Below, in pieces: positions 1 to 51,863 of a DNA stretch of 51,863 bases. The stretch comes from Candidatus Altimarinota bacterium (GTDB lineage: Bacteria; Patescibacteriota; Gracilibacteria; JAHISY01): assembly GCA_021735425.1 (NCBI GenBank), contig JAIPGZ010000008.1, positions 1 to 51,863 on the forward strand, written 5' to 3'. Below the pieces are notes generated by a model. That model saw only the letters and a program-made list of their open reading frames with translations. It had not been told where the DNA came from and made no database searches. The position numbers and the translations under genes were made by a program. Every line of letters starts with the position of its first letter. Position 1 is the first letter of the stretch.

Positions 1-16
1 AGTTAAATATAAAACT

Positions 17-2230
17 ATGAGCAACAACCTCAAACTTACTGACAATGAAAAACGAGATATAATAAAGTACTTGGAATCAGGTAAGCCATTACCTGAGAAA
101 TATCGTTTCTTACTTTTTGATAGCAACCGTGAAGTTGAACTGCTTTGGAATGGGAAAACCGATGAAGTGGAAAATACGGTTTTGCCATTCCAAACAATTG
201 AACAAATCGACGAACCAAGGAGTGAAGAGAAAATAACAGATCAAGCATCACTTTTTGACACCTCTGGAAGACAAATGAAAGGTTGGTCAAACAAGCTAAT
301 TTGGGGAGATAATAAGTTAATTTTATCATCACTTAACAACGGCCCACTTCGCAAACAAATTGAAGCCGAGGGTGGTATTAAATTGATTTATATTGATCCA
401 CCATTTAGTGCAGGTCTAGATTACACAATCGGAGTTTCAATAGGTGATGGCGAATCAATACAAAAATCCCCTTCAATCATTGAAGAATTTGCATATCGAA
501 ATACATGGGGTAAGGGAGGCAACACCTTTCTTTCGATGCTATATGAACGAGTAAAGATGATGAAAGACTTACTTGCTGATGATGGCATTTTATTCTTTCG
601 TATTGATTGGCACTGGGGTCATTATACTAAAATAATGTTAGATGAAATTTTCAACAAAGAAAATTTCCAGAGCGAAATTGTAATAAATAGAATCAAAAAA
701 AATATTACAGAACAAGGTAAAGTTTCTTTACCAACAGCAAATGATTCATTATTTGTTTACTTTAAAAGTAAAGCTAGTTTTCGACATATCGATAAAGAAC
801 TAGAAAATGAGAGACCAGGTTACTGGCGAGCGGCAGATGATAGTAGTGGAGAAAGACGACCTCGTGAAAGGGTTATCGAAGGTAAAACTTTTTATCCTCC
901 CGCAGGTAAACATTTTAAATTTAGTAAGGACAATCTACAAAAGATGTACGAAAATAAATTAATACGCATAAACCCAAATAATCCTGATAAACTACAGTAT
1001 TGGGTAAAAGCAAAAAGTAGCCAAACAATGGATACCAATTGGACTGATGTAGCCGGATATGCTTTTAAAACTGGCTATCCAACAGAAAATGCTGAACCAC
1101 TTTTAGAAAGAATTATTGATATAACAACAAAGGAAGGAGACCTTGTTGCAGACTTTTTCAATGGATCAGGAACTACTATTGCAGTTGCTGAAAAAATGGG
1201 TAGAAAATGGATTGGTACTGATATTGGTAAATTTTCCATCCACACTACCCGCAAAAGAATGATTGAAGTACAACGTGAACTTAAAAAAGATGGAAAGGAC
1301 TATAGAGCATTTGAAATATTGAATATTGGAAGGTACGCAAGGGAAACATTTTTAAATGTAAACGAAAATCTGCGCGAAGAAGAAAAAAGGTTACAGCGTG
1401 AACAAAAAGAAAAAGATTTTATCAGGCTAATCTTATCTGCATACAAAGCCGAGCCAGTAGATTCTTTCAATAATTTTGTTGGGAAAAAGAGGGATAGACT
1501 AGTTGCAATTGGCCAAATCGACAAACCTATAACTAGTAGTTTTTTAGAAAAATTAGTTTTAGAGTGCAAAGAAAAAGGCATTACAAAAGCGGATGTTTTG
1601 GGATTTGACTGGGAAATGGGTGTGGATTTTGAAGATCCAAAAAAACAAGGTTTAGATATTCAATTTAAAATTATTCCGCGAGAGGTGTTTGATAAAAAAG
1701 CAGTAGAAAAGGGACAGGTGAAATTTCACGAAGTTGCTTATATTGAAGTAAAACCAATTATTAGAGGGCGAGGAAATATTAAAGAAGTTGCAATTGAGCT
1801 CACTGATTTTTCCGTTTTTTATAATCAGGACAATACAGGTGAAGTAGAGGAAAAATTAAAGTCAGGCCAAAGTAAAATCGTAATTGAAAATGGCCAAGTA
1901 GTAAAATTTACAAAAGATAAAGAATCAGAGCTTATCGAGAAAGAGATTTTAACAAAGAAATGGACTGATTGGATTGATTACTGGTCTGTTGATTTTGACT
2001 ACGAAAGTAAAAAAGAAATTGTACGTACAAATGACGAAGAAGAAAAAGAAGAATGGACTGGAAACTATATTTTCGAAAACGAATGGCAATCTTTTCGTAC
2101 CAAAAAAGATAGATCACTCGAGTTAACATCCGTATATAAAGAAATGCCAAAAGGTAGAATAAAAATTGCCATAAAAGTTATTGATATTTTTGGCAATGAT
2201 ACTACAAAGGTAATTGAAATTAACATTTAA
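17..2230 (+). CDS. mod: Type III restriction-modification methyltransferase (Mod)
   Basis: This is an N6-adenine DNA methyltransferase, the specificity and modification subunit of a Type III R-M system. The catalytic motif DPPF is at residues 127-130 and the AdoMet-binding motif FFNGSG at 380-385. This DPPF-before-FxGxG order is that of beta-class adenine methyltransferases such as Type III Mod. The stretch between the motifs would hold the target-recognition region, and the roughly 350 residues after motif I are Glu/Lys-rich and less recognisable. The 737-residue length is at the upper end for Mod proteins. The start lies close to the window edge, so a promoter cannot be judged. Six bases separate its stop from the Res start, which indicates one operon. 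Confidence 0.93.
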   Translation: MSNNLKLTDNEKRDIIKYLESGKPLPEKYRFLLFDSNREVELLWNGKTDEVENTVLPFQTIEQIDEPRSEEKITDQASLFDTSGRQMKGWSNKLIWGDNKLILSSLNNGPLRKQIEAEGGIKLIYIDPPFSAGLDYTIGVSIGDGESIQKSPSIIEEFAYRNTWGKGGNTFLSMLYERVKMMKDLLADDGILFFRIDWHWGHYTKIMLDEIFNKENFQSEIVINRIKKNITEQGKVSLPTANDSLFVYFKSKASFRHIDKELENERPGYWRAADDSSGERRPRERVIEGKTFYPPAGKHFKFSKDNLQKMYENKLIRINPNNPDKLQYWVKAKSSQTMDTNWTDVAGYAFKTGYPTENAEPLLERIIDITTKEGDLVADFFNGSGTTIAVAEKMGRKWIGTDIGKFSIHTTRKRMIEVQRELKKDGKDYRAFEILNIGRYARETFLNVNENLREEEKRLQREQKEKDFIRLILSAYKAEPVDSFNNFVGKKRDRLVAIGQIDKPITSSFLEKLVLECKEKGITKADVLGFDWEMGVDFEDPKKQGLDIQFKIIPREVFDKKAVEKGQVKFHEVAYIEVKPIIRGRGNIKEVAIELTDFSVFYNQDNTGEVEEKLKSGQSKIVIENGQVVKFTKDKESELIEKEILTKKWTDWIDYWSVDFDYESKKEIVRTNDEEEKEEWTGNYIFENEWQSFRTKKDRSLELTSVYKEMPKGRIKIAIKVIDIFGNDTTKVIEINI

Positions 2231-2236
2231 ATCACT

Positions 2237-4912
2237 ATGGCATTACATAAAGATTTCCCAAAAGATAAATTTCAAATTCTAGACCCATCAATAAGATGGT
2301 TTCCTGCGCAAGAAGATTTGAGAAAAGAAGGTTATGAAAAACTTTTGCCTCCTTTTGTTCCTGAATTGCGTGAAAAAGTAGCCGAATGGCGCAGTAGTAA
2401 CTATGAAGGAGCAAGCGAAACATCAAAAGCATTATTGAATTGGTGGTTTAAAGAACCTCATACTATTTATTCGAAAGATGGAACAAGTGTTTCATTTCAA
2501 TATTACTATGCTCAAAGAGAAGCTGTAGAGACTATAATTTGGCTTTATGATGTAGAAAAAGTTTCCAACAAGTATGATCTTATCAAGTTTGATAAATTGG
2601 GAAGAGTAAGCCCAAACATGTTTACTGAAGATTGGTTGCGCTTTGTAATAAAAATGGCAACAGGAAGCGGAAAAACAAAAGTAATGAGCTTGCTTTTAGC
2701 ATGGTCCTATTTCCACAAGCTCTATGAGGAAAACTCTGAATTATCAAAGAATTTTTTGCTCATAACTCCAAATATTATTGTACTAGACAGGATCAAAACA
2801 GATTTTGAGGGCTTAAAAATATTCTATGAAGACCCCATTTTGCCAGACAACGGGTATCATGGTCAAAACTGGCAAGATGATTTTCAAATAAAACTGCATT
2901 TACAGGATGAAGTCGGTACAATTTCAAAATCGGGTAATATCTTTCTAACCAATATTCACAGGGTTTATGAAGGCAATATAAATGAGGCTAGTTTTTCGGA
3001 TGAAGATACCTCTGATTATTTTCTAGGCAACAAGGTTGTAGGCAAAACCAATGATTCAAAAGTAGACTTGGGAGAAATCGTAAGAGATGTTGATGAGCTA
3101 ATGGTAATAAACGACGAAGCCCACCATATTCATGACCCAAAAATGGCATGGTTTAAATCAATTGAGGATATTCACAATCAATTACTTCAAAAAGGCAAAA
3201 AACTAGCTTTACAAATAGACGTAACCGCAACACCAAAAAATAATCGTGGTGAAATATTTGTTCAGACAGTATCAGATTATCCTTTAGTGGAAGCAATTCA
3301 TCAGGGCGTAGTAAAAAACCCTGTTTTACCAGACGAAGCCAGTCAAGCAAAACTACAAGAGAGACAGAGTTCATTATTTGCAGAAAAATACGAGGATTTT
3401 CTTAGATTAGGCGTTGAGGAATGGGATAAAACATACAAAGAATTAGAACCAACTGGAAAAAAATCAATTCTTTTTATCATGACTGATGATACTAAAAATT
3501 GTGATGATGTAGCTGAATTTTTAGAAAAAAACTATCCTCAGCTTAAAGGTGCAGTATTAACCATTCATACGAACAGAAGCGGTGAAATATCTGAAACGAC
3601 TACAGGGAAAAAGGAAAAAGAATTGCAAGAACTAAGAAAAAAAGCAAATGACATAGATAGCATGGAAAGTCCTTACAAAGTAATTGTATCAGTTTTAATG
3701 CTAAAAGAAGGGTGGGATGTAAAAAATGTAACAACAATAGTTGGGTTGCGACCGTATAGTTCCGATTCCAAGGTATTACCAGAGCAAACTTTGGGCAGAG
3801 GTCTTCGCCGCATGTTTTTTGGACAAGATGTTGAGGAGTATGTAAGTGTAATTGGAACTCCTGCATTTATGGAATTTGTAGAATCTATTAAAGCGGAAGG
3901 CGTTGAGTTAGAAAAACGAAAAATGGATCGTTCAGGATCACCAATTACCCCAACAGTTATTGAAGTTGATAACCAAAATGTAAAAAAAGATATAGAAAAT
4001 CTTGATATTGAACTTCCTGTTTTAACACCGCGCATACAACGAGAGTATAAAAATCTTGATTTACTAAATGTATCTGGATTTAAACACGAAAAAATATCTA
4101 TTAAACAGTTTTCTGATGAGGAAAAGAAAGAAATCGTATTTAAGGAAGTCATCGATGATAAAATGCACCACACGACCATCCTAAATAGCACTATGGAACC
4201 AAATTACCAAAGTGTTGTCGGATTTTTTGTGCAAAGAGTAATGAAGGAACTAAGACTATTCGGCTGTTACGACATACTTTTTGGCAAAGTAAAAGAATTT
4301 ATTTCACAGTACTTGTTTATTTCAACAGTAGACCTTAACGATGCAAATATTTTAAGAAATTTATCTGAACTAGAAGCAGTAAAAACCATCGTTGAAACAT
4401 TCAAAAAAGAGATAAACAACCTTACTGTACAAGATGTTGGCGATACAGAAATAAAAAACTTCATCAAAGTAAGTAGTGCAAGACCATTCGTAGTAACAGA
4501 TAAAAAATATTTACTCCCAAAAAAGAGCGTATTCAACAAGATTGTTGGTGATAGTGATTTTGAGCTTGAATTTGCAGATTTTCTTGAGGGTGCTGATGAT
4601 GTTATTTCTTTTGCTAAAAATTACTACGAAATCCACTTCAAAATTGATTATAAAAATGCAAGTGGTGCCATTTCCAGCTATTACCCTGATTTTTTTGTAA
4701 AGACAGACAACAAGACAATTTATATTGTGGAAACAAAAGGACGAGAAGATTTAGACGATATTGAGAAAATAAAAAGATTGGCACAATGGTGCGAGGATGC
4801 AAGCGAAAGACAGAAAAAAATCGCCTACAAAATGCTTTATGTAAAGCAGGAAGAATGGGATAAATACACACCAAAAAGCTTTGCAGAGCTGGTGGCTAAT
4901 TTTAGTAACTAA
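2237..4912 (+). CDS. res: Type III restriction enzyme helicase-nuclease subunit (Res)
   Basis: This is the ATP-dependent restriction subunit that acts with the upstream Mod protein to translocate and cut unmodified DNA. The Walker A motif TGSGKT is at residues 142-147, the DEAH box at 293-296, and superfamily 2 motifs with GWDVKN and an LGRGLRR arginine finger follow. The C-terminus has a PD-(D/E)xK nuclease with PD at 817-818 and ETK at 832-834, as expected for Type III Res. The length of 891 residues is typical and no frame damage is seen. It starts 6 bases after mod, and the next gene starts 2 bases after its stop, so the three genes are probably co-transcribed. Confidence 0.93.
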   Translation: MALHKDFPKDKFQILDPSIRWFPAQEDLRKEGYEKLLPPFVPELREKVAEWRSSNYEGASETSKALLNWWFKEPHTIYSKDGTSVSFQYYYAQREAVETIIWLYDVEKVSNKYDLIKFDKLGRVSPNMFTEDWLRFVIKMATGSGKTKVMSLLLAWSYFHKLYEENSELSKNFLLITPNIIVLDRIKTDFEGLKIFYEDPILPDNGYHGQNWQDDFQIKLHLQDEVGTISKSGNIFLTNIHRVYEGNINEASFSDEDTSDYFLGNKVVGKTNDSKVDLGEIVRDVDELMVINDEAHHIHDPKMAWFKSIEDIHNQLLQKGKKLALQIDVTATPKNNRGEIFVQTVSDYPLVEAIHQGVVKNPVLPDEASQAKLQERQSSLFAEKYEDFLRLGVEEWDKTYKELEPTGKKSILFIMTDDTKNCDDVAEFLEKNYPQLKGAVLTIHTNRSGEISETTTGKKEKELQELRKKANDIDSMESPYKVIVSVLMLKEGWDVKNVTTIVGLRPYSSDSKVLPEQTLGRGLRRMFFGQDVEEYVSVIGTPAFMEFVESIKAEGVELEKRKMDRSGSPITPTVIEVDNQNVKKDIENLDIELPVLTPRIQREYKNLDLLNVSGFKHEKISIKQFSDEEKKEIVFKEVIDDKMHHTTILNSTMEPNYQSVVGFFVQRVMKELRLFGCYDILFGKVKEFISQYLFISTVDLNDANILRNLSELEAVKTIVETFKKEINNLTVQDVGDTEIKNFIKVSSARPFVVTDKKYLLPKKSVFNKIVGDSDFELEFADFLEGADDVISFAKNYYEIHFKIDYKNASGAISSYYPDFFVKTDNKTIYIVETKGREDLDDIEKIKRLAQWCEDASERQKKIAYKMLYVKQEEWDKYTPKSFAELVANFSN

Positions 4913-4914
4913 TT

Positions 4915-7900
4915 ATGACTGACAATAAACAATACAACCGAGGCTCTGAATGGAGAAAATGGGATTTGCACATACACACAAAAGAAACTTCAAAAAATGA
5001 TCAATTTACAAGTGTAGATTTTGAAGCTTTTTGTCTTACATTGTTTAAGAAAGCTTTAGAAAATAAAATCTCCGCCATTGGTATTACTGATTATTTTAGT
5101 ATTGATAATTATTTAAAAATTAAAGAGTTTATTTCGAAAATAGATTCGAACACAAATTTTGAAGATTCAGAGAAGAGTGAAATCAAAAAGATTTTTATAA
5201 TTCCAAATGTTGAACTACGCATGATCCCTGTTACAGACAGGGGGAAACTTGTGAACATTCATTGCTTATTTAATCCAAAATATGTTGAAAATCTAGAAAA
5301 TGATTTTTTTAATTCAATACAATGTACTGGAAATGGACAAAGGTACCAAATGAATAGAAGTGGCATCGTAAAGCTTGGCGCATCTATGGATAGTAGCCTA
5401 ACGACTGATGATACTAAATATCAAAAAGGAGTAGATAATTTCGTAGTTTCTCATGAAAGTTTGCAAAAGCTATGGGATGAAAATAAGTCTTTTAGAGAAA
5501 ATACTATAATTGCTGTAAGTAACTCTAACAGCGATGGGGCATCAGCATTTCAAAAACATTTCGATTTTTTTGAAGGCGTAGAGACAGGAAGCCTTGATGG
5601 ATTAAGAAGATCAATTTATCATCTTTCGCAAGTTATTTTTTCAGGAAATCCAGAAGATAAAGAATATTTTCTTGGCAATAAAGTAGATGACGAAAATATC
5701 GTAAAAATAAAATGTGGCTCTCTAAAACCTTGCATACATGGGTCAGACGCTCACAACGAAGACGATCTATTTAAGCCAGATCAGGATAGATATTGCTGGA
5801 TTAAAGCTGATACAACGTTTGAAGGACTTAAGCAAATTATTTATGAACCAGAAGACAGGGTTTTTATTGGAGAAGAACCACCTGTATTAGGACGTGTAAG
5901 AAGCAACAAAACTAAATATATTCATTCTTTAACGGTAAATAATAAGTCGGGACAAAAAGCAAAAAAAGGCAAATGGTTTGAAAATCTAAATATAGAGTTA
6001 AATTCAGAATTAGTAGCTATCATCGGTAATAAAGGAAGCGGGAAAAGCGCTATTTCAGATATTATTGGTGTTTTAGGAGATACTCACAATGCCGGTGAAA
6101 ATCATAAAAACCTATCATTCCTAAACAACTCAACAAATCAGAAAAAATTCAGACAAAAGGGTTATTCCGATACTTTTGAGGCAAAAATGGAATGGGGAGA
6201 TGGTTTATCTGTGACTGAATCTTTAGACAAGAACATTGATATAACTCAAGCAGAAAAAGTTAAATATCTTCCTCAAAATTATTTTGAATACCTCACGAAT
6301 GATTTAGAAGAAGAAGGGTTTGAAAGCACTTTAAAAAGTGTAATTTTTCTCCATATTCCAGAATCTAATAGATATGAGAAAACAACTTTTGATGAGCTCG
6401 AGAAGTATAAAAGTTCCAGCATTCAAAAGGATTTGCCAATGTTGGAAGGAGATTTAGAAAAATTGTCTACTGAGATAATTGAATTAGAAAAGAAAAATCA
6501 TCCCGATAACAAAAAACGCATAGAGAATCTTTTGGGGGAAAAAGAAAAGGAATTAGCCGAACATGAAAAAAACAAACCCAAAGAGGTTAAAAATCCTTCT
6601 GATGACAAAAATAAAGATGTGGACAAAAAAAAGGATGCAAAAATAAAGGAAATTGAAGATCTGAATAGCAAATTTGCTAAAATTATCATTGATATTGAAG
6701 ATGCGAAAAATAAGAAAAATAAAATTACTTCCGACAAAGAAAATCTCCAACAAATTCATGATGACTTAACAAGATTTGAGGGGCAAATAAAGACTTACAA
6801 AGACGAGAATAAGGAAAAATTTAAGAATTTTGGTTTTGATATTGATGAGCTCATCAAAGTCAAATTTGATTCAACCACCCTAAAAGCAGAAATTGAAAAA
6901 AAGAAGAAAGAGCAAGCAGAGCTCGAAAAAACACTAAAAACACTAAAAGAGATTGAAAGTGAGTATGGTGAAAATAAACAAAGGGCTACTAAAGCTAAAC
7001 AGGCAAGTTTGGTAGTCCAAAAAAATGAAATAGAAGAAAAAATAGGCACACTTAAAAAAGAACTTTCAAAGCCAGAAAGAGAATATCAAGAATATAAAGA
7101 AAAGCTTAAAAATTGGGAAGCTTTAAAAAAAGCAATTGAAGGTGACAAAGTGAATCCAAAAACAACGTTAAAAACCATTTCATTTTATAAAAATGAAAAA
7201 GATTTTATTGAAAAAAATCTTTCGTCAATACTTGAACAAAAAAGAAATGATCGAATTGAAAAAGCTATAGGAATTTTCAAAAAGAAAAAGGAGATTATTG
7301 AACTATATGAAGAATTCAAGAAATCCATTGATGAACAAATTGCAGAAGACAAAGAATTTAAGAAAAAATTCAAAATGGATATAGATGTTTCATTCAAAGA
7401 AGATAAGAGCTTTAGGAAAAATTTTTTAGACTTCATCAATCAAAACAAAGGTGGTACGTTTTACGGAAAAACCAATGGTGATAAACAACTTTCAGAAATT
7501 TTTGATGAAAAAGATTTAACTAATGAAGAAGATATAAAAACAATTCTTCAAACAATCATTGAGTTTCTTGAAACAGACCAACGGCAAGAAGTAAAGGAAG
7601 AAGAGAGAAAAAGAGATATTTCCGATCAAATAAATCAGATTGAGGAATTTTATAAATTTGTATTTTCTTTAGATTATCTAAAACCAAACTATGAGCTAAA
7701 ACTAGACGGCAAACCGTTAGAAAAACTATCGCCAGGCGAAAAAGGCGCTTTACTTCTAGTATTTTACTTGATTATTGACAAGGAAGAAACTCCGCTTGTT
7801 ATTGACCAACCAGAAGATAATCTTGATAACAAAAGTGTTTTTGAAGTTTTAACTCACTTCATAAGATTTGCCAAAAAACGCAGACAAATAATCATTGTTA

Positions 7901-8100
7901 CACATAATCCAAACCTTGCTGTTGGGGCAGATGCGGAACAAATTATTTATGTACATCTTGATAAAAACAACGATTATGAATTCACTTATCAAACTGGTGC
8001 AATTGAAAATCCAATTTTAAACAAGAGAATTGTTGAAATTTTAGAAGGAACACAACCAGCTTTTGATAAAAGAAAGCTTAAATATCTGAGCGAAAAATAA
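4915..8100 (+). CDS. PHP-domain plus SMC-like ATPase, defence-associated
   Basis: The N-terminal part resembles a PHP metal-dependent phosphoesterase, with HIHT at residues 19-22 and SDAH at 277-280. After it come a Walker A motif GNKGSGKS (371-378), a long Lys/Glu-rich coiled coil (roughly 480-900), an ABC-type signature LSPGE (938-942), a Walker B region IDQPEDN (963-969) and an H-loop THN near residue 996. This is the layout of ABC/SMC-like ATPases with an N-terminal PHP domain, which NCBI names TrlF-family; I cannot confirm membership here. It starts 2 bases after res, so it belongs to the same transcription unit. A nucleic-acid-sensing or nuclease role in defence is inferred from context, not shown by the sequence. 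Confidence 0.8.
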   Translation: MTDNKQYNRGSEWRKWDLHIHTKETSKNDQFTSVDFEAFCLTLFKKALENKISAIGITDYFSIDNYLKIKEFISKIDSNTNFEDSEKSEIKKIFIIPNVELRMIPVTDRGKLVNIHCLFNPKYVENLENDFFNSIQCTGNGQRYQMNRSGIVKLGASMDSSLTTDDTKYQKGVDNFVVSHESLQKLWDENKSFRENTIIAVSNSNSDGASAFQKHFDFFEGVETGSLDGLRRSIYHLSQVIFSGNPEDKEYFLGNKVDDENIVKIKCGSLKPCIHGSDAHNEDDLFKPDQDRYCWIKADTTFEGLKQIIYEPEDRVFIGEEPPVLGRVRSNKTKYIHSLTVNNKSGQKAKKGKWFENLNIELNSELVAIIGNKGSGKSAISDIIGVLGDTHNAGENHKNLSFLNNSTNQKKFRQKGYSDTFEAKMEWGDGLSVTESLDKNIDITQAEKVKYLPQNYFEYLTNDLEEEGFESTLKSVIFLHIPESNRYEKTTFDELEKYKSSSIQKDLPMLEGDLEKLSTEIIELEKKNHPDNKKRIENLLGEKEKELAEHEKNKPKEVKNPSDDKNKDVDKKKDAKIKEIEDLNSKFAKIIIDIEDAKNKKNKITSDKENLQQIHDDLTRFEGQIKTYKDENKEKFKNFGFDIDELIKVKFDSTTLKAEIEKKKKEQAELEKTLKTLKEIESEYGENKQRATKAKQASLVVQKNEIEEKIGTLKKELSKPEREYQEYKEKLKNWEALKKAIEGDKVNPKTTLKTISFYKNEKDFIEKNLSSILEQKRNDRIEKAIGIFKKKKEIIELYEEFKKSIDEQIAEDKEFKKKFKMDIDVSFKEDKSFRKNFLDFINQNKGGTFYGKTNGDKQLSEIFDEKDLTNEEDIKTILQTIIEFLETDQRQEVKEEERKRDISDQINQIEEFYKFVFSLDYLKPNYELKLDGKPLEKLSPGEKGALLLVFYLIIDKEETPLVIDQPEDNLDNKSVFEVLTHFIRFAKKRRQIIIVTHNPNLAVGADAEQIIYVHLDKNNDYEFTYQTGAIENPILNKRIVEILEGTQPAFDKRKLKYLSEK

Positions 8101-8184
8101 AGCGATTAAGTTAGGGAGATACACTGACTTCATCGACTCTACACCCTTATCTAAAACTAAAAAATTTAATTTAAACAACCAATT

Positions 8185-9441
8185 ATGAACGAAATAATAT
8201 GTCCACATTGCAAAAAAGCCTTCAAAGTCGATGAGGCTGGTTTTGCTGACATCCTTAAACAAGTTAGGGATCAACAATTTGATAAAGACTTACATGATCG
8301 TTTAGAAATAGCAGAAAGAGAAAAGGCAAGTGCCGTTAAGCTCGCCGAATCAAACCTTAAAAACACCTTGCAAGAGGAATTGGCGAAGAAAGATAAAGAA
8401 TTGGCAGAGTTAAAAGCCGAAAACGATCGCAATCTTGCAGAGCAATTAGCAAAAAAGGAATCCGAGCTTGCCGAAATGAAGTCAAAACTTGATAAAGCAG
8501 AGGTAGAGCAAAAACTCACTGTCGCAGAAGCAGTTAAAAAGATAGAAAAGGAACGAGATGAACTAGCTGGCGACTTGAAAAGCAAAACACATGAAATGCA
8601 GCTTCAGGAAGTTACCTTGAAAGATAAATATGAGATTGAATTGAAATCAAAAGATGAAATGATTGAGCGTTACAAGGATATGAAGTTAAAGCTCAGCACT
8701 AAAATGGTTGGTGAGACTTTAGAACAGCATTGTGAAATCGAATTCAATAGACTACGCGCTACTGCTTTTCAAAACGCCTATTTTGAAAAAGACAATGATG
8801 CAAAATCTGGAAATAAAGGTGATTATATTTATCGTGAAACAGATGAGGCAGGAAACGAAATTATCTCTATCATGTTTGAAATGAAGAATGAGGGAGATGA
8901 AACGGCTACTAAGAAAAAGAATGATGATTTTCTAGCTAAGCTTGATAAAGATCGTACAGAAAAGAAATGTGAATATGCAGTGCTTGTTTCACTCTTGGAG
9001 GCGGACAACGAACTTTACAACACTGGCATTATTGATGTTTCTCACAAACATCCAAAAATGTATGTTATCCGCCCTCAATTTTTCATCCCTATTATAACGC
9101 TTTTACGCAATGCAGCGATGAGCTCACTCAAATACAAAGCCGAGCTGGCGTTAGTTAGAAATCAGAATATAGACATTACGAACTTTGAAGACAATATAAA
9201 TGAATTCAAAGAGGGTTTTGCAAGAAATTTCGATCTCGCTAGTCGTAAATTTAAAACTGCGATTGATGAAATTGACAAGACTATTGATCATCTCCAAAAA
9301 ACGAAAGATGCACTATTATCGTCAGAGAACAATCTTCGGCTTGCTAATAACAAAGCAGAAGACTTAACCATCAAAAAATTAACACGAGGAAATCCAACAA
9401 TGACAGCTAAGTTTGAAGATCTTTCTGATAAGACTGAATAG
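8185..9441 (+). CDS. DUF2130 family nuclease-like protein
   Basis: The protein starts with a CPHC zinc-knuckle half, followed by a long coiled coil (about 35-175) and then the conserved DUF2130 core. The core contains [10 protein letters not shown] and, further on, GDY at 212-214 and EMK at 232-234, a spacing compatible with a PD-(D/E)xK-type nuclease fold. The C-terminal third is helical. It lies 84 bases behind the PHP-ATPase gene in the same direction, so it may be read from the same message or from its own weak promoter in that gap. DUF2130 proteins have no firmly established function. Its place at the end of a restriction operon suggests an accessory defence role, which is inference. Confidence 0.85.
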
Positions 9442-9443
9442 AG

Positions 9444-9500
9444 AGTTTTCGGGAGGGGCAATTCACCCCTTTAGTTCCCCTCTTGCCCCTCCCTCAAACT
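9444..9500 (+). repeat. Constant-loop / variable-stem hairpin, copy A
   Basis: The arms 9444-9461 and 9483-9500 pair at 16 of 18 positions around a 21-base loop that begins TTCACCCC and ends CCCCTC. It starts 2 bases after the stop codon of the DUF2130 gene. The loop matches copy B except at one base, while the stem sequence is different. There is no T-run after the right arm, so it is not a standard intrinsic terminator. Confidence 0.85.
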
Positions 9501-9510
9501 AGAAATAGGT

Positions 9511-9565
9511 GTTTTGGGTGGCGGGCATTCACCCCTTTAATTCCCCTCTGCCCACCACCCAAAAC
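9511..9565 (+). repeat. Constant-loop / variable-stem hairpin, copy B
   Basis: The arms 9511-9527 and 9549-9565 pair at 16 of 17 positions around a 21-base loop of the TTCACCCC...CCCCTC type. It lies 10 bases behind copy A, giving a tandem pair at the end of cassette 1. The outer stem begins GTTTT and ends AAAAC, as in copies C and D. Confidence 0.85.
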
Positions 9566-9629
9566 GGAAAAAGAAATTTGAAAATTTTTAAAACAAACGA
9601 CTATCGTCGGAAAAGAAAAGGAATACATC

Positions 9630-9756
9630 AGCTAACACTGCGTATGCGGTTACGGCTTACTCCGTACCTCCGCAAGCCTCCACCCATATTTGCCAGTGGT
9701 AAGCACTTCGTGCAATTATACCACTGGCAAACATCGCATACACAGAAACGTTAGCC
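9630..9756 (+). other. attC-like recombination site 1
   Basis: The R'' box AGCTAAC (9630-9636) is followed by a single A and the stem arm 9638-9648. The other arm, 9735-9745 (10 of 11 paired), is followed by AAAC and the R' box GTTAGCC (9750-9756). Inside is a perfect 12-bp inner stem starting TTGCCAGTGG and closing with its complement ending CTGGCAA. The expected crossover is between G9750 and T9751. R' of this site is the exact complement of R'' of site 2, as required when two different cassettes are joined. It lies in the 521-base gene-free gap 9442-9962. Confidence 0.85.
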
Positions 9757-9829
9757 GAAATACATTTTTACTATTCCCCTTTTGCCGCTCCGCTTTTCGG
9801 ACTTTAAATAAGGAAGGGGCGAATTGATT
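9756..9829 (+). repeat. Left terminal inverted repeat of cassette 2
   Basis: Bases 9756-9778 are the reverse complement of 12504-12526 with one mismatch (22 of 23). Bases 9817-9829 are the exact reverse complement of 12456-12468 (13 of 13), in the correct nested order. The 38 bases between share only short matches such as CGCTTTTC. Confidence 0.8.
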
Positions 9830-9962
9830 CTTTATTTTTAGGGGGGGGCTGTCTGCCTTCGGCAGCCAGTAAGGATGTTTTCTCCGCTTCGCTCCGAAAA
9901 CTCTTTATTGAAAAAAAAGACCAAAAGTCATACACTTAAAATAATTTGAACTCAAAATAACT

Positions 9963-12089
9963 ATGAAAATTAACCAAATCTTAGACAAAATTGATGCAAA
10001 TCAACTTTTTGTGCCCGCGTTTCAACGAGAGTATGTTTGGAAACGAGATAATGCCAAAGACCTCATTGCTTCATTGATTCGTAAATATCCAACAGGAACA
10101 ATGTTAACGTGGGAAACGAACAATCCACCAGAATTAAAAGGAGTACGACAGTATGATCCGCGCCAAGGTGCAGTACGCATTATTCTTGATGGGCAACAAA
10201 GAATAACAACTCTGTATCTTTTAATAAGAAATGAAATACCACCCTACTATAAAGAATCCGAAATTTTAAAAGACCCTAGAGGGCTCTATGTAAATATAAA
10301 AACCCTTGAATTGCAGTATTACAAGCAGACAATAATGCAATCAGACCCCTATTGGATAAATATAACTGATATTTTCAAAAAAACCGTCCAGAGCATTGAT
10401 TTTATCAAAAACATTGAAGAAAAATACCCTGAACTAGACAGGGCTGAGAAATATAAGATTTTAGACAACTTTAAAGAAATTGAAAATATTCCAGACATTG
10501 ACTTTAAGGAACAGGAGATTCCAGCCAAAGCAAGCCTTAAAGAAGCCATAGACATTTTCTATATCGTTAATGCTAGCGGTGTAAACCTTACTGAAGCGGA
10601 ATTAGCTCTTGCTCAAATTTCAGGATATTGGCCACAAGCGAGAGAAATTTTTAAAAAGAAACTCGAAAAATTAAAAGAGGACGGTTTTGTATTCAAACTC
10701 GACTTCATTATTTACTGCTTACTCGGAGTTCTTCACAACATAGGTTCTGACATGACAAAATTGCATGACCAAAGTAACGAGGAAAGGCTTAAAGAAGCGT
10801 GGAAAAGACTTGATGAAGAAGTTTTAGACTATGTTGTAAATGTTCTTCGCTCTCAGGCGTATATTGACCATTCCGACGAGATAAATTCAGTTTACGCATT
10901 GGTGCCTATTGTCGTTTATGTTTATAAACAGAGAGTAAATGCACTAACAGAAAACGATTTAAAGAAAGTCATAAAATGGTTTTACTACTCTCAAATCAGA
11001 CAAAGATACATCAGCCAGTTACCTCAAAAACTTGATAAAGATATTGGTATTGTCGTACGAGCTGAAAACCCTTTCGACGAACTGCTGTATAACATAAAAC
11101 TTGAGAGGCCTTTGGATATTACGGCGGATGAATTTATCGGAGTCGATGTTCGCAATGCCCTTTTCAGCTTAATGCGCTGGTATTTCAAAAGTAAAAATGC
11201 CATTTGTTTTACTACAGGAAACGGAATCAGGAAAAACATGGGCAAAAAATACTCTCTCGAATGGGATCATATCTTTCCTTATTCAGTGCTTAAAGAAAAC
11301 GGATACAACAGAAATAATCGCCATAAGTACGCTTTGGCTCAAGAAATTACAAATCGAGCGATTTTAACACAAATGGCAAATCGCCGGAAAAGTGCTGAAT
11401 TAGCGGAAAACTACCTTGCAGAAGTAAAACAAAAATTTCCTTCCGCACTGAAACTTCAAGCTGTTCCCGAAGATGAAACTTTATGGAAATTGGAAAACTT
11501 TGAGCAATTCCTTGAAGTCAGAAGAAAAACACTCGCAAAAGAATTGAATCACTTCCTCGAAAATATCACCATAACGGAAGAAGTCGAAATCCAAATTCCG
11601 CTTGATGAGCTTATTTCAGAGGGCGAAAGCGACGAACTGGAATTCAAATCATCTTTACGCTGGAATTATCAAACTGAGCAAGAGGACAAAAAACTCGAAA
11701 CGGTAATTTTGAAATCCATTTCTGCTTTCAGTAACTGGGAAGGTGGGACATTAATAATCGGCGTAAACGACGAGGGTGAAATTTTAGGCTTAGATCACGA
11801 CTATAGAAGTTTGGAAGGAGACAAAGATAAATTTGAATTACATCTTAGAAACTTAATCAACAAAACCTTTGGAAAAGTATTCGCCACAACCGGAATCAGC
11901 ATAAATTTTCAAACAATCAATGAAGCTGAAATTTGCGTAATAAATATTTTCAAGGGAACCAAACCGCTATATTTGGAAATAGCCGATAACAACGGTCAAA
12001 AGTTTGAAAAGTTTTATGTAAGAAGCGGAAATACTTCTCAAGAACTCGGATTAAGCGAAATTAGCGAATATATCAAATCACATTTTTAA
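9963..12089 (+). CDS. DUF262-HNH (GmrSD-like) protein fused to an AlbA_2 domain
   Basis: The N-terminal DUF262 domain shows FQREYVW (20-26) and the DGQQR motif (76-80) that in GmrSD/DndB-like proteins belongs to a ParB-like nucleotide-binding fold. A DUF1524-type HNH nuclease follows, with EWDHIFP starting at residue 433 and an N..A.L..MANR helix after it. The last 150 residues form an AlbA_2 (Schlafen AAA_4-like) domain, with the DELEFKSSLRW motif near residue 555 followed by GGTLIIGV. GmrSD proteins cut modified phage DNA, so a modification-dependent restriction enzyme is likely. The added AlbA_2 domain suggests extra nucleic-acid binding or cleavage. It is the first gene of cassette 2; the neighbour starts 10 bases after its stop. 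Confidence 0.85.
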   Translation: MKINQILDKIDANQLFVPAFQREYVWKRDNAKDLIASLIRKYPTGTMLTWETNNPPELKGVRQYDPRQGAVRIILDGQQRITTLYLLIRNEIPPYYKESEILKDPRGLYVNIKTLELQYYKQTIMQSDPYWINITDIFKKTVQSIDFIKNIEEKYPELDRAEKYKILDNFKEIENIPDIDFKEQEIPAKASLKEAIDIFYIVNASGVNLTEAELALAQISGYWPQAREIFKKKLEKLKEDGFVFKLDFIIYCLLGVLHNIGSDMTKLHDQSNEERLKEAWKRLDEEVLDYVVNVLRSQAYIDHSDEINSVYALVPIVVYVYKQRVNALTENDLKKVIKWFYYSQIRQRYISQLPQKLDKDIGIVVRAENPFDELLYNIKLERPLDITADEFIGVDVRNALFSLMRWYFKSKNAICFTTGNGIRKNMGKKYSLEWDHIFPYSVLKENGYNRNNRHKYALAQEITNRAILTQMANRRKSAELAENYLAEVKQKFPSALKLQAVPEDETLWKLENFEQFLEVRRKTLAKELNHFLENITITEEVEIQIPLDELISEGESDELEFKSSLRWNYQTEQEDKKLETVILKSISAFSNWEGGTLIIGVNDEGEILGLDHDYRSLEGDKDKFELHLRNLINKTFGKVFATTGISINFQTINEAEICVINIFKGTKPLYLEIADNNGQKFEKFYVRSGNTSQELGLSEISEYIKSHF

Positions 12090-12099
12090 CTCACTAAAT

Positions 12100-12402
12100 A
12101 TGGACATTAAAATCACAAATTTGTTTGATAAATTCTTTGAATTTTTGCGTCTTTGGAGCGTTGGGAAAATTCTTGTTACATTATCTCTTTTAACAATCAT
12201 TTTCAGAGAATGGCCATATCCAGAGGCAATAAATTACATCATCGGAATTGGTGTTTTCCATGAACTTTTCGATTTATCTCATAATAGAGTGAGCGATCCA
12301 AGCAGACCAATAACCAAGATACAAGCATTTATGTTTAATATTTTCATGGTGATTTCAATACTTTCAATAGTTGGTATTGTATTGCAATTATTATGGAAAT
12401 AG
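12100..12402 (+). CDS. Small two-helix membrane protein in defence cassette
   Basis: This 100-residue protein has two hydrophobic segments, at about 22-36 and 80-98, with a polar loop between them containing FHELFDLSHNR. I recognise no family. It begins 10 bases after the DUF262-HNH-AlbA gene and ends 2 bases before a conserved-loop hairpin, so it is the last gene of cassette 2. Small membrane partners are common in defence operons as effectors, but nothing in this sequence proves such a role. Codon use is as A+T rich as in the upstream gene. Confidence 0.7.
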   Translation: MDIKITNLFDKFFEFLRLWSVGKILVTLSLLTIIFREWPYPEAINYIIGIGVFHELFDLSHNRVSDPSRPITKIQAFMFNIFMVISILSIVGIVLQLLWK

Positions 12403-12404
12403 GA

Positions 12405-12453
12405 GTTTTGGCTCGGGCAATTCACCCCCGACCCCTCTTGCCCTCGCCAAAAC
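12405..12453 (+). repeat. Constant-loop / variable-stem hairpin, copy C
   Basis: The arms 12405-12420 and 12438-12453 pair at 14 of 16 positions around a 17-base loop reading TTCACCCCCGACCCCTC. It begins 2 bases after the last stop codon of cassette 2. The stem is unrelated to those of copies A and D apart from the GTTTT/AAAAC base and the CAA/TTG loop-closing triplet. Confidence 0.85.
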
Positions 12454-12455
12454 GA

Positions 12456-12526
12456 AATCAATTCGCCCTTTAATAAAATGAGTGAAAAGCGATCGCGACA
12501 ATCGGGAATAGTAAAAATGTACTTCG
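12456..12526 (+). repeat. Right terminal inverted repeat of cassette 2
   Basis: This is the partner of 9756-9829: 12456-12468 pairs with 9817-9829 and 12504-12526 pairs with 9756-9778. It lies just before attC-like site 2. In an excised circle the two repeats would extend the attC hairpin outward on both sides. Confidence 0.8.
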
Positions 12527-12588
12527 TTCGGTCGCTTCGCTCCCTCCGACCACGCTGCGCTCTCGCTTCACTGCGTTACGCTCGGGTC

Positions 12589-12720
12589 GGCTAACACAGC
12601 ATATGCGGTTCAGCTCTTGCAGAGCCTCACCCACATTGCTCGTTCGCTTAGGCGGTTTGCTTCGCAAAAATTATACCGCCACGCTCACTTCGCAACGTCG
12701 CATATGCCGAAACGTTGTGC
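12589..12720 (+). other. attC-like recombination site 2
   Basis: The R'' box GGCTAAC (12589-12595), one A, and the arm 12597-12607 pair with the arm 12699-12709 (10 of 11), followed by AAAC and the R' box GTTGTGC (12714-12720). R'' is the exact complement of R' of site 1, and R' is the exact complement of R'' of site 3. The expected crossover is 12714/12715. It occupies the 520-base gene-free gap 12403-12922, which otherwise holds hairpin C, cassette-end repeats and GC-rich small hairpins. Confidence 0.87.
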
Positions 12721-12724
12721 GACA

Positions 12725-12770
12725 TATTTTTCAATATTTTTTCTCAAATAGAAATTTTGTTGAAGAATTT
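12725..12770 (+). repeat. Left terminal inverted repeat of cassette 3
   Basis: Bases 12725-12743 are the exact reverse complement of 15625-15643 (19 of 19), and 12754-12770 are the exact reverse complement of 15598-15614 (17 of 17), with nearly equal spacers of 10 bases on each side. Confidence 0.9.
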
Positions 12771-12922
12771 AAAAAAGGAATGGAATTTTTATTTTTTATT
12801 ATTAAAGAGGGGGATAAGCGGATATTTTTTGCTCCATACTTCCGCAAAAAATGATTATTTAATTTTAAAGTGGAAAAACTGGAGCTTTTGTTATATTATA
12901 CATATAGATTTTAATTCATAAA

Positions 12923-13912
12923 ATGGTGGTTAATATGGTTACTAAAAATTCAAAACAAATGACTACTGGTAAAGCTTTTGAATATGCTTTGCTTACTGAA
13001 TTTCAGGCAAAACTCAAAGATAAAACTAATGTTGAAGTAATTGAAAATTCTTCTTTTAATATCGCAAAAGGTTGTTTTGAAAATACAACAAAAAATGAGC
13101 AAAGTGATTATTTACTTACTTCTAGTTTTGCAGTTAATTTTTTAATGGATATTGAACCAAGACTTTCAAATGATATTGGTAAAAAAGATATACTTCAGCT
13201 TGAAATATTATCTGACGATCACGGGAAATCAGGAGATGTAAGAGATGTTTTAGCAATAAGGCTTTTGCAAAAATGGGAAATTGGTGTTTCAGCAAAAAAT
13301 AATCACAAAGCAGTAAAACATTCTCGTTTATCACATTTGATTGATTTTGGTGAAAAGTGGTTAGGAGTAAAAGTTTCTAAAGAATATTTTGAAACAATAA
13401 CTCCAATTTTTAAAAATCTAGAAAATTTAAGAAAAGAAAGCAAAGCAACAAAGAAATGGAGCGAATTAGAAGATTATCACACTACAGTATATGTCCCAAT
13501 TTTGGAGGCATTTATTAAAGAACTCAAAAATCTGAACAAAGATAATAAAGATATTCCTTCAAAACTAGTCTCGTATTTGATTGGAAATAAAGATTTTTAC
13601 AAGGTCATTAAAAGTAAAAATACACTAGAAATTCAAGCATACAATATAAATGGAACCTTGAATTTATCTTTTGAGGAAATAGAACCGAAATATAAAACAC
13701 CAAGAGTACCTTTGCCAACAGAAATAATTGATATTAAATTTAAAGAAAATAGTAATACAACCGTTATTGTTACAATGAATAATGATTGGATTTTGTCTTT
13801 TAGAATACACAATGCAAGTTCAAGAATAGAATCATCTCTAAAGTTTGATATAAACCTTTTAAAATCACCAAAAACATTATTCAAAAATACTTTAAATATT
13901 AGCAAGGATTAA
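12923..13912 (+). CDS. HaeIII-type Type II restriction endonuclease
   Basis: The protein resembles the RE_HaeIII family, whose characterised member cuts GGCC. A likely PD-(D/E)xK active site lies in GDVRD (104-108) and EIGVSAK (119-125), followed by NNHKAVKHSRL, a stretch I associate with HaeIII-type enzymes. At 329 residues the length fits the family. The start at 12923 could instead be the second Met at 12935; neither has a clear ribosome-binding site. The cognate C5 methyltransferase begins 2 bases after its stop. The GGCC specificity is inferred from the family and not visible in the sequence. Confidence 0.82.
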   Translation: MVVNMVTKNSKQMTTGKAFEYALLTEFQAKLKDKTNVEVIENSSFNIAKGCFENTTKNEQSDYLLTSSFAVNFLMDIEPRLSNDIGKKDILQLEILSDDHGKSGDVRDVLAIRLLQKWEIGVSAKNNHKAVKHSRLSHLIDFGEKWLGVKVSKEYFETITPIFKNLENLRKESKATKKWSELEDYHTTVYVPILEAFIKELKNLNKDNKDIPSKLVSYLIGNKDFYKVIKSKNTLEIQAYNINGTLNLSFEEIEPKYKTPRVPLPTEIIDIKFKENSNTTVIVTMNNDWILSFRIHNASSRIESSLKFDINLLKSPKTLFKNTLNISKD

Positions 13913-13914
13913 TT

Positions 13915-15000
13915 ATGAAAATAATATCATTATTTACAGGTGCAGGAGGTCTTGATCTTGGCTTTCATCAAGCTGGTTTTGAGACTATTTTTGCAAACGA
14001 ATACGATAAAACTATTTGGAACACTTTTGAGCATAATTTCCCAAATACAAAATTAGACAAAAGAAGCATTGTTGATTTGCCTTCAAGTGATGTTCCAGAT
14101 TCTATTGGAATTATTGGTGGTCCTCCTTGTCAAAGCTGGAGTGAGGCAGGGGCAGGAAGAGGAATAAATGACAAAAGAGGACAACTGTTTTTTGAATATA
14201 TTCGTATTTTAAAAGAAAAAGAACCTTTATTTTTTCTTGCAGAAAATGTTTCAGGAATTTTACTAGAAAGACATAAAGAAGCTTTTGATAATATTTTAAA
14301 AGAATTTAAAGCATTAAATTACAATGTTTCTTATTTTTTATTAGATGCAAATGATTTTGGAGTTCCACAAAATAGAAAAAGGGTAATTATAGTTGGATAC
14401 CATAAAAAAATGAATAAAAAGTTTTCTCCCCCAAAAACAATTTCTCCTAAAAAAACTTTAAAAGATGCAATTTGGGATTTAAGACTTGCAAAACCTGCTA
14501 AAGAAAAAAATTACACAAATGGAAATGAAAAACTTTCTGCACTTAATCATGAATATATGAATGGTGGATTTTCCACTATCTATATGTCAAGAAATCGTGT
14601 AAGGAGTTGGGGGGAACCAAGTTTTACCATTCAAGCAGGAGGTCGTCATGCTCCACTTCATCCACAAGCTCCAAAAATGAAATTTATTGAGCAAAATAAA
14701 AGAATTTTTGTACCAGGAAAAGAAGATTTATACAGAAGACTTTCCGTTCGTGAATGTGCAAGAGTTCAAACTTTTCCTGATGATTTTTTGTTTAAATATG
14801 ACAATGTGGCAGATGGTTATAAAATGATCGGAAATGCTGTTCCTGTTGAATTTGCAAGACAGTTGGCAAGTGTGATTTATAAAGATGTTTCTGAGTATTT
14901 AAAACTTCATCAAATACCGAGATCAGAACTGATAAACAAGAAAAAAGAAGAGAAAGTTTTTGTATCGCAAAAGGTGGAGAAAGATTTTGTAGGAGTTTAA
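13915..15000 (+). CDS. DNA (cytosine-5) methyltransferase, HaeIII-type modification
   Basis: This is a C5-cytosine DNA methyltransferase that protects host DNA from the neighbouring endonuclease. Motif I FTGAGG is at residues 7-12, motif IV PPCQS has the catalytic Cys at 72, motif VI ENV has Glu110, motif VIII QNRKRVIIVG follows, and the C-terminal motifs RECARVQTFPD and IGNAVP are present. A short target-recognition domain matches the compact M.HaeIII class. It starts 2 bases after the endonuclease stop, so the pair is translationally coupled. The last 30 residues are a Lys-rich tail after the core. Confidence 0.95.
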   Translation: MKIISLFTGAGGLDLGFHQAGFETIFANEYDKTIWNTFEHNFPNTKLDKRSIVDLPSSDVPDSIGIIGGPPCQSWSEAGAGRGINDKRGQLFFEYIRILKEKEPLFFLAENVSGILLERHKEAFDNILKEFKALNYNVSYFLLDANDFGVPQNRKRVIIVGYHKKMNKKFSPPKTISPKKTLKDAIWDLRLAKPAKEKNYTNGNEKLSALNHEYMNGGFSTIYMSRNRVRSWGEPSFTIQAGGRHAPLHPQAPKMKFIEQNKRIFVPGKEDLYRRLSVRECARVQTFPDDFLFKYDNVADGYKMIGNAVPVEFARQLASVIYKDVSEYLKLHQIPRSELINKKKEEKVFVSQKVEKDFVGV

Positions 15001-15022
15001 TTTTTAATTTTAATGTTCAAAT

Positions 15023-15514
15023 ATGGAATTAACTACTTGGATTTTAGGACTTATTAGTGCTTTTCTTGCTGTAAAATGGCAAACATCGGCAAAGGAAAAT
15101 GAGAGTTTAAAACAAAAACTCAATGGTAAAAAAGAAGAACTTTACACTGAATTTGTGAGCTTTTACATGAGCTTGTTAAACGGAAAAAAGAGAAGTGAAG
15201 AAGAATTGCAACAAGCAATGAGAGCTTTTAATGAAAAAATGATTTTAACGGCTTCCAATGAAGTCTTTTTAACATTTGGCGATTTAATGCAATCTTTTTA
15301 CAAATCTAATGGCGAAGATACAATGCAAGGAATTCGCTTAATGGGAGAATTAATTCTCTCCATGAGAAAAGATCTAGGACATAGTGATTGGATGAATAAC
15401 TTGTATTGGTTCGATTCTCTTCGTCCATGGCTAAAAGATGTAGACAAATTTGTTACTGTAAAATACAGAGGAAATAGAAGGCATTACAATAAAACAGTAG
15501 ACCTTGTGAAATAA
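15023..15514 (+). CDS. Membrane-anchored protein of unknown function
   Basis: This 163-residue protein has one N-terminal hydrophobic helix (about 5-18) and a helical body with a conserved-looking MRKDLGHSDW motif near residues 114-123. I have seen similar motifs in small uncharacterised membrane-anchored proteins but cannot name the family. It starts 22 bases after the methyltransferase stop and ends 6 bases before hairpin D, so it is the last gene of cassette 3. Its role beside the restriction pair is unknown. Confidence 0.7.
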   Translation: MELTTWILGLISAFLAVKWQTSAKENESLKQKLNGKKEELYTEFVSFYMSLLNGKKRSEEELQQAMRAFNEKMILTASNEVFLTFGDLMQSFYKSNGEDTMQGIRLMGELILSMRKDLGHSDWMNNLYWFDSLRPWLKDVDKFVTVKYRGNRRHYNKTVDLVK

Positions 15515-15520
15515 CAAGGT

Positions 15521-15569
15521 GTTTTTCTTTTTCCAATTCACCCCTAACCCCTCTTGGAAAAAGAAAAAC
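15521..15569 (+). repeat. Constant-loop / variable-stem hairpin, copy D
   Basis: The arms 15521-15536 and 15554-15569 are perfectly complementary over 16 bp, with a 17-base loop TTCACCCCTAACCCCTC. It begins 6 bases after the last stop codon of cassette 3. The stem is A/T-rich (GTTTTTC...), unlike the G/C-rich stems of copies A and B, yet the loop is the same type. Confidence 0.9.
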
Positions 15570-15597
15570 GAAAAAATAAAAATTTCAAATAATGATA

Positions 15598-15643
15598 AAA
15601 TTCTTCAACAAAATAATAAGGAATGAAAAAATATTGAAAAATA
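15598..15643 (+). repeat. Right terminal inverted repeat of cassette 3
   Basis: This is the partner of 12725-12770. It lies between hairpin D and attC-like site 3 and pairs with the first 55 bases of the cassette in two perfect blocks. Confidence 0.9.
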
Positions 15644-15700
15644 CGCTTCGGGGTCGTTGCACTTGATTTTCTTCCGTTATCACTACAGAAAATCACCCTC

Positions 15701-15797
15701 GCACAACACAGTATATCTGGCTCGCTCCTGCCGTCGCTCGACCCATATTTGCCTCCGCTACGCTACGGCAAACATCAGATATACTGAAACGTTCTAC
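15701..15797 (+). other. attC-like recombination site 3
   Basis: The R'' box GCACAAC (15701-15707), one A, and the arm 15709-15719 pair perfectly over 11 bp with 15776-15786, followed by AAAC and the R' box GTTCTAC (15791-15797). The inner part shares CCCATATTTGCC and GGCAAACATC with site 1. R'' is the exact complement of R' of site 2. The expected crossover is 15791/15792. The 507-base gap 15515-16021 has no credible gene. Confidence 0.88.
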
Positions 15798-16021
15798 GGA
15801 AATCGCTCGCTACGCTCGCTTCCGCCTTTGGCGGATTTCCGCAGAACGGGGCGCGGATTGCATCGCGCTTCGCGCTCTTCATCCTTATTCTGTTTGTCGC
15901 TCGCTACGCTTCGCGACTTCGCAGAACAGCGGATATGCGCTGTTCGCTTCGCTCACTAAATTTATTCTTCACAAAAACTTCGTTTTTTGTTCAGAATAAA
16001 CTTCGCATAATCCGCGCCCCG
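15792..16021 (+). mobile_element. Cassette 4: gene-less, attC-only cassette
   Basis: These 230 bases lie between the crossover points of sites 3 and 4 and contain almost nothing but hairpins. The start, TTCTACGGAAATC, is complementary at 12 of 13 positions to 15834-15846, and with the G of site 3 the match is 13 of 14 to 15834-15847. The remainder is attC-like site 4 with nested stem-loops. The weak open frame across this region has no recognisable product. Confidence 0.6.
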
Positions 16022-16027
16022 TTATAT
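15841..16027 (+). other. attC-like recombination site 4, abutting the yvcK stop codon
   Basis: The R'' box GCAGAAC (15841-15847) runs directly into a perfect 12-bp stem (15848-15859 with 16009-16020), followed by the R' box GTTATAT (16021-16027). Internal hairpins include GAACAGCG/CGCTGTTC and TTTATTCT/AGAATAAA (15961-16000). R'' complements R' of site 3 at 6 of 7 bases. It lacks the A/AAAC spacer and inner motifs of sites 1-3, so it belongs to a different attC type. The crossover 16021/16022 falls exactly at the yvcK stop codon. Confidence 0.72.
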
Positions 16028-16789
16028 AGCAGTAATCATCTGAACAAGTTGCCGATTATTCCAACGTTTAGATTTTTGTGGCAGTAAAACCTCATCAAAC
16101 ATGACACCGAATCTTTTTTGAATTTCGGCGGAATTTTCTCCGCGGCAACCGAATTCACTCGTCGAATTACGGACGAGAATTTTCTTCGCAGAAGATTTCT
16201 GGAAAGCTTGACGAAAATCAGACACTTCGAAATGCACCAATAAACTTCCAAACAAACTCCCCGGCCCCACCACAATCTTATCGGCCTGTTGCAGCAGCTT
16301 AGCAACTTTAGGATTAAGTGAGGCTTTAGGCTGAAGTGAAATTTTTGTAATTTTTTGCTTGGCAAACTTTTTCGGCGGATGATCAAATTTTTCCTCGCCG
16401 CGAATTTCCTCCCCACTCTCGAGCTTCCCAACTAGCTGGGAATTTGAAAACGAAACTGGCAGAACTCTCGCTTCGGCAAAATCTGCAAAAATTCCAAAAG
16501 CTTCCTGAAGACTATTTTCCCGAATTAAGTCGGCCAAAATTAAATTCCCGAAAGCGTGCTTCCCATTCCGCTTTTCGAAAAACTCAGCTATCAATCCAGC
16601 CGTCGCTGACACACATTTCCGGAAATCCCCGACAGCCGGGATACCAAATTGCTGACGCAGAAGCCCACTACTACCGCCATTGTCGAAGACAGTCACGATT
16701 GCAGAAACTTCCACGTCTTTCCTTTTGGAAAGTTCCGCGAGAAGTGGAGAGATACCAGAACCGCCACCGATGAGAATAATCTTTTGCAT
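16022..16789 (-). CDS. yvcK: YvcK/CofD-family protein (gluconeogenesis-factor type)
   Basis: The N-terminus shows GGGSG (residues 8-12), then VTVFDNGGSSG, close to the V(T/A)DDGGSSG of YvcK, and AVGDFRKC, which corresponds to the PGDIRN region. YvcK proteins bind UDP-sugars and affect cell shape and carbon metabolism; CofD relatives transfer 2-phospholactate. At 255 residues it is shorter than typical YvcK (above 300). I use the ATG start; a TTG codon lies just before it. The TAA stop is formed from the bases TTA at 16022-16024, immediately beside the presumed crossover of attC site 4, so the accessory array ends exactly at this gene. The following gene on this strand is 40 bases upstream. 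Confidence 0.8.
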   Translation of the reverse strand: MQKIILIGGGSGISPLLAELSKRKDVEVSAIVTVFDNGGSSGLLRQQFGIPAVGDFRKCVSATAGLIAEFFEKRNGKHAFGNLILADLIRENSLQEAFGIFADFAEARVLPVSFSNSQLVGKLESGEEIRGEEKFDHPPKKFAKQKITKISLQPKASLNPKVAKLLQQADKIVVGPGSLFGSLLVHFEVSDFRQAFQKSSAKKILVRNSTSEFGCRGENSAEIQKRFGVMFDEVLLPQKSKRWNNRQLVQMITAI

Positions 16790-16832
16790 CAAAAAACTGC
16801 TCCAGCATTTTAACTCACATTTTTTAGGAAAA

Positions 16833-18533
16833 TTAAGCGGCTGAATTTTCCTGCTCTTTCAGCGCGATTTTTTCTTGCTCGAGCAGTGAATTCAAAGCTG
16901 TCCGTGTCTTCGGTCCGAAGCTACCCGCTCCGAAATCATCAGCAGAAGCAAGAATTTCTGATTTAATTTGAAAGTCGATGATTGCGTTTTCAGTCGCCTC
17001 GTCAAATTCACCAGAAATTTCTAATTCAGAATAACCGATTTTTTGGAGAATTTTTTGCAACTTCTCAACCTCCTTGTTCGAATCACCAAGGCTCAAACTA
17101 TTTTGAAATTGCGGCGTGTAAGCAACCCAAACCGCCCGATTCCATTCTGGGTTTTGAGGTAATGAAGGAAGTGCCAACAAGTTTTGCTGCAAACTTTTTT
17201 GAAAAGCAGTGAGGGTTTTGGGACCAAAAAATCCTGCCCCATAACTCGTCGAACTAGTGAGTGTGCCGCTTGAAACTTGAAATTCGGTCACCGCAGCAAC
17301 AGTCGCCGCGTCAAAAATATTGGAAATCTCGCCATCAAAAAATCCTAACTCTCGCAAGCCCTCCTGAATTTTCGCAACTTCCTCATCCTCGTCGTCTGGC
17401 GAAAAGGTTTTGGCGGGAATCTTCGCAGCAATCAAATCACCAAATTCGCTATCGCGCTCATCGAGCAAGGTCGCCAGCGCTAAACGCGTCTGAAGTCCGA
17501 AGTAACCCGCTCCGAATTCTTCACGACTAGCGAGCACTCCGTTTTCTTTTTGAAAATTAAAAACGCAATTTTCCATCCGCGCATCATAGATTCCGTTAAT
17601 CTCACATTCGTAAAATCCGGACTCTGTCAGAGCAATTTGCAAATCGCGCACCAATTCACCAAGATCGCCAATCGAAAGTGTTGTTGGGAAGCGAGAGCTC
17701 TCAGCAATGTTTTTTTGAATCACTGCCGCTCCGCTACCAGAGGTCGCGTTGGTCTTCGCGAGTAGAGAAGCTGGAGGCTGCCAACTTCGCTGAAAAACTT
17801 CAGCATTCAAGCTTTCGCGCGTAGTCGGACCGAGTATCCCCGCTCCCGCTGAATCTGCGGAAACGACAATCCGGCGGGCGAGCTGATAACCGAGCAAAGC
17901 TTTCCACGTAGCCTCGTTGAAAAATCCATCCACTGGAGCGCGGAAATAACCATACGTTTTGAGTTCTTCTTGAAGTTTTTGAACTTGATCTCCCGAATCG
18001 CCGATTTTCAAATCCGCAACAAAAACAGCATTCATCGTAGGAAGCGTGAAGCTCTCCGCGATAGTGTGGGATGAAGGATAAACTTTCGCATGAACGGTGC
18101 GAACCCCCCACTGCAAAGCCCGCGCCAAACCCGCCTCTCCTTTTCCCATCCAAACATCGAGCCGGTCATGCGTCGCGATTGCCCGCTCACCCGCCTGGAC
18201 TATGGCTCCACCCCGATCGTGAATCGCGCCAACACCAAGTCCTGGAATTTCGATTTTCATTCCAAAAGGATAACTTTTCGGTGCCGCCAACATTCCCGGA
18301 TAAACTTGCGTGCCATCCGCTCCATTCGTCCCATTGCCGTTTAATTTTTTGTCCGCCTCATAACTTCCACGAAAATAAACCCGCTGATTCGGCAGCGGCG
18401 AGTAATAGGCCGAAATCACAAAAGTCGCGTCGTAGGGTTCGAAGTCAGTAGCAGCGAAACTCGGAGGCATAAAGCCCGCAAAAATTGCGAGTGACAACAA
18501 AGCTCCGAAAAACTTTTGTATTTGTGTTTGCAT
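16833..18533 (-). CDS. Secreted 3D-domain protein with four peptidoglycan-binding repeats
   Basis: A signal peptide (about 1-27, cleavage near SFA-A) is followed by a 3D (three-aspartate, double-psi beta-barrel) domain with AIHDRGGAI and HDRLDVWMGKG, as in MltA/RlpA-like and Rpf-associated proteins. Four PG_binding_1-like repeats follow, each with a D..E(V/E)..LQ..L...G(F/Y) helix pattern and a closing GAG(Y/F)FG..TR/LTAL motif. These repeats attach proteins to peptidoglycan. The likely role is wall remodelling or anchoring outside the cell; lytic activity is not proven. The 566-residue frame is intact and is preceded by an A/T-rich leader of about 75 bases before the next gene. Confidence 0.85.
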   Translation of the reverse strand: MQTQIQKFFGALLSLAIFAGFMPPSFAATDFEPYDATFVISAYYSPLPNQRVYFRGSYEADKKLNGNGTNGADGTQVYPGMLAAPKSYPFGMKIEIPGLGVGAIHDRGGAIVQAGERAIATHDRLDVWMGKGEAGLARALQWGVRTVHAKVYPSSHTIAESFTLPTMNAVFVADLKIGDSGDQVQKLQEELKTYGYFRAPVDGFFNEATWKALLGYQLARRIVVSADSAGAGILGPTTRESLNAEVFQRSWQPPASLLAKTNATSGSGAAVIQKNIAESSRFPTTLSIGDLGELVRDLQIALTESGFYECEINGIYDARMENCVFNFQKENGVLASREEFGAGYFGLQTRLALATLLDERDSEFGDLIAAKIPAKTFSPDDEDEEVAKIQEGLRELGFFDGEISNIFDAATVAAVTEFQVSSGTLTSSTSYGAGFFGPKTLTAFQKSLQQNLLALPSLPQNPEWNRAVWVAYTPQFQNSLSLGDSNKEVEKLQKILQKIGYSELEISGEFDEATENAIIDFQIKSEILASADDFGAGSFGPKTRTALNSLLEQEKIALKEQENSAA

Positions 18534-18610
18534 TTTTAAATCTGGTTATTTTAGCAAAAAGAAGCCTTTTTCTCAAGCTCTCAGGTCTTGCTGAAAAATA
18601 ACTTTATTGT

Positions 18611-20005
18611 TTAATCTAAAAGAGCCAAATCTAACTCAGGGTGCTTGGCAAGAGTCGTTTTGAAAATTTCTTTCACCTCTTTCAATCTCTCTTCTGAATT
18701 CGCTTCGAAACGCAGTGTGAGAATCGGAGAAGTATTTGATGCCCGCACGAGCCCCCAGCTACCGTCGTCGAAATTAACTCGAACACCATCAAGCTTGTCA
18801 CAGTTTTCGAATTCGGCTGAAAAGTCATCGATGATTTTCTGCATTGTCTCGAATTTCACCGAATCATCGATTGGCAATTTGATCTCTGGTGTAGTGTGAG
18901 TAACTGGAACATCTGCGAGCTGTTCAGAAATCTTTTTTTCAGAATTGGAGAGAATACCAACCAATTTCACTGCAGCAATCAAAGCATCATCTACCCCGAA
19001 ATAATTTTCAGCGAAAAACATATGACCCGAAACTTCTCCAGCGAGCAAGGCGCCATCTTCTTTCATCTTGCGCTTGATGAAGGAATGTCCCGTCTTCCAC
19101 CGGACTGCCTTCCCGCCAAGCTTTATGACTTCGGAAGCAAGGACATGTGTGCATTTCACATCGAAAATCACTTCTGCTCCCTGTCGGCGTGAGAGTAAAT
19201 CACGCGCGAGTAAAATCAAAATTCTGTCGGCTGGGATGACCGTGCCCAGCTCGTCGACAATCCCGATTCGATCTCCGTCTCCGTCGAAGGCAATGCCCAC
19301 ATCTGCTCCAACTTCGATAACCTTTTTTTGCAAATCTTTTAGGCTAGAAACATCCTCAGGATTCGGCATGTGATTCGGGAAGTTTCCGTCTGGATTGCAG
19401 TAAAGTTCGACAACTTCGAAGCCAATTTCGTTAAAAAAATCCGGTGCGAAATAGCCAGCCGTGCCATTACCACAGTCAAGAACTACTTTTAGTTTGCGGG
19501 AAATTGGTGCGAGCGATTTTAATTTTGTGAAGTACTCTTTTTTGAAATCAGCTTTTTCCACTTTCCCGTTTTCGACTATTTGAAATTCTTCATCCGAACA
19601 AACTCGCTTGCCGACTTCTTGTAACTCAGCAGCCGTGAGCGGGATCGCTCCGCTGTGCATTAATTTAAAACCATTGTATTCCTTCGGATTATGCGAAGCT
19701 GTCAGCGCAATACCACCATCTAGTTTTTCATTACAGACTACGAAGTAAAGGTAGGGTGAAGTCGCATGACCGATGTCGAGTACTTCCGCACCTGCCTCTA
19801 TCAAACCTTCTACTAGTGCCGTATTAAGCTCCTCACCCGTCAGCCGATCGTCACGACCAACTGCCAACTTAGGATTTTTTATGCCCAGCTCAAGGACGAA
19901 GGCATGAGCCAATCTCCGTGCAAAAGCAGGCGTAATTTCGGGGTCATCACCCATGGCGACACCACGCACATCATAGGCGCGGAAAACGTGCATTGAAAAA
20001 TTCAT
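18611..20005 (-). CDS. manB: Phosphomannomutase/phosphoglucomutase
   Basis: This alpha-D-phosphohexomutase interconverts hexose 6- and 1-phosphates for nucleotide-sugar synthesis. It has the phosphoserine loop TASHNP (Ser104), the metal-binding loop DGDGDR (241-246), the sugar-binding loop GEVSGH (323-328) and the phosphate-binding RASNTSP near the C-terminus. Length is 464 residues, normal for bacterial PMM/PGM. The start could be the second Met (19993), because the motif FRAYDVRG normally lies close to the N-terminus. It is followed on the same strand by the 3D-domain gene and preceded 11 bases away by trpB. Which sugar it prefers cannot be told from sequence. Confidence 0.93.
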   Translation of the reverse strand: MNFSMHVFRAYDVRGVAMGDDPEITPAFARRLAHAFVLELGIKNPKLAVGRDDRLTGEELNTALVEGLIEAGAEVLDIGHATSPYLYFVVCNEKLDGGIALTASHNPKEYNGFKLMHSGAIPLTAAELQEVGKRVCSDEEFQIVENGKVEKADFKKEYFTKLKSLAPISRKLKVVLDCGNGTAGYFAPDFFNEIGFEVVELYCNPDGNFPNHMPNPEDVSSLKDLQKKVIEVGADVGIAFDGDGDRIGIVDELGTVIPADRILILLARDLLSRRQGAEVIFDVKCTHVLASEVIKLGGKAVRWKTGHSFIKRKMKEDGALLAGEVSGHMFFAENYFGVDDALIAAVKLVGILSNSEKKISEQLADVPVTHTTPEIKLPIDDSVKFETMQKIIDDFSAEFENCDKLDGVRVNFDDGSWGLVRASNTSPILTLRFEANSEERLKEVKEIFKTTLAKHPELDLALLD

Positions 20006-20016
20006 TCGTTAAAAAA

Positions 20017-21240
20017 TTAAAGGGTTTGAAATTCTTTGCGCAAAAACTCCTTCCATTTCTTGTCTCGCAAAGTACGTGCATAGATGAAGATATCTTTATC
20101 GCCCCTGCCACTCAGATTGATTACAATGTTTTTACCTTTTAGCCTGGGAGCAATTTTGAAGGCGTACTCCAAAGCATGAGCCGACTCAAGCGCCGGGATG
20201 ATTCCCTCTTCCCGCATAAGTAATTGAGCTGTTGCGATGACTTCGGAATCGCGCACCGCGAAATATTTCACGCGACCAGTTTTCGCGAGAGCGGAATGCT
20301 CCGGTCCAACGCCGGGATGATCGAGACCCGCCGCGACGGAATGAGTCTCCGCCAGATTACCGATTGGATCTTGCAGAAATTCGCCAAAAAAACCTTCGAA
20401 AATCCCAGTCGGCGCGTGCGGCTTGATGGAAATTCGCGAAGCATGATTACCCAATCTAGAGGAACGACCACCCGCCTCGACACCGATGAGTTGAACTTTT
20501 TTGTCGCGCAGGAAAGAGTGGAAAAGCCCGATGGCATTCGAGCCACCCCCGACGCAGGCGACGAGATAATCTGGCAGCTTTTTGAATCTTTGGATAAATT
20601 CACGTCGAACTTCCTCACCAATAACTTTTTGGAAATCGCGGACAATCTCGGGAAAAGGATGTGGCCCGAGTGCCGACCCTAGGAGGTAATGAGTCGAATC
20701 AACATTCGCCGCCCAATCGCGCAAAGCCTCGGCAACCGCGTCCTTCAATCTCCGAGTCCCCGATTTGACCGGAACGACTTTCGCGCCTAACTTCTCCATC
20801 CAAAAAACATTTGGTCGTTGCCGCGCGACATCGACCGCTCCCATAAAAATGGTACATTCGAAACCAAACTTCGCGGCAATTGTCGCAGTCGCGACGCCGT
20901 GTTGCCCCGCCCCTGTCTCGGCGATTAATCTTGTCTTACCCAATCTTTTGGCGAGCAAAGCCTGCCCAAGAACATTGTTAATTTTATGCGCACCGGTTTG
21001 ATTCAAATCTTCTCGTTTAAGATAAATTTTCGCGCCACCCAATTTTTTAGAAATATTTTCGCAAAAAGTCAGCGGTGTCGGACGACCTGAATAATTTTTG
21101 GCAAGGTCGTGAAACTCAACCCAAAACTTTTTGTCTTTTTTTGCGACAGTCCAAACTTTTTCGAGCTCGGTCAAAGCCGGTCGCAGAACTTCGGGAACAA
21201 ATGCCCCGCCGAATTCGCCAAAATAACCTCTTTTATTCAT
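20017..21240 (-). CDS. trpB: Tryptophan synthase beta chain
   Basis: TrpB is a PLP enzyme that condenses indole with serine to give tryptophan. The PLP lysine lies in HKINN (Lys86), followed by [13 protein letters not shown], the glycine loop GGGSNAIG for the phosphate, and ESAHALEYA. These features are those of the ordinary TrpB1 type. Length is 407 residues. No trpA is present in the window; the next gene on this strand is carA, 22 bases upstream, and phosphohexomutase follows 11 bases downstream. The enzyme may work on scavenged indole or with a TrpA encoded elsewhere. Confidence 0.95.
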
Positions 21241-21262
21241 GTTTTAATTTTACCCTACAATT

Positions 21263-22315
21263 TCAAAGCTTCGCGACAAACTCATCGAAAAGGAATTCTG
21301 TGTCGGTCGGACCCGGCGTCGCCTCAGGGTGGAATTGGACTGAGAAAAACGGTTTCGTTTTATGCCGCAAGCCTTCGACCGATTTGTCGTTCAGGTTTTC
21401 GAAAGCCACCGCCCAATCTTTTTTAATTTTGGGCGAAACAGCGAAACCATGATTTTGTGAGGTGATAAAACACCGCCCCGTTTTAATTTCACGAACCGGT
21501 TGGTTTTGGCTGCGATGCCCGTAAGGCAATTTGAAAGTCGTCATCCCCGCCGCCAACGCGAGCAACTGATTACCGAGACAAATTCCAAAAATCGGTTTGT
21601 TCTTTCCGATCTGATTTCGAATCGAGGCAATCGCCTCGACTGCCCGCGCCGGATCACCCGGTCCGTTTGAAATGAATAAACCATCGAATTCATATTTCGA
21701 TAAATCAGCATCGTGCGGAAGATGGTGGACGGAAATTCCGCGATCAAGAAAATTGCGGAGAATGTTGAGCTTCATTCCACAATCGAGAATCGCAACCACC
21801 TTTTTCCCTTTTTTATGGAAAGTAGCCTTCTTGGGGGAAACCTGCGCGACGAGATTTTCCAAATTGGGATCCCAAAATTTTTGCTGACTTTTTTGATCGG
21901 AAATGCGACCGAGAATCATCCCCTCTTCTCGCAATTTTTGAGTCAAGGCTCGAGTGTCAACGCCAGTAATCGCTGGAATTTTTTCTCGCTGCAACCAGTC
22001 CGCCAAACTTTCTTTCGCAGCATGATGCGAAAACTTTTCACAATATTCCGAAACGACAAGACCCGCGATCTGTAATTTTTCAGATTCGAAATTTTGCTCG
22101 ACAGAATCTTTTTTGAACTTCGGCGGCACACCGTAATTCCCGACGAGCGGATAAGTCAAAACTAAAATCTGTCCGGCGAAACTCGGGTCAGTGAAACTCT
22201 CAGGATAACCGACCATTCCCGTCGCGAAAACGACTTCGCCTGCCGCTTCAAAATCCGCACCGAAACTTTCGCCAGAAATTGTCGAACCGTCAGCAAGATG
22301 GAGAATCTTTTGCAT
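21263..22315 (-). CDS. carA: Carbamoyl-phosphate synthase small chain
   Basis: This is the glutaminase subunit that feeds ammonia to CarB for carbamoyl phosphate, used in pyrimidine and arginine synthesis. The class I glutamine amidotransferase triad is Cys246 in GICLGNQ, His329 and Glu331 in FHPEATPGP; the N-terminal half is the CPSase small-chain domain. I place the start at the ATG at 22313-22315 (MQKILHLADG), giving 350 residues. A longer frame exists but would run through the dnaJ start on the other strand. The 60 bases between carA and dnaJ must hold both promoters. carB is not in the window. Confidence 0.93.
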   Translation of the reverse strand: MQKILHLADGSTISGESFGADFEAAGEVVFATGMVGYPESFTDPSFAGQILVLTYPLVGNYGVPPKFKKDSVEQNFESEKLQIAGLVVSEYCEKFSHHAAKESLADWLQREKIPAITGVDTRALTQKLREEGMILGRISDQKSQQKFWDPNLENLVAQVSPKKATFHKKGKKVVAILDCGMKLNILRNFLDRGISVHHLPHDADLSKYEFDGLFISNGPGDPARAVEAIASIRNQIGKNKPIFGICLGNQLLALAAGMTTFKLPYGHRSQNQPVREIKTGRCFITSQNHGFAVSPKIKKDWAVAFENLNDKSVEGLRHKTKPFFSVQFHPEATPGPTDTEFLFDEFVAKL

Positions 22316-22375
22316 CCGCAGGATTCTACGAAGTTTCGCGATTTTCGGCAAATTGCGTGATAAAATTCCGCGGAA

Positions 22376-23503
22376 ATGGCAAAGGATTATTACAAAATTC
22401 TCGGAGTAGAACGCGGCGCAAGTGAAGCAGAGATCAAAAAAGCTTTTCGCTCTGCCGCGCGAAAATACCACCCCGATCAGGCCACCGGCGACAAAAAAGA
22501 AGCAGAAGTTAAATTCAAAGAATTTGCTGAGGCTTACGAGGTTTTAGGAGACAAACAAAAGCGCTCCCAATACGACCAATTCGGCAGTGCTGGCCCGAAT
22601 TTTGGCGGAGGCGGAGCAGGATTCAATGGAGCCGGTTTTGATTTTTCGGGAGTAAATTTTGATTTTGGCGGAAGTGGCGGGGGTTTCGGAGATATTTTTG
22701 AAACTTTTTTTGGCGGAGATGGCAGAGAGAAATCGCGTGGTCCAACGCGCGGCGCGAACTTAGAAGTTCGAGTTCGAGTGAAATTCGAAGATGCTATTTT
22801 TGGGACAACGGCAGAGCTTAAATTGGAACGACTCATTAAATGCGAAAACTGTCGCGGCAACGGAGCAGAACCTGGCAGTAAAATTTCAGACTGTAAAAGA
22901 TGCCACGGAACGGGAGAAATCACGACAACGCGGCAAACCGTTTTTGGAATGATGAAGCACGCCGCAGTCTGTCCAGACTGCGACGGCGAAGGCAAAACTT
23001 ACGAAAAAAAATGTAGTGTCTGTCACGGCACTGGTCGAGCACGCAAAGTAGAAAAATTGAAAATCAAAATTCCCTCGGGCGTCGAAAACGGAGCAGTCAT
23101 CCGACTCTCTGGGCAAGGCGAAGCTGGAGCAAAAAGTGGACCTGCCGGCGACTTATTTCTACAAATCTTAGTCGAACAAAGTCGAGAATTTGAACGACGA
23201 GGAGCTGATATTTTTTCGACCCAAAAAATCACTTTTATCGAAGCAGCATTAGGAAACGAGATTGCCGTGAAAACTGTTCATGGAAATGTGAAGTTGAAAA
23301 TTCCAGCCGGCACGCAATCCCACACGAATTTCAAAATCAAAAGTCGTGGCTCACCGAAGCTAAACTCTAACGAACGGGGTGACCACATCGTGAAAATTTT
23401 GATTACCACTCCCCAAAAACTTTCGAAGAAGGAAAAACAACTTTTAGAAGAGTTAGCCAAGGAAAGTGGTTTGAATATGAAGAGAAACGGTCTTTTTGAC
23501 TGA
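22376..23503 (+). CDS. dnaJ: Chaperone DnaJ
   Basis: This is a type I Hsp40 co-chaperone that delivers clients to DnaK and stimulates its ATPase. The J domain has HPD at 32-34, followed by a Gly/Phe-rich linker (about 70-115) and four zinc-binding CxxCxG-type repeats with Cys pairs 156/159, 173/176, 199/202 and 213/216. A C-terminal substrate-binding domain completes a 375-residue protein. A TAAAAT hexamer at 22361-22366, only 9 bases before the ATG, would give a very short or absent 5' leader. dnaK and grpE are not nearby. It is divergent from carA. Confidence 0.97.
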
Positions 23504-23519
23504 ACATCATGGATTTTCT

Positions 23520-23559
23520 AATCTTATAATTTCGCTTACAAAAGCGAAAATATAAGATT
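23520..23559 (+). repeat. 18-bp inverted repeat between dnaJ and the RNase J gene
   Basis: The arms 23520-23537 and 23542-23559 pair at 17 of 18 positions around the loop ACAA. No T-run follows on the + strand, so a classical intrinsic terminator is uncertain. It may still stop or protect the dnaJ message. Confidence 0.7.
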
Positions 23560-23571
23560 CACAACAAAAAT

Positions 23572-23600
23572 TTGCTTTTCTTTTTTAATTTTGCTAAACT
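23572..23600 (+). promoter_or_regulatory. Predicted sigma-70-type promoter of the RNase J gene
   Basis: TTGCTT (23572-23577) and TAAACT (23595-23600) are separated by 17 bases. The start codon is at 23629, leaving a leader of about 20 bases with no clear Shine-Dalgarno sequence. Confidence 0.5.
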
Positions 23601-23628
23601 AACCACGTTTAATAATTAACAAAAATAT

Positions 23629-25494
23629 ATGAACGATAAATTAGATAGTTGGTTAAATAAAAATATTGGTGATACCGAAAAGCTGAAACAGACTCCCCTT
23701 GCTTCCCACAAAAAATTTCCACCACAAAAAAAGTTTCACAAAAAAAATAAAGCTCGTTTCAACAAACCCCATCCAATCAATCAGCAAAAAAATTCTTCTT
23801 CGCCACAAGCGGAAAGCTTTGATGACAAAGTACGCGTCGTGCCACTCGGAGGACAGGAAGAAGTCGGTCGCAACATGTCCGCGATTTTTTACAAGGAGGA
23901 CATCGTCATAATTGACTGCGGTCTGCAATTTCCAGAAATGGACATGTTTGGAGTCGATTATGTCATCCCTGATGTGAAATTCCTCGAAGACAAAATTCAT
24001 CGTATTCGCGGAATCCTACTCACTCATGGACACCTCGATCACATCGGAGCACTACAACACATTCTGCCAAAGCTAAATTTCCCGCCATTGATCGGCACTC
24101 CGCTGACTCTCGGCTTGGTAAAAAAAAGACTGGACGAATACGACCTCACTTCGAAAGTAAAATTTATTGAGATTAAAAATCCTGCGATCGAAAAAATTCA
24201 GCTCGGAAAACATTTTTCAGCTGAATTTTTTCGCGTGAATCATTCCATCCCTGATGGCGTCGGAATTTGTTTGAACACTCCGGTCGGCAACATCGTCCAT
24301 ACCGGTGATTTCAAATTTGATTTCACTCCGGCGGATGGCTTGAAGTGTGACTTTGGGAAAATCGCAGAAATCGGACGCCGCGGTGTACTGCTCGCTTTCG
24401 CCGACTCGACGAATGCGGAGAAACCGGGCTACACCATTTCAGAAAAAATCGTGAACGAAAATATCGCGCAGACGATTTTGGAAGCAAAAGGTCGGGTGAT
24501 TCTCGCGACCTTTTCGAGTCTCATCGGAAGAATTCAACACATCGTGAATGCCGCGAATCGAAGCGGTCGCAAAGTTTTTGTGAGTGGTCGGTCAATGATC
24601 GCGAATCTAGAAATGGCGGAAAAACTCGGTTATCTAAAAGCTCCGCAAGGTCTGATTCGTCCGCTAAAAAAAGGCGTAAAAATCAACGAGCTCGCTCCAA
24701 ATAAAGTAATGATTTTGTGTACCGGCAGCCAAGGCGAAGAACTTTCTGCGCTCACACGAATCGCGCTCGGCGAACACCAAACCATCCAAGTCAAAGACGG
24801 CGATACTGTAATTTTTAGCTCAACTCCAATTATTGGGAACGAGCGCGCGGTCGTCGCAGTCACGAATAATTTGCTTCGGCTCGGCGCAAAAGTAATCACA
24901 AATAAAAATCTCGATGTGCACACTTCTGGACACGCAAGTGCCGAAGATTTGAAATTGATGCATTCGATGCTCAAACCGAAATTCCTCGTCCCAGTCCATG
25001 GTGAACTACACATGCGTCACGCTCATCGTGACATCGCGATCAAGGTTGGAATGGACGAGGGCAATGTTTTGCTCCTCGACAACGGCGACATTCTGGAGCT
25101 AGCTCCGAACAATATTGTTCGCAAGTCGAAATCGAAAGTCCGCGTGAATAATATTTTGATTGACGGTCTTGGTGTCGGCGACATCGGAACGAGCGTACTA
25201 CGCGAACGACAGATCATGAGCGAAAACGGAATCGTTGCAATTGTTTTCAAGGCTTACAAACAGAGCAGCAAACTCGTCGGCGCGCCCGACATTATTTCGC
25301 GGGGCTTTGTTTACATGAAGGAGTCAAACGCTATCGTCGAGGAAACAAAAAAGGTAGCAATGAAAGCCTATGAAGAGGTCGCAAAGAAAGATTACAAAGA
25401 GGTGCGAAAAGAGGTCGCGCGCGCCGTCGCGAAATTCATTCGACAAAGAATCGACCGCGAGCCACTGATCCTGCCTTATACGATTGAGATTTAA
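23629..25494 (+). CDS. rnj: Ribonuclease J
   Basis: This is a metallo-beta-lactamase/beta-CASP ribonuclease with endo- and 5'-3' exonuclease activity in mRNA decay and rRNA maturation. The zinc motif HGHLDH is at residues 133-138, after the strand LGGQEEVGRN, and a beta-CASP region and C-terminal domain follow. Residues 1-65 are a Lys/Gln/Pro-rich disordered extension, as in RNase J proteins of several phyla. Total length is 621 residues. Its end overlaps the convergent recX by 4 bases, so the two genes share their termination region. Confidence 0.95.
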   Translation: MNDKLDSWLNKNIGDTEKLKQTPLASHKKFPPQKKFHKKNKARFNKPHPINQQKNSSSPQAESFDDKVRVVPLGGQEEVGRNMSAIFYKEDIVIIDCGLQFPEMDMFGVDYVIPDVKFLEDKIHRIRGILLTHGHLDHIGALQHILPKLNFPPLIGTPLTLGLVKKRLDEYDLTSKVKFIEIKNPAIEKIQLGKHFSAEFFRVNHSIPDGVGICLNTPVGNIVHTGDFKFDFTPADGLKCDFGKIAEIGRRGVLLAFADSTNAEKPGYTISEKIVNENIAQTILEAKGRVILATFSSLIGRIQHIVNAANRSGRKVFVSGRSMIANLEMAEKLGYLKAPQGLIRPLKKGVKINELAPNKVMILCTGSQGEELSALTRIALGEHQTIQVKDGDTVIFSSTPIIGNERAVVAVTNNLLRLGAKVITNKNLDVHTSGHASAEDLKLMHSMLKPKFLVPVHGELHMRHAHRDIAIKVGMDEGNVLLLDNGDILELAPNNIVRKSKSKVRVNNILIDGLGVGDIGTSVLRERQIMSENGIVAIVFKAYKQSSKLVGAPDIISRGFVYMKESNAIVEETKKVAMKAYEEVAKKDYKEVRKEVARAVAKFIRQRIDREPLILPYTIEI

Positions 25495-25955
25495 AACCCC
25501 ATAACCTCTCGAATCACATCTAAATCAAAACCTCTTCGTGCGAGAAAAGCGGAGATTTTTTGTCGTTCTTTGAATTCTTCTGGAATTTTTTCTCCCTTTA
25601 GTTTTTTTTTCAAAGTGTCTCGACAGTGAGTCAACTCGTCAGTCCCATTTGGCAAAAATTTTTCAACCATTTCTTCTTCAATTCCCCGCCTTTTCAACTC
25701 AAGCGAAATTCGTCGCGCACCCCAATGTTCATGAGATCGGACAAAACCTTCAGTAAAACCTTCGTCCGACTGAAGGTTGAATTTTATGAGCTTCGTAAAA
25801 ACTTTGGCAAAAACTTCTTCGTTTGGAATATATTTCACTTCGAATTTATCGAGTAATTCTTTTTGGGAATAATTCCGACGCGCGAGCAACCAACAAGCGT
25901 AATTGAAAACCTGTCGCTCATCTGCAACTTTCGGTTTTTTCTTAAAGAATTTCAC
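25491..25955 (-). CDS. recX: Regulatory protein RecX
   Basis: RecX proteins bind RecA filaments and limit recombinase activity. The 154-residue protein shows the typical tandem three-helix repeats: ACWLLARRNYSQKEL near residue 25, then a second repeat, and HWGARRISLELKRRGI around 77-92, a hallmark of the family. A third repeat with ISAFLARRGFD lies at the C-terminus. It overlaps the RNase J stop by 4 bases in convergent orientation. recA is not in the window. Confidence 0.88.
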   Translation of the reverse strand: MKFFKKKPKVADERQVFNYACWLLARRNYSQKELLDKFEVKYIPNEEVFAKVFTKLIKFNLQSDEGFTEGFVRSHEHWGARRISLELKRRGIEEEMVEKFLPNGTDELTHCRDTLKKKLKGEKIPEEFKERQKISAFLARRGFDLDVIREVMGF

Positions 25956-26004
25956 ACAACAATTTTAACGCACCACTATTCCCTTATTCCATATTCCACC
26001 ATTC

Positions 26005-26679
26005 TTACTTAAGTTTTTTCAACGCCGCCTCGGCCGCTGCCTGCTCCGCTTCCTGTTTGCTCGAACCTTTTCCACGACCGAGTAAATCTTTGCCAGCGAA
26101 AGCCCCCATCTCAAAAGTCTTGGCATGATCCGGACCACTCTCGGCGAGCACTTTATATTCAGGAGTAACCGCCAGCTTCGCCTGCGCCAATTCTTGAAAT
26201 TCAGATTTCGCGTCAACTTGGAGATTCGCCGCAATGATATGAGACAATTTTGGTAACAAATATTTTTTAACGATTTCCTCCGCTTTGACAAATCCGCCAT
26301 CGAGATAAGTCGCGCCCAGCACCGCCTCGAAAACATTCGCCAGCAAGTAAGGTTTTTCCGCCCCACCAGAGCGTGCTTCACCTTTAGATAATTTCAAATG
26401 CTGACCCAAATTTAATTCCGCCGAAATTTCCGCCAAAGTTTCACCTTTCACGAGTGCCGAACGAAGTGCTGTCAGCTCACCCTCCGGTTTTTCAGGAAAT
26501 TTATGAAACAAAAAATCAGTCGTGATTAATTCCAAGACCGCATCGCCGAGAAATTCCAACCGCTCGTTTGATTCAGAAACGTCACGATTTTCGTTGACGA
26601 AACTGCGGTGGACAAAAGCCTTCTCGAGCAGTTCTAAATTTTTAAATTCGTGGGAAAGTTTGATTTGTAAATCTTTCAT
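26005..26679 (-). CDS. rnc: Ribonuclease III
   Basis: This enzyme cuts double-stranded RNA in rRNA and mRNA processing. The signature ERLEFLGDAVLEL lies at residues 39-51 with catalytic Glu42 and Asp46, and a second acidic cluster is in NVFEAVLGA. A double-stranded RNA-binding domain occupies about 155-224, ending in KQEAEQAAAEAAL. At 224 residues it is full length. Its start overlaps the nusB stop by 4 bases, indicating translational coupling in an rpmF-nusB-rnc order. Confidence 0.96.
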   Translation of the reverse strand: MKDLQIKLSHEFKNLELLEKAFVHRSFVNENRDVSESNERLEFLGDAVLELITTDFLFHKFPEKPEGELTALRSALVKGETLAEISAELNLGQHLKLSKGEARSGGAEKPYLLANVFEAVLGATYLDGGFVKAEEIVKKYLLPKLSHIIAANLQVDAKSEFQELAQAKLAVTPEYKVLAESGPDHAKTFEMGAFAGKDLLGRGKGSSKQEAEQAAAEAALKKLK

Positions 26680-27107
26680 ATTTTGAATTCTAATTCTTTT
26701 TGGGCGGACGACAAAACTCCGTTTACAAATTTGCGATCGGAGTCATCGCCATAATTTTTCGCAATCTCAACAAACTCATTCAAAGTTACTTTGGGTGGGA
26801 TGTCGAATTGCTTGGCGAGAAACTTTAATTCAACCAAACCGACCAATAAAACCGCAGCATCCAATTTGGCGATTTTGGAAAAAGGCCACTCCGGCGCGAG
26901 TCGCTCCACCCACTCTTTCGATTCGCGGAAATTATTGAACGAATTTTCAAGCAAACTTTCAGCAAAATCCTTTTCAAAATTGACTCCAAATTCAGAAATA
27001 TTCTTTTCGAAAATTGCCAACCACCCCTCTGCAATCCCGCGGAACTCACACTCAAAAACCGTCTGCACTACCGCTTCTCGAACTACTCTTCGATTCGCTG
27101 CAGCCAT
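26676..27107 (-). CDS. nusB: Transcription antitermination factor NusB
   Basis: NusB with NusE (S10) forms the antitermination complex on rRNA leader boxA RNA. The 143-residue helical protein has the family features RRVVREAVVQTVFECE at the N-terminus and PPKVTLNEFVEIAKNYGDD..KFVNGVL near the end. It starts 10 bases after the rpmF stop and overlaps rnc by 4 bases. Confidence 0.9.
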   Translation of the reverse strand: MAAANRRVVREAVVQTVFECEFRGIAEGWLAIFEKNISEFGVNFEKDFAESLLENSFNNFRESKEWVERLAPEWPFSKIAKLDAAVLLVGLVELKFLAKQFDIPPKVTLNEFVEIAKNYGDDSDRKFVNGVLSSAQKELEFKI

Positions 27108-27117
27108 TTTGGAAAAT

Positions 27118-27360
27118 TTAAGCTTTCACTTTTTGGACTTTTTTGGAGTCTTTCGCGACTAAATCAATAACCACTCTCCCGCGATAATATCCACAAACCG
27201 AGCAAGCGGTGTGGGGTAGGCGCGGTTGTTTACATTTTGGACAAGCAACCGTTTTAGATTTGTTGGTAAGGCGCTTAAGCTCACCACTTTCCCAAGTGGA
27301 ATAACGGCGCTTAGTGCGAGTTTTGGAAGATTTTCGTTTGGGGACCGGATGTTTAGCCAT
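27118..27360 (-). CDS. rpmF: 50S ribosomal protein L32
   Basis: This is a small basic ribosomal protein beginning AKHPVPKRKSSKTRTKRR, typical of L32. Two CxxC pairs (ACPKCKQ and ACSVCGY) form a zinc ribbon, the zinc-binding C+ form of L32. At 80 residues it is slightly longer than the usual 55-65, with a Lys-rich tail. It heads the rpmF-nusB-rnc cluster. The bactofilin-like gene ends 17 bases after this strand's upstream end. Confidence 0.95.
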   Translation of the reverse strand: MAKHPVPKRKSSKTRTKRRYSTWESGELKRLTNKSKTVACPKCKQPRLPHTACSVCGYYRGRVVIDLVAKDSKKVQKVKA

Positions 27361-27376
27361 CTTTTAGAAATTTAAG

Positions 27377-28510
27377 TTAGAGGAGTTTAACTTTTTTCGC
27401 TGATTTGTAAAATTGAATTTTTGAGAGGACCAAGGCTCCTAAAGTCAAAACGAAAACCGTGAAGATAAACAACCCGCCCAAGCCAGGTAGAAAACTAATC
27501 GCCGAAAGCGCGACCAAGCCAAGAGCCAAGGTAAGCAACTTGCGGGAATATTTTTCTTCCTTTTTCTGCCGCAGAATTAAACTCCCAAGCAAAAATCCCA
27601 TCAAAGCTCCCGCAGCTGCCAACGCCAAAATCCAAGCAACTAAAAGCATCCCCGCCAACCACGCTCCCACCATCGTGATCGTGAGCAAAAGAATAAGTAG
27701 TGGAACAAAAAGCACCAAAACTCCGACTAGTAAACTCCACCAAAAATTTTGGCGAATTGTGTCAGCAAAAACTTCTGAGCTTCTTCCACACAAAACCAGT
27801 AAGACTGCACCCGTCACGAAACTAATCAGAAAGAAAAAAAGTTTGCCGCCGAAATCAAAGTGCTTTTCTGAAAAAACACCTGATTTTAAATCCATTTTGG
27901 AAAGATCTTTTCTCTCGACAGACGAGGCCAAACCAACCGGAACTTCGATTTCACTCTCAGAAAAATAAGTCAGCTTACCTGTAATTTTTGCATTCTCCCC
28001 AAAGCTAACTTTTTTGCCAATCCTGATTTCTACATCCCCAGCGACCTTAGAGTCAAAAATAATTTCATCACCTACCAATTGCAAATCACCGCCTATGTCA
28101 GCATTGATATTTAGCATCCCAGCAGCGACAAAAGCATCCCCTACGATAGTAGCACCTGAGATATTGACTACTCCTCCGGCGATCACAGCATCACCACCGA
28201 TTTTAGAGGTCAGCGTGATCACGCTACCCGCCGCTCGCAAATCGTCACCGATTTCAGAGATGATCGTGAGTGTACTACCCAAAACCGCTAAATCGTTTTC
28301 TACTTTTTTAGAAATATTCACCAATGCGCCTGCTAAATAGGCATCGTCTGTCGCTATTCCTTTTAGCTCGACCAAACCACCAGCCGAATAAAAATCATTA
28401 CCGACTTCAACCGAAACAGATTGTTCTTTCATGCTTTTGCCACTCGCCAAAGTGGTAGCCGGCAAAAGCAAAATGGCAATTGCCAAAAAGATTTTGAGTA
28501 CGTTTTTCAT
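27377..28510 (-). CDS. Bactofilin-like membrane protein
   Basis: A signal peptide (about 1-21, ending LASG) is followed by a repetitive beta-helix-like region of about 150 residues made of GGD/GDD...AGG..NIS steps, as in bactofilin (polymer-forming cytoskeletal) domains. From about residue 215 onward there are four or more hydrophobic helices. Start is set at the ATG at 28508-28510 because it gives a clean signal peptide and leaves room for nadA; a longer frame would run into nadA on the other strand. The domain order, secreted bactofilin-like region then a membrane domain, recurs in poorly characterised bacterial proteins. Function is unknown; an envelope structural role is inferred. Confidence 0.8.
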   Translation of the reverse strand: MKNVLKIFLAIAILLLPATTLASGKSMKEQSVSVEVGNDFYSAGGLVELKGIATDDAYLAGALVNISKKVENDLAVLGSTLTIISEIGDDLRAAGSVITLTSKIGGDAVIAGGVVNISGATIVGDAFVAAGMLNINADIGGDLQLVGDEIIFDSKVAGDVEIRIGKKVSFGENAKITGKLTYFSESEIEVPVGLASSVERKDLSKMDLKSGVFSEKHFDFGGKLFFFLISFVTGAVLLVLCGRSSEVFADTIRQNFWWSLLVGVLVLFVPLLILLLTITMVGAWLAGMLLVAWILALAAAGALMGFLLGSLILRQKKEEKYSRKLLTLALGLVALSAISFLPGLGGLFIFTVFVLTLGALVLSKIQFYKSAKKVKLL

Positions 28511-28574
28511 TTTGAGGGATTTAGTGAGTAGTGAGATTTTAGCAAAATGGTCAAGAAGATGGTATTTTCTTCGG

Positions 28575-29486
28575 GTGAAAGATTCTGATTTGAAGTCTCG
28601 GATTGAGAAACTGAAGCGCACCAAAGACGCGATTATTTTGGCACACAACTACCAGCTACCAGAAATTTATGATGTCGCCGATTTTGTCGGGGACAGTTTC
28701 GAGCTAGCGATGAAAGCCCGTGAAACCCAGGCTAAGATCATTATTTTTTGTGGAGTGCATTTCATGGCAGAATCAGCAAAAATTTTGAATCCTGAAAAAA
28801 AAGTACTAATCCCCGATCTAAATGCAGGTTGTTTCCTCGCCGACATGGTAACTGCAGAAAGCCTACAAGCAAAGAAGAAGACCTTCCCGGCAGCCGCAGT
28901 CGTGGCCTATGTAAATTCTTCGGCAGCAGTCAAAGCGGAAACCGATGTTTGTTGCACCTCGGCGAACGCAATTGAAATTTGTCGGAAGCTGCCCGAACGA
29001 CAAATTATCTTCGTGCCAGATGAAAATCTTGGAGAATGGGTAGCGGAAAATTTACCCGAAAAAGAGATAATTTTGTGGGCGGGAAATTGTTATGTTCATT
29101 CGAAAATTCTCGTCGAAAAAATACAAGAAGCCCAAAAGTCACATCCTCAGGCAATAATCCTCGCTCATCCTGAATCCCCAAAGAAGGTTCGTGACCTTGC
29201 CGAAAAAGTGCTCGGAACTGGTGGGATGTTGAAATTTGTGAAGAATTCGACAGCAGATGAATTTTTAATCGCAACCGAAAGTGGGATGCTGGAGAAGCTG
29301 AAGAGAGCAACACAGAATAAAAAATTCTGGAGCTTGGGCGGAGAATGTTTGAATATGAAAAAAATCACGCTACCGAAAGTTTTGAACTCTTTAGAAAAAG
29401 ATGAATATGAAATTAAGGTTGATGAAAAAACTGCACAAAAGGCTCGAAGAAGTTTGGAAAGAATGGTCGAGTTGACGGAAAGATAA
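28575..29486 (+). CDS. nadA: Quinolinate synthase
   Basis: NadA condenses iminoaspartate with dihydroxyacetone phosphate to quinolinate in NAD synthesis, using a [4Fe-4S] cluster. With the GTG start at 28575 the protein has 303 residues, and the three expected cluster ligands are Cys86, Cys172 and Cys258. LAHNYQLPE near residue 22 is a family hallmark. The longer frame from 28431 overlaps the divergent bactofilin-like start and its extra residues are not NadA-like, so I reject it. A TATTTT hexamer ends 6 bases before the GTG. nadB and nadC are not in the window. Confidence 0.92.
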   Translation: MKDSDLKSRIEKLKRTKDAIILAHNYQLPEIYDVADFVGDSFELAMKARETQAKIIIFCGVHFMAESAKILNPEKKVLIPDLNAGCFLADMVTAESLQAKKKTFPAAAVVAYVNSSAAVKAETDVCCTSANAIEICRKLPERQIIFVPDENLGEWVAENLPEKEIILWAGNCYVHSKILVEKIQEAQKSHPQAIILAHPESPKKVRDLAEKVLGTGGMLKFVKNSTADEFLIATESGMLEKLKRATQNKKFWSLGGECLNMKKITLPKVLNSLEKDEYEIKVDEKTAQKARRSLERMVELTER

Positions 29487-29500
29487 TTCCTCCCTAAACT
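29472..29500 (+). promoter_or_regulatory. Predicted promoter of rpsP
   Basis: TTGACG (29472-29477) and TAAACT (29495-29500) are 17 bases apart, one of the best -35/-10 pairs in the window. The -35 lies inside the last codons of nadA. The rpsP start is at 29522. Confidence 0.6.
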
Positions 29501-29521
29501 CTCCCAGCTTTAATTTTTTGA

Positions 29522-29995
29522 ATGCTTGTAATCCGTCTATCTCGAGTCGGGAGAGAGAATCTCCACAAATTCCGCCTGATCGTGCAAGAAAAAGCTCGCT
29601 CGCCAAAATCTGGCAAAGTCTTGGCAATCGTCGGTAGCTACAATCCAACTGATCCAGAAAACAAACTCGTTTTTGAGGCAGAGCAGATTGAAGCTTTTTT
29701 GAAAAATGGTGCCACCCCGAGCGACACCGTCGCACGACTCCTTTTGAAAAATGGCTTCAAAAAAGAATTAATCGATAAATTCATAAAGAAATATTCTAAG
29801 CAAAAATCGAAAAAGGCGGAAGCCGAAAAGCCTGCTGAAGCAGTAAAGCAAGAGGCAGCGACACCTGCCGAGGAAAAACCGGCGGAAGAGGTAATAACCG
29901 ATGAAAAGCCAAAAGAAGAAGTGAAAACTGAACCTAAAGAAAAATCTACTAAAACTGAAGATTCTCCAAAAGATGAGGAGAAAAAAAATTCTTAG
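29522..29995 (+). CDS. rpsP: 30S ribosomal protein S16 with long charged tail
   Basis: Residues 1-80 match S16: MLVIRLSRVG, HKFRLIVQ, and GSYNP followed by the segment SDTVARLLLKNG. The remaining 77 residues are a Lys/Glu/Pro/Ala-rich low-complexity tail. S16 proteins are usually 80-100 residues, so the tail is unusually long. The gene is followed 31 bases later by khpA, the common rpsP-khpA order. Confidence 0.95.
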   Translation: MLVIRLSRVGRENLHKFRLIVQEKARSPKSGKVLAIVGSYNPTDPENKLVFEAEQIEAFLKNGATPSDTVARLLLKNGFKKELIDKFIKKYSKQKSKKAEAEKPAEAVKQEAATPAEEKPAEEVITDEKPKEEVKTEPKEKSTKTEDSPKDEEKKNS

Positions 29996-30026
29996 TCCTT
30001 AGTTCTTAATTCCTAATCCTTAAGTA

Positions 30027-30455
30027 ATGAGTAATGATGCAAATCTTTCTACCGAGGCAGATGTTGCTTTTCTCGTGGCGACAGTCAAAGCCATCGTCGA
30101 TAACCCTGATGATGTCATCGCAGAAAGAATTGTCGATGACTTAGGCGTCTTGATCAAGCTCCGCGTAAATGCAACAGACATGAGCAAAATCGTCGGTAAA
30201 GAAGGTAAGACCGCGAAAGCTTTGCGAACCTTGCTCCGACTGGTCGGCAGCAAAATAGACCAACGAGTAAATTTAAAAATACTTGAACCGGATGGCAGTG
30301 AAAGAAGAATTGAGCAATCCGAAAATCCACGCCCTGCCAGAGTCGCGACAAAACCGGTCAAAATTACAGAGAAAAAAAATAGCGAAACTACAAAAACTGA
30401 GACACCCTCACAAGAAGGTGCCGATGCTGGCGCAGCCTTTGAAAATGTGATTTAA
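30027..30455 (+). CDS. khpA: KH-domain RNA-binding protein KhpA
   Basis: A KH domain fills residues 6-90, with the RNA-binding GxxG loop as GKEGKT near residue 56. Standard KhpA proteins are about 75-85 residues and act with KhpB in RNA metabolism and cell-size control. Here a charged Thr/Glu-rich tail extends it to 142. It follows rpsP, as in many bacteria, and the next gene begins 9 bases after its stop. Confidence 0.88.
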   Translation: MSNDANLSTEADVAFLVATVKAIVDNPDDVIAERIVDDLGVLIKLRVNATDMSKIVGKEGKTAKALRTLLRLVGSKIDQRVNLKILEPDGSERRIEQSENPRPARVATKPVKITEKKNSETTKTETPSQEGADAGAAFENVI

Positions 30456-30464
30456 GAAGCTAGA

Positions 30465-30953
30465 ATGGTGGAGCTTTCGCACTTTAACCATTTTAAAATG
30501 GACTTCTCCCTCATCCCCTCTGCTTTTGCAGAGAACGCAGTCACCTACACTGATTTGGCGAACCTGAATCTTTTTGACGTGATTTATCTTTTTGCTGCCT
30601 TGGCCATCCTCGGTGCTGGTGCGCTTTCGATTGTTTTTATCTTCTTCGGCGGCTTCAGCTTCATTCTCTCCGGTGGCGATGAAGGCAAAGTAAAATCAGC
30701 CATTCACACCATTCGTTATGCGATCATCGGCCTGGTGATTGCGCTCCTCTCACTGGTTTTTGTACCAATTATTGGCAAACTTTTCGGAGTGAATTTCAAT
30801 TTTTTCGACTTCGAGACCTTGTCGAATCGGATCAACATCCTCTTTGATCAGTTCCAAGAGACCGACTCCACTACAATCCAACAGACCGTACCAGCACAGA
30901 CAGTCCCCACTACTACGGCTCCCCCAGTCGCACTCGACGACCTAGTGAGATAG
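30465..30953 (+). CDS. VirB2/TrbC pilin-like two-helix membrane protein
   Basis: Two hydrophobic helices (about 38-65 and 82-105) are separated by the short loop SGGDEGKVKSAI. The layout FFGGFSFILSGGDE..K....I.YAIIGLVI resembles the VirB2/TrbC-like small membrane proteins common in CPR genomes. The true start may be the Met at 30498, giving a signal-like N-terminus with a possible cleavage at AFA-EN. The last 50 residues are Thr/Pro-rich. It sits between khpA and the exonuclease gene without other secretion genes, so its function is unclear. Confidence 0.65.
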   Translation: MVELSHFNHFKMDFSLIPSAFAENAVTYTDLANLNLFDVIYLFAALAILGAGALSIVFIFFGGFSFILSGGDEGKVKSAIHTIRYAIIGLVIALLSLVFVPIIGKLFGVNFNFFDFETLSNRINILFDQFQETDSTTIQQTVPAQTVPTTTAPPVALDDLVR

Positions 30954-30974
30954 TTTCGGTGTAGAATTCCCCGC

Positions 30975-31889
30975 GTGAAAAAACTTGTAATTCTTGACGG
31001 TCACGCCATCATTCACCGCGCTTTTCATGCCATTCAGCCTCTGAATACTTCAAGTGGTGAGTTGGTGAATGCTGTTTTTGGTTTTACTTCGATGCTACTG
31101 AATGTCTTGGAAATTGAAAAACCAGAATATATCGCCATCGCCTTTGACCGCAAAGGCAAAACATTTCGCCACCATGCCGATGCGACTTACAAAGCTACAC
31201 GTACAAAAACCGCACCGGAACTCATCGGACAAATTGGCAGAATTTATGAAATCGCTCGAGCCTTTTCGATTCCTATTTTTGCGGAAAACGGTTTCGAAGC
31301 TGACGACATCCTAGGAGGTATTTGTGAAAGAGTAAAAGCTGCCACAGACCTAAAAACAATCATCGTAAGCGGTGATCGTGATTTATTACAGCTGGTGAAC
31401 GAGCATGTTTCCGTCCACGACCTTTCTGGTGGTTACCGCAAATCAGTGAATTTCACACCAGAAAAAGTAGTCGAGAAATATGGCTTTGCCGCAAAATTCA
31501 TTCCTGATTTCAAAGGTCTCGCCGGAGACTCGTCGGACAATCTAAAAGGTGTCGAAGGTATCGGCGAAAAAACCGCGACTAGCTTAATCCAAGAATTTGG
31601 CAGCTTGGAAGCAATTTATGAGAACCTCGAAAAAATCAAACCGACTCTCCGAGCGAAACTGGAGAAAGATCGTACAGCAGCTTTACATTCAAAAATGATG
31701 GCAACCATCCGCCTCGACGCCCAAATCGAATGGCAACTGGAAGATTGTCGACTGAATGATTTCGATCGTGAAAAGGTTTCGAATTTATTTGATGGACTAG
31801 AGTTTCATTCGCTGGCAAAACGACTAAGCAAAGTTTTGCCAATCAAAACTGAGGTAACAACAAAAATTGAGCAACCGAGCCTGTTTTGA
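30975..31889 (+). CDS. Stand-alone 5'-3' exonuclease (PolA N-terminal domain type)
   Basis: The protein equals the FEN-like N-terminal domain of DNA polymerase I: VILDGHAIIHRAFHA, the FEADDILG motif, SGDRDLLQLV, then GLAGDSSDNLKGVEGIGEKTA with the helix-hairpin-helix. No polymerase domain follows; the frame stops at 304 residues. It would remove RNA primers and flaps. The start is a GTG at 30975, with a TAGAAT hexamer 7 bases before it. A bidirectional hairpin follows the stop. Confidence 0.92.
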   Translation: MKKLVILDGHAIIHRAFHAIQPLNTSSGELVNAVFGFTSMLLNVLEIEKPEYIAIAFDRKGKTFRHHADATYKATRTKTAPELIGQIGRIYEIARAFSIPIFAENGFEADDILGGICERVKAATDLKTIIVSGDRDLLQLVNEHVSVHDLSGGYRKSVNFTPEKVVEKYGFAAKFIPDFKGLAGDSSDNLKGVEGIGEKTATSLIQEFGSLEAIYENLEKIKPTLRAKLEKDRTAALHSKMMATIRLDAQIEWQLEDCRLNDFDREKVSNLFDGLEFHSLAKRLSKVLPIKTEVTTKIEQPSLF

Positions 31890-31922
31890 AAAAACGCCCT
31901 CGTATTCGAAGACGTTTTCTCT
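31888..31922. terminator. Bidirectional terminator-like hairpin
   Basis: GAAAAAACG...CTCG pairs with CGA..ACGTTTTCTC around a TATT loop, about 12 of 15 positions. It has A-rich and T-rich flanks and lies between two convergent genes (stops at 31889 and 31938), so it could serve both. Confidence 0.55.
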
Positions 31923-31937
31923 GAGTGCTCGAAGTTT

Positions 31938-34109
31938 TTAGCGCAGCGGCGGTTTTTGATTCCCAGAGTCTTGGAATAAGTTTTTCAGCGGATCATTAGT
32001 GCTTTGAGGAAGTTGATTAGAGCCTCCACTGGTTCCAAGTTTTGTAGGACAAATATAAATTGAGCAACCACTACTATCAACCTTACCAGTGTCTATCCCG
32101 CCCACACATACTTCGCAAGACGCTGTTTCGGGTTCAGGAGAATTTGTAGGACAGATGTAAATTGGACAACCACTATCGTAAAATCTTCCAGTCCTAGTAC
32201 CTCCTTTACACATTTCACAAAAAATTTCTTCATCTTTGCAAATGTACACCGAGCAACCGTTTTGATCAACCTTACCAGTGTCTATCCCGCCCACACATAC
32301 TTCGCAAGACACATCTAAGCCCCTACAAACACCTAATATGCTTGGTGTACAAGTCCCTTCACATTTTTCGAGAACCGAACCCTCACAACAAAAAGTCGCA
32401 CCTTTAGAGGTCATATCAAACACCTTTTCACCCACTTGAGCACAATCTTCACGGAGAACTGCATGAACTTCTGTTTTTGGCTCTTGCGAATTACCACGGA
32501 TAAATCTTAAATCCTCCCTTTTGTTTTGAATCATCTCTCTGTTTTCGGTCGGCATTGCTTCCATCTTTTGCTCGACAAATTGTTGCACCTTTTCCTTTTG
32601 CTCAGCGCGCACTTGCTGCTGCTTGGACTGAATCCCGTCTTTTACTATTTGAATTGTCTCGACATTCCCTGATTGGACCGCGTCGTAAAGTCTTTTTTGA
32701 TCAGTCCGAATTTCTTCTTTTCGATTTTCAATTTCCTTTTCGAATTCTCGCTTTTTGGCCTGAATCTCTGCTGGCGGCAATCCGTTTAGCTCTTGCAGCC
32801 AATCAATTTTTTCCTCCCGTAATTCTTTTTGTGCCTGATTGTTACTCTCTCGAACAGTCTTGGCGTTTTCGAGAATCGCTTCTTTTTTGGCAATGAAATC
32901 CTCTTCTGAAATTTCACCCATTGCCTGAAGTTTTTTCAGTTCCAGTAAGTCTGCATTCTCCCCACGACGAACTTTTTTTAATTCCTTTCGTCCCTCTTTC
33001 GCTGCCTCGATAAACTCTTGGTGCTCTTCTTTTCGCTCATCGAGCATTTGTTTGAACTCCTTTCCTTTCTCTAAAAGCGGTTGCAATTTTTCAAGCTGCT
33101 CAGCCGCGACCGCATCTCCTCCCTCTGCGAGAACTTTCAGGTCCGCTACTCGCCCTTTCGCATCTTTGGCACGAGCAACCACATTTTTAACTTTGTTAAT
33201 TTCGCGTTTACCATTCTGTGCCAATTGCACCGCCTGTTGAAAATCTCCATTCGCAGTAAATTCCCGAGCTGTCTCGACCTGACTTTTGAGCTCTGCGAGA
33301 ATCGCATCGGCTTCCTCCTGCGGCACCTCGTTTTCGATTAGTTTGGTTTTAACTTTTTCCAGCTCGCGCAACGCACGTTGCACCTTTCTCTCGGCACGCT
33401 GTCTCGGATTGATTTTGTCCTGCAAATTAATGGTAGTCGCTCCTGTCTCGATAAAATCCTCCACGTCCGTCTCAACATCGACAGAAACCTCAGTCGCTCC
33501 CGAATCAATCGCGTCGGCGACCTCCGCACTAGCGAAATCAACTTCCGCGATACTCGCCATCGTCTCTGCCACAGTAGTCTCGATCGCTTCACCCGCGACT
33601 GCGATCGCCTCATCAGAGGCCTCGTCCAAAATTTCAATCGTCCCAGTTTGAGTCTCCTGCACAGCGGAAAGTAGTTCTGAGATTTCCTCAGGATTAGTGG
33701 ACTCAGTCGCAGCTTCTGCTGCTAATTCTGTGTAAGTCTGAATCTCAGCAAGCAGCTGCGCGATTTGATCTTCGGTCGAATCCTCGGCAAACGCTGTTGG
33801 GATAATTCTGTCGAAAAAACTCGTCTCAGGATTTGTTTCCGGAACTTTCAGCAAATCCGACTCAAGCAAAAGCTGTAATTTTGTTTGTGCTTCTCTGGCT
33901 TTGTCAGTATAAATTTCCACCTTTTCGGCAGATGTCCCCCCAACAGTTTGAATTTCAGACAAGGGGGCAACTGCTTCCATGTTTTGAATTTCAACCCCGC
34001 CAACAGGCGTAATCGGAGAAGTTTTTTTGACCTCTGACTTTGGACCACAAGCCGCAAGCAACGCGACAAAAATAGTCACCGCAACTATTTTGGAAAATTT
34101 AGTTTTCAT
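31938..34109 (-). CDS. DUF5667-like lipoprotein with coiled coil and Cys-rich repeats
   Basis: The lipobox LLAAC places the lipid-anchored Cys at residue 21. Residues 70-125 resemble a DUF5667 segment, with FFDRIIPTAFAED. A long charged coiled coil follows, rich in Glu/Lys/Gln, to about residue 560. The C-terminus has three Cys-rich modules of the form CE(V/M)C.GG..TG...D..GC..YIC, two of them nearly identical in DNA. The modules could be disulphide-bonded repeats outside the membrane. The last residues, rich in Asn/Gln/Pro, form a tail. Function is unknown; surface or envelope attachment is inferred. Confidence 0.7.
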   Translation of the reverse strand: MKTKFSKIVAVTIFVALLAACGPKSEVKKTSPITPVGGVEIQNMEAVAPLSEIQTVGGTSAEKVEIYTDKAREAQTKLQLLLESDLLKVPETNPETSFFDRIIPTAFAEDSTEDQIAQLLAEIQTYTELAAEAATESTNPEEISELLSAVQETQTGTIEILDEASDEAIAVAGEAIETTVAETMASIAEVDFASAEVADAIDSGATEVSVDVETDVEDFIETGATTINLQDKINPRQRAERKVQRALRELEKVKTKLIENEVPQEEADAILAELKSQVETAREFTANGDFQQAVQLAQNGKREINKVKNVVARAKDAKGRVADLKVLAEGGDAVAAEQLEKLQPLLEKGKEFKQMLDERKEEHQEFIEAAKEGRKELKKVRRGENADLLELKKLQAMGEISEEDFIAKKEAILENAKTVRESNNQAQKELREEKIDWLQELNGLPPAEIQAKKREFEKEIENRKEEIRTDQKRLYDAVQSGNVETIQIVKDGIQSKQQQVRAEQKEKVQQFVEQKMEAMPTENREMIQNKREDLRFIRGNSQEPKTEVHAVLREDCAQVGEKVFDMTSKGATFCCEGSVLEKCEGTCTPSILGVCRGLDVSCEVCVGGIDTGKVDQNGCSVYICKDEEIFCEMCKGGTRTGRFYDSGCPIYICPTNSPEPETASCEVCVGGIDTGKVDSSGCSIYICPTKLGTSGGSNQLPQSTNDPLKNLFQDSGNQKPPLR
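32077..32121 (-). repeat. 45-base direct repeat, copy 1 (Cys-rich module)
   Basis: This is identical over 45 bases to 32266-32310. It encodes the CEVCVGGIDTGKVD part of two Cys-rich modules of the lipoprotein. Perfect identity at DNA level suggests recent duplication or gene conversion. Confidence 0.85.
32266..32310 (-). repeat. 45-base direct repeat, copy 2 (Cys-rich module)
   Basis: This is the second identical copy of the 32077-32121 repeat. A third, diverged module lies between them. Confidence 0.85.
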
Positions 34110-34247
34110 AATTTAGGGGTTAGTTAATTAAATTTTAGAAGGAATAGCGCCAGAAGCAAATCAGAAAAATATGCAGACGACACGAATTACGATTCCTAAA
34201 AAATTAAGGTTTTCAGCCCTGGCAAATACGCTTAAAATTTAAATTTC

Positions 34248-34275
34248 TTGAACTAATCTTTTCTTCAAAGATAAT
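34248..34275 (+). promoter_or_regulatory. Possible promoter of atpD
   Basis: TTGAAC (34248-34253) and GATAAT (34270-34275) are 16 bases apart, with the start codon at 34329. They lie in the 219-base A/T-rich gap 34110-34328, in which I see nothing else. Confidence 0.4.
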
Positions 34276-34319
34276 TGATTTTCACCAATTTCAGCCCTAA
34301 AATCCCTCGGAATTTTTAA

Positions 34320-35741
<1,422 letters not shown>

Positions 35742-35761
35742 TCCTTAGGGCAATCGAGATG

Positions 35762-35790
35762 TTGCTTTTTTAAGCCTTTTTTGGTAAAAT
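35762..35790 (+). promoter_or_regulatory. Predicted promoter of the IPT/FN3 gene
   Basis: TTGCTT (35762-35767) and TAAAAT (35785-35790) are separated by 17 bases. The start codon is 42 bases downstream of the -10. Confidence 0.55.
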
Positions 35791-35832
35791 GAAACGATCC
35801 CCGCTTTCGCGAGGACAAGTTTTAAAACAAAA

Positions 35833-36870
35833 ATGGAAAAGCTGAACCCAGAGACGAAAAAAAAATCGGCCTGGAAGGCCTTTGGCGGTGGCATCGCTGC
35901 ACTCGGAATTTTCGCAAGCTTGTTGGTTTTAGGTAATTTCGACTTTTCGGAAATTGGAACTTTACGAGCCGAAGTTTTGGCGACAACTCCAACGGCGGCT
36001 ATTACCCTCCTCAATCCTACCACCGGAGAAACAGGCGATCTGATTCAACTCACTGTCGAGAATTTAGCAGATTTCGAAGCTGAAACTGGTGGCATCTTTT
36101 TCGGAGAAATTCCTGCCACAATCGACACCATCAGTGCGGGGGGCGCGGACGAAACCCTGATTACCGTCGAGGTTCCCGCAATCGAAGTCGCTGGAGAATA
36201 TATGGTCAAAATCACCACACCGACTGGAATGCTTGAAAGTCCGACAAGATTCAGTCTGCTAACAACGACAAATGAAGTCGCCACAATCCCACTAACCATC
36301 GACCTACCAACTTCGCCTGAAATAAATTTGGAAGATTCCAGTAGTTTTTTGGAGGCTGAGCCGGTTGCCACTTCTTTTGAAAATAATTTTTATTCCGAGG
36401 CTCAAACTCCGAAACGTCTTCTCCGAACTTCTGAAATTGTGTCTCCTCCACAAAAGCTAAAAGTAAATTCAACCTTAACCGGAATTCAGCTTTCTTGGCA
36501 GAAACCCACGACTGGGAAGGCAGAGACATTTAACATTTATTACGGCAGCCGCAGCGGCAATTATCTGCATCGTATCAATTCGAAAAACTTTGCCGAAATC
36601 ATTTCACAGAATTTGGAGGGTGGAAAAATTTATCTCTTTGCAGTCAAATCCGTCGATGCTTTCGGCAATGAAAGTCCCGCCAGCAACGAAGTTTCCGCAA
36701 TTTTTGCGGCAGAGTCGACGAAGAATCCAACCAGCAATTTTCATCCTGCCGCTTCCCGCCCTCCGCAACTTTCGGAGCAAGGTCCTGCAGCAAGCTTGGC
36801 AATCGCGCTTTTGATAACTTTAGCAATTACATTTTTTAGCTTTCGGAAAAAAATTTGGGCAGGAAAATAA
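35833..36870 (+). CDS. Surface protein with IPT/TIG-like and FN3 domains
   Basis: An N-terminal hydrophobic segment (about 17-37) is followed by an IPT/TIG-like beta domain (about 55-140) and a fibronectin type III domain (about 205-295) with LSWQKPTTGKAETFNIYYGS. A C-terminal hydrophobic helix (about 318-337) ends in FRKK. The LSEQGPA just before this helix resembles a sorting signal but lacks the expected Thr. The gene lies between atpD and tig. A cell-surface adhesion or structural role is inferred. Confidence 0.75.
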   Translation: MEKLNPETKKKSAWKAFGGGIAALGIFASLLVLGNFDFSEIGTLRAEVLATTPTAAITLLNPTTGETGDLIQLTVENLADFEAETGGIFFGEIPATIDTISAGGADETLITVEVPAIEVAGEYMVKITTPTGMLESPTRFSLLTTTNEVATIPLTIDLPTSPEINLEDSSSFLEAEPVATSFENNFYSEAQTPKRLLRTSEIVSPPQKLKVNSTLTGIQLSWQKPTTGKAETFNIYYGSRSGNYLHRINSKNFAEIISQNLEGGKIYLFAVKSVDAFGNESPASNEVSAIFAAESTKNPTSNFHPAASRPPQLSEQGPAASLAIALLITLAITFFSFRKKIWAGK

Positions 36871-36917
36871 TCAAATTTTGGGGTAAAATCCGACCCTATT
36901 TTTTTAACTTTTTTGAG

Positions 36918-38210
36918 ATGCTGACTGTTGTAAAAAATCTTCCTAAATCTGAGGTCGAGGTTGAAATCGAAGTCGATTCTAAAATTTTGGAAAACGCTAG
37001 AAAAGAAGCCATTCTGCGTTTTCAAAGGGAAGTGAAGATTGAGGGATTCCGAGAGGGCAAAGTCCCAGACGAAAAAATTGTTGCGAAAGTTGGCGAAAAA
37101 AACATCACCCTCGAAGCCAACGATATTGCAATTAAATTGAGCTACGCTGAGGCAGTCAAAAAGGAAAATTTGAAAGTCGTCAGTTATCCAAAAATTAAAA
37201 TTTTGTCAGCCGAGCCATTGAAATTTACCGCGACCGTGGCGGTGCTGCCAGAAGTGGAAGTCGGTGATTGGCGAAAAATTAAACTGAAAAAAGATGAACT
37301 AAAAGTCGAGCCAAAAGAAATCGAGGCGGTCATCAAAGATATTTTGAAAGGCAATGCAACGGCGACAGAAGTGAAAGATCGGGCAGCGCAGAAAGGTGAT
37401 CGCGTCGAAATTGATTTTGCAGGGACAACAGGAGACGGCGTACCGCTCGACGGTGCCGCCAGCAAAAATCACCCTCTACTTTTGGGCGAGGGAAATTTTA
37501 TTCCTGGCTTTGAGGAGGGCGTCGAGGGAATGAGCGTCGGCGAAGAAAAAGAGCATCCTGTTAAATTTCCGGATGATTACCATGCCAAACATCTCGCCGG
37601 GAAAGAGGTGAAGTTCAAAATTAAACTGCACAAAATCGAAGAGCTCTCCGAGCCTAAACTCGACGATGATTTCGCGAAAAAAGTCAGCGGCGGACAAAAA
37701 GAAAAATGGGCTGATGTCGAAAAAGACATTGCTAAACATTTGGAATCGCAAAAAGAAATCCAGGCGCGCCAAAAACTCGAAGCTGATTTGGTCGGTAAAT
37801 TGTTGAAAATTGGGAAAGTCGAGCTGCCGGAAGTTTTGATCGAGGAAGAGGTCGAATGGATGTTGAAAGATTTAAAAAATCGGCTCGCCAGCGGCGGAAT
37901 GGAGTGGCCGAAATATTTGGAGGCAGTGAAAAAAACCGAGGAGGAAATTCAAAAAGAAATGCGGGTCGAAGGTGAAAAGCGGGTGAAGGTACGATTGATT
38001 TTGGACAAACTAGTCGAGACAGAAAAGGTCGTCGTCGAAGAAACAGAGGTGGTGGCAGCGATTGAAAAAGAGGCGTCGCGCCATCCTGAGTCTCAAAAAA
38101 AAGCTGTGCGAGAAAATTTCGCGGTAGGTGGGATGAACCGAATGCGTTTGCAGCAACAGCTGAAAGTAATTAAGCTTTTGGATAACTTGATTAAAACCCT
38201 CTCCAAATGA
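36918..38210 (+). CDS. tig: Trigger factor
   Basis: Trigger factor is a ribosome-associated chaperone and peptidyl-prolyl isomerase. I take the ATG at 36918 (MLTVVKNLPKSEVEVEIEV) as start, giving 430 residues; a longer frame would overlap the preceding gene. The ribosome-binding region contains GFREGKVP in place of the usual GFRxGK(V/A)P, the FKBP-type domain lies about 140-225 with DFAGTTGDGV and GFEEGVEGM, and a helical C-terminal domain follows. TAAAAT at 36884-36889 may be its -10 element. The stop overlaps the next start by 4 bases. Confidence 0.93.
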   Translation: MLTVVKNLPKSEVEVEIEVDSKILENARKEAILRFQREVKIEGFREGKVPDEKIVAKVGEKNITLEANDIAIKLSYAEAVKKENLKVVSYPKIKILSAEPLKFTATVAVLPEVEVGDWRKIKLKKDELKVEPKEIEAVIKDILKGNATATEVKDRAAQKGDRVEIDFAGTTGDGVPLDGAASKNHPLLLGEGNFIPGFEEGVEGMSVGEEKEHPVKFPDDYHAKHLAGKEVKFKIKLHKIEELSEPKLDDDFAKKVSGGQKEKWADVEKDIAKHLESQKEIQARQKLEADLVGKLLKIGKVELPEVLIEEEVEWMLKDLKNRLASGGMEWPKYLEAVKKTEEEIQKEMRVEGEKRVKVRLILDKLVETEKVVVEETEVVAAIEKEASRHPESQKKAVRENFAVGGMNRMRLQQQLKVIKLLDNLIKTLSK

Positions 38211-38455
38211 AAACTGGTTATCTCATCGGTGCCGTGGTAATCACGGTTTTATTGCTGACCGTTTCTTTTCGCAACCTCCAAACTTCGGTTGATTTCGAAA
38301 CATTTTTCGGCACCAAAAATGCCTCGCTGGGATTCTCTATCCTGACCCTCGTATCCCTCGGAATAGCCGCTGGCTCACTTTATACTCTCGCGATTCGACC
38401 AATGTTCAGCGCTAAACCAACTGAAGAACCAGAGAACAAAAGCAGCGAACTTTAG
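38207..38455 (+). CDS. Small membrane protein coupled to tig
   Basis: This 82-residue protein has two hydrophobic helices (about 4-18 and 42-62) and a polar C-terminal tail. Its ATG overlaps the tig stop (ATGA), so it is translationally coupled. The arrangement NLQTSVDFETFFG between helices and the length recall LapA-like small membrane proteins, but I cannot assign it. It overlaps the convergent prepilin peptidase gene by 4 bases. Confidence 0.65.
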   Translation: MKTGYLIGAVVITVLLLTVSFRNLQTSVDFETFFGTKNASLGFSILTLVSLGIAAGSLYTLAIRPMFSAKPTEEPENKSSEL

Positions 38456-39255
38456 ACTGGAAAAATAAATCCTAAATACCAACTCCAAATTTCATTCCCA
38501 AAAAGTAAAGCCAGCAATCCTCCCAGCGCGAGGAAGGGACCAAATGGTAGCGGCGAAAAGAAGCCCTTCTTTTTTTGGCACATCAGCAGACCACCCACGA
38601 GTGAACCAATCAGCGAGGCGGCGAAAAGTGCGATGAGAAAATTCTGCCAACCGAGCAGCGCGCCAAGAAGCGCTCCGAAGCGAATATCTCCGCCACCCAT
38701 CCAAGTGATTGAAGTCAGTTTGAGTTTGTAGGCCAATTGGTTGAGCAAAATAATCCCAACAAAAAATCCCCCACCAACAATCAAGCCGAGCAAACTTTGA
38801 AGAGGGGTAAGGGGAAAAACTAAAAAGCTGCCGAGACCAGCAATCACAATTGCGGGGAGGGAAACTTCGTCAGGGATTTCTCCGAACTGGAAATCAAAGC
38901 TCGCGATAAAAATAAAGACTGTCACGAAAAATAAATTCCATGCCAGTAGCGGTAAATTCTCAAAACCGACAACCGCTGCGACCAAACCAAAAACTAGAGC
39001 CGTGATGAGCTCGACCCAAAAATAATGAGCGGAAATCTTGGTGGCACAAAACCGACATTTCTTCCGCAACAATAAATAACTCGCCAGCGGAATTAAGTCC
39101 CGAATGTGTAAAGTTTTTTTACAATTCACACAAAAACTGCGACCAGAAAAAATACTTTTAAATTCCTTAATCCTCAAGCGGTAAACCGCCGCATTGAGAA
39201 AACTCCCCACCGCCAACCCCAGTAATCCAACGCCAAAAGTGAAAATCAAACTCAC
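38452..39255 (-). CDS. pilD: Prepilin peptidase (A24 family)
   Basis: This aspartic protease processes, and in many cases methylates, type IV prepilins. The cytoplasmic zinc-type domain has Cys42/Cys45 and Cys67/Cys70. The catalytic aspartates are Asp121 in the DFQFGEIPD segment and Asp190 in GGGDIRFG. About seven further hydrophobic helices are present, and length is 267 residues. Its start overlaps the tyrS stop by 4 bases. No pilin genes are in the window. Confidence 0.92.
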   Translation of the reverse strand: MSLIFTFGVGLLGLAVGSFLNAAVYRLRIKEFKSIFSGRSFCVNCKKTLHIRDLIPLASYLLLRKKCRFCATKISAHYFWVELITALVFGLVAAVVGFENLPLLAWNLFFVTVFIFIASFDFQFGEIPDEVSLPAIVIAGLGSFLVFPLTPLQSLLGLIVGGGFFVGIILLNQLAYKLKLTSITWMGGGDIRFGALLGALLGWQNFLIALFAASLIGSLVGGLLMCQKKKGFFSPLPFGPFLALGGLLALLFGNEIWSWYLGFIFPV

Positions 39256-40610
39256 GCCGTAATTTTAACCCATTTACGTTTACCAACCTGGAGAATCAAT
39301 TCTTCTTTTCCAACTTCAAAACTTTGATCTACTTCTTCAACTTTTTTATCATTCACCCGAATTCCGCCCTGTTGAATCAATCTGCGCGCTTCGCTTTTGG
39401 AATCAACTAATTTGGCATTAGCGAGCAACTCGACAATCCCCCAACTGCCTTCTTCGATTTGAATCGTCGGAATCTCGTCTGGACGGCCACTTTTCGAACC
39501 ACCAGAAAAAAGTCGCCCAAATTCTTCCGGGGCTTTTTGCGCTGCTTCATCACCGTGATAAATCCGGACAAGTTCTTGAGCCAACTCGACTTTCAAGTCT
39601 TTGGGATTTTCTTTTTTAAGTCTCTTGGTGAAATTACTTTCGTCCAAGTCAGTACAAAGCTCGACCCAGCGTGGAATTAATTTATCCGGAATCCGCATCG
39701 TCTTACCAAAAATATCGGTCGGAGATTCGGTGATGCCGATGTAGTTATCTAAACTTTTTGACATTTTTTCCTTGCCGTCCGTGCCCTCGAGAATCGGGAG
39801 AGTGAGGACTGCTTGGGGGTTTTTAGAATTCATTTCCATCACCTCCCGCCCCATCAACATATTGAAATGTTGGTCGGTACCGCCAACTTCGAGATCACAG
39901 CTACCAAAAATATCAGATAAAACATTCGAGTCAATCCCCTGGATAACAGGATAAAGCAGCTCGTGCATGAAAATCGGTTGCTGATTTTTAATCCTCGCTT
40001 GAAACATATCACGCTCAATCAAACGCGCGTGCGTCATTTTACGAAGCACAGCGAGAACATTGATGAAGGAATAATGTTTGATTTGATTTTTTTGCATTCG
40101 GGAGGCGACCCAAGTATTCGCCCTGGCGAGAAAGTGGTTACCGGGTAATGGTGGCGATTGAAATTTTTTGCCACCCGCTTCGATTGTGAGCTGCATCCCG
40201 TCGGCAGCGCGAACATCATGCATCGAAACAAACCAATCGGAATTGCGAATCCAGACAAAATTTTCTGGATTGGTAAGGAGAATTTTTCCCGCCTGATCGA
40301 GATAAGTTTTGACGTTGGCTTCGACTTCGGCCTGATCGATTTCCGGTCGAATCTTGGACTTACCGGTCGGATCCCCAATCCGTGCAGTGAAATCTCCGAT
40401 CAAAAAAACTACTTTACAACCGAGGTTTTGAAACTCGCGAAGTTTGCGAAGACAAACAGCGTGCCCAAGATGAAGATCAGGTTTTGTCGGGTCGACACCA
40501 TACTTTATGACAACTTTTTTCGGAGTGGTTTCCAGCTTCTTACGAAGTTCATCGGCACCAATTATCTCGGAAACTCCGCGCGATAAAATTTTATCAATAA
40601 GGTTTTTCAT
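39252..40610 (-). CDS. tyrS: Tyrosyl-tRNA synthetase
   Basis: This is a class I synthetase that charges tRNA-Tyr. The HLGH signature is at residues 47-50, GGTDQHFN at 243-250 and KMSKS at 282-286, and an S4 RNA-binding domain fills about 385-452. The 452-residue length exceeds the usual 400-430: residues about 137-174 appear as an insertion (GMQLTIEAGGKKFQSPPLPG onward) in the connective region. The gene starts the tyrS-pilD pair. Confidence 0.95.
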   Translation of the reverse strand: MKNLIDKILSRGVSEIIGADELRKKLETTPKKVVIKYGVDPTKPDLHLGHAVCLRKLREFQNLGCKVVFLIGDFTARIGDPTGKSKIRPEIDQAEVEANVKTYLDQAGKILLTNPENFVWIRNSDWFVSMHDVRAADGMQLTIEAGGKKFQSPPLPGNHFLARANTWVASRMQKNQIKHYSFINVLAVLRKMTHARLIERDMFQARIKNQQPIFMHELLYPVIQGIDSNVLSDIFGSCDLEVGGTDQHFNMLMGREVMEMNSKNPQAVLTLPILEGTDGKEKMSKSLDNYIGITESPTDIFGKTMRIPDKLIPRWVELCTDLDESNFTKRLKKENPKDLKVELAQELVRIYHGDEAAQKAPEEFGRLFSGGSKSGRPDEIPTIQIEEGSWGIVELLANAKLVDSKSEARRLIQQGGIRVNDKKVEEVDQSFEVGKEELILQVGKRKWVKITA

Positions 40611-40634
40611 GTTTTAGATTTTAGCAAAAATTTT

Positions 40635-41180
40635 TCACTCTCCGACCAAGACCTTCGTCACCCTCTCATCCCACTCCTCCGTCGGAACCTTGGGAACAAC
40701 CTGAACATCGAAAGCCAACCCCACGCTAACACCTTTGAATCCACTTAGAACTCTATCGTAAAACCCGCTCCCAAAACCCAAACGATTTCCTTCTAGGTCG
40801 CAAACTACTAATGGCACTACGAGCAGACTGACCTTCTTTAGATTAGCAACAGGCGCACCACGAGGCGGCTCACGCACTGCGAACTCTCCAATCTCTAGAT
40901 TGCGCATGTTCTTAATCTCACCCCAAATCAAATCTCTCCCCATTATCCTCGGAAGCAAGATCCTTTTGCCATCTTTAAGGGATTTTTCAATCAAATTATC
41001 AGTAGAAACCTCGTCGGATTTGCTCGCATAAAAAGCAATCGTTTTGGCGGTTGCATACTCTGGAAGTGCAAAAAACTTTTTTTCAATTTCAAGATTTTGT
41101 TGGATACTTGTGACTGGAGAAAGCCTTCGCCTCTTCGCCAAAACTTCTTTTCGTAATCGTTCTTTTTCTTTTTGAATCAT
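40635..41180 (-). CDS. 5-formyltetrahydrofolate cyclo-ligase
   Basis: This enzyme converts 5-formyl-THF to 5,10-methenyl-THF. The C-terminal motif GNRLGFGSGFYDRVL is diagnostic, and KRILLPRI and VVPLVVCD match the nucleotide-folate fold. The ATG at 41178-41180 gives 181 residues; the longer frame overlaps the upstream lipoprotein gene in another frame. Its start overlaps that gene's stop by 4 bases. Confidence 0.92.
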   Translation of the reverse strand: MIQKEKERLRKEVLAKRRRLSPVTSIQQNLEIEKKFFALPEYATAKTIAFYASKSDEVSTDNLIEKSLKDGKRILLPRIMGRDLIWGEIKNMRNLEIGEFAVREPPRGAPVANLKKVSLLVVPLVVCDLEGNRLGFGSGFYDRVLSGFKGVSVGLAFDVQVVPKVPTEEWDERVTKVLVGE

Positions 41181-41515
41181 TCGGAAAGTGAATCGCCGAT
41201 GAGACACCAGGTGAAGTGCAGTTTGACCAATTTGGTGTGCTCTGCCTCGTCGGGAAAATATTTGGCTTTTGCTGCGAGCCAATCGCCACTCGCATAACCT
41301 GCCGCCTCAACTGATTTTTGGACTAAGCCGTCGAATTTTTCCGCAATCGCTTTTTCATCTTTAAGTAGTCCTTCTTCGTTTAATTCTTTCACTGCATCAC
41401 AAACCGCCGCACCAAGAACCTGTTTGTATTCCAACTCGGAAATCGAAACCGCAGTCGGCGTCGAACACGCCACAAGCGAAATTGTCGCGAGAAAAATGGC
41501 AAGCAACTTCTTCAT
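41177..41515 (-). CDS. Small lipoprotein of unknown function
   Basis: A short signal sequence ends in the lipobox SLVAC (Cys17). The rest of the 112-residue protein is helical, with two further Cys residues (about 39 and 104) that could pair. It is enclosed by 4-base overlaps on both sides (dcd upstream, cyclo-ligase downstream), so it is translated with two nucleotide/folate genes. No family recognised. Confidence 0.7.
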   Translation of the reverse strand: MKKLLAIFLATISLVACSTPTAVSISELEYKQVLGAAVCDAVKELNEEGLLKDEKAIAEKFDGLVQKSVEAAGYASGDWLAAKAKYFPDEAEHTKLVKLHFTWCLIGDSLSE

Positions 41516-42120
41516 TTTTTACGAGCATTGTAAATCGCCACCATCTCGGGATCACGTGTAATCCTCGACTCCTCGGGAAAAACTTGATTCTGATATTTTT
41601 GCGTTTTCTTTTGGGAATAATCGACCTCAGCTGGCGAAGTCAAAGTCTCAAAAGCCAACTGACAGACTCGCATCCCAGGATAAAGCGCGACTGGCATTCG
41701 GTTAATATTCGTAATCTCCAAAGTAATCGTCCCTGAAAAACCAGGGTCAACGAAACCGGCAGTCGAGTGAACGATAATCCCGAGCCGTCCGAGACTAGAA
41801 CGACCCTCCACCCGCGCGACCAAGTCGGCGGAAAGCGCCACCGATTCGAGTGTAACTCCAAGGATAAAATCATTCGGCTGAACAATGAAAGGAACATTAG
41901 GATCTTTGAGTTCAATCATTCGCGAACAATTCTCGAAAGTGGCGGGATCCGCTGGATCGAGCAATGAAAACTTGGTGTGTTCGTAAAGCTTGAAATGTCT
42001 GCCACAACGCAAGTCGAGCGAGCTCGGCCCGATGTTTTCGAGATATTTTTCGTCTGGGGAGTCAATCTTGACGCGACCGGATTCAATCGCATCGCGGATG
42101 TCATGGTCAGAGAGAATCAT
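41512..42120 (-). CDS. dcd: dCTP deaminase
   Basis: This trimeric enzyme deaminates dCTP to dUTP (or dUMP in the bifunctional form). The motif VEGRSSLGRLG..VHSTAGFVDPGFSG contains the catalytic Glu and the substrate loop. At 202 residues it is close to standard length. It heads a dcd-lipoprotein-cyclo-ligase operon with 4-base overlaps, and it is divergent from the nitroreductase gene 46 bases away. Confidence 0.94.
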   Translation of the reverse strand: MILSDHDIRDAIESGRVKIDSPDEKYLENIGPSSLDLRCGRHFKLYEHTKFSLLDPADPATFENCSRMIELKDPNVPFIVQPNDFILGVTLESVALSADLVARVEGRSSLGRLGIIVHSTAGFVDPGFSGTITLEITNINRMPVALYPGMRVCQLAFETLTSPAEVDYSQKKTQKYQNQVFPEESRITRDPEMVAIYNARKK

Positions 42121-42166
42121 GTAGTTAATTTAGATTTGGTAGAATCCATTTTACTTAAATTTAGCA

Positions 42167-42742
42167 ATGTTGGAATTAAAAAATTTACTCAACCGCAAAA
42201 CGGTCAAAAACTTTTTGTCGGAGAAAATCAATCCCGAGATTTTGGAAAATGCGATCCGCGTCGCCTGGCACGCACCGACCAGTCTGAATTCCAAACCAGT
42301 AATTTTGCTCGACGTTTCTAAGCATAAAAATGAAACTTGGATTTCACATCAAGTCGCAGTCCAAACCGCTCCCCATCTTTTTCTTTTTGCGGTAAGTCCA
42401 GAAGCCGGCGAGATCAACGCGCGGAAGTTTTTGGCAAAACGAACGGGTGAAACAAGCGTCAACGTAACGATTCAGAAAATTGTCGCGAATCGAATGGAGT
42501 GGGCACGCCAACAGGTTTATTTAACCGCTGCTTACTTCGCGACCACTTTGGAAGCTGCTGGCGTGTCGGGCTGTTTCATCGCCGGATTTAATAAATCGGA
42601 AGCGACCGAGAAATTGAATTTACCCGAAAGCTATCAAGCGGAATTGATTTTCGCGGCAGGCTTCGCAAACCCTGAAAACGACGGCTCGACAGAAACAAAT
42701 TTCGTGCGAGAATTCAACGACTTTTATTTTCCTAATTTTTGA
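42167..42742 (+). CDS. Nitroreductase family protein
   Basis: This FMN-dependent oxidoreductase fold has the N-terminal motif LNRKTVKNFLSEKINPEIL and the loop APTSLNSKPV that contacts the flavin. The 191-residue length and the C-terminal region GFANPEND fit the NfsB/NADPH-flavin oxidoreductase families. The substrate is unknown. TAGAAT at 42140-42145 may be the -10 element. The yebC gene begins 3 bases after its stop. Confidence 0.85.
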   Translation: MLELKNLLNRKTVKNFLSEKINPEILENAIRVAWHAPTSLNSKPVILLDVSKHKNETWISHQVAVQTAPHLFLFAVSPEAGEINARKFLAKRTGETSVNVTIQKIVANRMEWARQQVYLTAAYFATTLEAAGVSGCFIAGFNKSEATEKLNLPESYQAELIFAAGFANPENDGSTETNFVREFNDFYFPNF

Positions 42743-42745
42743 AAA

Positions 42746-43489
42746 ATGAGCGGACATTCCAAGTGGAGCACGATTAAACGGGCGAAAGGTGTCACCGACG
42801 CAGCCCGCGGTAAGAAATTCACCCGCCACGCAAAAAATATCGAACTCGCAGCGCGCGAGGGAGGCGGCGATCCGGTAATGAATGCAGCCCTTGCCAGCGC
42901 GATTGAAAATTCTAAAAGCGATAATTTTCCAAAAGAAAATATCGATCGGGCGATTAAAAAAGGAACCGGTGAGCTCGAGGGACAAAGAATCGAGGAAAAA
43001 ATTTACGAGGGCTACGCACCGGGCGGAGTCGCCCTACTGATAAAAGCTTTGACCGACAACCCAACTCGCACAATTGCAAATGTGCGCCATATTTTGTCGA
43101 AGAATGGCGGAAAAATCGCCGAGAGCGGTAGCGTTATTTTTCAATTTGAAAAGAAGGGAGTCATCACCCTCGCGGAAAATTCAGAGACTGCGGAGCTAGC
43201 GGCGATCGAAGCCGGTGCGACAGACCTAGAAAAAGACGACCAATTTTTGATTGTCAAAACCGAGCCGACAAAACTGATGGATGTTCGTGGCAAACTGGCA
43301 GAGCAAAATTTGAAAATAGAATCGGCAGAGCTGGAGTTCGAGCCGACAAATGAGGTCAAAATCGAGGACACCAAAACCGCTCAAAAAATCCTCAAACTCA
43401 TCGAACTACTCGAGGAAGATGATGACATCGACTCGGTTAGCGCAAATTTCGATATAGACGAAAAACTACTAGAAAGCGAAATCACATAA
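42746..43489 (+). CDS. yebC: YebC/PmpR family translation or transcription factor
   Basis: The sequence begins MSGHSKWSTIKRAKGVTDAA, the signature of YebC/TACO1 proteins, which help ribosomes at polyproline stretches or act as DNA-binding regulators. The 247-residue length and GYAPGGVALLIKALTDNPTR are standard. It follows the nitroreductase gene by 3 bases. A promoter for the next gene lies after its stop. Confidence 0.95.
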   Translation: MSGHSKWSTIKRAKGVTDAARGKKFTRHAKNIELAAREGGGDPVMNAALASAIENSKSDNFPKENIDRAIKKGTGELEGQRIEEKIYEGYAPGGVALLIKALTDNPTRTIANVRHILSKNGGKIAESGSVIFQFEKKGVITLAENSETAELAAIEAGATDLEKDDQFLIVKTEPTKLMDVRGKLAEQNLKIESAELEFEPTNEVKIEDTKTAQKILKLIELLEEDDDIDSVSANFDIDEKLLESEIT

Positions 43490-43504
43490 CCTCGCCTTTT
43501 AGGA

Positions 43505-43533
43505 TTGATTTAAACTTTAAAAAATGTTAAAAT
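43505..43533 (+). promoter_or_regulatory. Predicted promoter of the LAETG protein gene
   Basis: TTGATT (43505-43510) and TAAAAT (43528-43533) are exactly 17 bases apart, and the start codon is 20 bases after the -10. Confidence 0.6.
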
Positions 43534-43553
43534 AAGAAACACAAAAACTAATA

Positions 43554-44000
43554 ATGAAAATAAATTTTCTTTTCGGGATAATCACGTTAATTCTGAGTTT
43601 CAGCTCCGTCTTGGCAGCCACGACTGGAGACCCCCTGTTGGATCTTTTCGCTGGGACTGATTTTTCTGAAACAGCTACGACAAACTCAGCAAACGAGATC
43701 CTCCCCCTGCCTGCGACAGAGGATATTCAACCTATCGAACCAGCGATACCTCAAACACCTGCTCCTCAAACAACAGTCACACAAACCACGTCCAAAACAA
43801 CCAACGTTTTCATCGAAAGAGAAATCATCCCAAGCTACAACTACGCCGCCGCGATTGGTAAACTACCTTATTCTGCACAATCAAAAACTTATTTAGCAGA
43901 AACTGGACCAAAAGAAATAGTTCTAGTTTCAGGAATTCTTGCGATTTTTTTAAGTTTTTTAATTTTTCAAAGAAAACAAAACGTTTTAGACTCTAAATAA
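43554..44000 (+). CDS. Secreted protein with LAETG sorting signal
   Basis: A signal peptide (about 1-21, ending VLAA) is followed by a Thr/Pro/Gln-rich segment (30-90). Near the end come LAETG (about 117-121), a hydrophobic helix and the basic tail FQRKQN. This is the arrangement of a sortase substrate of the LAxTG (class E-like) type. The protein is short at 148 residues and may be a surface-anchored spacer. The next gene starts 17 bases after its stop. Confidence 0.7.
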   Translation: MKINFLFGIITLILSFSSVLAATTGDPLLDLFAGTDFSETATTNSANEILPLPATEDIQPIEPAIPQTPAPQTTVTQTTSKTTNVFIEREIIPSYNYAAAIGKLPYSAQSKTYLAETGPKEIVLVSGILAIFLSFLIFQRKQNVLDSK

Positions 44001-44017
44001 TTTATAATCACTTCACT

Positions 44018-45442
44018 ATGCCAAACTTCAAAAAATACATCTCGATTGGAGCACTCGTCCTAGTGGCGGTTACCGCTACAATCATGGCTCTCTTCGTCTT
44101 ACCAGAGAAACAGCCAAAAAACCTCAATCAAGATCCACTAGCTGATTTATTTTCTCCCAGCCAAAATCAGCTCGAAAGCAATTTCGTCAAATCTGGAATG
44201 GTAAAGTTTTCAGAAGCTTGGCCTAGCGAAGTCACCAGCTGTGTAGCCAGCCTGCCAGACATCGCCTTTAAAGAAAAGACTGTTTTCGCTATTTTTGACG
44301 ACGAGACCGAGGCTGCGAAGAATTACATAGCAACTCATACAACCAAAGACATCGTGACAGCCCTTGGGCCAGTTTTTGGAAAAGCCACTCAAGAAAATTC
44401 GATTAACTGGACCTGGAGCAATTCACAAAAAAAATATACCTTCAAAGCTTTTCCGGGAGACGAAGAAAATTGGGCTTGCTACTTCCAGACAGTAGATTTC
44501 TTTAAGGATGTGCTCAAGGACGTTACTTTAGACTATATGTTACTAAAAGATGTGACTGGTCTTTCAGGAAAATTTAAAACATTCAATGACCCACTCCAGG
44601 AATACACAAACGGGGAAACCATTGATATTAAGTGGAAATCCGTTGGCTATGCTAATGCATATGAGATTTTCTACGGCACAGATAAAGATAATCTGGACCA
44701 AACCACGACAAGCACAAAATCAACATACTCGCTCTCTGGTCTAGAGGCCAACAAAACTTATTATCTGGGGGTTAGGGCCAAAGACAAAAATGAAAAATAT
44801 ACCTCGAGCCAGAATTTTGCCGAGATTTTAGAAATTGATGTAGCAGCAGGAACAGTAGTGAAAGTCGAAAACGAAGAAGGCACGGGTAGCGCTAAAAATT
44901 TAATCTCTCTTTTGAGTCCTGATGACAAGGCAACACTGTCCGACCAGCAAAGTAAGTTCACTTTTGATTACGCTATTGGTTCAGGTTATTGTATGTTAAA
45001 TATTCAAAAGCCTGGTGCCTCTGATTTTTCCCCAATAATACAAAACGAAGGAAAAGCATTTTTTTGGCTCTCTGCAGGCTTAACAAGTCCTTATTATGTC
45101 GATAACGGTAATTACAAGTGGAAAGTAAAGTGTTATGACTCAAAATATAAATTGCTTACAACTTCCGAAACACGAAGTTTCACTTTCAAAGAGAACACGA
45201 CAAATACGACTAATGCTGGCTCGATAACATACTTAGTCAGCACTAATGATTTAACTAAAATAAAGAACATCGCAACTAAATGGAATCTGGGATACAAGCC
45301 CACCGGAGACGGTAAGTTCAATTACAAATACAGCGTCGATATCATCATCCCGAAAGAGAAAGTGGCTTCTGGAGAAGATGAGACTATTGCGAAAGAAATC
45401 GAAGACGCTGGCGGATCTATTACTGCTGCCGTGCCAAGCTAA
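44018..45442 (+). CDS. Membrane-anchored FN3-domain protein
   Basis: An N-terminal hydrophobic helix (about 8-29) anchors a large extracytoplasmic portion. A fibronectin type III domain lies about 195-275 with NAYEIFYGT and LEANKTYYLGVRAKDKN. A second beta-rich domain follows, with LLSPDDKATL and YKWKVKCYDSK. The gene is probably co-transcribed with the LAETG gene. It ends before an intrinsic terminator. Specific function is unknown. Confidence 0.7.
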   Translation: MPNFKKYISIGALVLVAVTATIMALFVLPEKQPKNLNQDPLADLFSPSQNQLESNFVKSGMVKFSEAWPSEVTSCVASLPDIAFKEKTVFAIFDDETEAAKNYIATHTTKDIVTALGPVFGKATQENSINWTWSNSQKKYTFKAFPGDEENWACYFQTVDFFKDVLKDVTLDYMLLKDVTGLSGKFKTFNDPLQEYTNGETIDIKWKSVGYANAYEIFYGTDKDNLDQTTTSTKSTYSLSGLEANKTYYLGVRAKDKNEKYTSSQNFAEILEIDVAAGTVVKVENEEGTGSAKNLISLLSPDDKATLSDQQSKFTFDYAIGSGYCMLNIQKPGASDFSPIIQNEGKAFFWLSAGLTSPYYVDNGNYKWKVKCYDSKYKLLTTSETRSFTFKENTTNTTNAGSITYLVSTNDLTKIKNIATKWNLGYKPTGDGKFNYKYSVDIIIPKEKVASGEDETIAKEIEDAGGSITAAVPS

Positions 45443-45490
45443 TGCCAAATAAGAAATCCGTTAGTGTTACTTATAGCACCTGATAAATTA

Positions 45491-45527
45491 AAGGGGTGAA
45501 TGCTAAACGTTTTCACCTCTTTTTTTA
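45491..45527 (+). terminator. Intrinsic terminator after the FN3-domain gene
   Basis: AGGGGTGAA (45492-45500) pairs with TTCACCTCT (45512-45520) over 9 bp including one G-T wobble, followed directly by a T-run. It lies between convergent genes ending at 45442 and 45541. Confidence 0.8.
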
Positions 45528-45540
45528 TTTATATCAGAAA

Positions 45541-47184
45541 TTATTTTCCCATTAATTTTTGATACTCGCCGAAAAGCTCTGCCGCTTTGGCATCATCTCC
45601 TTCCTCCTCCGCTTTCTGCATTTCCATTTTCAAATCGTGCTTTCTCTCTTCTAAGCTTTGCTTACTTAATTTCGCAAACAAACTTTCCAGCTCTTTTTTA
45701 ATTTTCTCATCGCTAAACTCAGAATATTTGTCGCTCACTAATAGTGCCAGCTTTTCTTCGTTTTCTTTTATTTCTATTTCCTCCAAGCCGAGTTTTTTTA
45801 ATTCTTCGTCGAACTCTTTCGCGACTTCGGGAAAGGCGACGACCAAACCAATCAGCCAATCACGCGCGGAAATTTTATCCGCGTGAATTTCTTTTTCTTC
45901 GATCATAGTGGAAAAAGTCCGCGGTAAATTTTCGAGTTCCTCAGTGAGAACACTTTCAGCGATTCCGAGTTTCGTCCCCGCCTGACGGATGAAGTCATCC
46001 CGCTCGACCGCAGAAGTAATTTTTTGGGCAAAAGTGAGCAACCTCCGAACCACCTTTTTCTTTTCAGAAATTTCGTTCAAATCAGTCTTGGCGAAAACCT
46101 TACGAAAGAAAAACTCAAGCGGCGAGACCGCGTCAGTAATCGCATCGGCGAAAATTTGGGGATCTTTTTGAATCGCCTCGTCGGGGTCTTTGACCCCATC
46201 GGGGAGAATCGCAATTTTGGAATCAAGATCGAGTGCAGCCGCAATCTCCAAAGCACGAATCGTCGATTCTACGCCGGCAGAATCAGAGTCGAAACAAAAC
46301 ACCACTCTTTCGGCAATATTTTTGAGAGACTTCAAATGCATCTCTGTCAGCGCCGTCCCACTCGAGGCGACTACGTTTTTGAAACCCTTTTGATGAGCGG
46401 AAATCACATCGAGCTGACCTTCGACAATGACGGCGAATTTCGACTCACGCATTCCCTCCCGCGCCTTGGCGAAACCAAAAAGAATCGCGCCTTTCGTGAA
46501 AATCGGCGACTCCGCAGAATTCAAATATTTCGGTTCGGAGTCGTCCAAAACCCGACCGGTGAAGGCGACAACTCGCCCACGATGGTCGGCGATTGGGAAC
46601 ATGATACGATTGCGGAATTTGTCGAAAAGTTTTTCGCTGCCCATTTCTTTCAGCCCCGCCACTCCCGCCTCGATAATCTCTTTTTTGGGAAATTTTTCTT
46701 CAAGTTTGGGAAAAAGATTTTCGAAACCATCCGGCGCGAAACCAATGCCCCATTCTTCAATCGTCGATTTTTTTAATCCACGATTTTGTAAATACTTTTG
46801 CGCCTCGGAATTTTCCCTCAACTCGGCAACAAAAAAATCGCGCGCAGCTTCGTTGATTTCGACCAATAAATCTTTCTTTTCTTTTTTCACGCCACCGGAA
46901 AAATTGGTCGGCAACTCAACCCCTGCCTTGTCAGCTAGAATTTTCAAACTTTCTTTGAAGTCCACACCCTCGAGTAGTTGGACTATTTTGAAAATGTCGC
47001 CGCCAGTCTGGCAACCGTAGCACCAAGCGAATTGTCGTTCGGGAGAAATGATGAAGCTCGGCGTTTTTTCAGAATGAAACGGACAACAAGCTTTGAAGTT
47101 TCGTCCCGCCTTTTTGAGTTGGCAGTACTGCGAAACAACATCGACAATCGAAAGACGAGATTTTATTTCGGCTACAGAGTCCAT
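45541..47184 (-). CDS. dnaG: DNA primase
   Basis: DnaG makes RNA primers for replication. The CHC2 zinc motif has Cys34, His37, Cys55 and Cys58, followed by the RNA polymerase-like core and a Toprim fold with VIVEGQLDVI and FDSDSAG. The 547-residue length is somewhat below typical (580-600), with a helicase-interacting C-terminal part that is rich in Glu/Lys. It overlaps no other gene and lies 44 bases from the glutamine amidotransferase gene. Confidence 0.96.
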   Translation of the reverse strand: MDSVAEIKSRLSIVDVVSQYCQLKKAGRNFKACCPFHSEKTPSFIISPERQFAWCYGCQTGGDIFKIVQLLEGVDFKESLKILADKAGVELPTNFSGGVKKEKKDLLVEINEAARDFFVAELRENSEAQKYLQNRGLKKSTIEEWGIGFAPDGFENLFPKLEEKFPKKEIIEAGVAGLKEMGSEKLFDKFRNRIMFPIADHRGRVVAFTGRVLDDSEPKYLNSAESPIFTKGAILFGFAKAREGMRESKFAVIVEGQLDVISAHQKGFKNVVASSGTALTEMHLKSLKNIAERVVFCFDSDSAGVESTIRALEIAAALDLDSKIAILPDGVKDPDEAIQKDPQIFADAITDAVSPLEFFFRKVFAKTDLNEISEKKKVVRRLLTFAQKITSAVERDDFIRQAGTKLGIAESVLTEELENLPRTFSTMIEEKEIHADKISARDWLIGLVVAFPEVAKEFDEELKKLGLEEIEIKENEEKLALLVSDKYSEFSDEKIKKELESLFAKLSKQSLEERKHDLKMEMQKAEEEGDDAKAAELFGEYQKLMGK

Positions 47185-47228
47185 TTAGAAAAATCAATTT
47201 TAGCAAACACTAGCGATAATCTAGCTCA

Positions 47229-47813
47229 TCAAGTCAGGAGAAAATTTTGGAGAATTTTTTTGCCAGCAGAAGTCCCGATTGATTCGGGGTGGAACTGAAT
47301 TCCAAAAAGTGGGCGAGAGAAATGTTGAACCGCCATTACAATTTTGGAATTTTTTTCCTCCGCGGTAATTTGCAATTCAGCTGGCAAATTTTTTCGATCG
47401 ACAATCAAAGAGTGGTAGCGCATCCCCTCTAGCGGCGAAGGAATTCCACGAAACAAACCTTTCTTGTTGTGGGAAATCTGGGAAGTCTTGCCGTGCATCA
47501 CTTTCGGCGCGCAAATAACTTTCCCGCCAAAAGCGTGGCAGATTCCCTGATGTCCGAGGCAAACACCTAAAATCGGGGTGGTTGTGAATTCGCGAATAAT
47601 TTTTAAATTGATGCCAAAATATTTTTCATCGGAGGGAATCCCTGGCCCAGGCGAAATCACGATGTGGGTCGGGGCAATTTTGCGAATCTGAGGAATCGTC
47701 AACTCATCGTTACGCAGAACGAGCGGATTGCCATTTAATTCACCCAAAAGCTGAAAAAGATTGAAGGTAAAAGAATCGTAATTGTCGATAATCAAGGTTT
47801 TTTTTGAAAGCAC
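47229..47813 (-). CDS. trpG: Anthranilate/aminodeoxychorismate synthase glutaminase subunit
   Basis: This is a class I glutamine amidotransferase of the TrpG/PabA type. The start LIIDNYDSFTFNLFQLLGEL and motif ISPGPGIPSDE are standard; the nucleophile Cys lies in GVCLGHQGI and the His/Glu pair in QFHPES. I choose the GTG at 47811-47813 as start, giving 195 residues, because the longer frame overlaps the divergent gene. Anthranilate (trp) or aminodeoxychorismate (folate) partner cannot be decided; no TrpE/PabB is in the window. Confidence 0.92.
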   Translation of the reverse strand: MLSKKTLIIDNYDSFTFNLFQLLGELNGNPLVLRNDELTIPQIRKIAPTHIVISPGPGIPSDEKYFGINLKIIREFTTTPILGVCLGHQGICHAFGGKVICAPKVMHGKTSQISHNKKGLFRGIPSPLEGMRYHSLIVDRKNLPAELQITAEEKNSKIVMAVQHFSRPLFGIQFHPESIGTSAGKKILQNFLLT

Positions 47814-47892
47814 GAAATTAATTTTAGCGGAAATTTGCTTTCGGCATCCTTCGGCGGCTAAAATTCGAAAAAGAAATTTAACTGCTTCAGAA

Positions 47893-49827
47893 ATGGCTTC
47901 CCTCCAAACGATTTCCGAGGAATTACGCCTCGGCACCGACTCGCAAACTTTAGTGCGTAGTTTTTCCTTTACTCGCGAGGGTACCGGAGAAGTTCCGCGC
48001 GAGGAAGTTTTCGCGATTGTGGAGCTCGCAGATAAGCCAAGTGGCGGCGAAGATTTGATTCGAACGCTTTTTCAAACTCTGCAGGAAATCTGTTTCTTAG
48101 ATCAAAATCAGGATGCTTACGAGCGGTTTGAGACGGCTTTGAAGGAAATCAACGCCGTAATTGCCGAATTCCGCGACAGTTTGTCGAATAAAAATATTGG
48201 CAGATTAAACGCCGTTATCGGCTTCTTCAGTGGAAGGGAATTACACCTGACTCAAGGTGGCGAGGCCGAAGCCTATTTGATTCGCAAGGGTGCCCTGACA
48301 ACGGTGACGGAAGGTCTCGGCGGCGACGGTGAAGCAGTCGATGCTTTTGTAAATATCGCTAGTGGAAGAACCGAGAATCGCGACAAATTAATTCTTGCGA
48401 CAGAAAGACTGCTGCGTTACGCTACGAAAAACGAGTTGACCAAAATTTTCTCACCACACAAAGAAATTTCAGTCGGCTTGGAAGAATTGGATGAAATCAT
48501 TGTGCTAGAGGGTGCGCAAACGACCGGAGTCCTCGCGCTCGATATCGTAACAGAAGCTGTCGCAGCCCGAACCGTAGTCGCGGAAGACGGCGAGCATCCG
48601 CTGGTGAAAATCACCCGCCATATGAATCGTGGTCTCGGTTGGATTCGCGAGAAGCTGCCGGAAGGAACAAAGCTGCCAGGCGGCGGAGAAATGAATATTG
48701 ACAAAAATTATGTCATCCTCGGCTTCTTGGTCATCGCAATTTTAATTCTCCTTTCTGCTTCGTGGAGCCTCGGCAGCAAGCGATCAAGCGTGAAACTAGA
48801 GGAAGTGAAGGCAGCTCTAGAAGTCGTCCAGACGAATATCGACATGGCGAAAACTCGACGAAACATTGGAGACAAACCACAAGCTTATGAGCTTTTGAAA
48901 GAAGCCGAACTGACCGCGACCGATTTGGTGAAAAGTGGTTTAGCGATTGAGGAAGCCAATACGAAGGTTTTGGAGATTCAGGCGTTACGAGACGAATTAG
49001 ACAACATTCGCAGATATGCTGGATTGACTGCTTTGACTGATTTGAGTAAGGCAGATGCGAAAGTTTCGCTCGTCGGACTAGAAGACTTCCACGGCAGAAA
49101 AATCGCTTTTGATTCGCACAATCTTTTTGACACAGCTCTAGATGTGATTTCCGCAACGACCGAAATTGATGCAGTCAGCACAATCAAAAAAGCCCACTTT
49201 TTCGATGACCGTGACGCGGTAGTCTTCTTGACGGCAGATGACAAAATCGTGGAATGGCGCGACGGTGAGGCAGTCATCGCCGACACAGACAATGAAACTT
49301 GGAAATCAGCTGTCGACTTCGGGACTTACGCGAAATATATTTATCTCCTCGATGCGACAAATAATCAAATTTGGAAGTATCCGCGCAATCGGGATAGCTA
49401 CGGCGAGGCGACAGAATACAATGAAAATGCCGACCTGACGAAAGCAGTCTCGATCGCAATCGACGGCGATATTTGGATACTACAAAATGACATCGATGGG
49501 GACATGGGAAACGACATCATCAGACTAAGGAAGGGTGAAAAGAAACCACTCACAATTTCTGATTTGCCCGCCGATGCTTGGGTGAATCCAAGCAAAATTT
49601 ACACGAATGACTCTCTAAAGTTTGTTTATGTTTTAGACGGAGCGAATAAGAGAATCTTAAGATTTTATAAAGACCCACCAGAAGCCGGCACTGAGGCTCG
49701 CAGTCTCGTTTACAACATGCAGTATCTTTTTGCTGACTTAGCAGAAGTCCGAGATTTCTGGATTGACAGCTCAGAACAGAAACTTTATGTCATCGACTCT
49801 CAGAAGATTTACGAGGTAGCGATTTAG
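47893..49827 (+). CDS. PP2C-like domain, membrane helix and beta-propeller-like protein
   Basis: Residues 1-230 resemble a PP2C/SpoIIE-like phosphatase fold, with LTQGGEAEAYLIRKGALT. One membrane helix lies about 276-294 (YVILGFLVIAILILLSASW). A coiled segment (300-380) and repeats with YLLDATNNQIWKYPR and YVLDGANKRILRFYK, typical of beta-propeller (NHL-like) blades, follow. The ATG at 47893 is preferred; the longer frame begins inside the trpG region. The metal-binding Asp residues of active PP2C are not obvious. Role unknown; transmembrane sensing is inferred. Confidence 0.65.
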   Translation: MASLQTISEELRLGTDSQTLVRSFSFTREGTGEVPREEVFAIVELADKPSGGEDLIRTLFQTLQEICFLDQNQDAYERFETALKEINAVIAEFRDSLSNKNIGRLNAVIGFFSGRELHLTQGGEAEAYLIRKGALTTVTEGLGGDGEAVDAFVNIASGRTENRDKLILATERLLRYATKNELTKIFSPHKEISVGLEELDEIIVLEGAQTTGVLALDIVTEAVAARTVVAEDGEHPLVKITRHMNRGLGWIREKLPEGTKLPGGGEMNIDKNYVILGFLVIAILILLSASWSLGSKRSSVKLEEVKAALEVVQTNIDMAKTRRNIGDKPQAYELLKEAELTATDLVKSGLAIEEANTKVLEIQALRDELDNIRRYAGLTALTDLSKADAKVSLVGLEDFHGRKIAFDSHNLFDTALDVISATTEIDAVSTIKKAHFFDDRDAVVFLTADDKIVEWRDGEAVIADTDNETWKSAVDFGTYAKYIYLLDATNNQIWKYPRNRDSYGEATEYNENADLTKAVSIAIDGDIWILQNDIDGDMGNDIIRLRKGEKKPLTISDLPADAWVNPSKIYTNDSLKFVYVLDGANKRILRFYKDPPEAGTEARSLVYNMQYLFADLAEVRDFWIDSSEQKLYVIDSQKIYEVAI

Positions 49828-49856
49828 TTGGGGAAAGATTTTGTTAGAATAAAGGG

Positions 49857-51269
49857 GTGAGAAAACAACTCCTCGGTTTCGCCATCGCACTCGCGATTTT
49901 GATTATCACAGTCTCTGCTTGGGTTGTTTGGAAAAGTGTAGCGGAAAAAATCTCATTAGAAGCTCCAACTGCGGGAATCGCGGAAACTATAACAACTACT
50001 CCAACCATAATTGAGGACAAAAATCTCGCGGAAGCAATCGCAGCTGGTGAGGATTTTTCGACAGCAGGAGAATCGGAGAAAGCAGCGGCGGCTTTTGCCG
50101 CGACGGCATCACGCTACCCGACAGAAATCAAGCCGTTGATTTTACTAGCAGAAGTGCAAATTAATTTAGGAGAATTCGAAAAGGCGCGCGCAAATCTGAA
50201 AGCAGCCGAACAGCTCGATGCGGTAAATCCCGACATTTTTATTTTACGAGGCAAGATTTTATTGAAAGAAGAGAAATTTACTGAAGCAGAAAAAGAGTTC
50301 GGCAAAGCTGGCGAACACGGTAAATTTTGGCAAGGCGTGATGGCCGCCTTCTTCGATCGCCGCGATGAAGCGAAAAAGCTTTTCGCGAAAACCGACGACG
50401 ATCGAAGTTTCAAGTTCTTGAAAGCTTTTTTGGAGTGGGAAAACTTCCCCGATTCTCCCAAAACTCACCTCGATACTTTGCTGACAAAAAGTTTTATCGA
50501 AATCGGAGAATACGAATTGGCGTTGACAAAAATCGGACCAGTGCTTGAGGACGACGCCGATTATCGCGACGCTTGGCTGCTCACCGGCTACGCGCAATTC
50601 GCACAAAAGAATTTCGAGTTGGCGAAGCAGTCTTGGGAAACCGCCTTCGCGCTTGACAGCGGCAAGCCAGAAACTCAATATTTCCTCGGTCTGGTGAATT
50701 TTAAATTAGACAATTTGGCGGAAGCGGAGAAGTTCTTTTTATTAGCACGGGAGAATCGGATGTCCGCGACAGACTTAGGTGAGAAGCTTGCCGAAACTTA
50801 TTTACAACAAGGAAAGTATCGTGCGGCGGCTGATTTGCTTGCCGAGGAAATTGCGAAAAAACGAGAAACGTCATTGAATGATTTTGTGAAACCAATTTCT
50901 CTTTACTTGGACAAATTGAAAGACGGGCGCAACGCTTGGAATCTCGCCAACCTCGCGAAACAACGATTTCCGGAAGAAGCCTTCGCTCACAACCTCGCCG
51001 GATGGGTCAGCCTCTCGAACGGTTATCTGCCAGAGGCACGCGAGCAATTGGAAAAATCAATCGAGCTAAATCCGCAATTACCTTGGCCTTATTTCAATCT
51101 CGGCAAATATTTCGAGAAAACCGAGAACCAAGCCTCAGCCCTCGCCGCCTACCACGAAGCTTTCGAATTGGATACCACTGGACCTGCCGGGATTTCGGCA
51201 GCACAAAATTACAACCGTCTGCTTGGGACAATCCAGCCACCGACTAAAATGGAAAACAATCAAAAATAG
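49857..51269 (+). CDS. TPR-repeat membrane-anchored protein
   Basis: An N-terminal hydrophobic helix (about 6-27) is followed by at least seven tetratricopeptide-like repeats to the end, including IFILRGKILLKEEKFTEAEK and YFNLGKYFEKTENQASALAA. The start is GTG at 49857 with TAGAAT 6 bases before it. TPR proteins act as scaffolds; this one probably lies in the envelope with the PP2C-like gene 29 bases upstream. Its last 26 bases overlap the next gene in convergent orientation. Confidence 0.8.
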   Translation: MRKQLLGFAIALAILIITVSAWVVWKSVAEKISLEAPTAGIAETITTTPTIIEDKNLAEAIAAGEDFSTAGESEKAAAAFAATASRYPTEIKPLILLAEVQINLGEFEKARANLKAAEQLDAVNPDIFILRGKILLKEEKFTEAEKEFGKAGEHGKFWQGVMAAFFDRRDEAKKLFAKTDDDRSFKFLKAFLEWENFPDSPKTHLDTLLTKSFIEIGEYELALTKIGPVLEDDADYRDAWLLTGYAQFAQKNFELAKQSWETAFALDSGKPETQYFLGLVNFKLDNLAEAEKFFLLARENRMSATDLGEKLAETYLQQGKYRAAADLLAEEIAKKRETSLNDFVKPISLYLDKLKDGRNAWNLANLAKQRFPEEAFAHNLAGWVSLSNGYLPEAREQLEKSIELNPQLPWPYFNLGKYFEKTENQASALAAYHEAFELDTTGPAGISAAQNYNRLLGTIQPPTKMENNQK

Positions 51270-51708
51270 TCGACCGGAATTTGTCGACCGCTTCGTAGCA
51301 TTGTTTTTGAGCTAAAAAATTTTCAGCGGCCTCCCGAATTTTCGAGTCAGCCAATCTCGAAGAAAATTCTTCGTCTTTAGCTACCAGAGGAAATTTTGGC
51401 ATTTTAGTAAAAAATTTTTCCAAAACAGGTCGGTAGATTTCTGGAATTTGAGCCATAAATTTTTGCGCTTCGTTTTGCAAAATTTCTTTCTGCCCTTCAA
51501 ACATGCCTGCTTGAGCTGGTTTGACTTCCTCAATCTTTTGTCTCAAATCTTTAATTTTTCTCAAGTTTTGGCGAAAATGTTTGGCAAGATCTCGAACCAT
51601 CGAAAGACGAAGTTCGATTTTTCCAATTTCTTCGACCAATAAATTTTGCTGCTTAAACTGGTCCAAACAATCGCCAAGTTCTTGAAAAGATGAACATTTC
51701 ATTTTCAA
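51244..51708 (-). CDS. Helical protein of unknown function
   Basis: This 154-residue protein is charged and helical, with a coiled segment about 25-75. It has three Cys residues but no pattern I recognise. Its frame is open without internal stops and the ATG at 51706 or the third codon could start it. It overlaps the TPR gene by 26 bases. Confidence 0.55.
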   Translation of the reverse strand: MKMKCSSFQELGDCLDQFKQQNLLVEEIGKIELRLSMVRDLAKHFRQNLRKIKDLRQKIEEVKPAQAGMFEGQKEILQNEAQKFMAQIPEIYRPVLEKFFTKMPKFPLVAKDEEFSSRLADSKIREAAENFLAQKQCYEAVDKFRSTIFDCFPF

Positions 51709-51798
51709 ATTTTAAGACGACATTTTGGGACTAGTAACATTAAGTGTTGGTAAAACTGAAGAATCGGGCTAATTTAAGCCCCTAACCCTTCAAAAAGT

Positions 51799-51863
51799 AT
51801 GCCAGCACAAAAAACATGCCCTCACTGCGGCGTAATCGGTGGAATAATTCGTTGGGGTAAAAC
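51799..51863 (+). CDS. Start of a zinc-ribbon protein, probably a transposase (partial)
   Basis: The 21 visible codons begin MPAQKTCPHCG and end IIRWGKT, a zinc-ribbon start found at the N-terminus of several transposase families (for example IS1- or IS1595-like). The window ends inside it. GGGCT...AAGCCC at 51767-51782 is a small inverted repeat just before the gene. Confidence 0.5.
   Translation, partial: MPAQKTCPHCGVIGGIIRWGK

Follow-up and report, generated by a model that had tools for sequence, protein, structure and literature searches.

The window (the whole stretch of DNA that was analysed, 51,863 nucleotides on contig C17 of a Candidatus Altimarinota genome, here G000) carries a directly evidenced tandem array of four cassettes followed by an intact yvcK-like core gene. 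The four crossovers are given with their sites below, where a slash within a sequence marks the point of crossover; they put cassettes 2, 3 and 4 at 2964, 3077 and 230 bp, the first being truncated. Genes of the first three cassettes were assigned using Pfam and PADLOC.

1-9750, + strand: cassette 1, 5' end cut by the contig start
17-2230: cassette 1 gene, type III methyltransferase
2237-4912: cassette 1 gene, type III restriction enzyme
4915-8100: cassette 1 gene, SMC/AAA protein with a Ppl-like C-terminus
8185-9441: cassette 1 gene, DUF2130 protein
9630-9756, + strand: attC site 1, R'' AGCTAAC at 9630-9636, crossover G9750/T9751, R' GTTAGCC
9751-12714, + strand: cassette 2, GmrSD_N/HEC-05-like plus AlbA_2 protein at 9963-12089, small ORF at 12100-12402
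12589-12720, + strand: attC site 2, R'' GGCTAAC, crossover G12714/T12715
12715-15791, + strand: cassette 3, HaeIII-type restriction enzyme at 12923-13912, C5 cytosine methyltransferase at 13915-15000, unknown ORF at 15023-15514
15701-15797, + strand: attC site 3, R'' GCACAAC, 11-bp arms paired throughout, crossover G15791/T15792
15792-16021, + strand: cassette 4, 230 bp, no recognised gene, the last cassette of the array
15841-16027, + strand: attC site 4, symmetric type (palindrome 15845-16023), crossover G16021/T16022
16022-16792, - strand: ORF of the intact yvcK-like core gene (CofD family), ATG at 16789 (gene 16022-16789)
16833-18533, - strand: peptidoglycan-binding repeat protein, adjoining yvcK in G002, G003, G004 and G005; core synteny past the array

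Bottom-strand folding gave z-scores of -6.0, -2.25 and -3.3 for sites 1, 2 and 3. The start of each cassette complements the R'' of that same cassette, with own-end scores exceeding those against other cassettes. Site 4 is unlike the first three in being a symmetric palindrome (AAC-GGGGCGCGGATT...AATCCGCGCCCC-GTT) that lacks their A and ARAC spacers. It occurs once in the genome and is absent from five related genomes; the possibility that it is a dispersed inverted-repeat element was ruled out on its single copy. A genome search for further copies of the array using the motif GAAACGTT returned other matches that appeared unrelated.

Several side features of these cassettes were recorded. Symmetric attC sites without spacers also occur in two other Patescibacteria arrays, at 139-254 of locus L114 and at 188-339 and 1851-2002 of L209 (array orientation, offsets from intI); the type is thus present twice in L209, and in one array it is found beside ordinary sites. 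Outside the R boxes, cassettes have long terminal inverted repeats of about 45-100 bp (own-end score 18.8 versus 9.6 for other cassettes), pairing 9751-9800 with 12480-12595, 12715-12780 with 15590-15707, and the cassette start on contig C10 (see below) with 9565-9636 of the window. A recurrent hairpin also lies near cassette 3' ends, at 9462, 9528, 12421 and 15537 (+ strand) in the window and in L058, L069, L070, L071, L113, L117, L120, L126, L195 and L203. It has a covarying stem of roughly 12-16 bp, a constant loop TTCACCCC(TAA or TTTAATT)CCCCTC and GTTTT/AAAAC flanks, and no match was found in Rfam.

The border of the array reads CCGCGCCCCG/TTATATAGCAG, where the slash falls between G16021 and T16022. 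The yvcK identification rests on matches to CofD (2.7e-40) and TIGR01826 YvcK (2.7e-43, under the curated TIGR01826 cut-off), and the TAA stop of the gene is the complement of 16022-16024, which forms the distal chromosomal border. At site 4 the R'' (GCAGAAC) and R' (GTTATAT) are mutually non-complementary, the real pairing partner of R'' being the start of its own cassette, GTTCTACGG at 15791. The R' half of site 4 is likely to be yvcK 3'-end sequence. No tRNA target was found at the border, and the search for an RNA family at the array gave a single sub-threshold match only. As for a Pc promoter that would serve the cassettes, consensus scans give poor coverage of promoters in this phylum.

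A first-pass annotation had placed the site 4 crossover between G16021 and T16022, and had let the TTA that complements the yvcK stop begin at T16022. Both statements held when the bases were read directly. It had further proposed that site 4 is the distal end of the array, which is supported by the presence of only core genes beyond and by the repetition of the border in relatives; that insertion left yvcK intact, supported by the C-terminus length kept in relatives; and that the R' of site 4 is chromosomal and does not complement its own R'', likewise supported. A check for cassettes past yvcK found none: the window runs on with the core genes of relatives (the peptidoglycan-binding protein, pgm, trpB and others). 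Nor does yvcK travel with the array, being fixed at the locus in G002, G004 and G005.

The integrase side and the yvcK-ruvC locus

The search of G000 for tyrosine recombinases of the Phage_integrase family found two genes. One is a housekeeping Xer adjoining trpS. The second opens contig C10, where intI (236-1096) is followed by ruvC and then greA. Upstream of intI, read in array orientation, is an attI site, GTAAAGTTTAGATAATAACCAG/TTAGCTGAAATATTCC (TTAGCTG after the crossover), whose G/TT joint leads into the start of a cassette. Over about 70 bp this start pairs, as an inverted repeat, with the window's cassette 1 end at a score of 41.5; shuffled controls had a mean of 9.9 (sd 1.7, maximum 18.5), and the ends of other cassettes scored 9.5 and 16.5. 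The same genome thus holds intI together with attI and a matching cassette start. Because of this pairing, C10 and C17 are very likely two sides of one array, an inference made without a joining read. They are separate contigs and cassettes from other contigs may lie between them. The missing 5' end of cassette 1 is probably G000:C10:1-207.

The locus was compared across six genomes of the family. On the yvcK side G001 and G003 were unusable, since the region is missing from the G001 bin and the G003 contig ends inside yvcK. In G005, from a sister genus, the TGA of yvcK overlaps the GTG of ruvC, with no insert and no platform. In G002 the order is ruvC, attI (GTAAAGTTCGGATAAAAACCAG/TTAGACG), a single cassette whose ORF is 287 aa long, and then ATG/TTATGTAAC at the yvcK stop; this genome has kept attI and one cassette and lost intI (L054 1720-2911), and we read the locus as a degraded integron at the same site. 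G004 has an attI-like sequence, GCGCATATTATCGAG/TTAGATG, a 150-aa ORF and then CCCAAACA/TTAGGCG (AAACA/TTAGGCG) at the yvcK stop. Both one-insert remnants thus lie between yvcK and ruvC and stop at the yvcK stop codon. Because these two congeners show the same border, its coincidence with the stop codon is not attributed to chance. Their end sites deviate from the attC consensus, as does site 4. The C-terminus of YvcK varies in length by no more than one or two codons among G000, G002, G004 and G005, and core genes run on past yvcK in the readable relatives.

On the ruvC side the joint could be read in two congeners only, G001 (where intI adjoins ruvC and attI is present) and G002; it is TTTTCAT-RTGRG/TTGATTT, again G/TT. 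G005, without an insert, reads TTTTCACGCGAG/AATTTT (ACGCGAG/AATTTT) straight into yvcK. In G000 ruvC overlaps the intI stop, so this joint is no longer present there. The empty and remnant loci and the attI joints are observed directly. Taken with the ruvC-side G/TT joint, the empty G005 locus and the G002 and G004 remnants at the yvcK stop make it likely that the platform was inserted precisely at the yvcK/ruvC junction. We infer that it entered a G/TTA target, giving G/TT joints on both sides. From sequence alone, an empty attI would be expected to read ..ATAAAAACCAG/TTATRTA.. and a platform-free site CATGTGAG/TTATGT. The first-pass annotation had predicted an empty site in which integrase-proximal sequence is joined directly to the yvcK stop, and as worded this failed: no relative was found with intI and a cassette-free attI joined to that stop. 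The nearest cases are G002, with attI, one cassette and yvcK, and the platform-free G005.

An integrase related to IntI without the I2 helix, and its attC class

The best profile for the C10 integrase was TIGR02249, with 217.7 bits in two stretches (E 2.4e-64), ahead of XerA and XerD and under the NCBIfam cut-off of 265 bits. The best PDB match, by both sequence (3e-45) and fold (4e-17), was Vibrio IntI4, 2a3v; fold was compared using Foldseek on an AlphaFold model with a mean pLDDT of 81. The catalytic residues R147, K172/K175, H236, R239, H262 and Y271 are invariant in the alignment. The IntI-specific insertion, a block of about 50 residues that includes the I2 helix, is absent from the C10 integrase and from about 35 Patescibacteria relatives. 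This absence is seen directly in an alignment that included IntI1 and four phage or viral-contig IntIs, and the I2-bearing region of IntI4 (about residues 210-242) has no counterpart in the C10 protein. One relative, G192, has an unrelated insert in the part of the protein where this block would lie. A search of viral contigs using an IntI1 query returned mostly an IS26 tail.

A TIGR02249 survey of 287 genomes of the phylum gave matches in 39 at 1e-30, with none of the 287 above the cut-off. Relatives at about 46% identity or more occur in Magasanik-, Nomura-, Moran-, Peregrini-, Dojka-, Wolfe-, Gracili-, Falkow- and Kuenenbacteria, among others. In a tree of 65 rows built with the insertion columns left out, the canonical IntIs grouped as a single clade (100/100) within a clan of recombinases lacking the insertion, and this clan was split from Xer at 100/100. 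Whether canonical IntI is nested in the insert-less group or sister to it was not resolved (support 48/32, AU p 0.41). The possibility that the C10 gene is a mere Xer was ruled out by tree, profile, fold and linked arrays.

The sites on the array side of the insert-less integrases were hairpins of the form AAC-(a)-arm...arm-(b)-GTT, with a sharp peak at a=1, b=4 and its diagonal. Scanning for 11-bp arms identified 38 distinct attCs in 20 loci, against 3 expected from shuffles. The left spacer was A in 34 of the 38 and the right spacer AAAC, GAAC or GGAC in 33; a few weaker sites, with spacers such as CAAA and TGCC, are likely to be chance matches. Arms covary directly: own arms pair at 94.3% versus 49.1% across sites, and several positions carry three or four pair types, on which basis we conclude that the arms conserve a fold and not a sequence. 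The arms are unbulged in the three window sites of this type (type A) and in most of the 38. The scan demanded ungapped pairing and bulged sites would have been missed. Reference class 1 integron sites have longer spacers. At least eight further genomes have G/TT joints of the attI type upstream of intI, and the order intI-attI-attC is repeated across many Patescibacteria genomes.

Both cassettes and integrase appear to have moved. The first cassette of G031 matches the cassette 1 start of G000, and that of G044, an apparently recoded genome since TGA codons are the only interruptions of its integrase frame, closely matches the start of window cassette 3; cassettes are thus shared between families. 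Orthologues of intI at 78-80% identity lie beside pdxS in G011 and beside an Xer gene in G037, and the integrase is therefore also mobile. A common platform end downstream of intI was looked for in other families and none was clear.

Other layouts were also observed. In G037 (L059 4410-6127) the I2-less intI overlaps the start of the housekeeping-type Xer gene. Two short IntI-like fragments at G038:C2:97266-97491, one with internal stops, suggest a decayed integrase gene. Insert-less IntI-like recombinases were also seen in Fusibacter, Paenibacillus, Saccharibacillus and Bacteroidota (L230, L249, L241, L244, L265, L238, L253 and L267), where attC-like arrays lie downstream and run in the same direction as the gene, a reversed layout; these had at most 6 sites per locus, with shuffles near 0.

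Proposed mechanism and alternative explanations

Our reading is that the array is probably the distal part of a variant chromosomal integron with an I2-less integrase; its activity, single-strand substrate, the role of the loop and the contiguity of C10 with C17 are inferred. Anatomy and comparison strongly support integron-like working, which remains an inference in that no recombination has been observed. In this model a platform of intI, attI and array would have gone in where two co-directional core genes, yvcK and ruvC, adjoin, giving, in array orientation, ruvC and intI (both antisense), attI, cassettes 1-4 (sense) and yvcK (antisense). Every cassette would join at attI by G/TT recombination. 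Capture of the first would split attI, after which the last cassette would permanently keep the target's right half. This retention is proposed because canonical integron recombination works in this way, and it is supported by the three congeners. Here the right half would be the TTA complement of the yvcK stop, and so yvcK would remain intact and all later arrays would end there. The integrase most likely acts on folded bottom-strand attC hairpins. The asymmetric loop of 1 nt and 4 nt (A and ARAC) beside the R box may mark strand and polarity in place of the bulged bases docked by I2, a role suggested because it is the sole constant asymmetry observed.

The alternative that survives best, itself unlikely, is an ordinary double-strand tyrosine recombinase for which R''-L'' and L'-R' are dimer sites and the hairpin pairing is a by-product. 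It is favoured by the lack of an I2 helix and by the relation of the integrase to XerA as well as to IntI. However, L arms lying tens to more than 100 bases apart covary and do not form one motif, which fits a fold, and the fixed asymmetric loop is retained.

Much less plausible is an attC cluster without its own integrase, with the Xer-like gene on C10 unrelated and a recombinase acting in trans. In its favour are the missing IntI domain of the C10 integrase, the unjoined contigs, and the attI and cassette without intI in G002. Against it, the attI joint on C10 is followed by a cassette start whose pairing partner is the end of window cassette 1; in relatives yvcK, here on C17, adjoins ruvC, which here lies beside intI on C10; the intI-attI-attC order recurs in many Patescibacteria genomes; and the sole other Phage_integrase gene found is the housekeeping Xer by trpS.

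Also very unlikely is an incidental match to the stop codon, with the array ending at site 3 and the palindrome at 15841-16027 being a terminator, or else a small inverted-repeat element, that came to lie next to yvcK: the symmetry of site 4 and its lack of A/ARAC spacers speak for this, but the palindrome is single-copy and absent from five relatives, the cassette start at site 3 is the pairing partner of its R'', the symmetric type occurs in the L114 and L209 arrays (twice in the latter), and in two congeners the end falls on the same base, counted from the yvcK stop.

Relation to known integrons and significance

The preferred reading, a variant chromosomal integron, shares with sedentary chromosomal integrons a divergent intI beside attI, G/TT crossovers, one-direction tandem cassettes, R''-L''-L'-R' hairpin ends and cassettes common to several genomes. 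It is unlike them in that the integrase lacks the IntI-specific insertion, the attC arms, as recovered by an ungapped scan, are unbulged with a 1/4 loop, and multi-gene defence systems and long terminal inverted repeats are present in several cassettes. The integrons of archaea (PMC9668308) are similar in presenting attI and attC arrays in MAGs beyond the usual phyla, whereas archaeal IntIs keep the additional domain that is absent here. XerA, XerC and XerD resemble the C10 protein in length and in a domain layout without the insertion; unlike these, it belongs to a separate clade (100/100), attI/attC arrays are attached, and the genome's own Xer lies elsewhere. The insertion is incompletely conserved in a subgroup of 'integron-like' simple tyrosine recombinases, yet it has been called essential for integron function (PMC8138268); the insert-less members described here differ in carrying arrays.

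IntI is defined by its extra domain (PMC9024848, PMC7790495), which the C10 integrase fails to meet; strict membership by integrase domain is thus unmet. The I2 helix is regarded as the innovation that enabled recombination of folded single-stranded attC, and missing intermediates as an obstacle to studying its origin (PMC7790495). IntegronFinder identifies IntI by an IntI-specific profile (PMC9024848), and for that reason I2-less integrons would probably be missed or listed as integrase-less clusters; a survey of defence in groundwater CPR retained only complete integrons from IntegronFinder (PMC12259885). No description of Patescibacteria integrons, or of integron integrases without the extra domain, was found in the open-access literature searched; preprints and most subscription journals were outside the search, and an earlier report is not excluded.

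A bolder reading, which we hold as tentative and would not favour on present evidence, is a widespread class (in Patescibacteria and perhaps some Bacteroidota and Bacillota) whose integrases never had I2 and recombine unbulged folded attC. These would be intermediates between Xer-like recombinases and canonical IntI, with cassette capture arising before I2.

An I2-less family with attI and attC arrays supplies natural proteins and sites for testing the origin of I2. The locus places an integron with anti-phage defence genes in an ultra-small bacterium, exactly between core genes that are neighbours in relatives, and its yvcK border indicates how a platform may settle between two core genes while breaking neither. 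Since the cassettes consist mainly of restriction systems and pass between families, with a genome of recoded TGA among those involved, they perhaps provide these bacteria with a principal route for exchanging defence genes.
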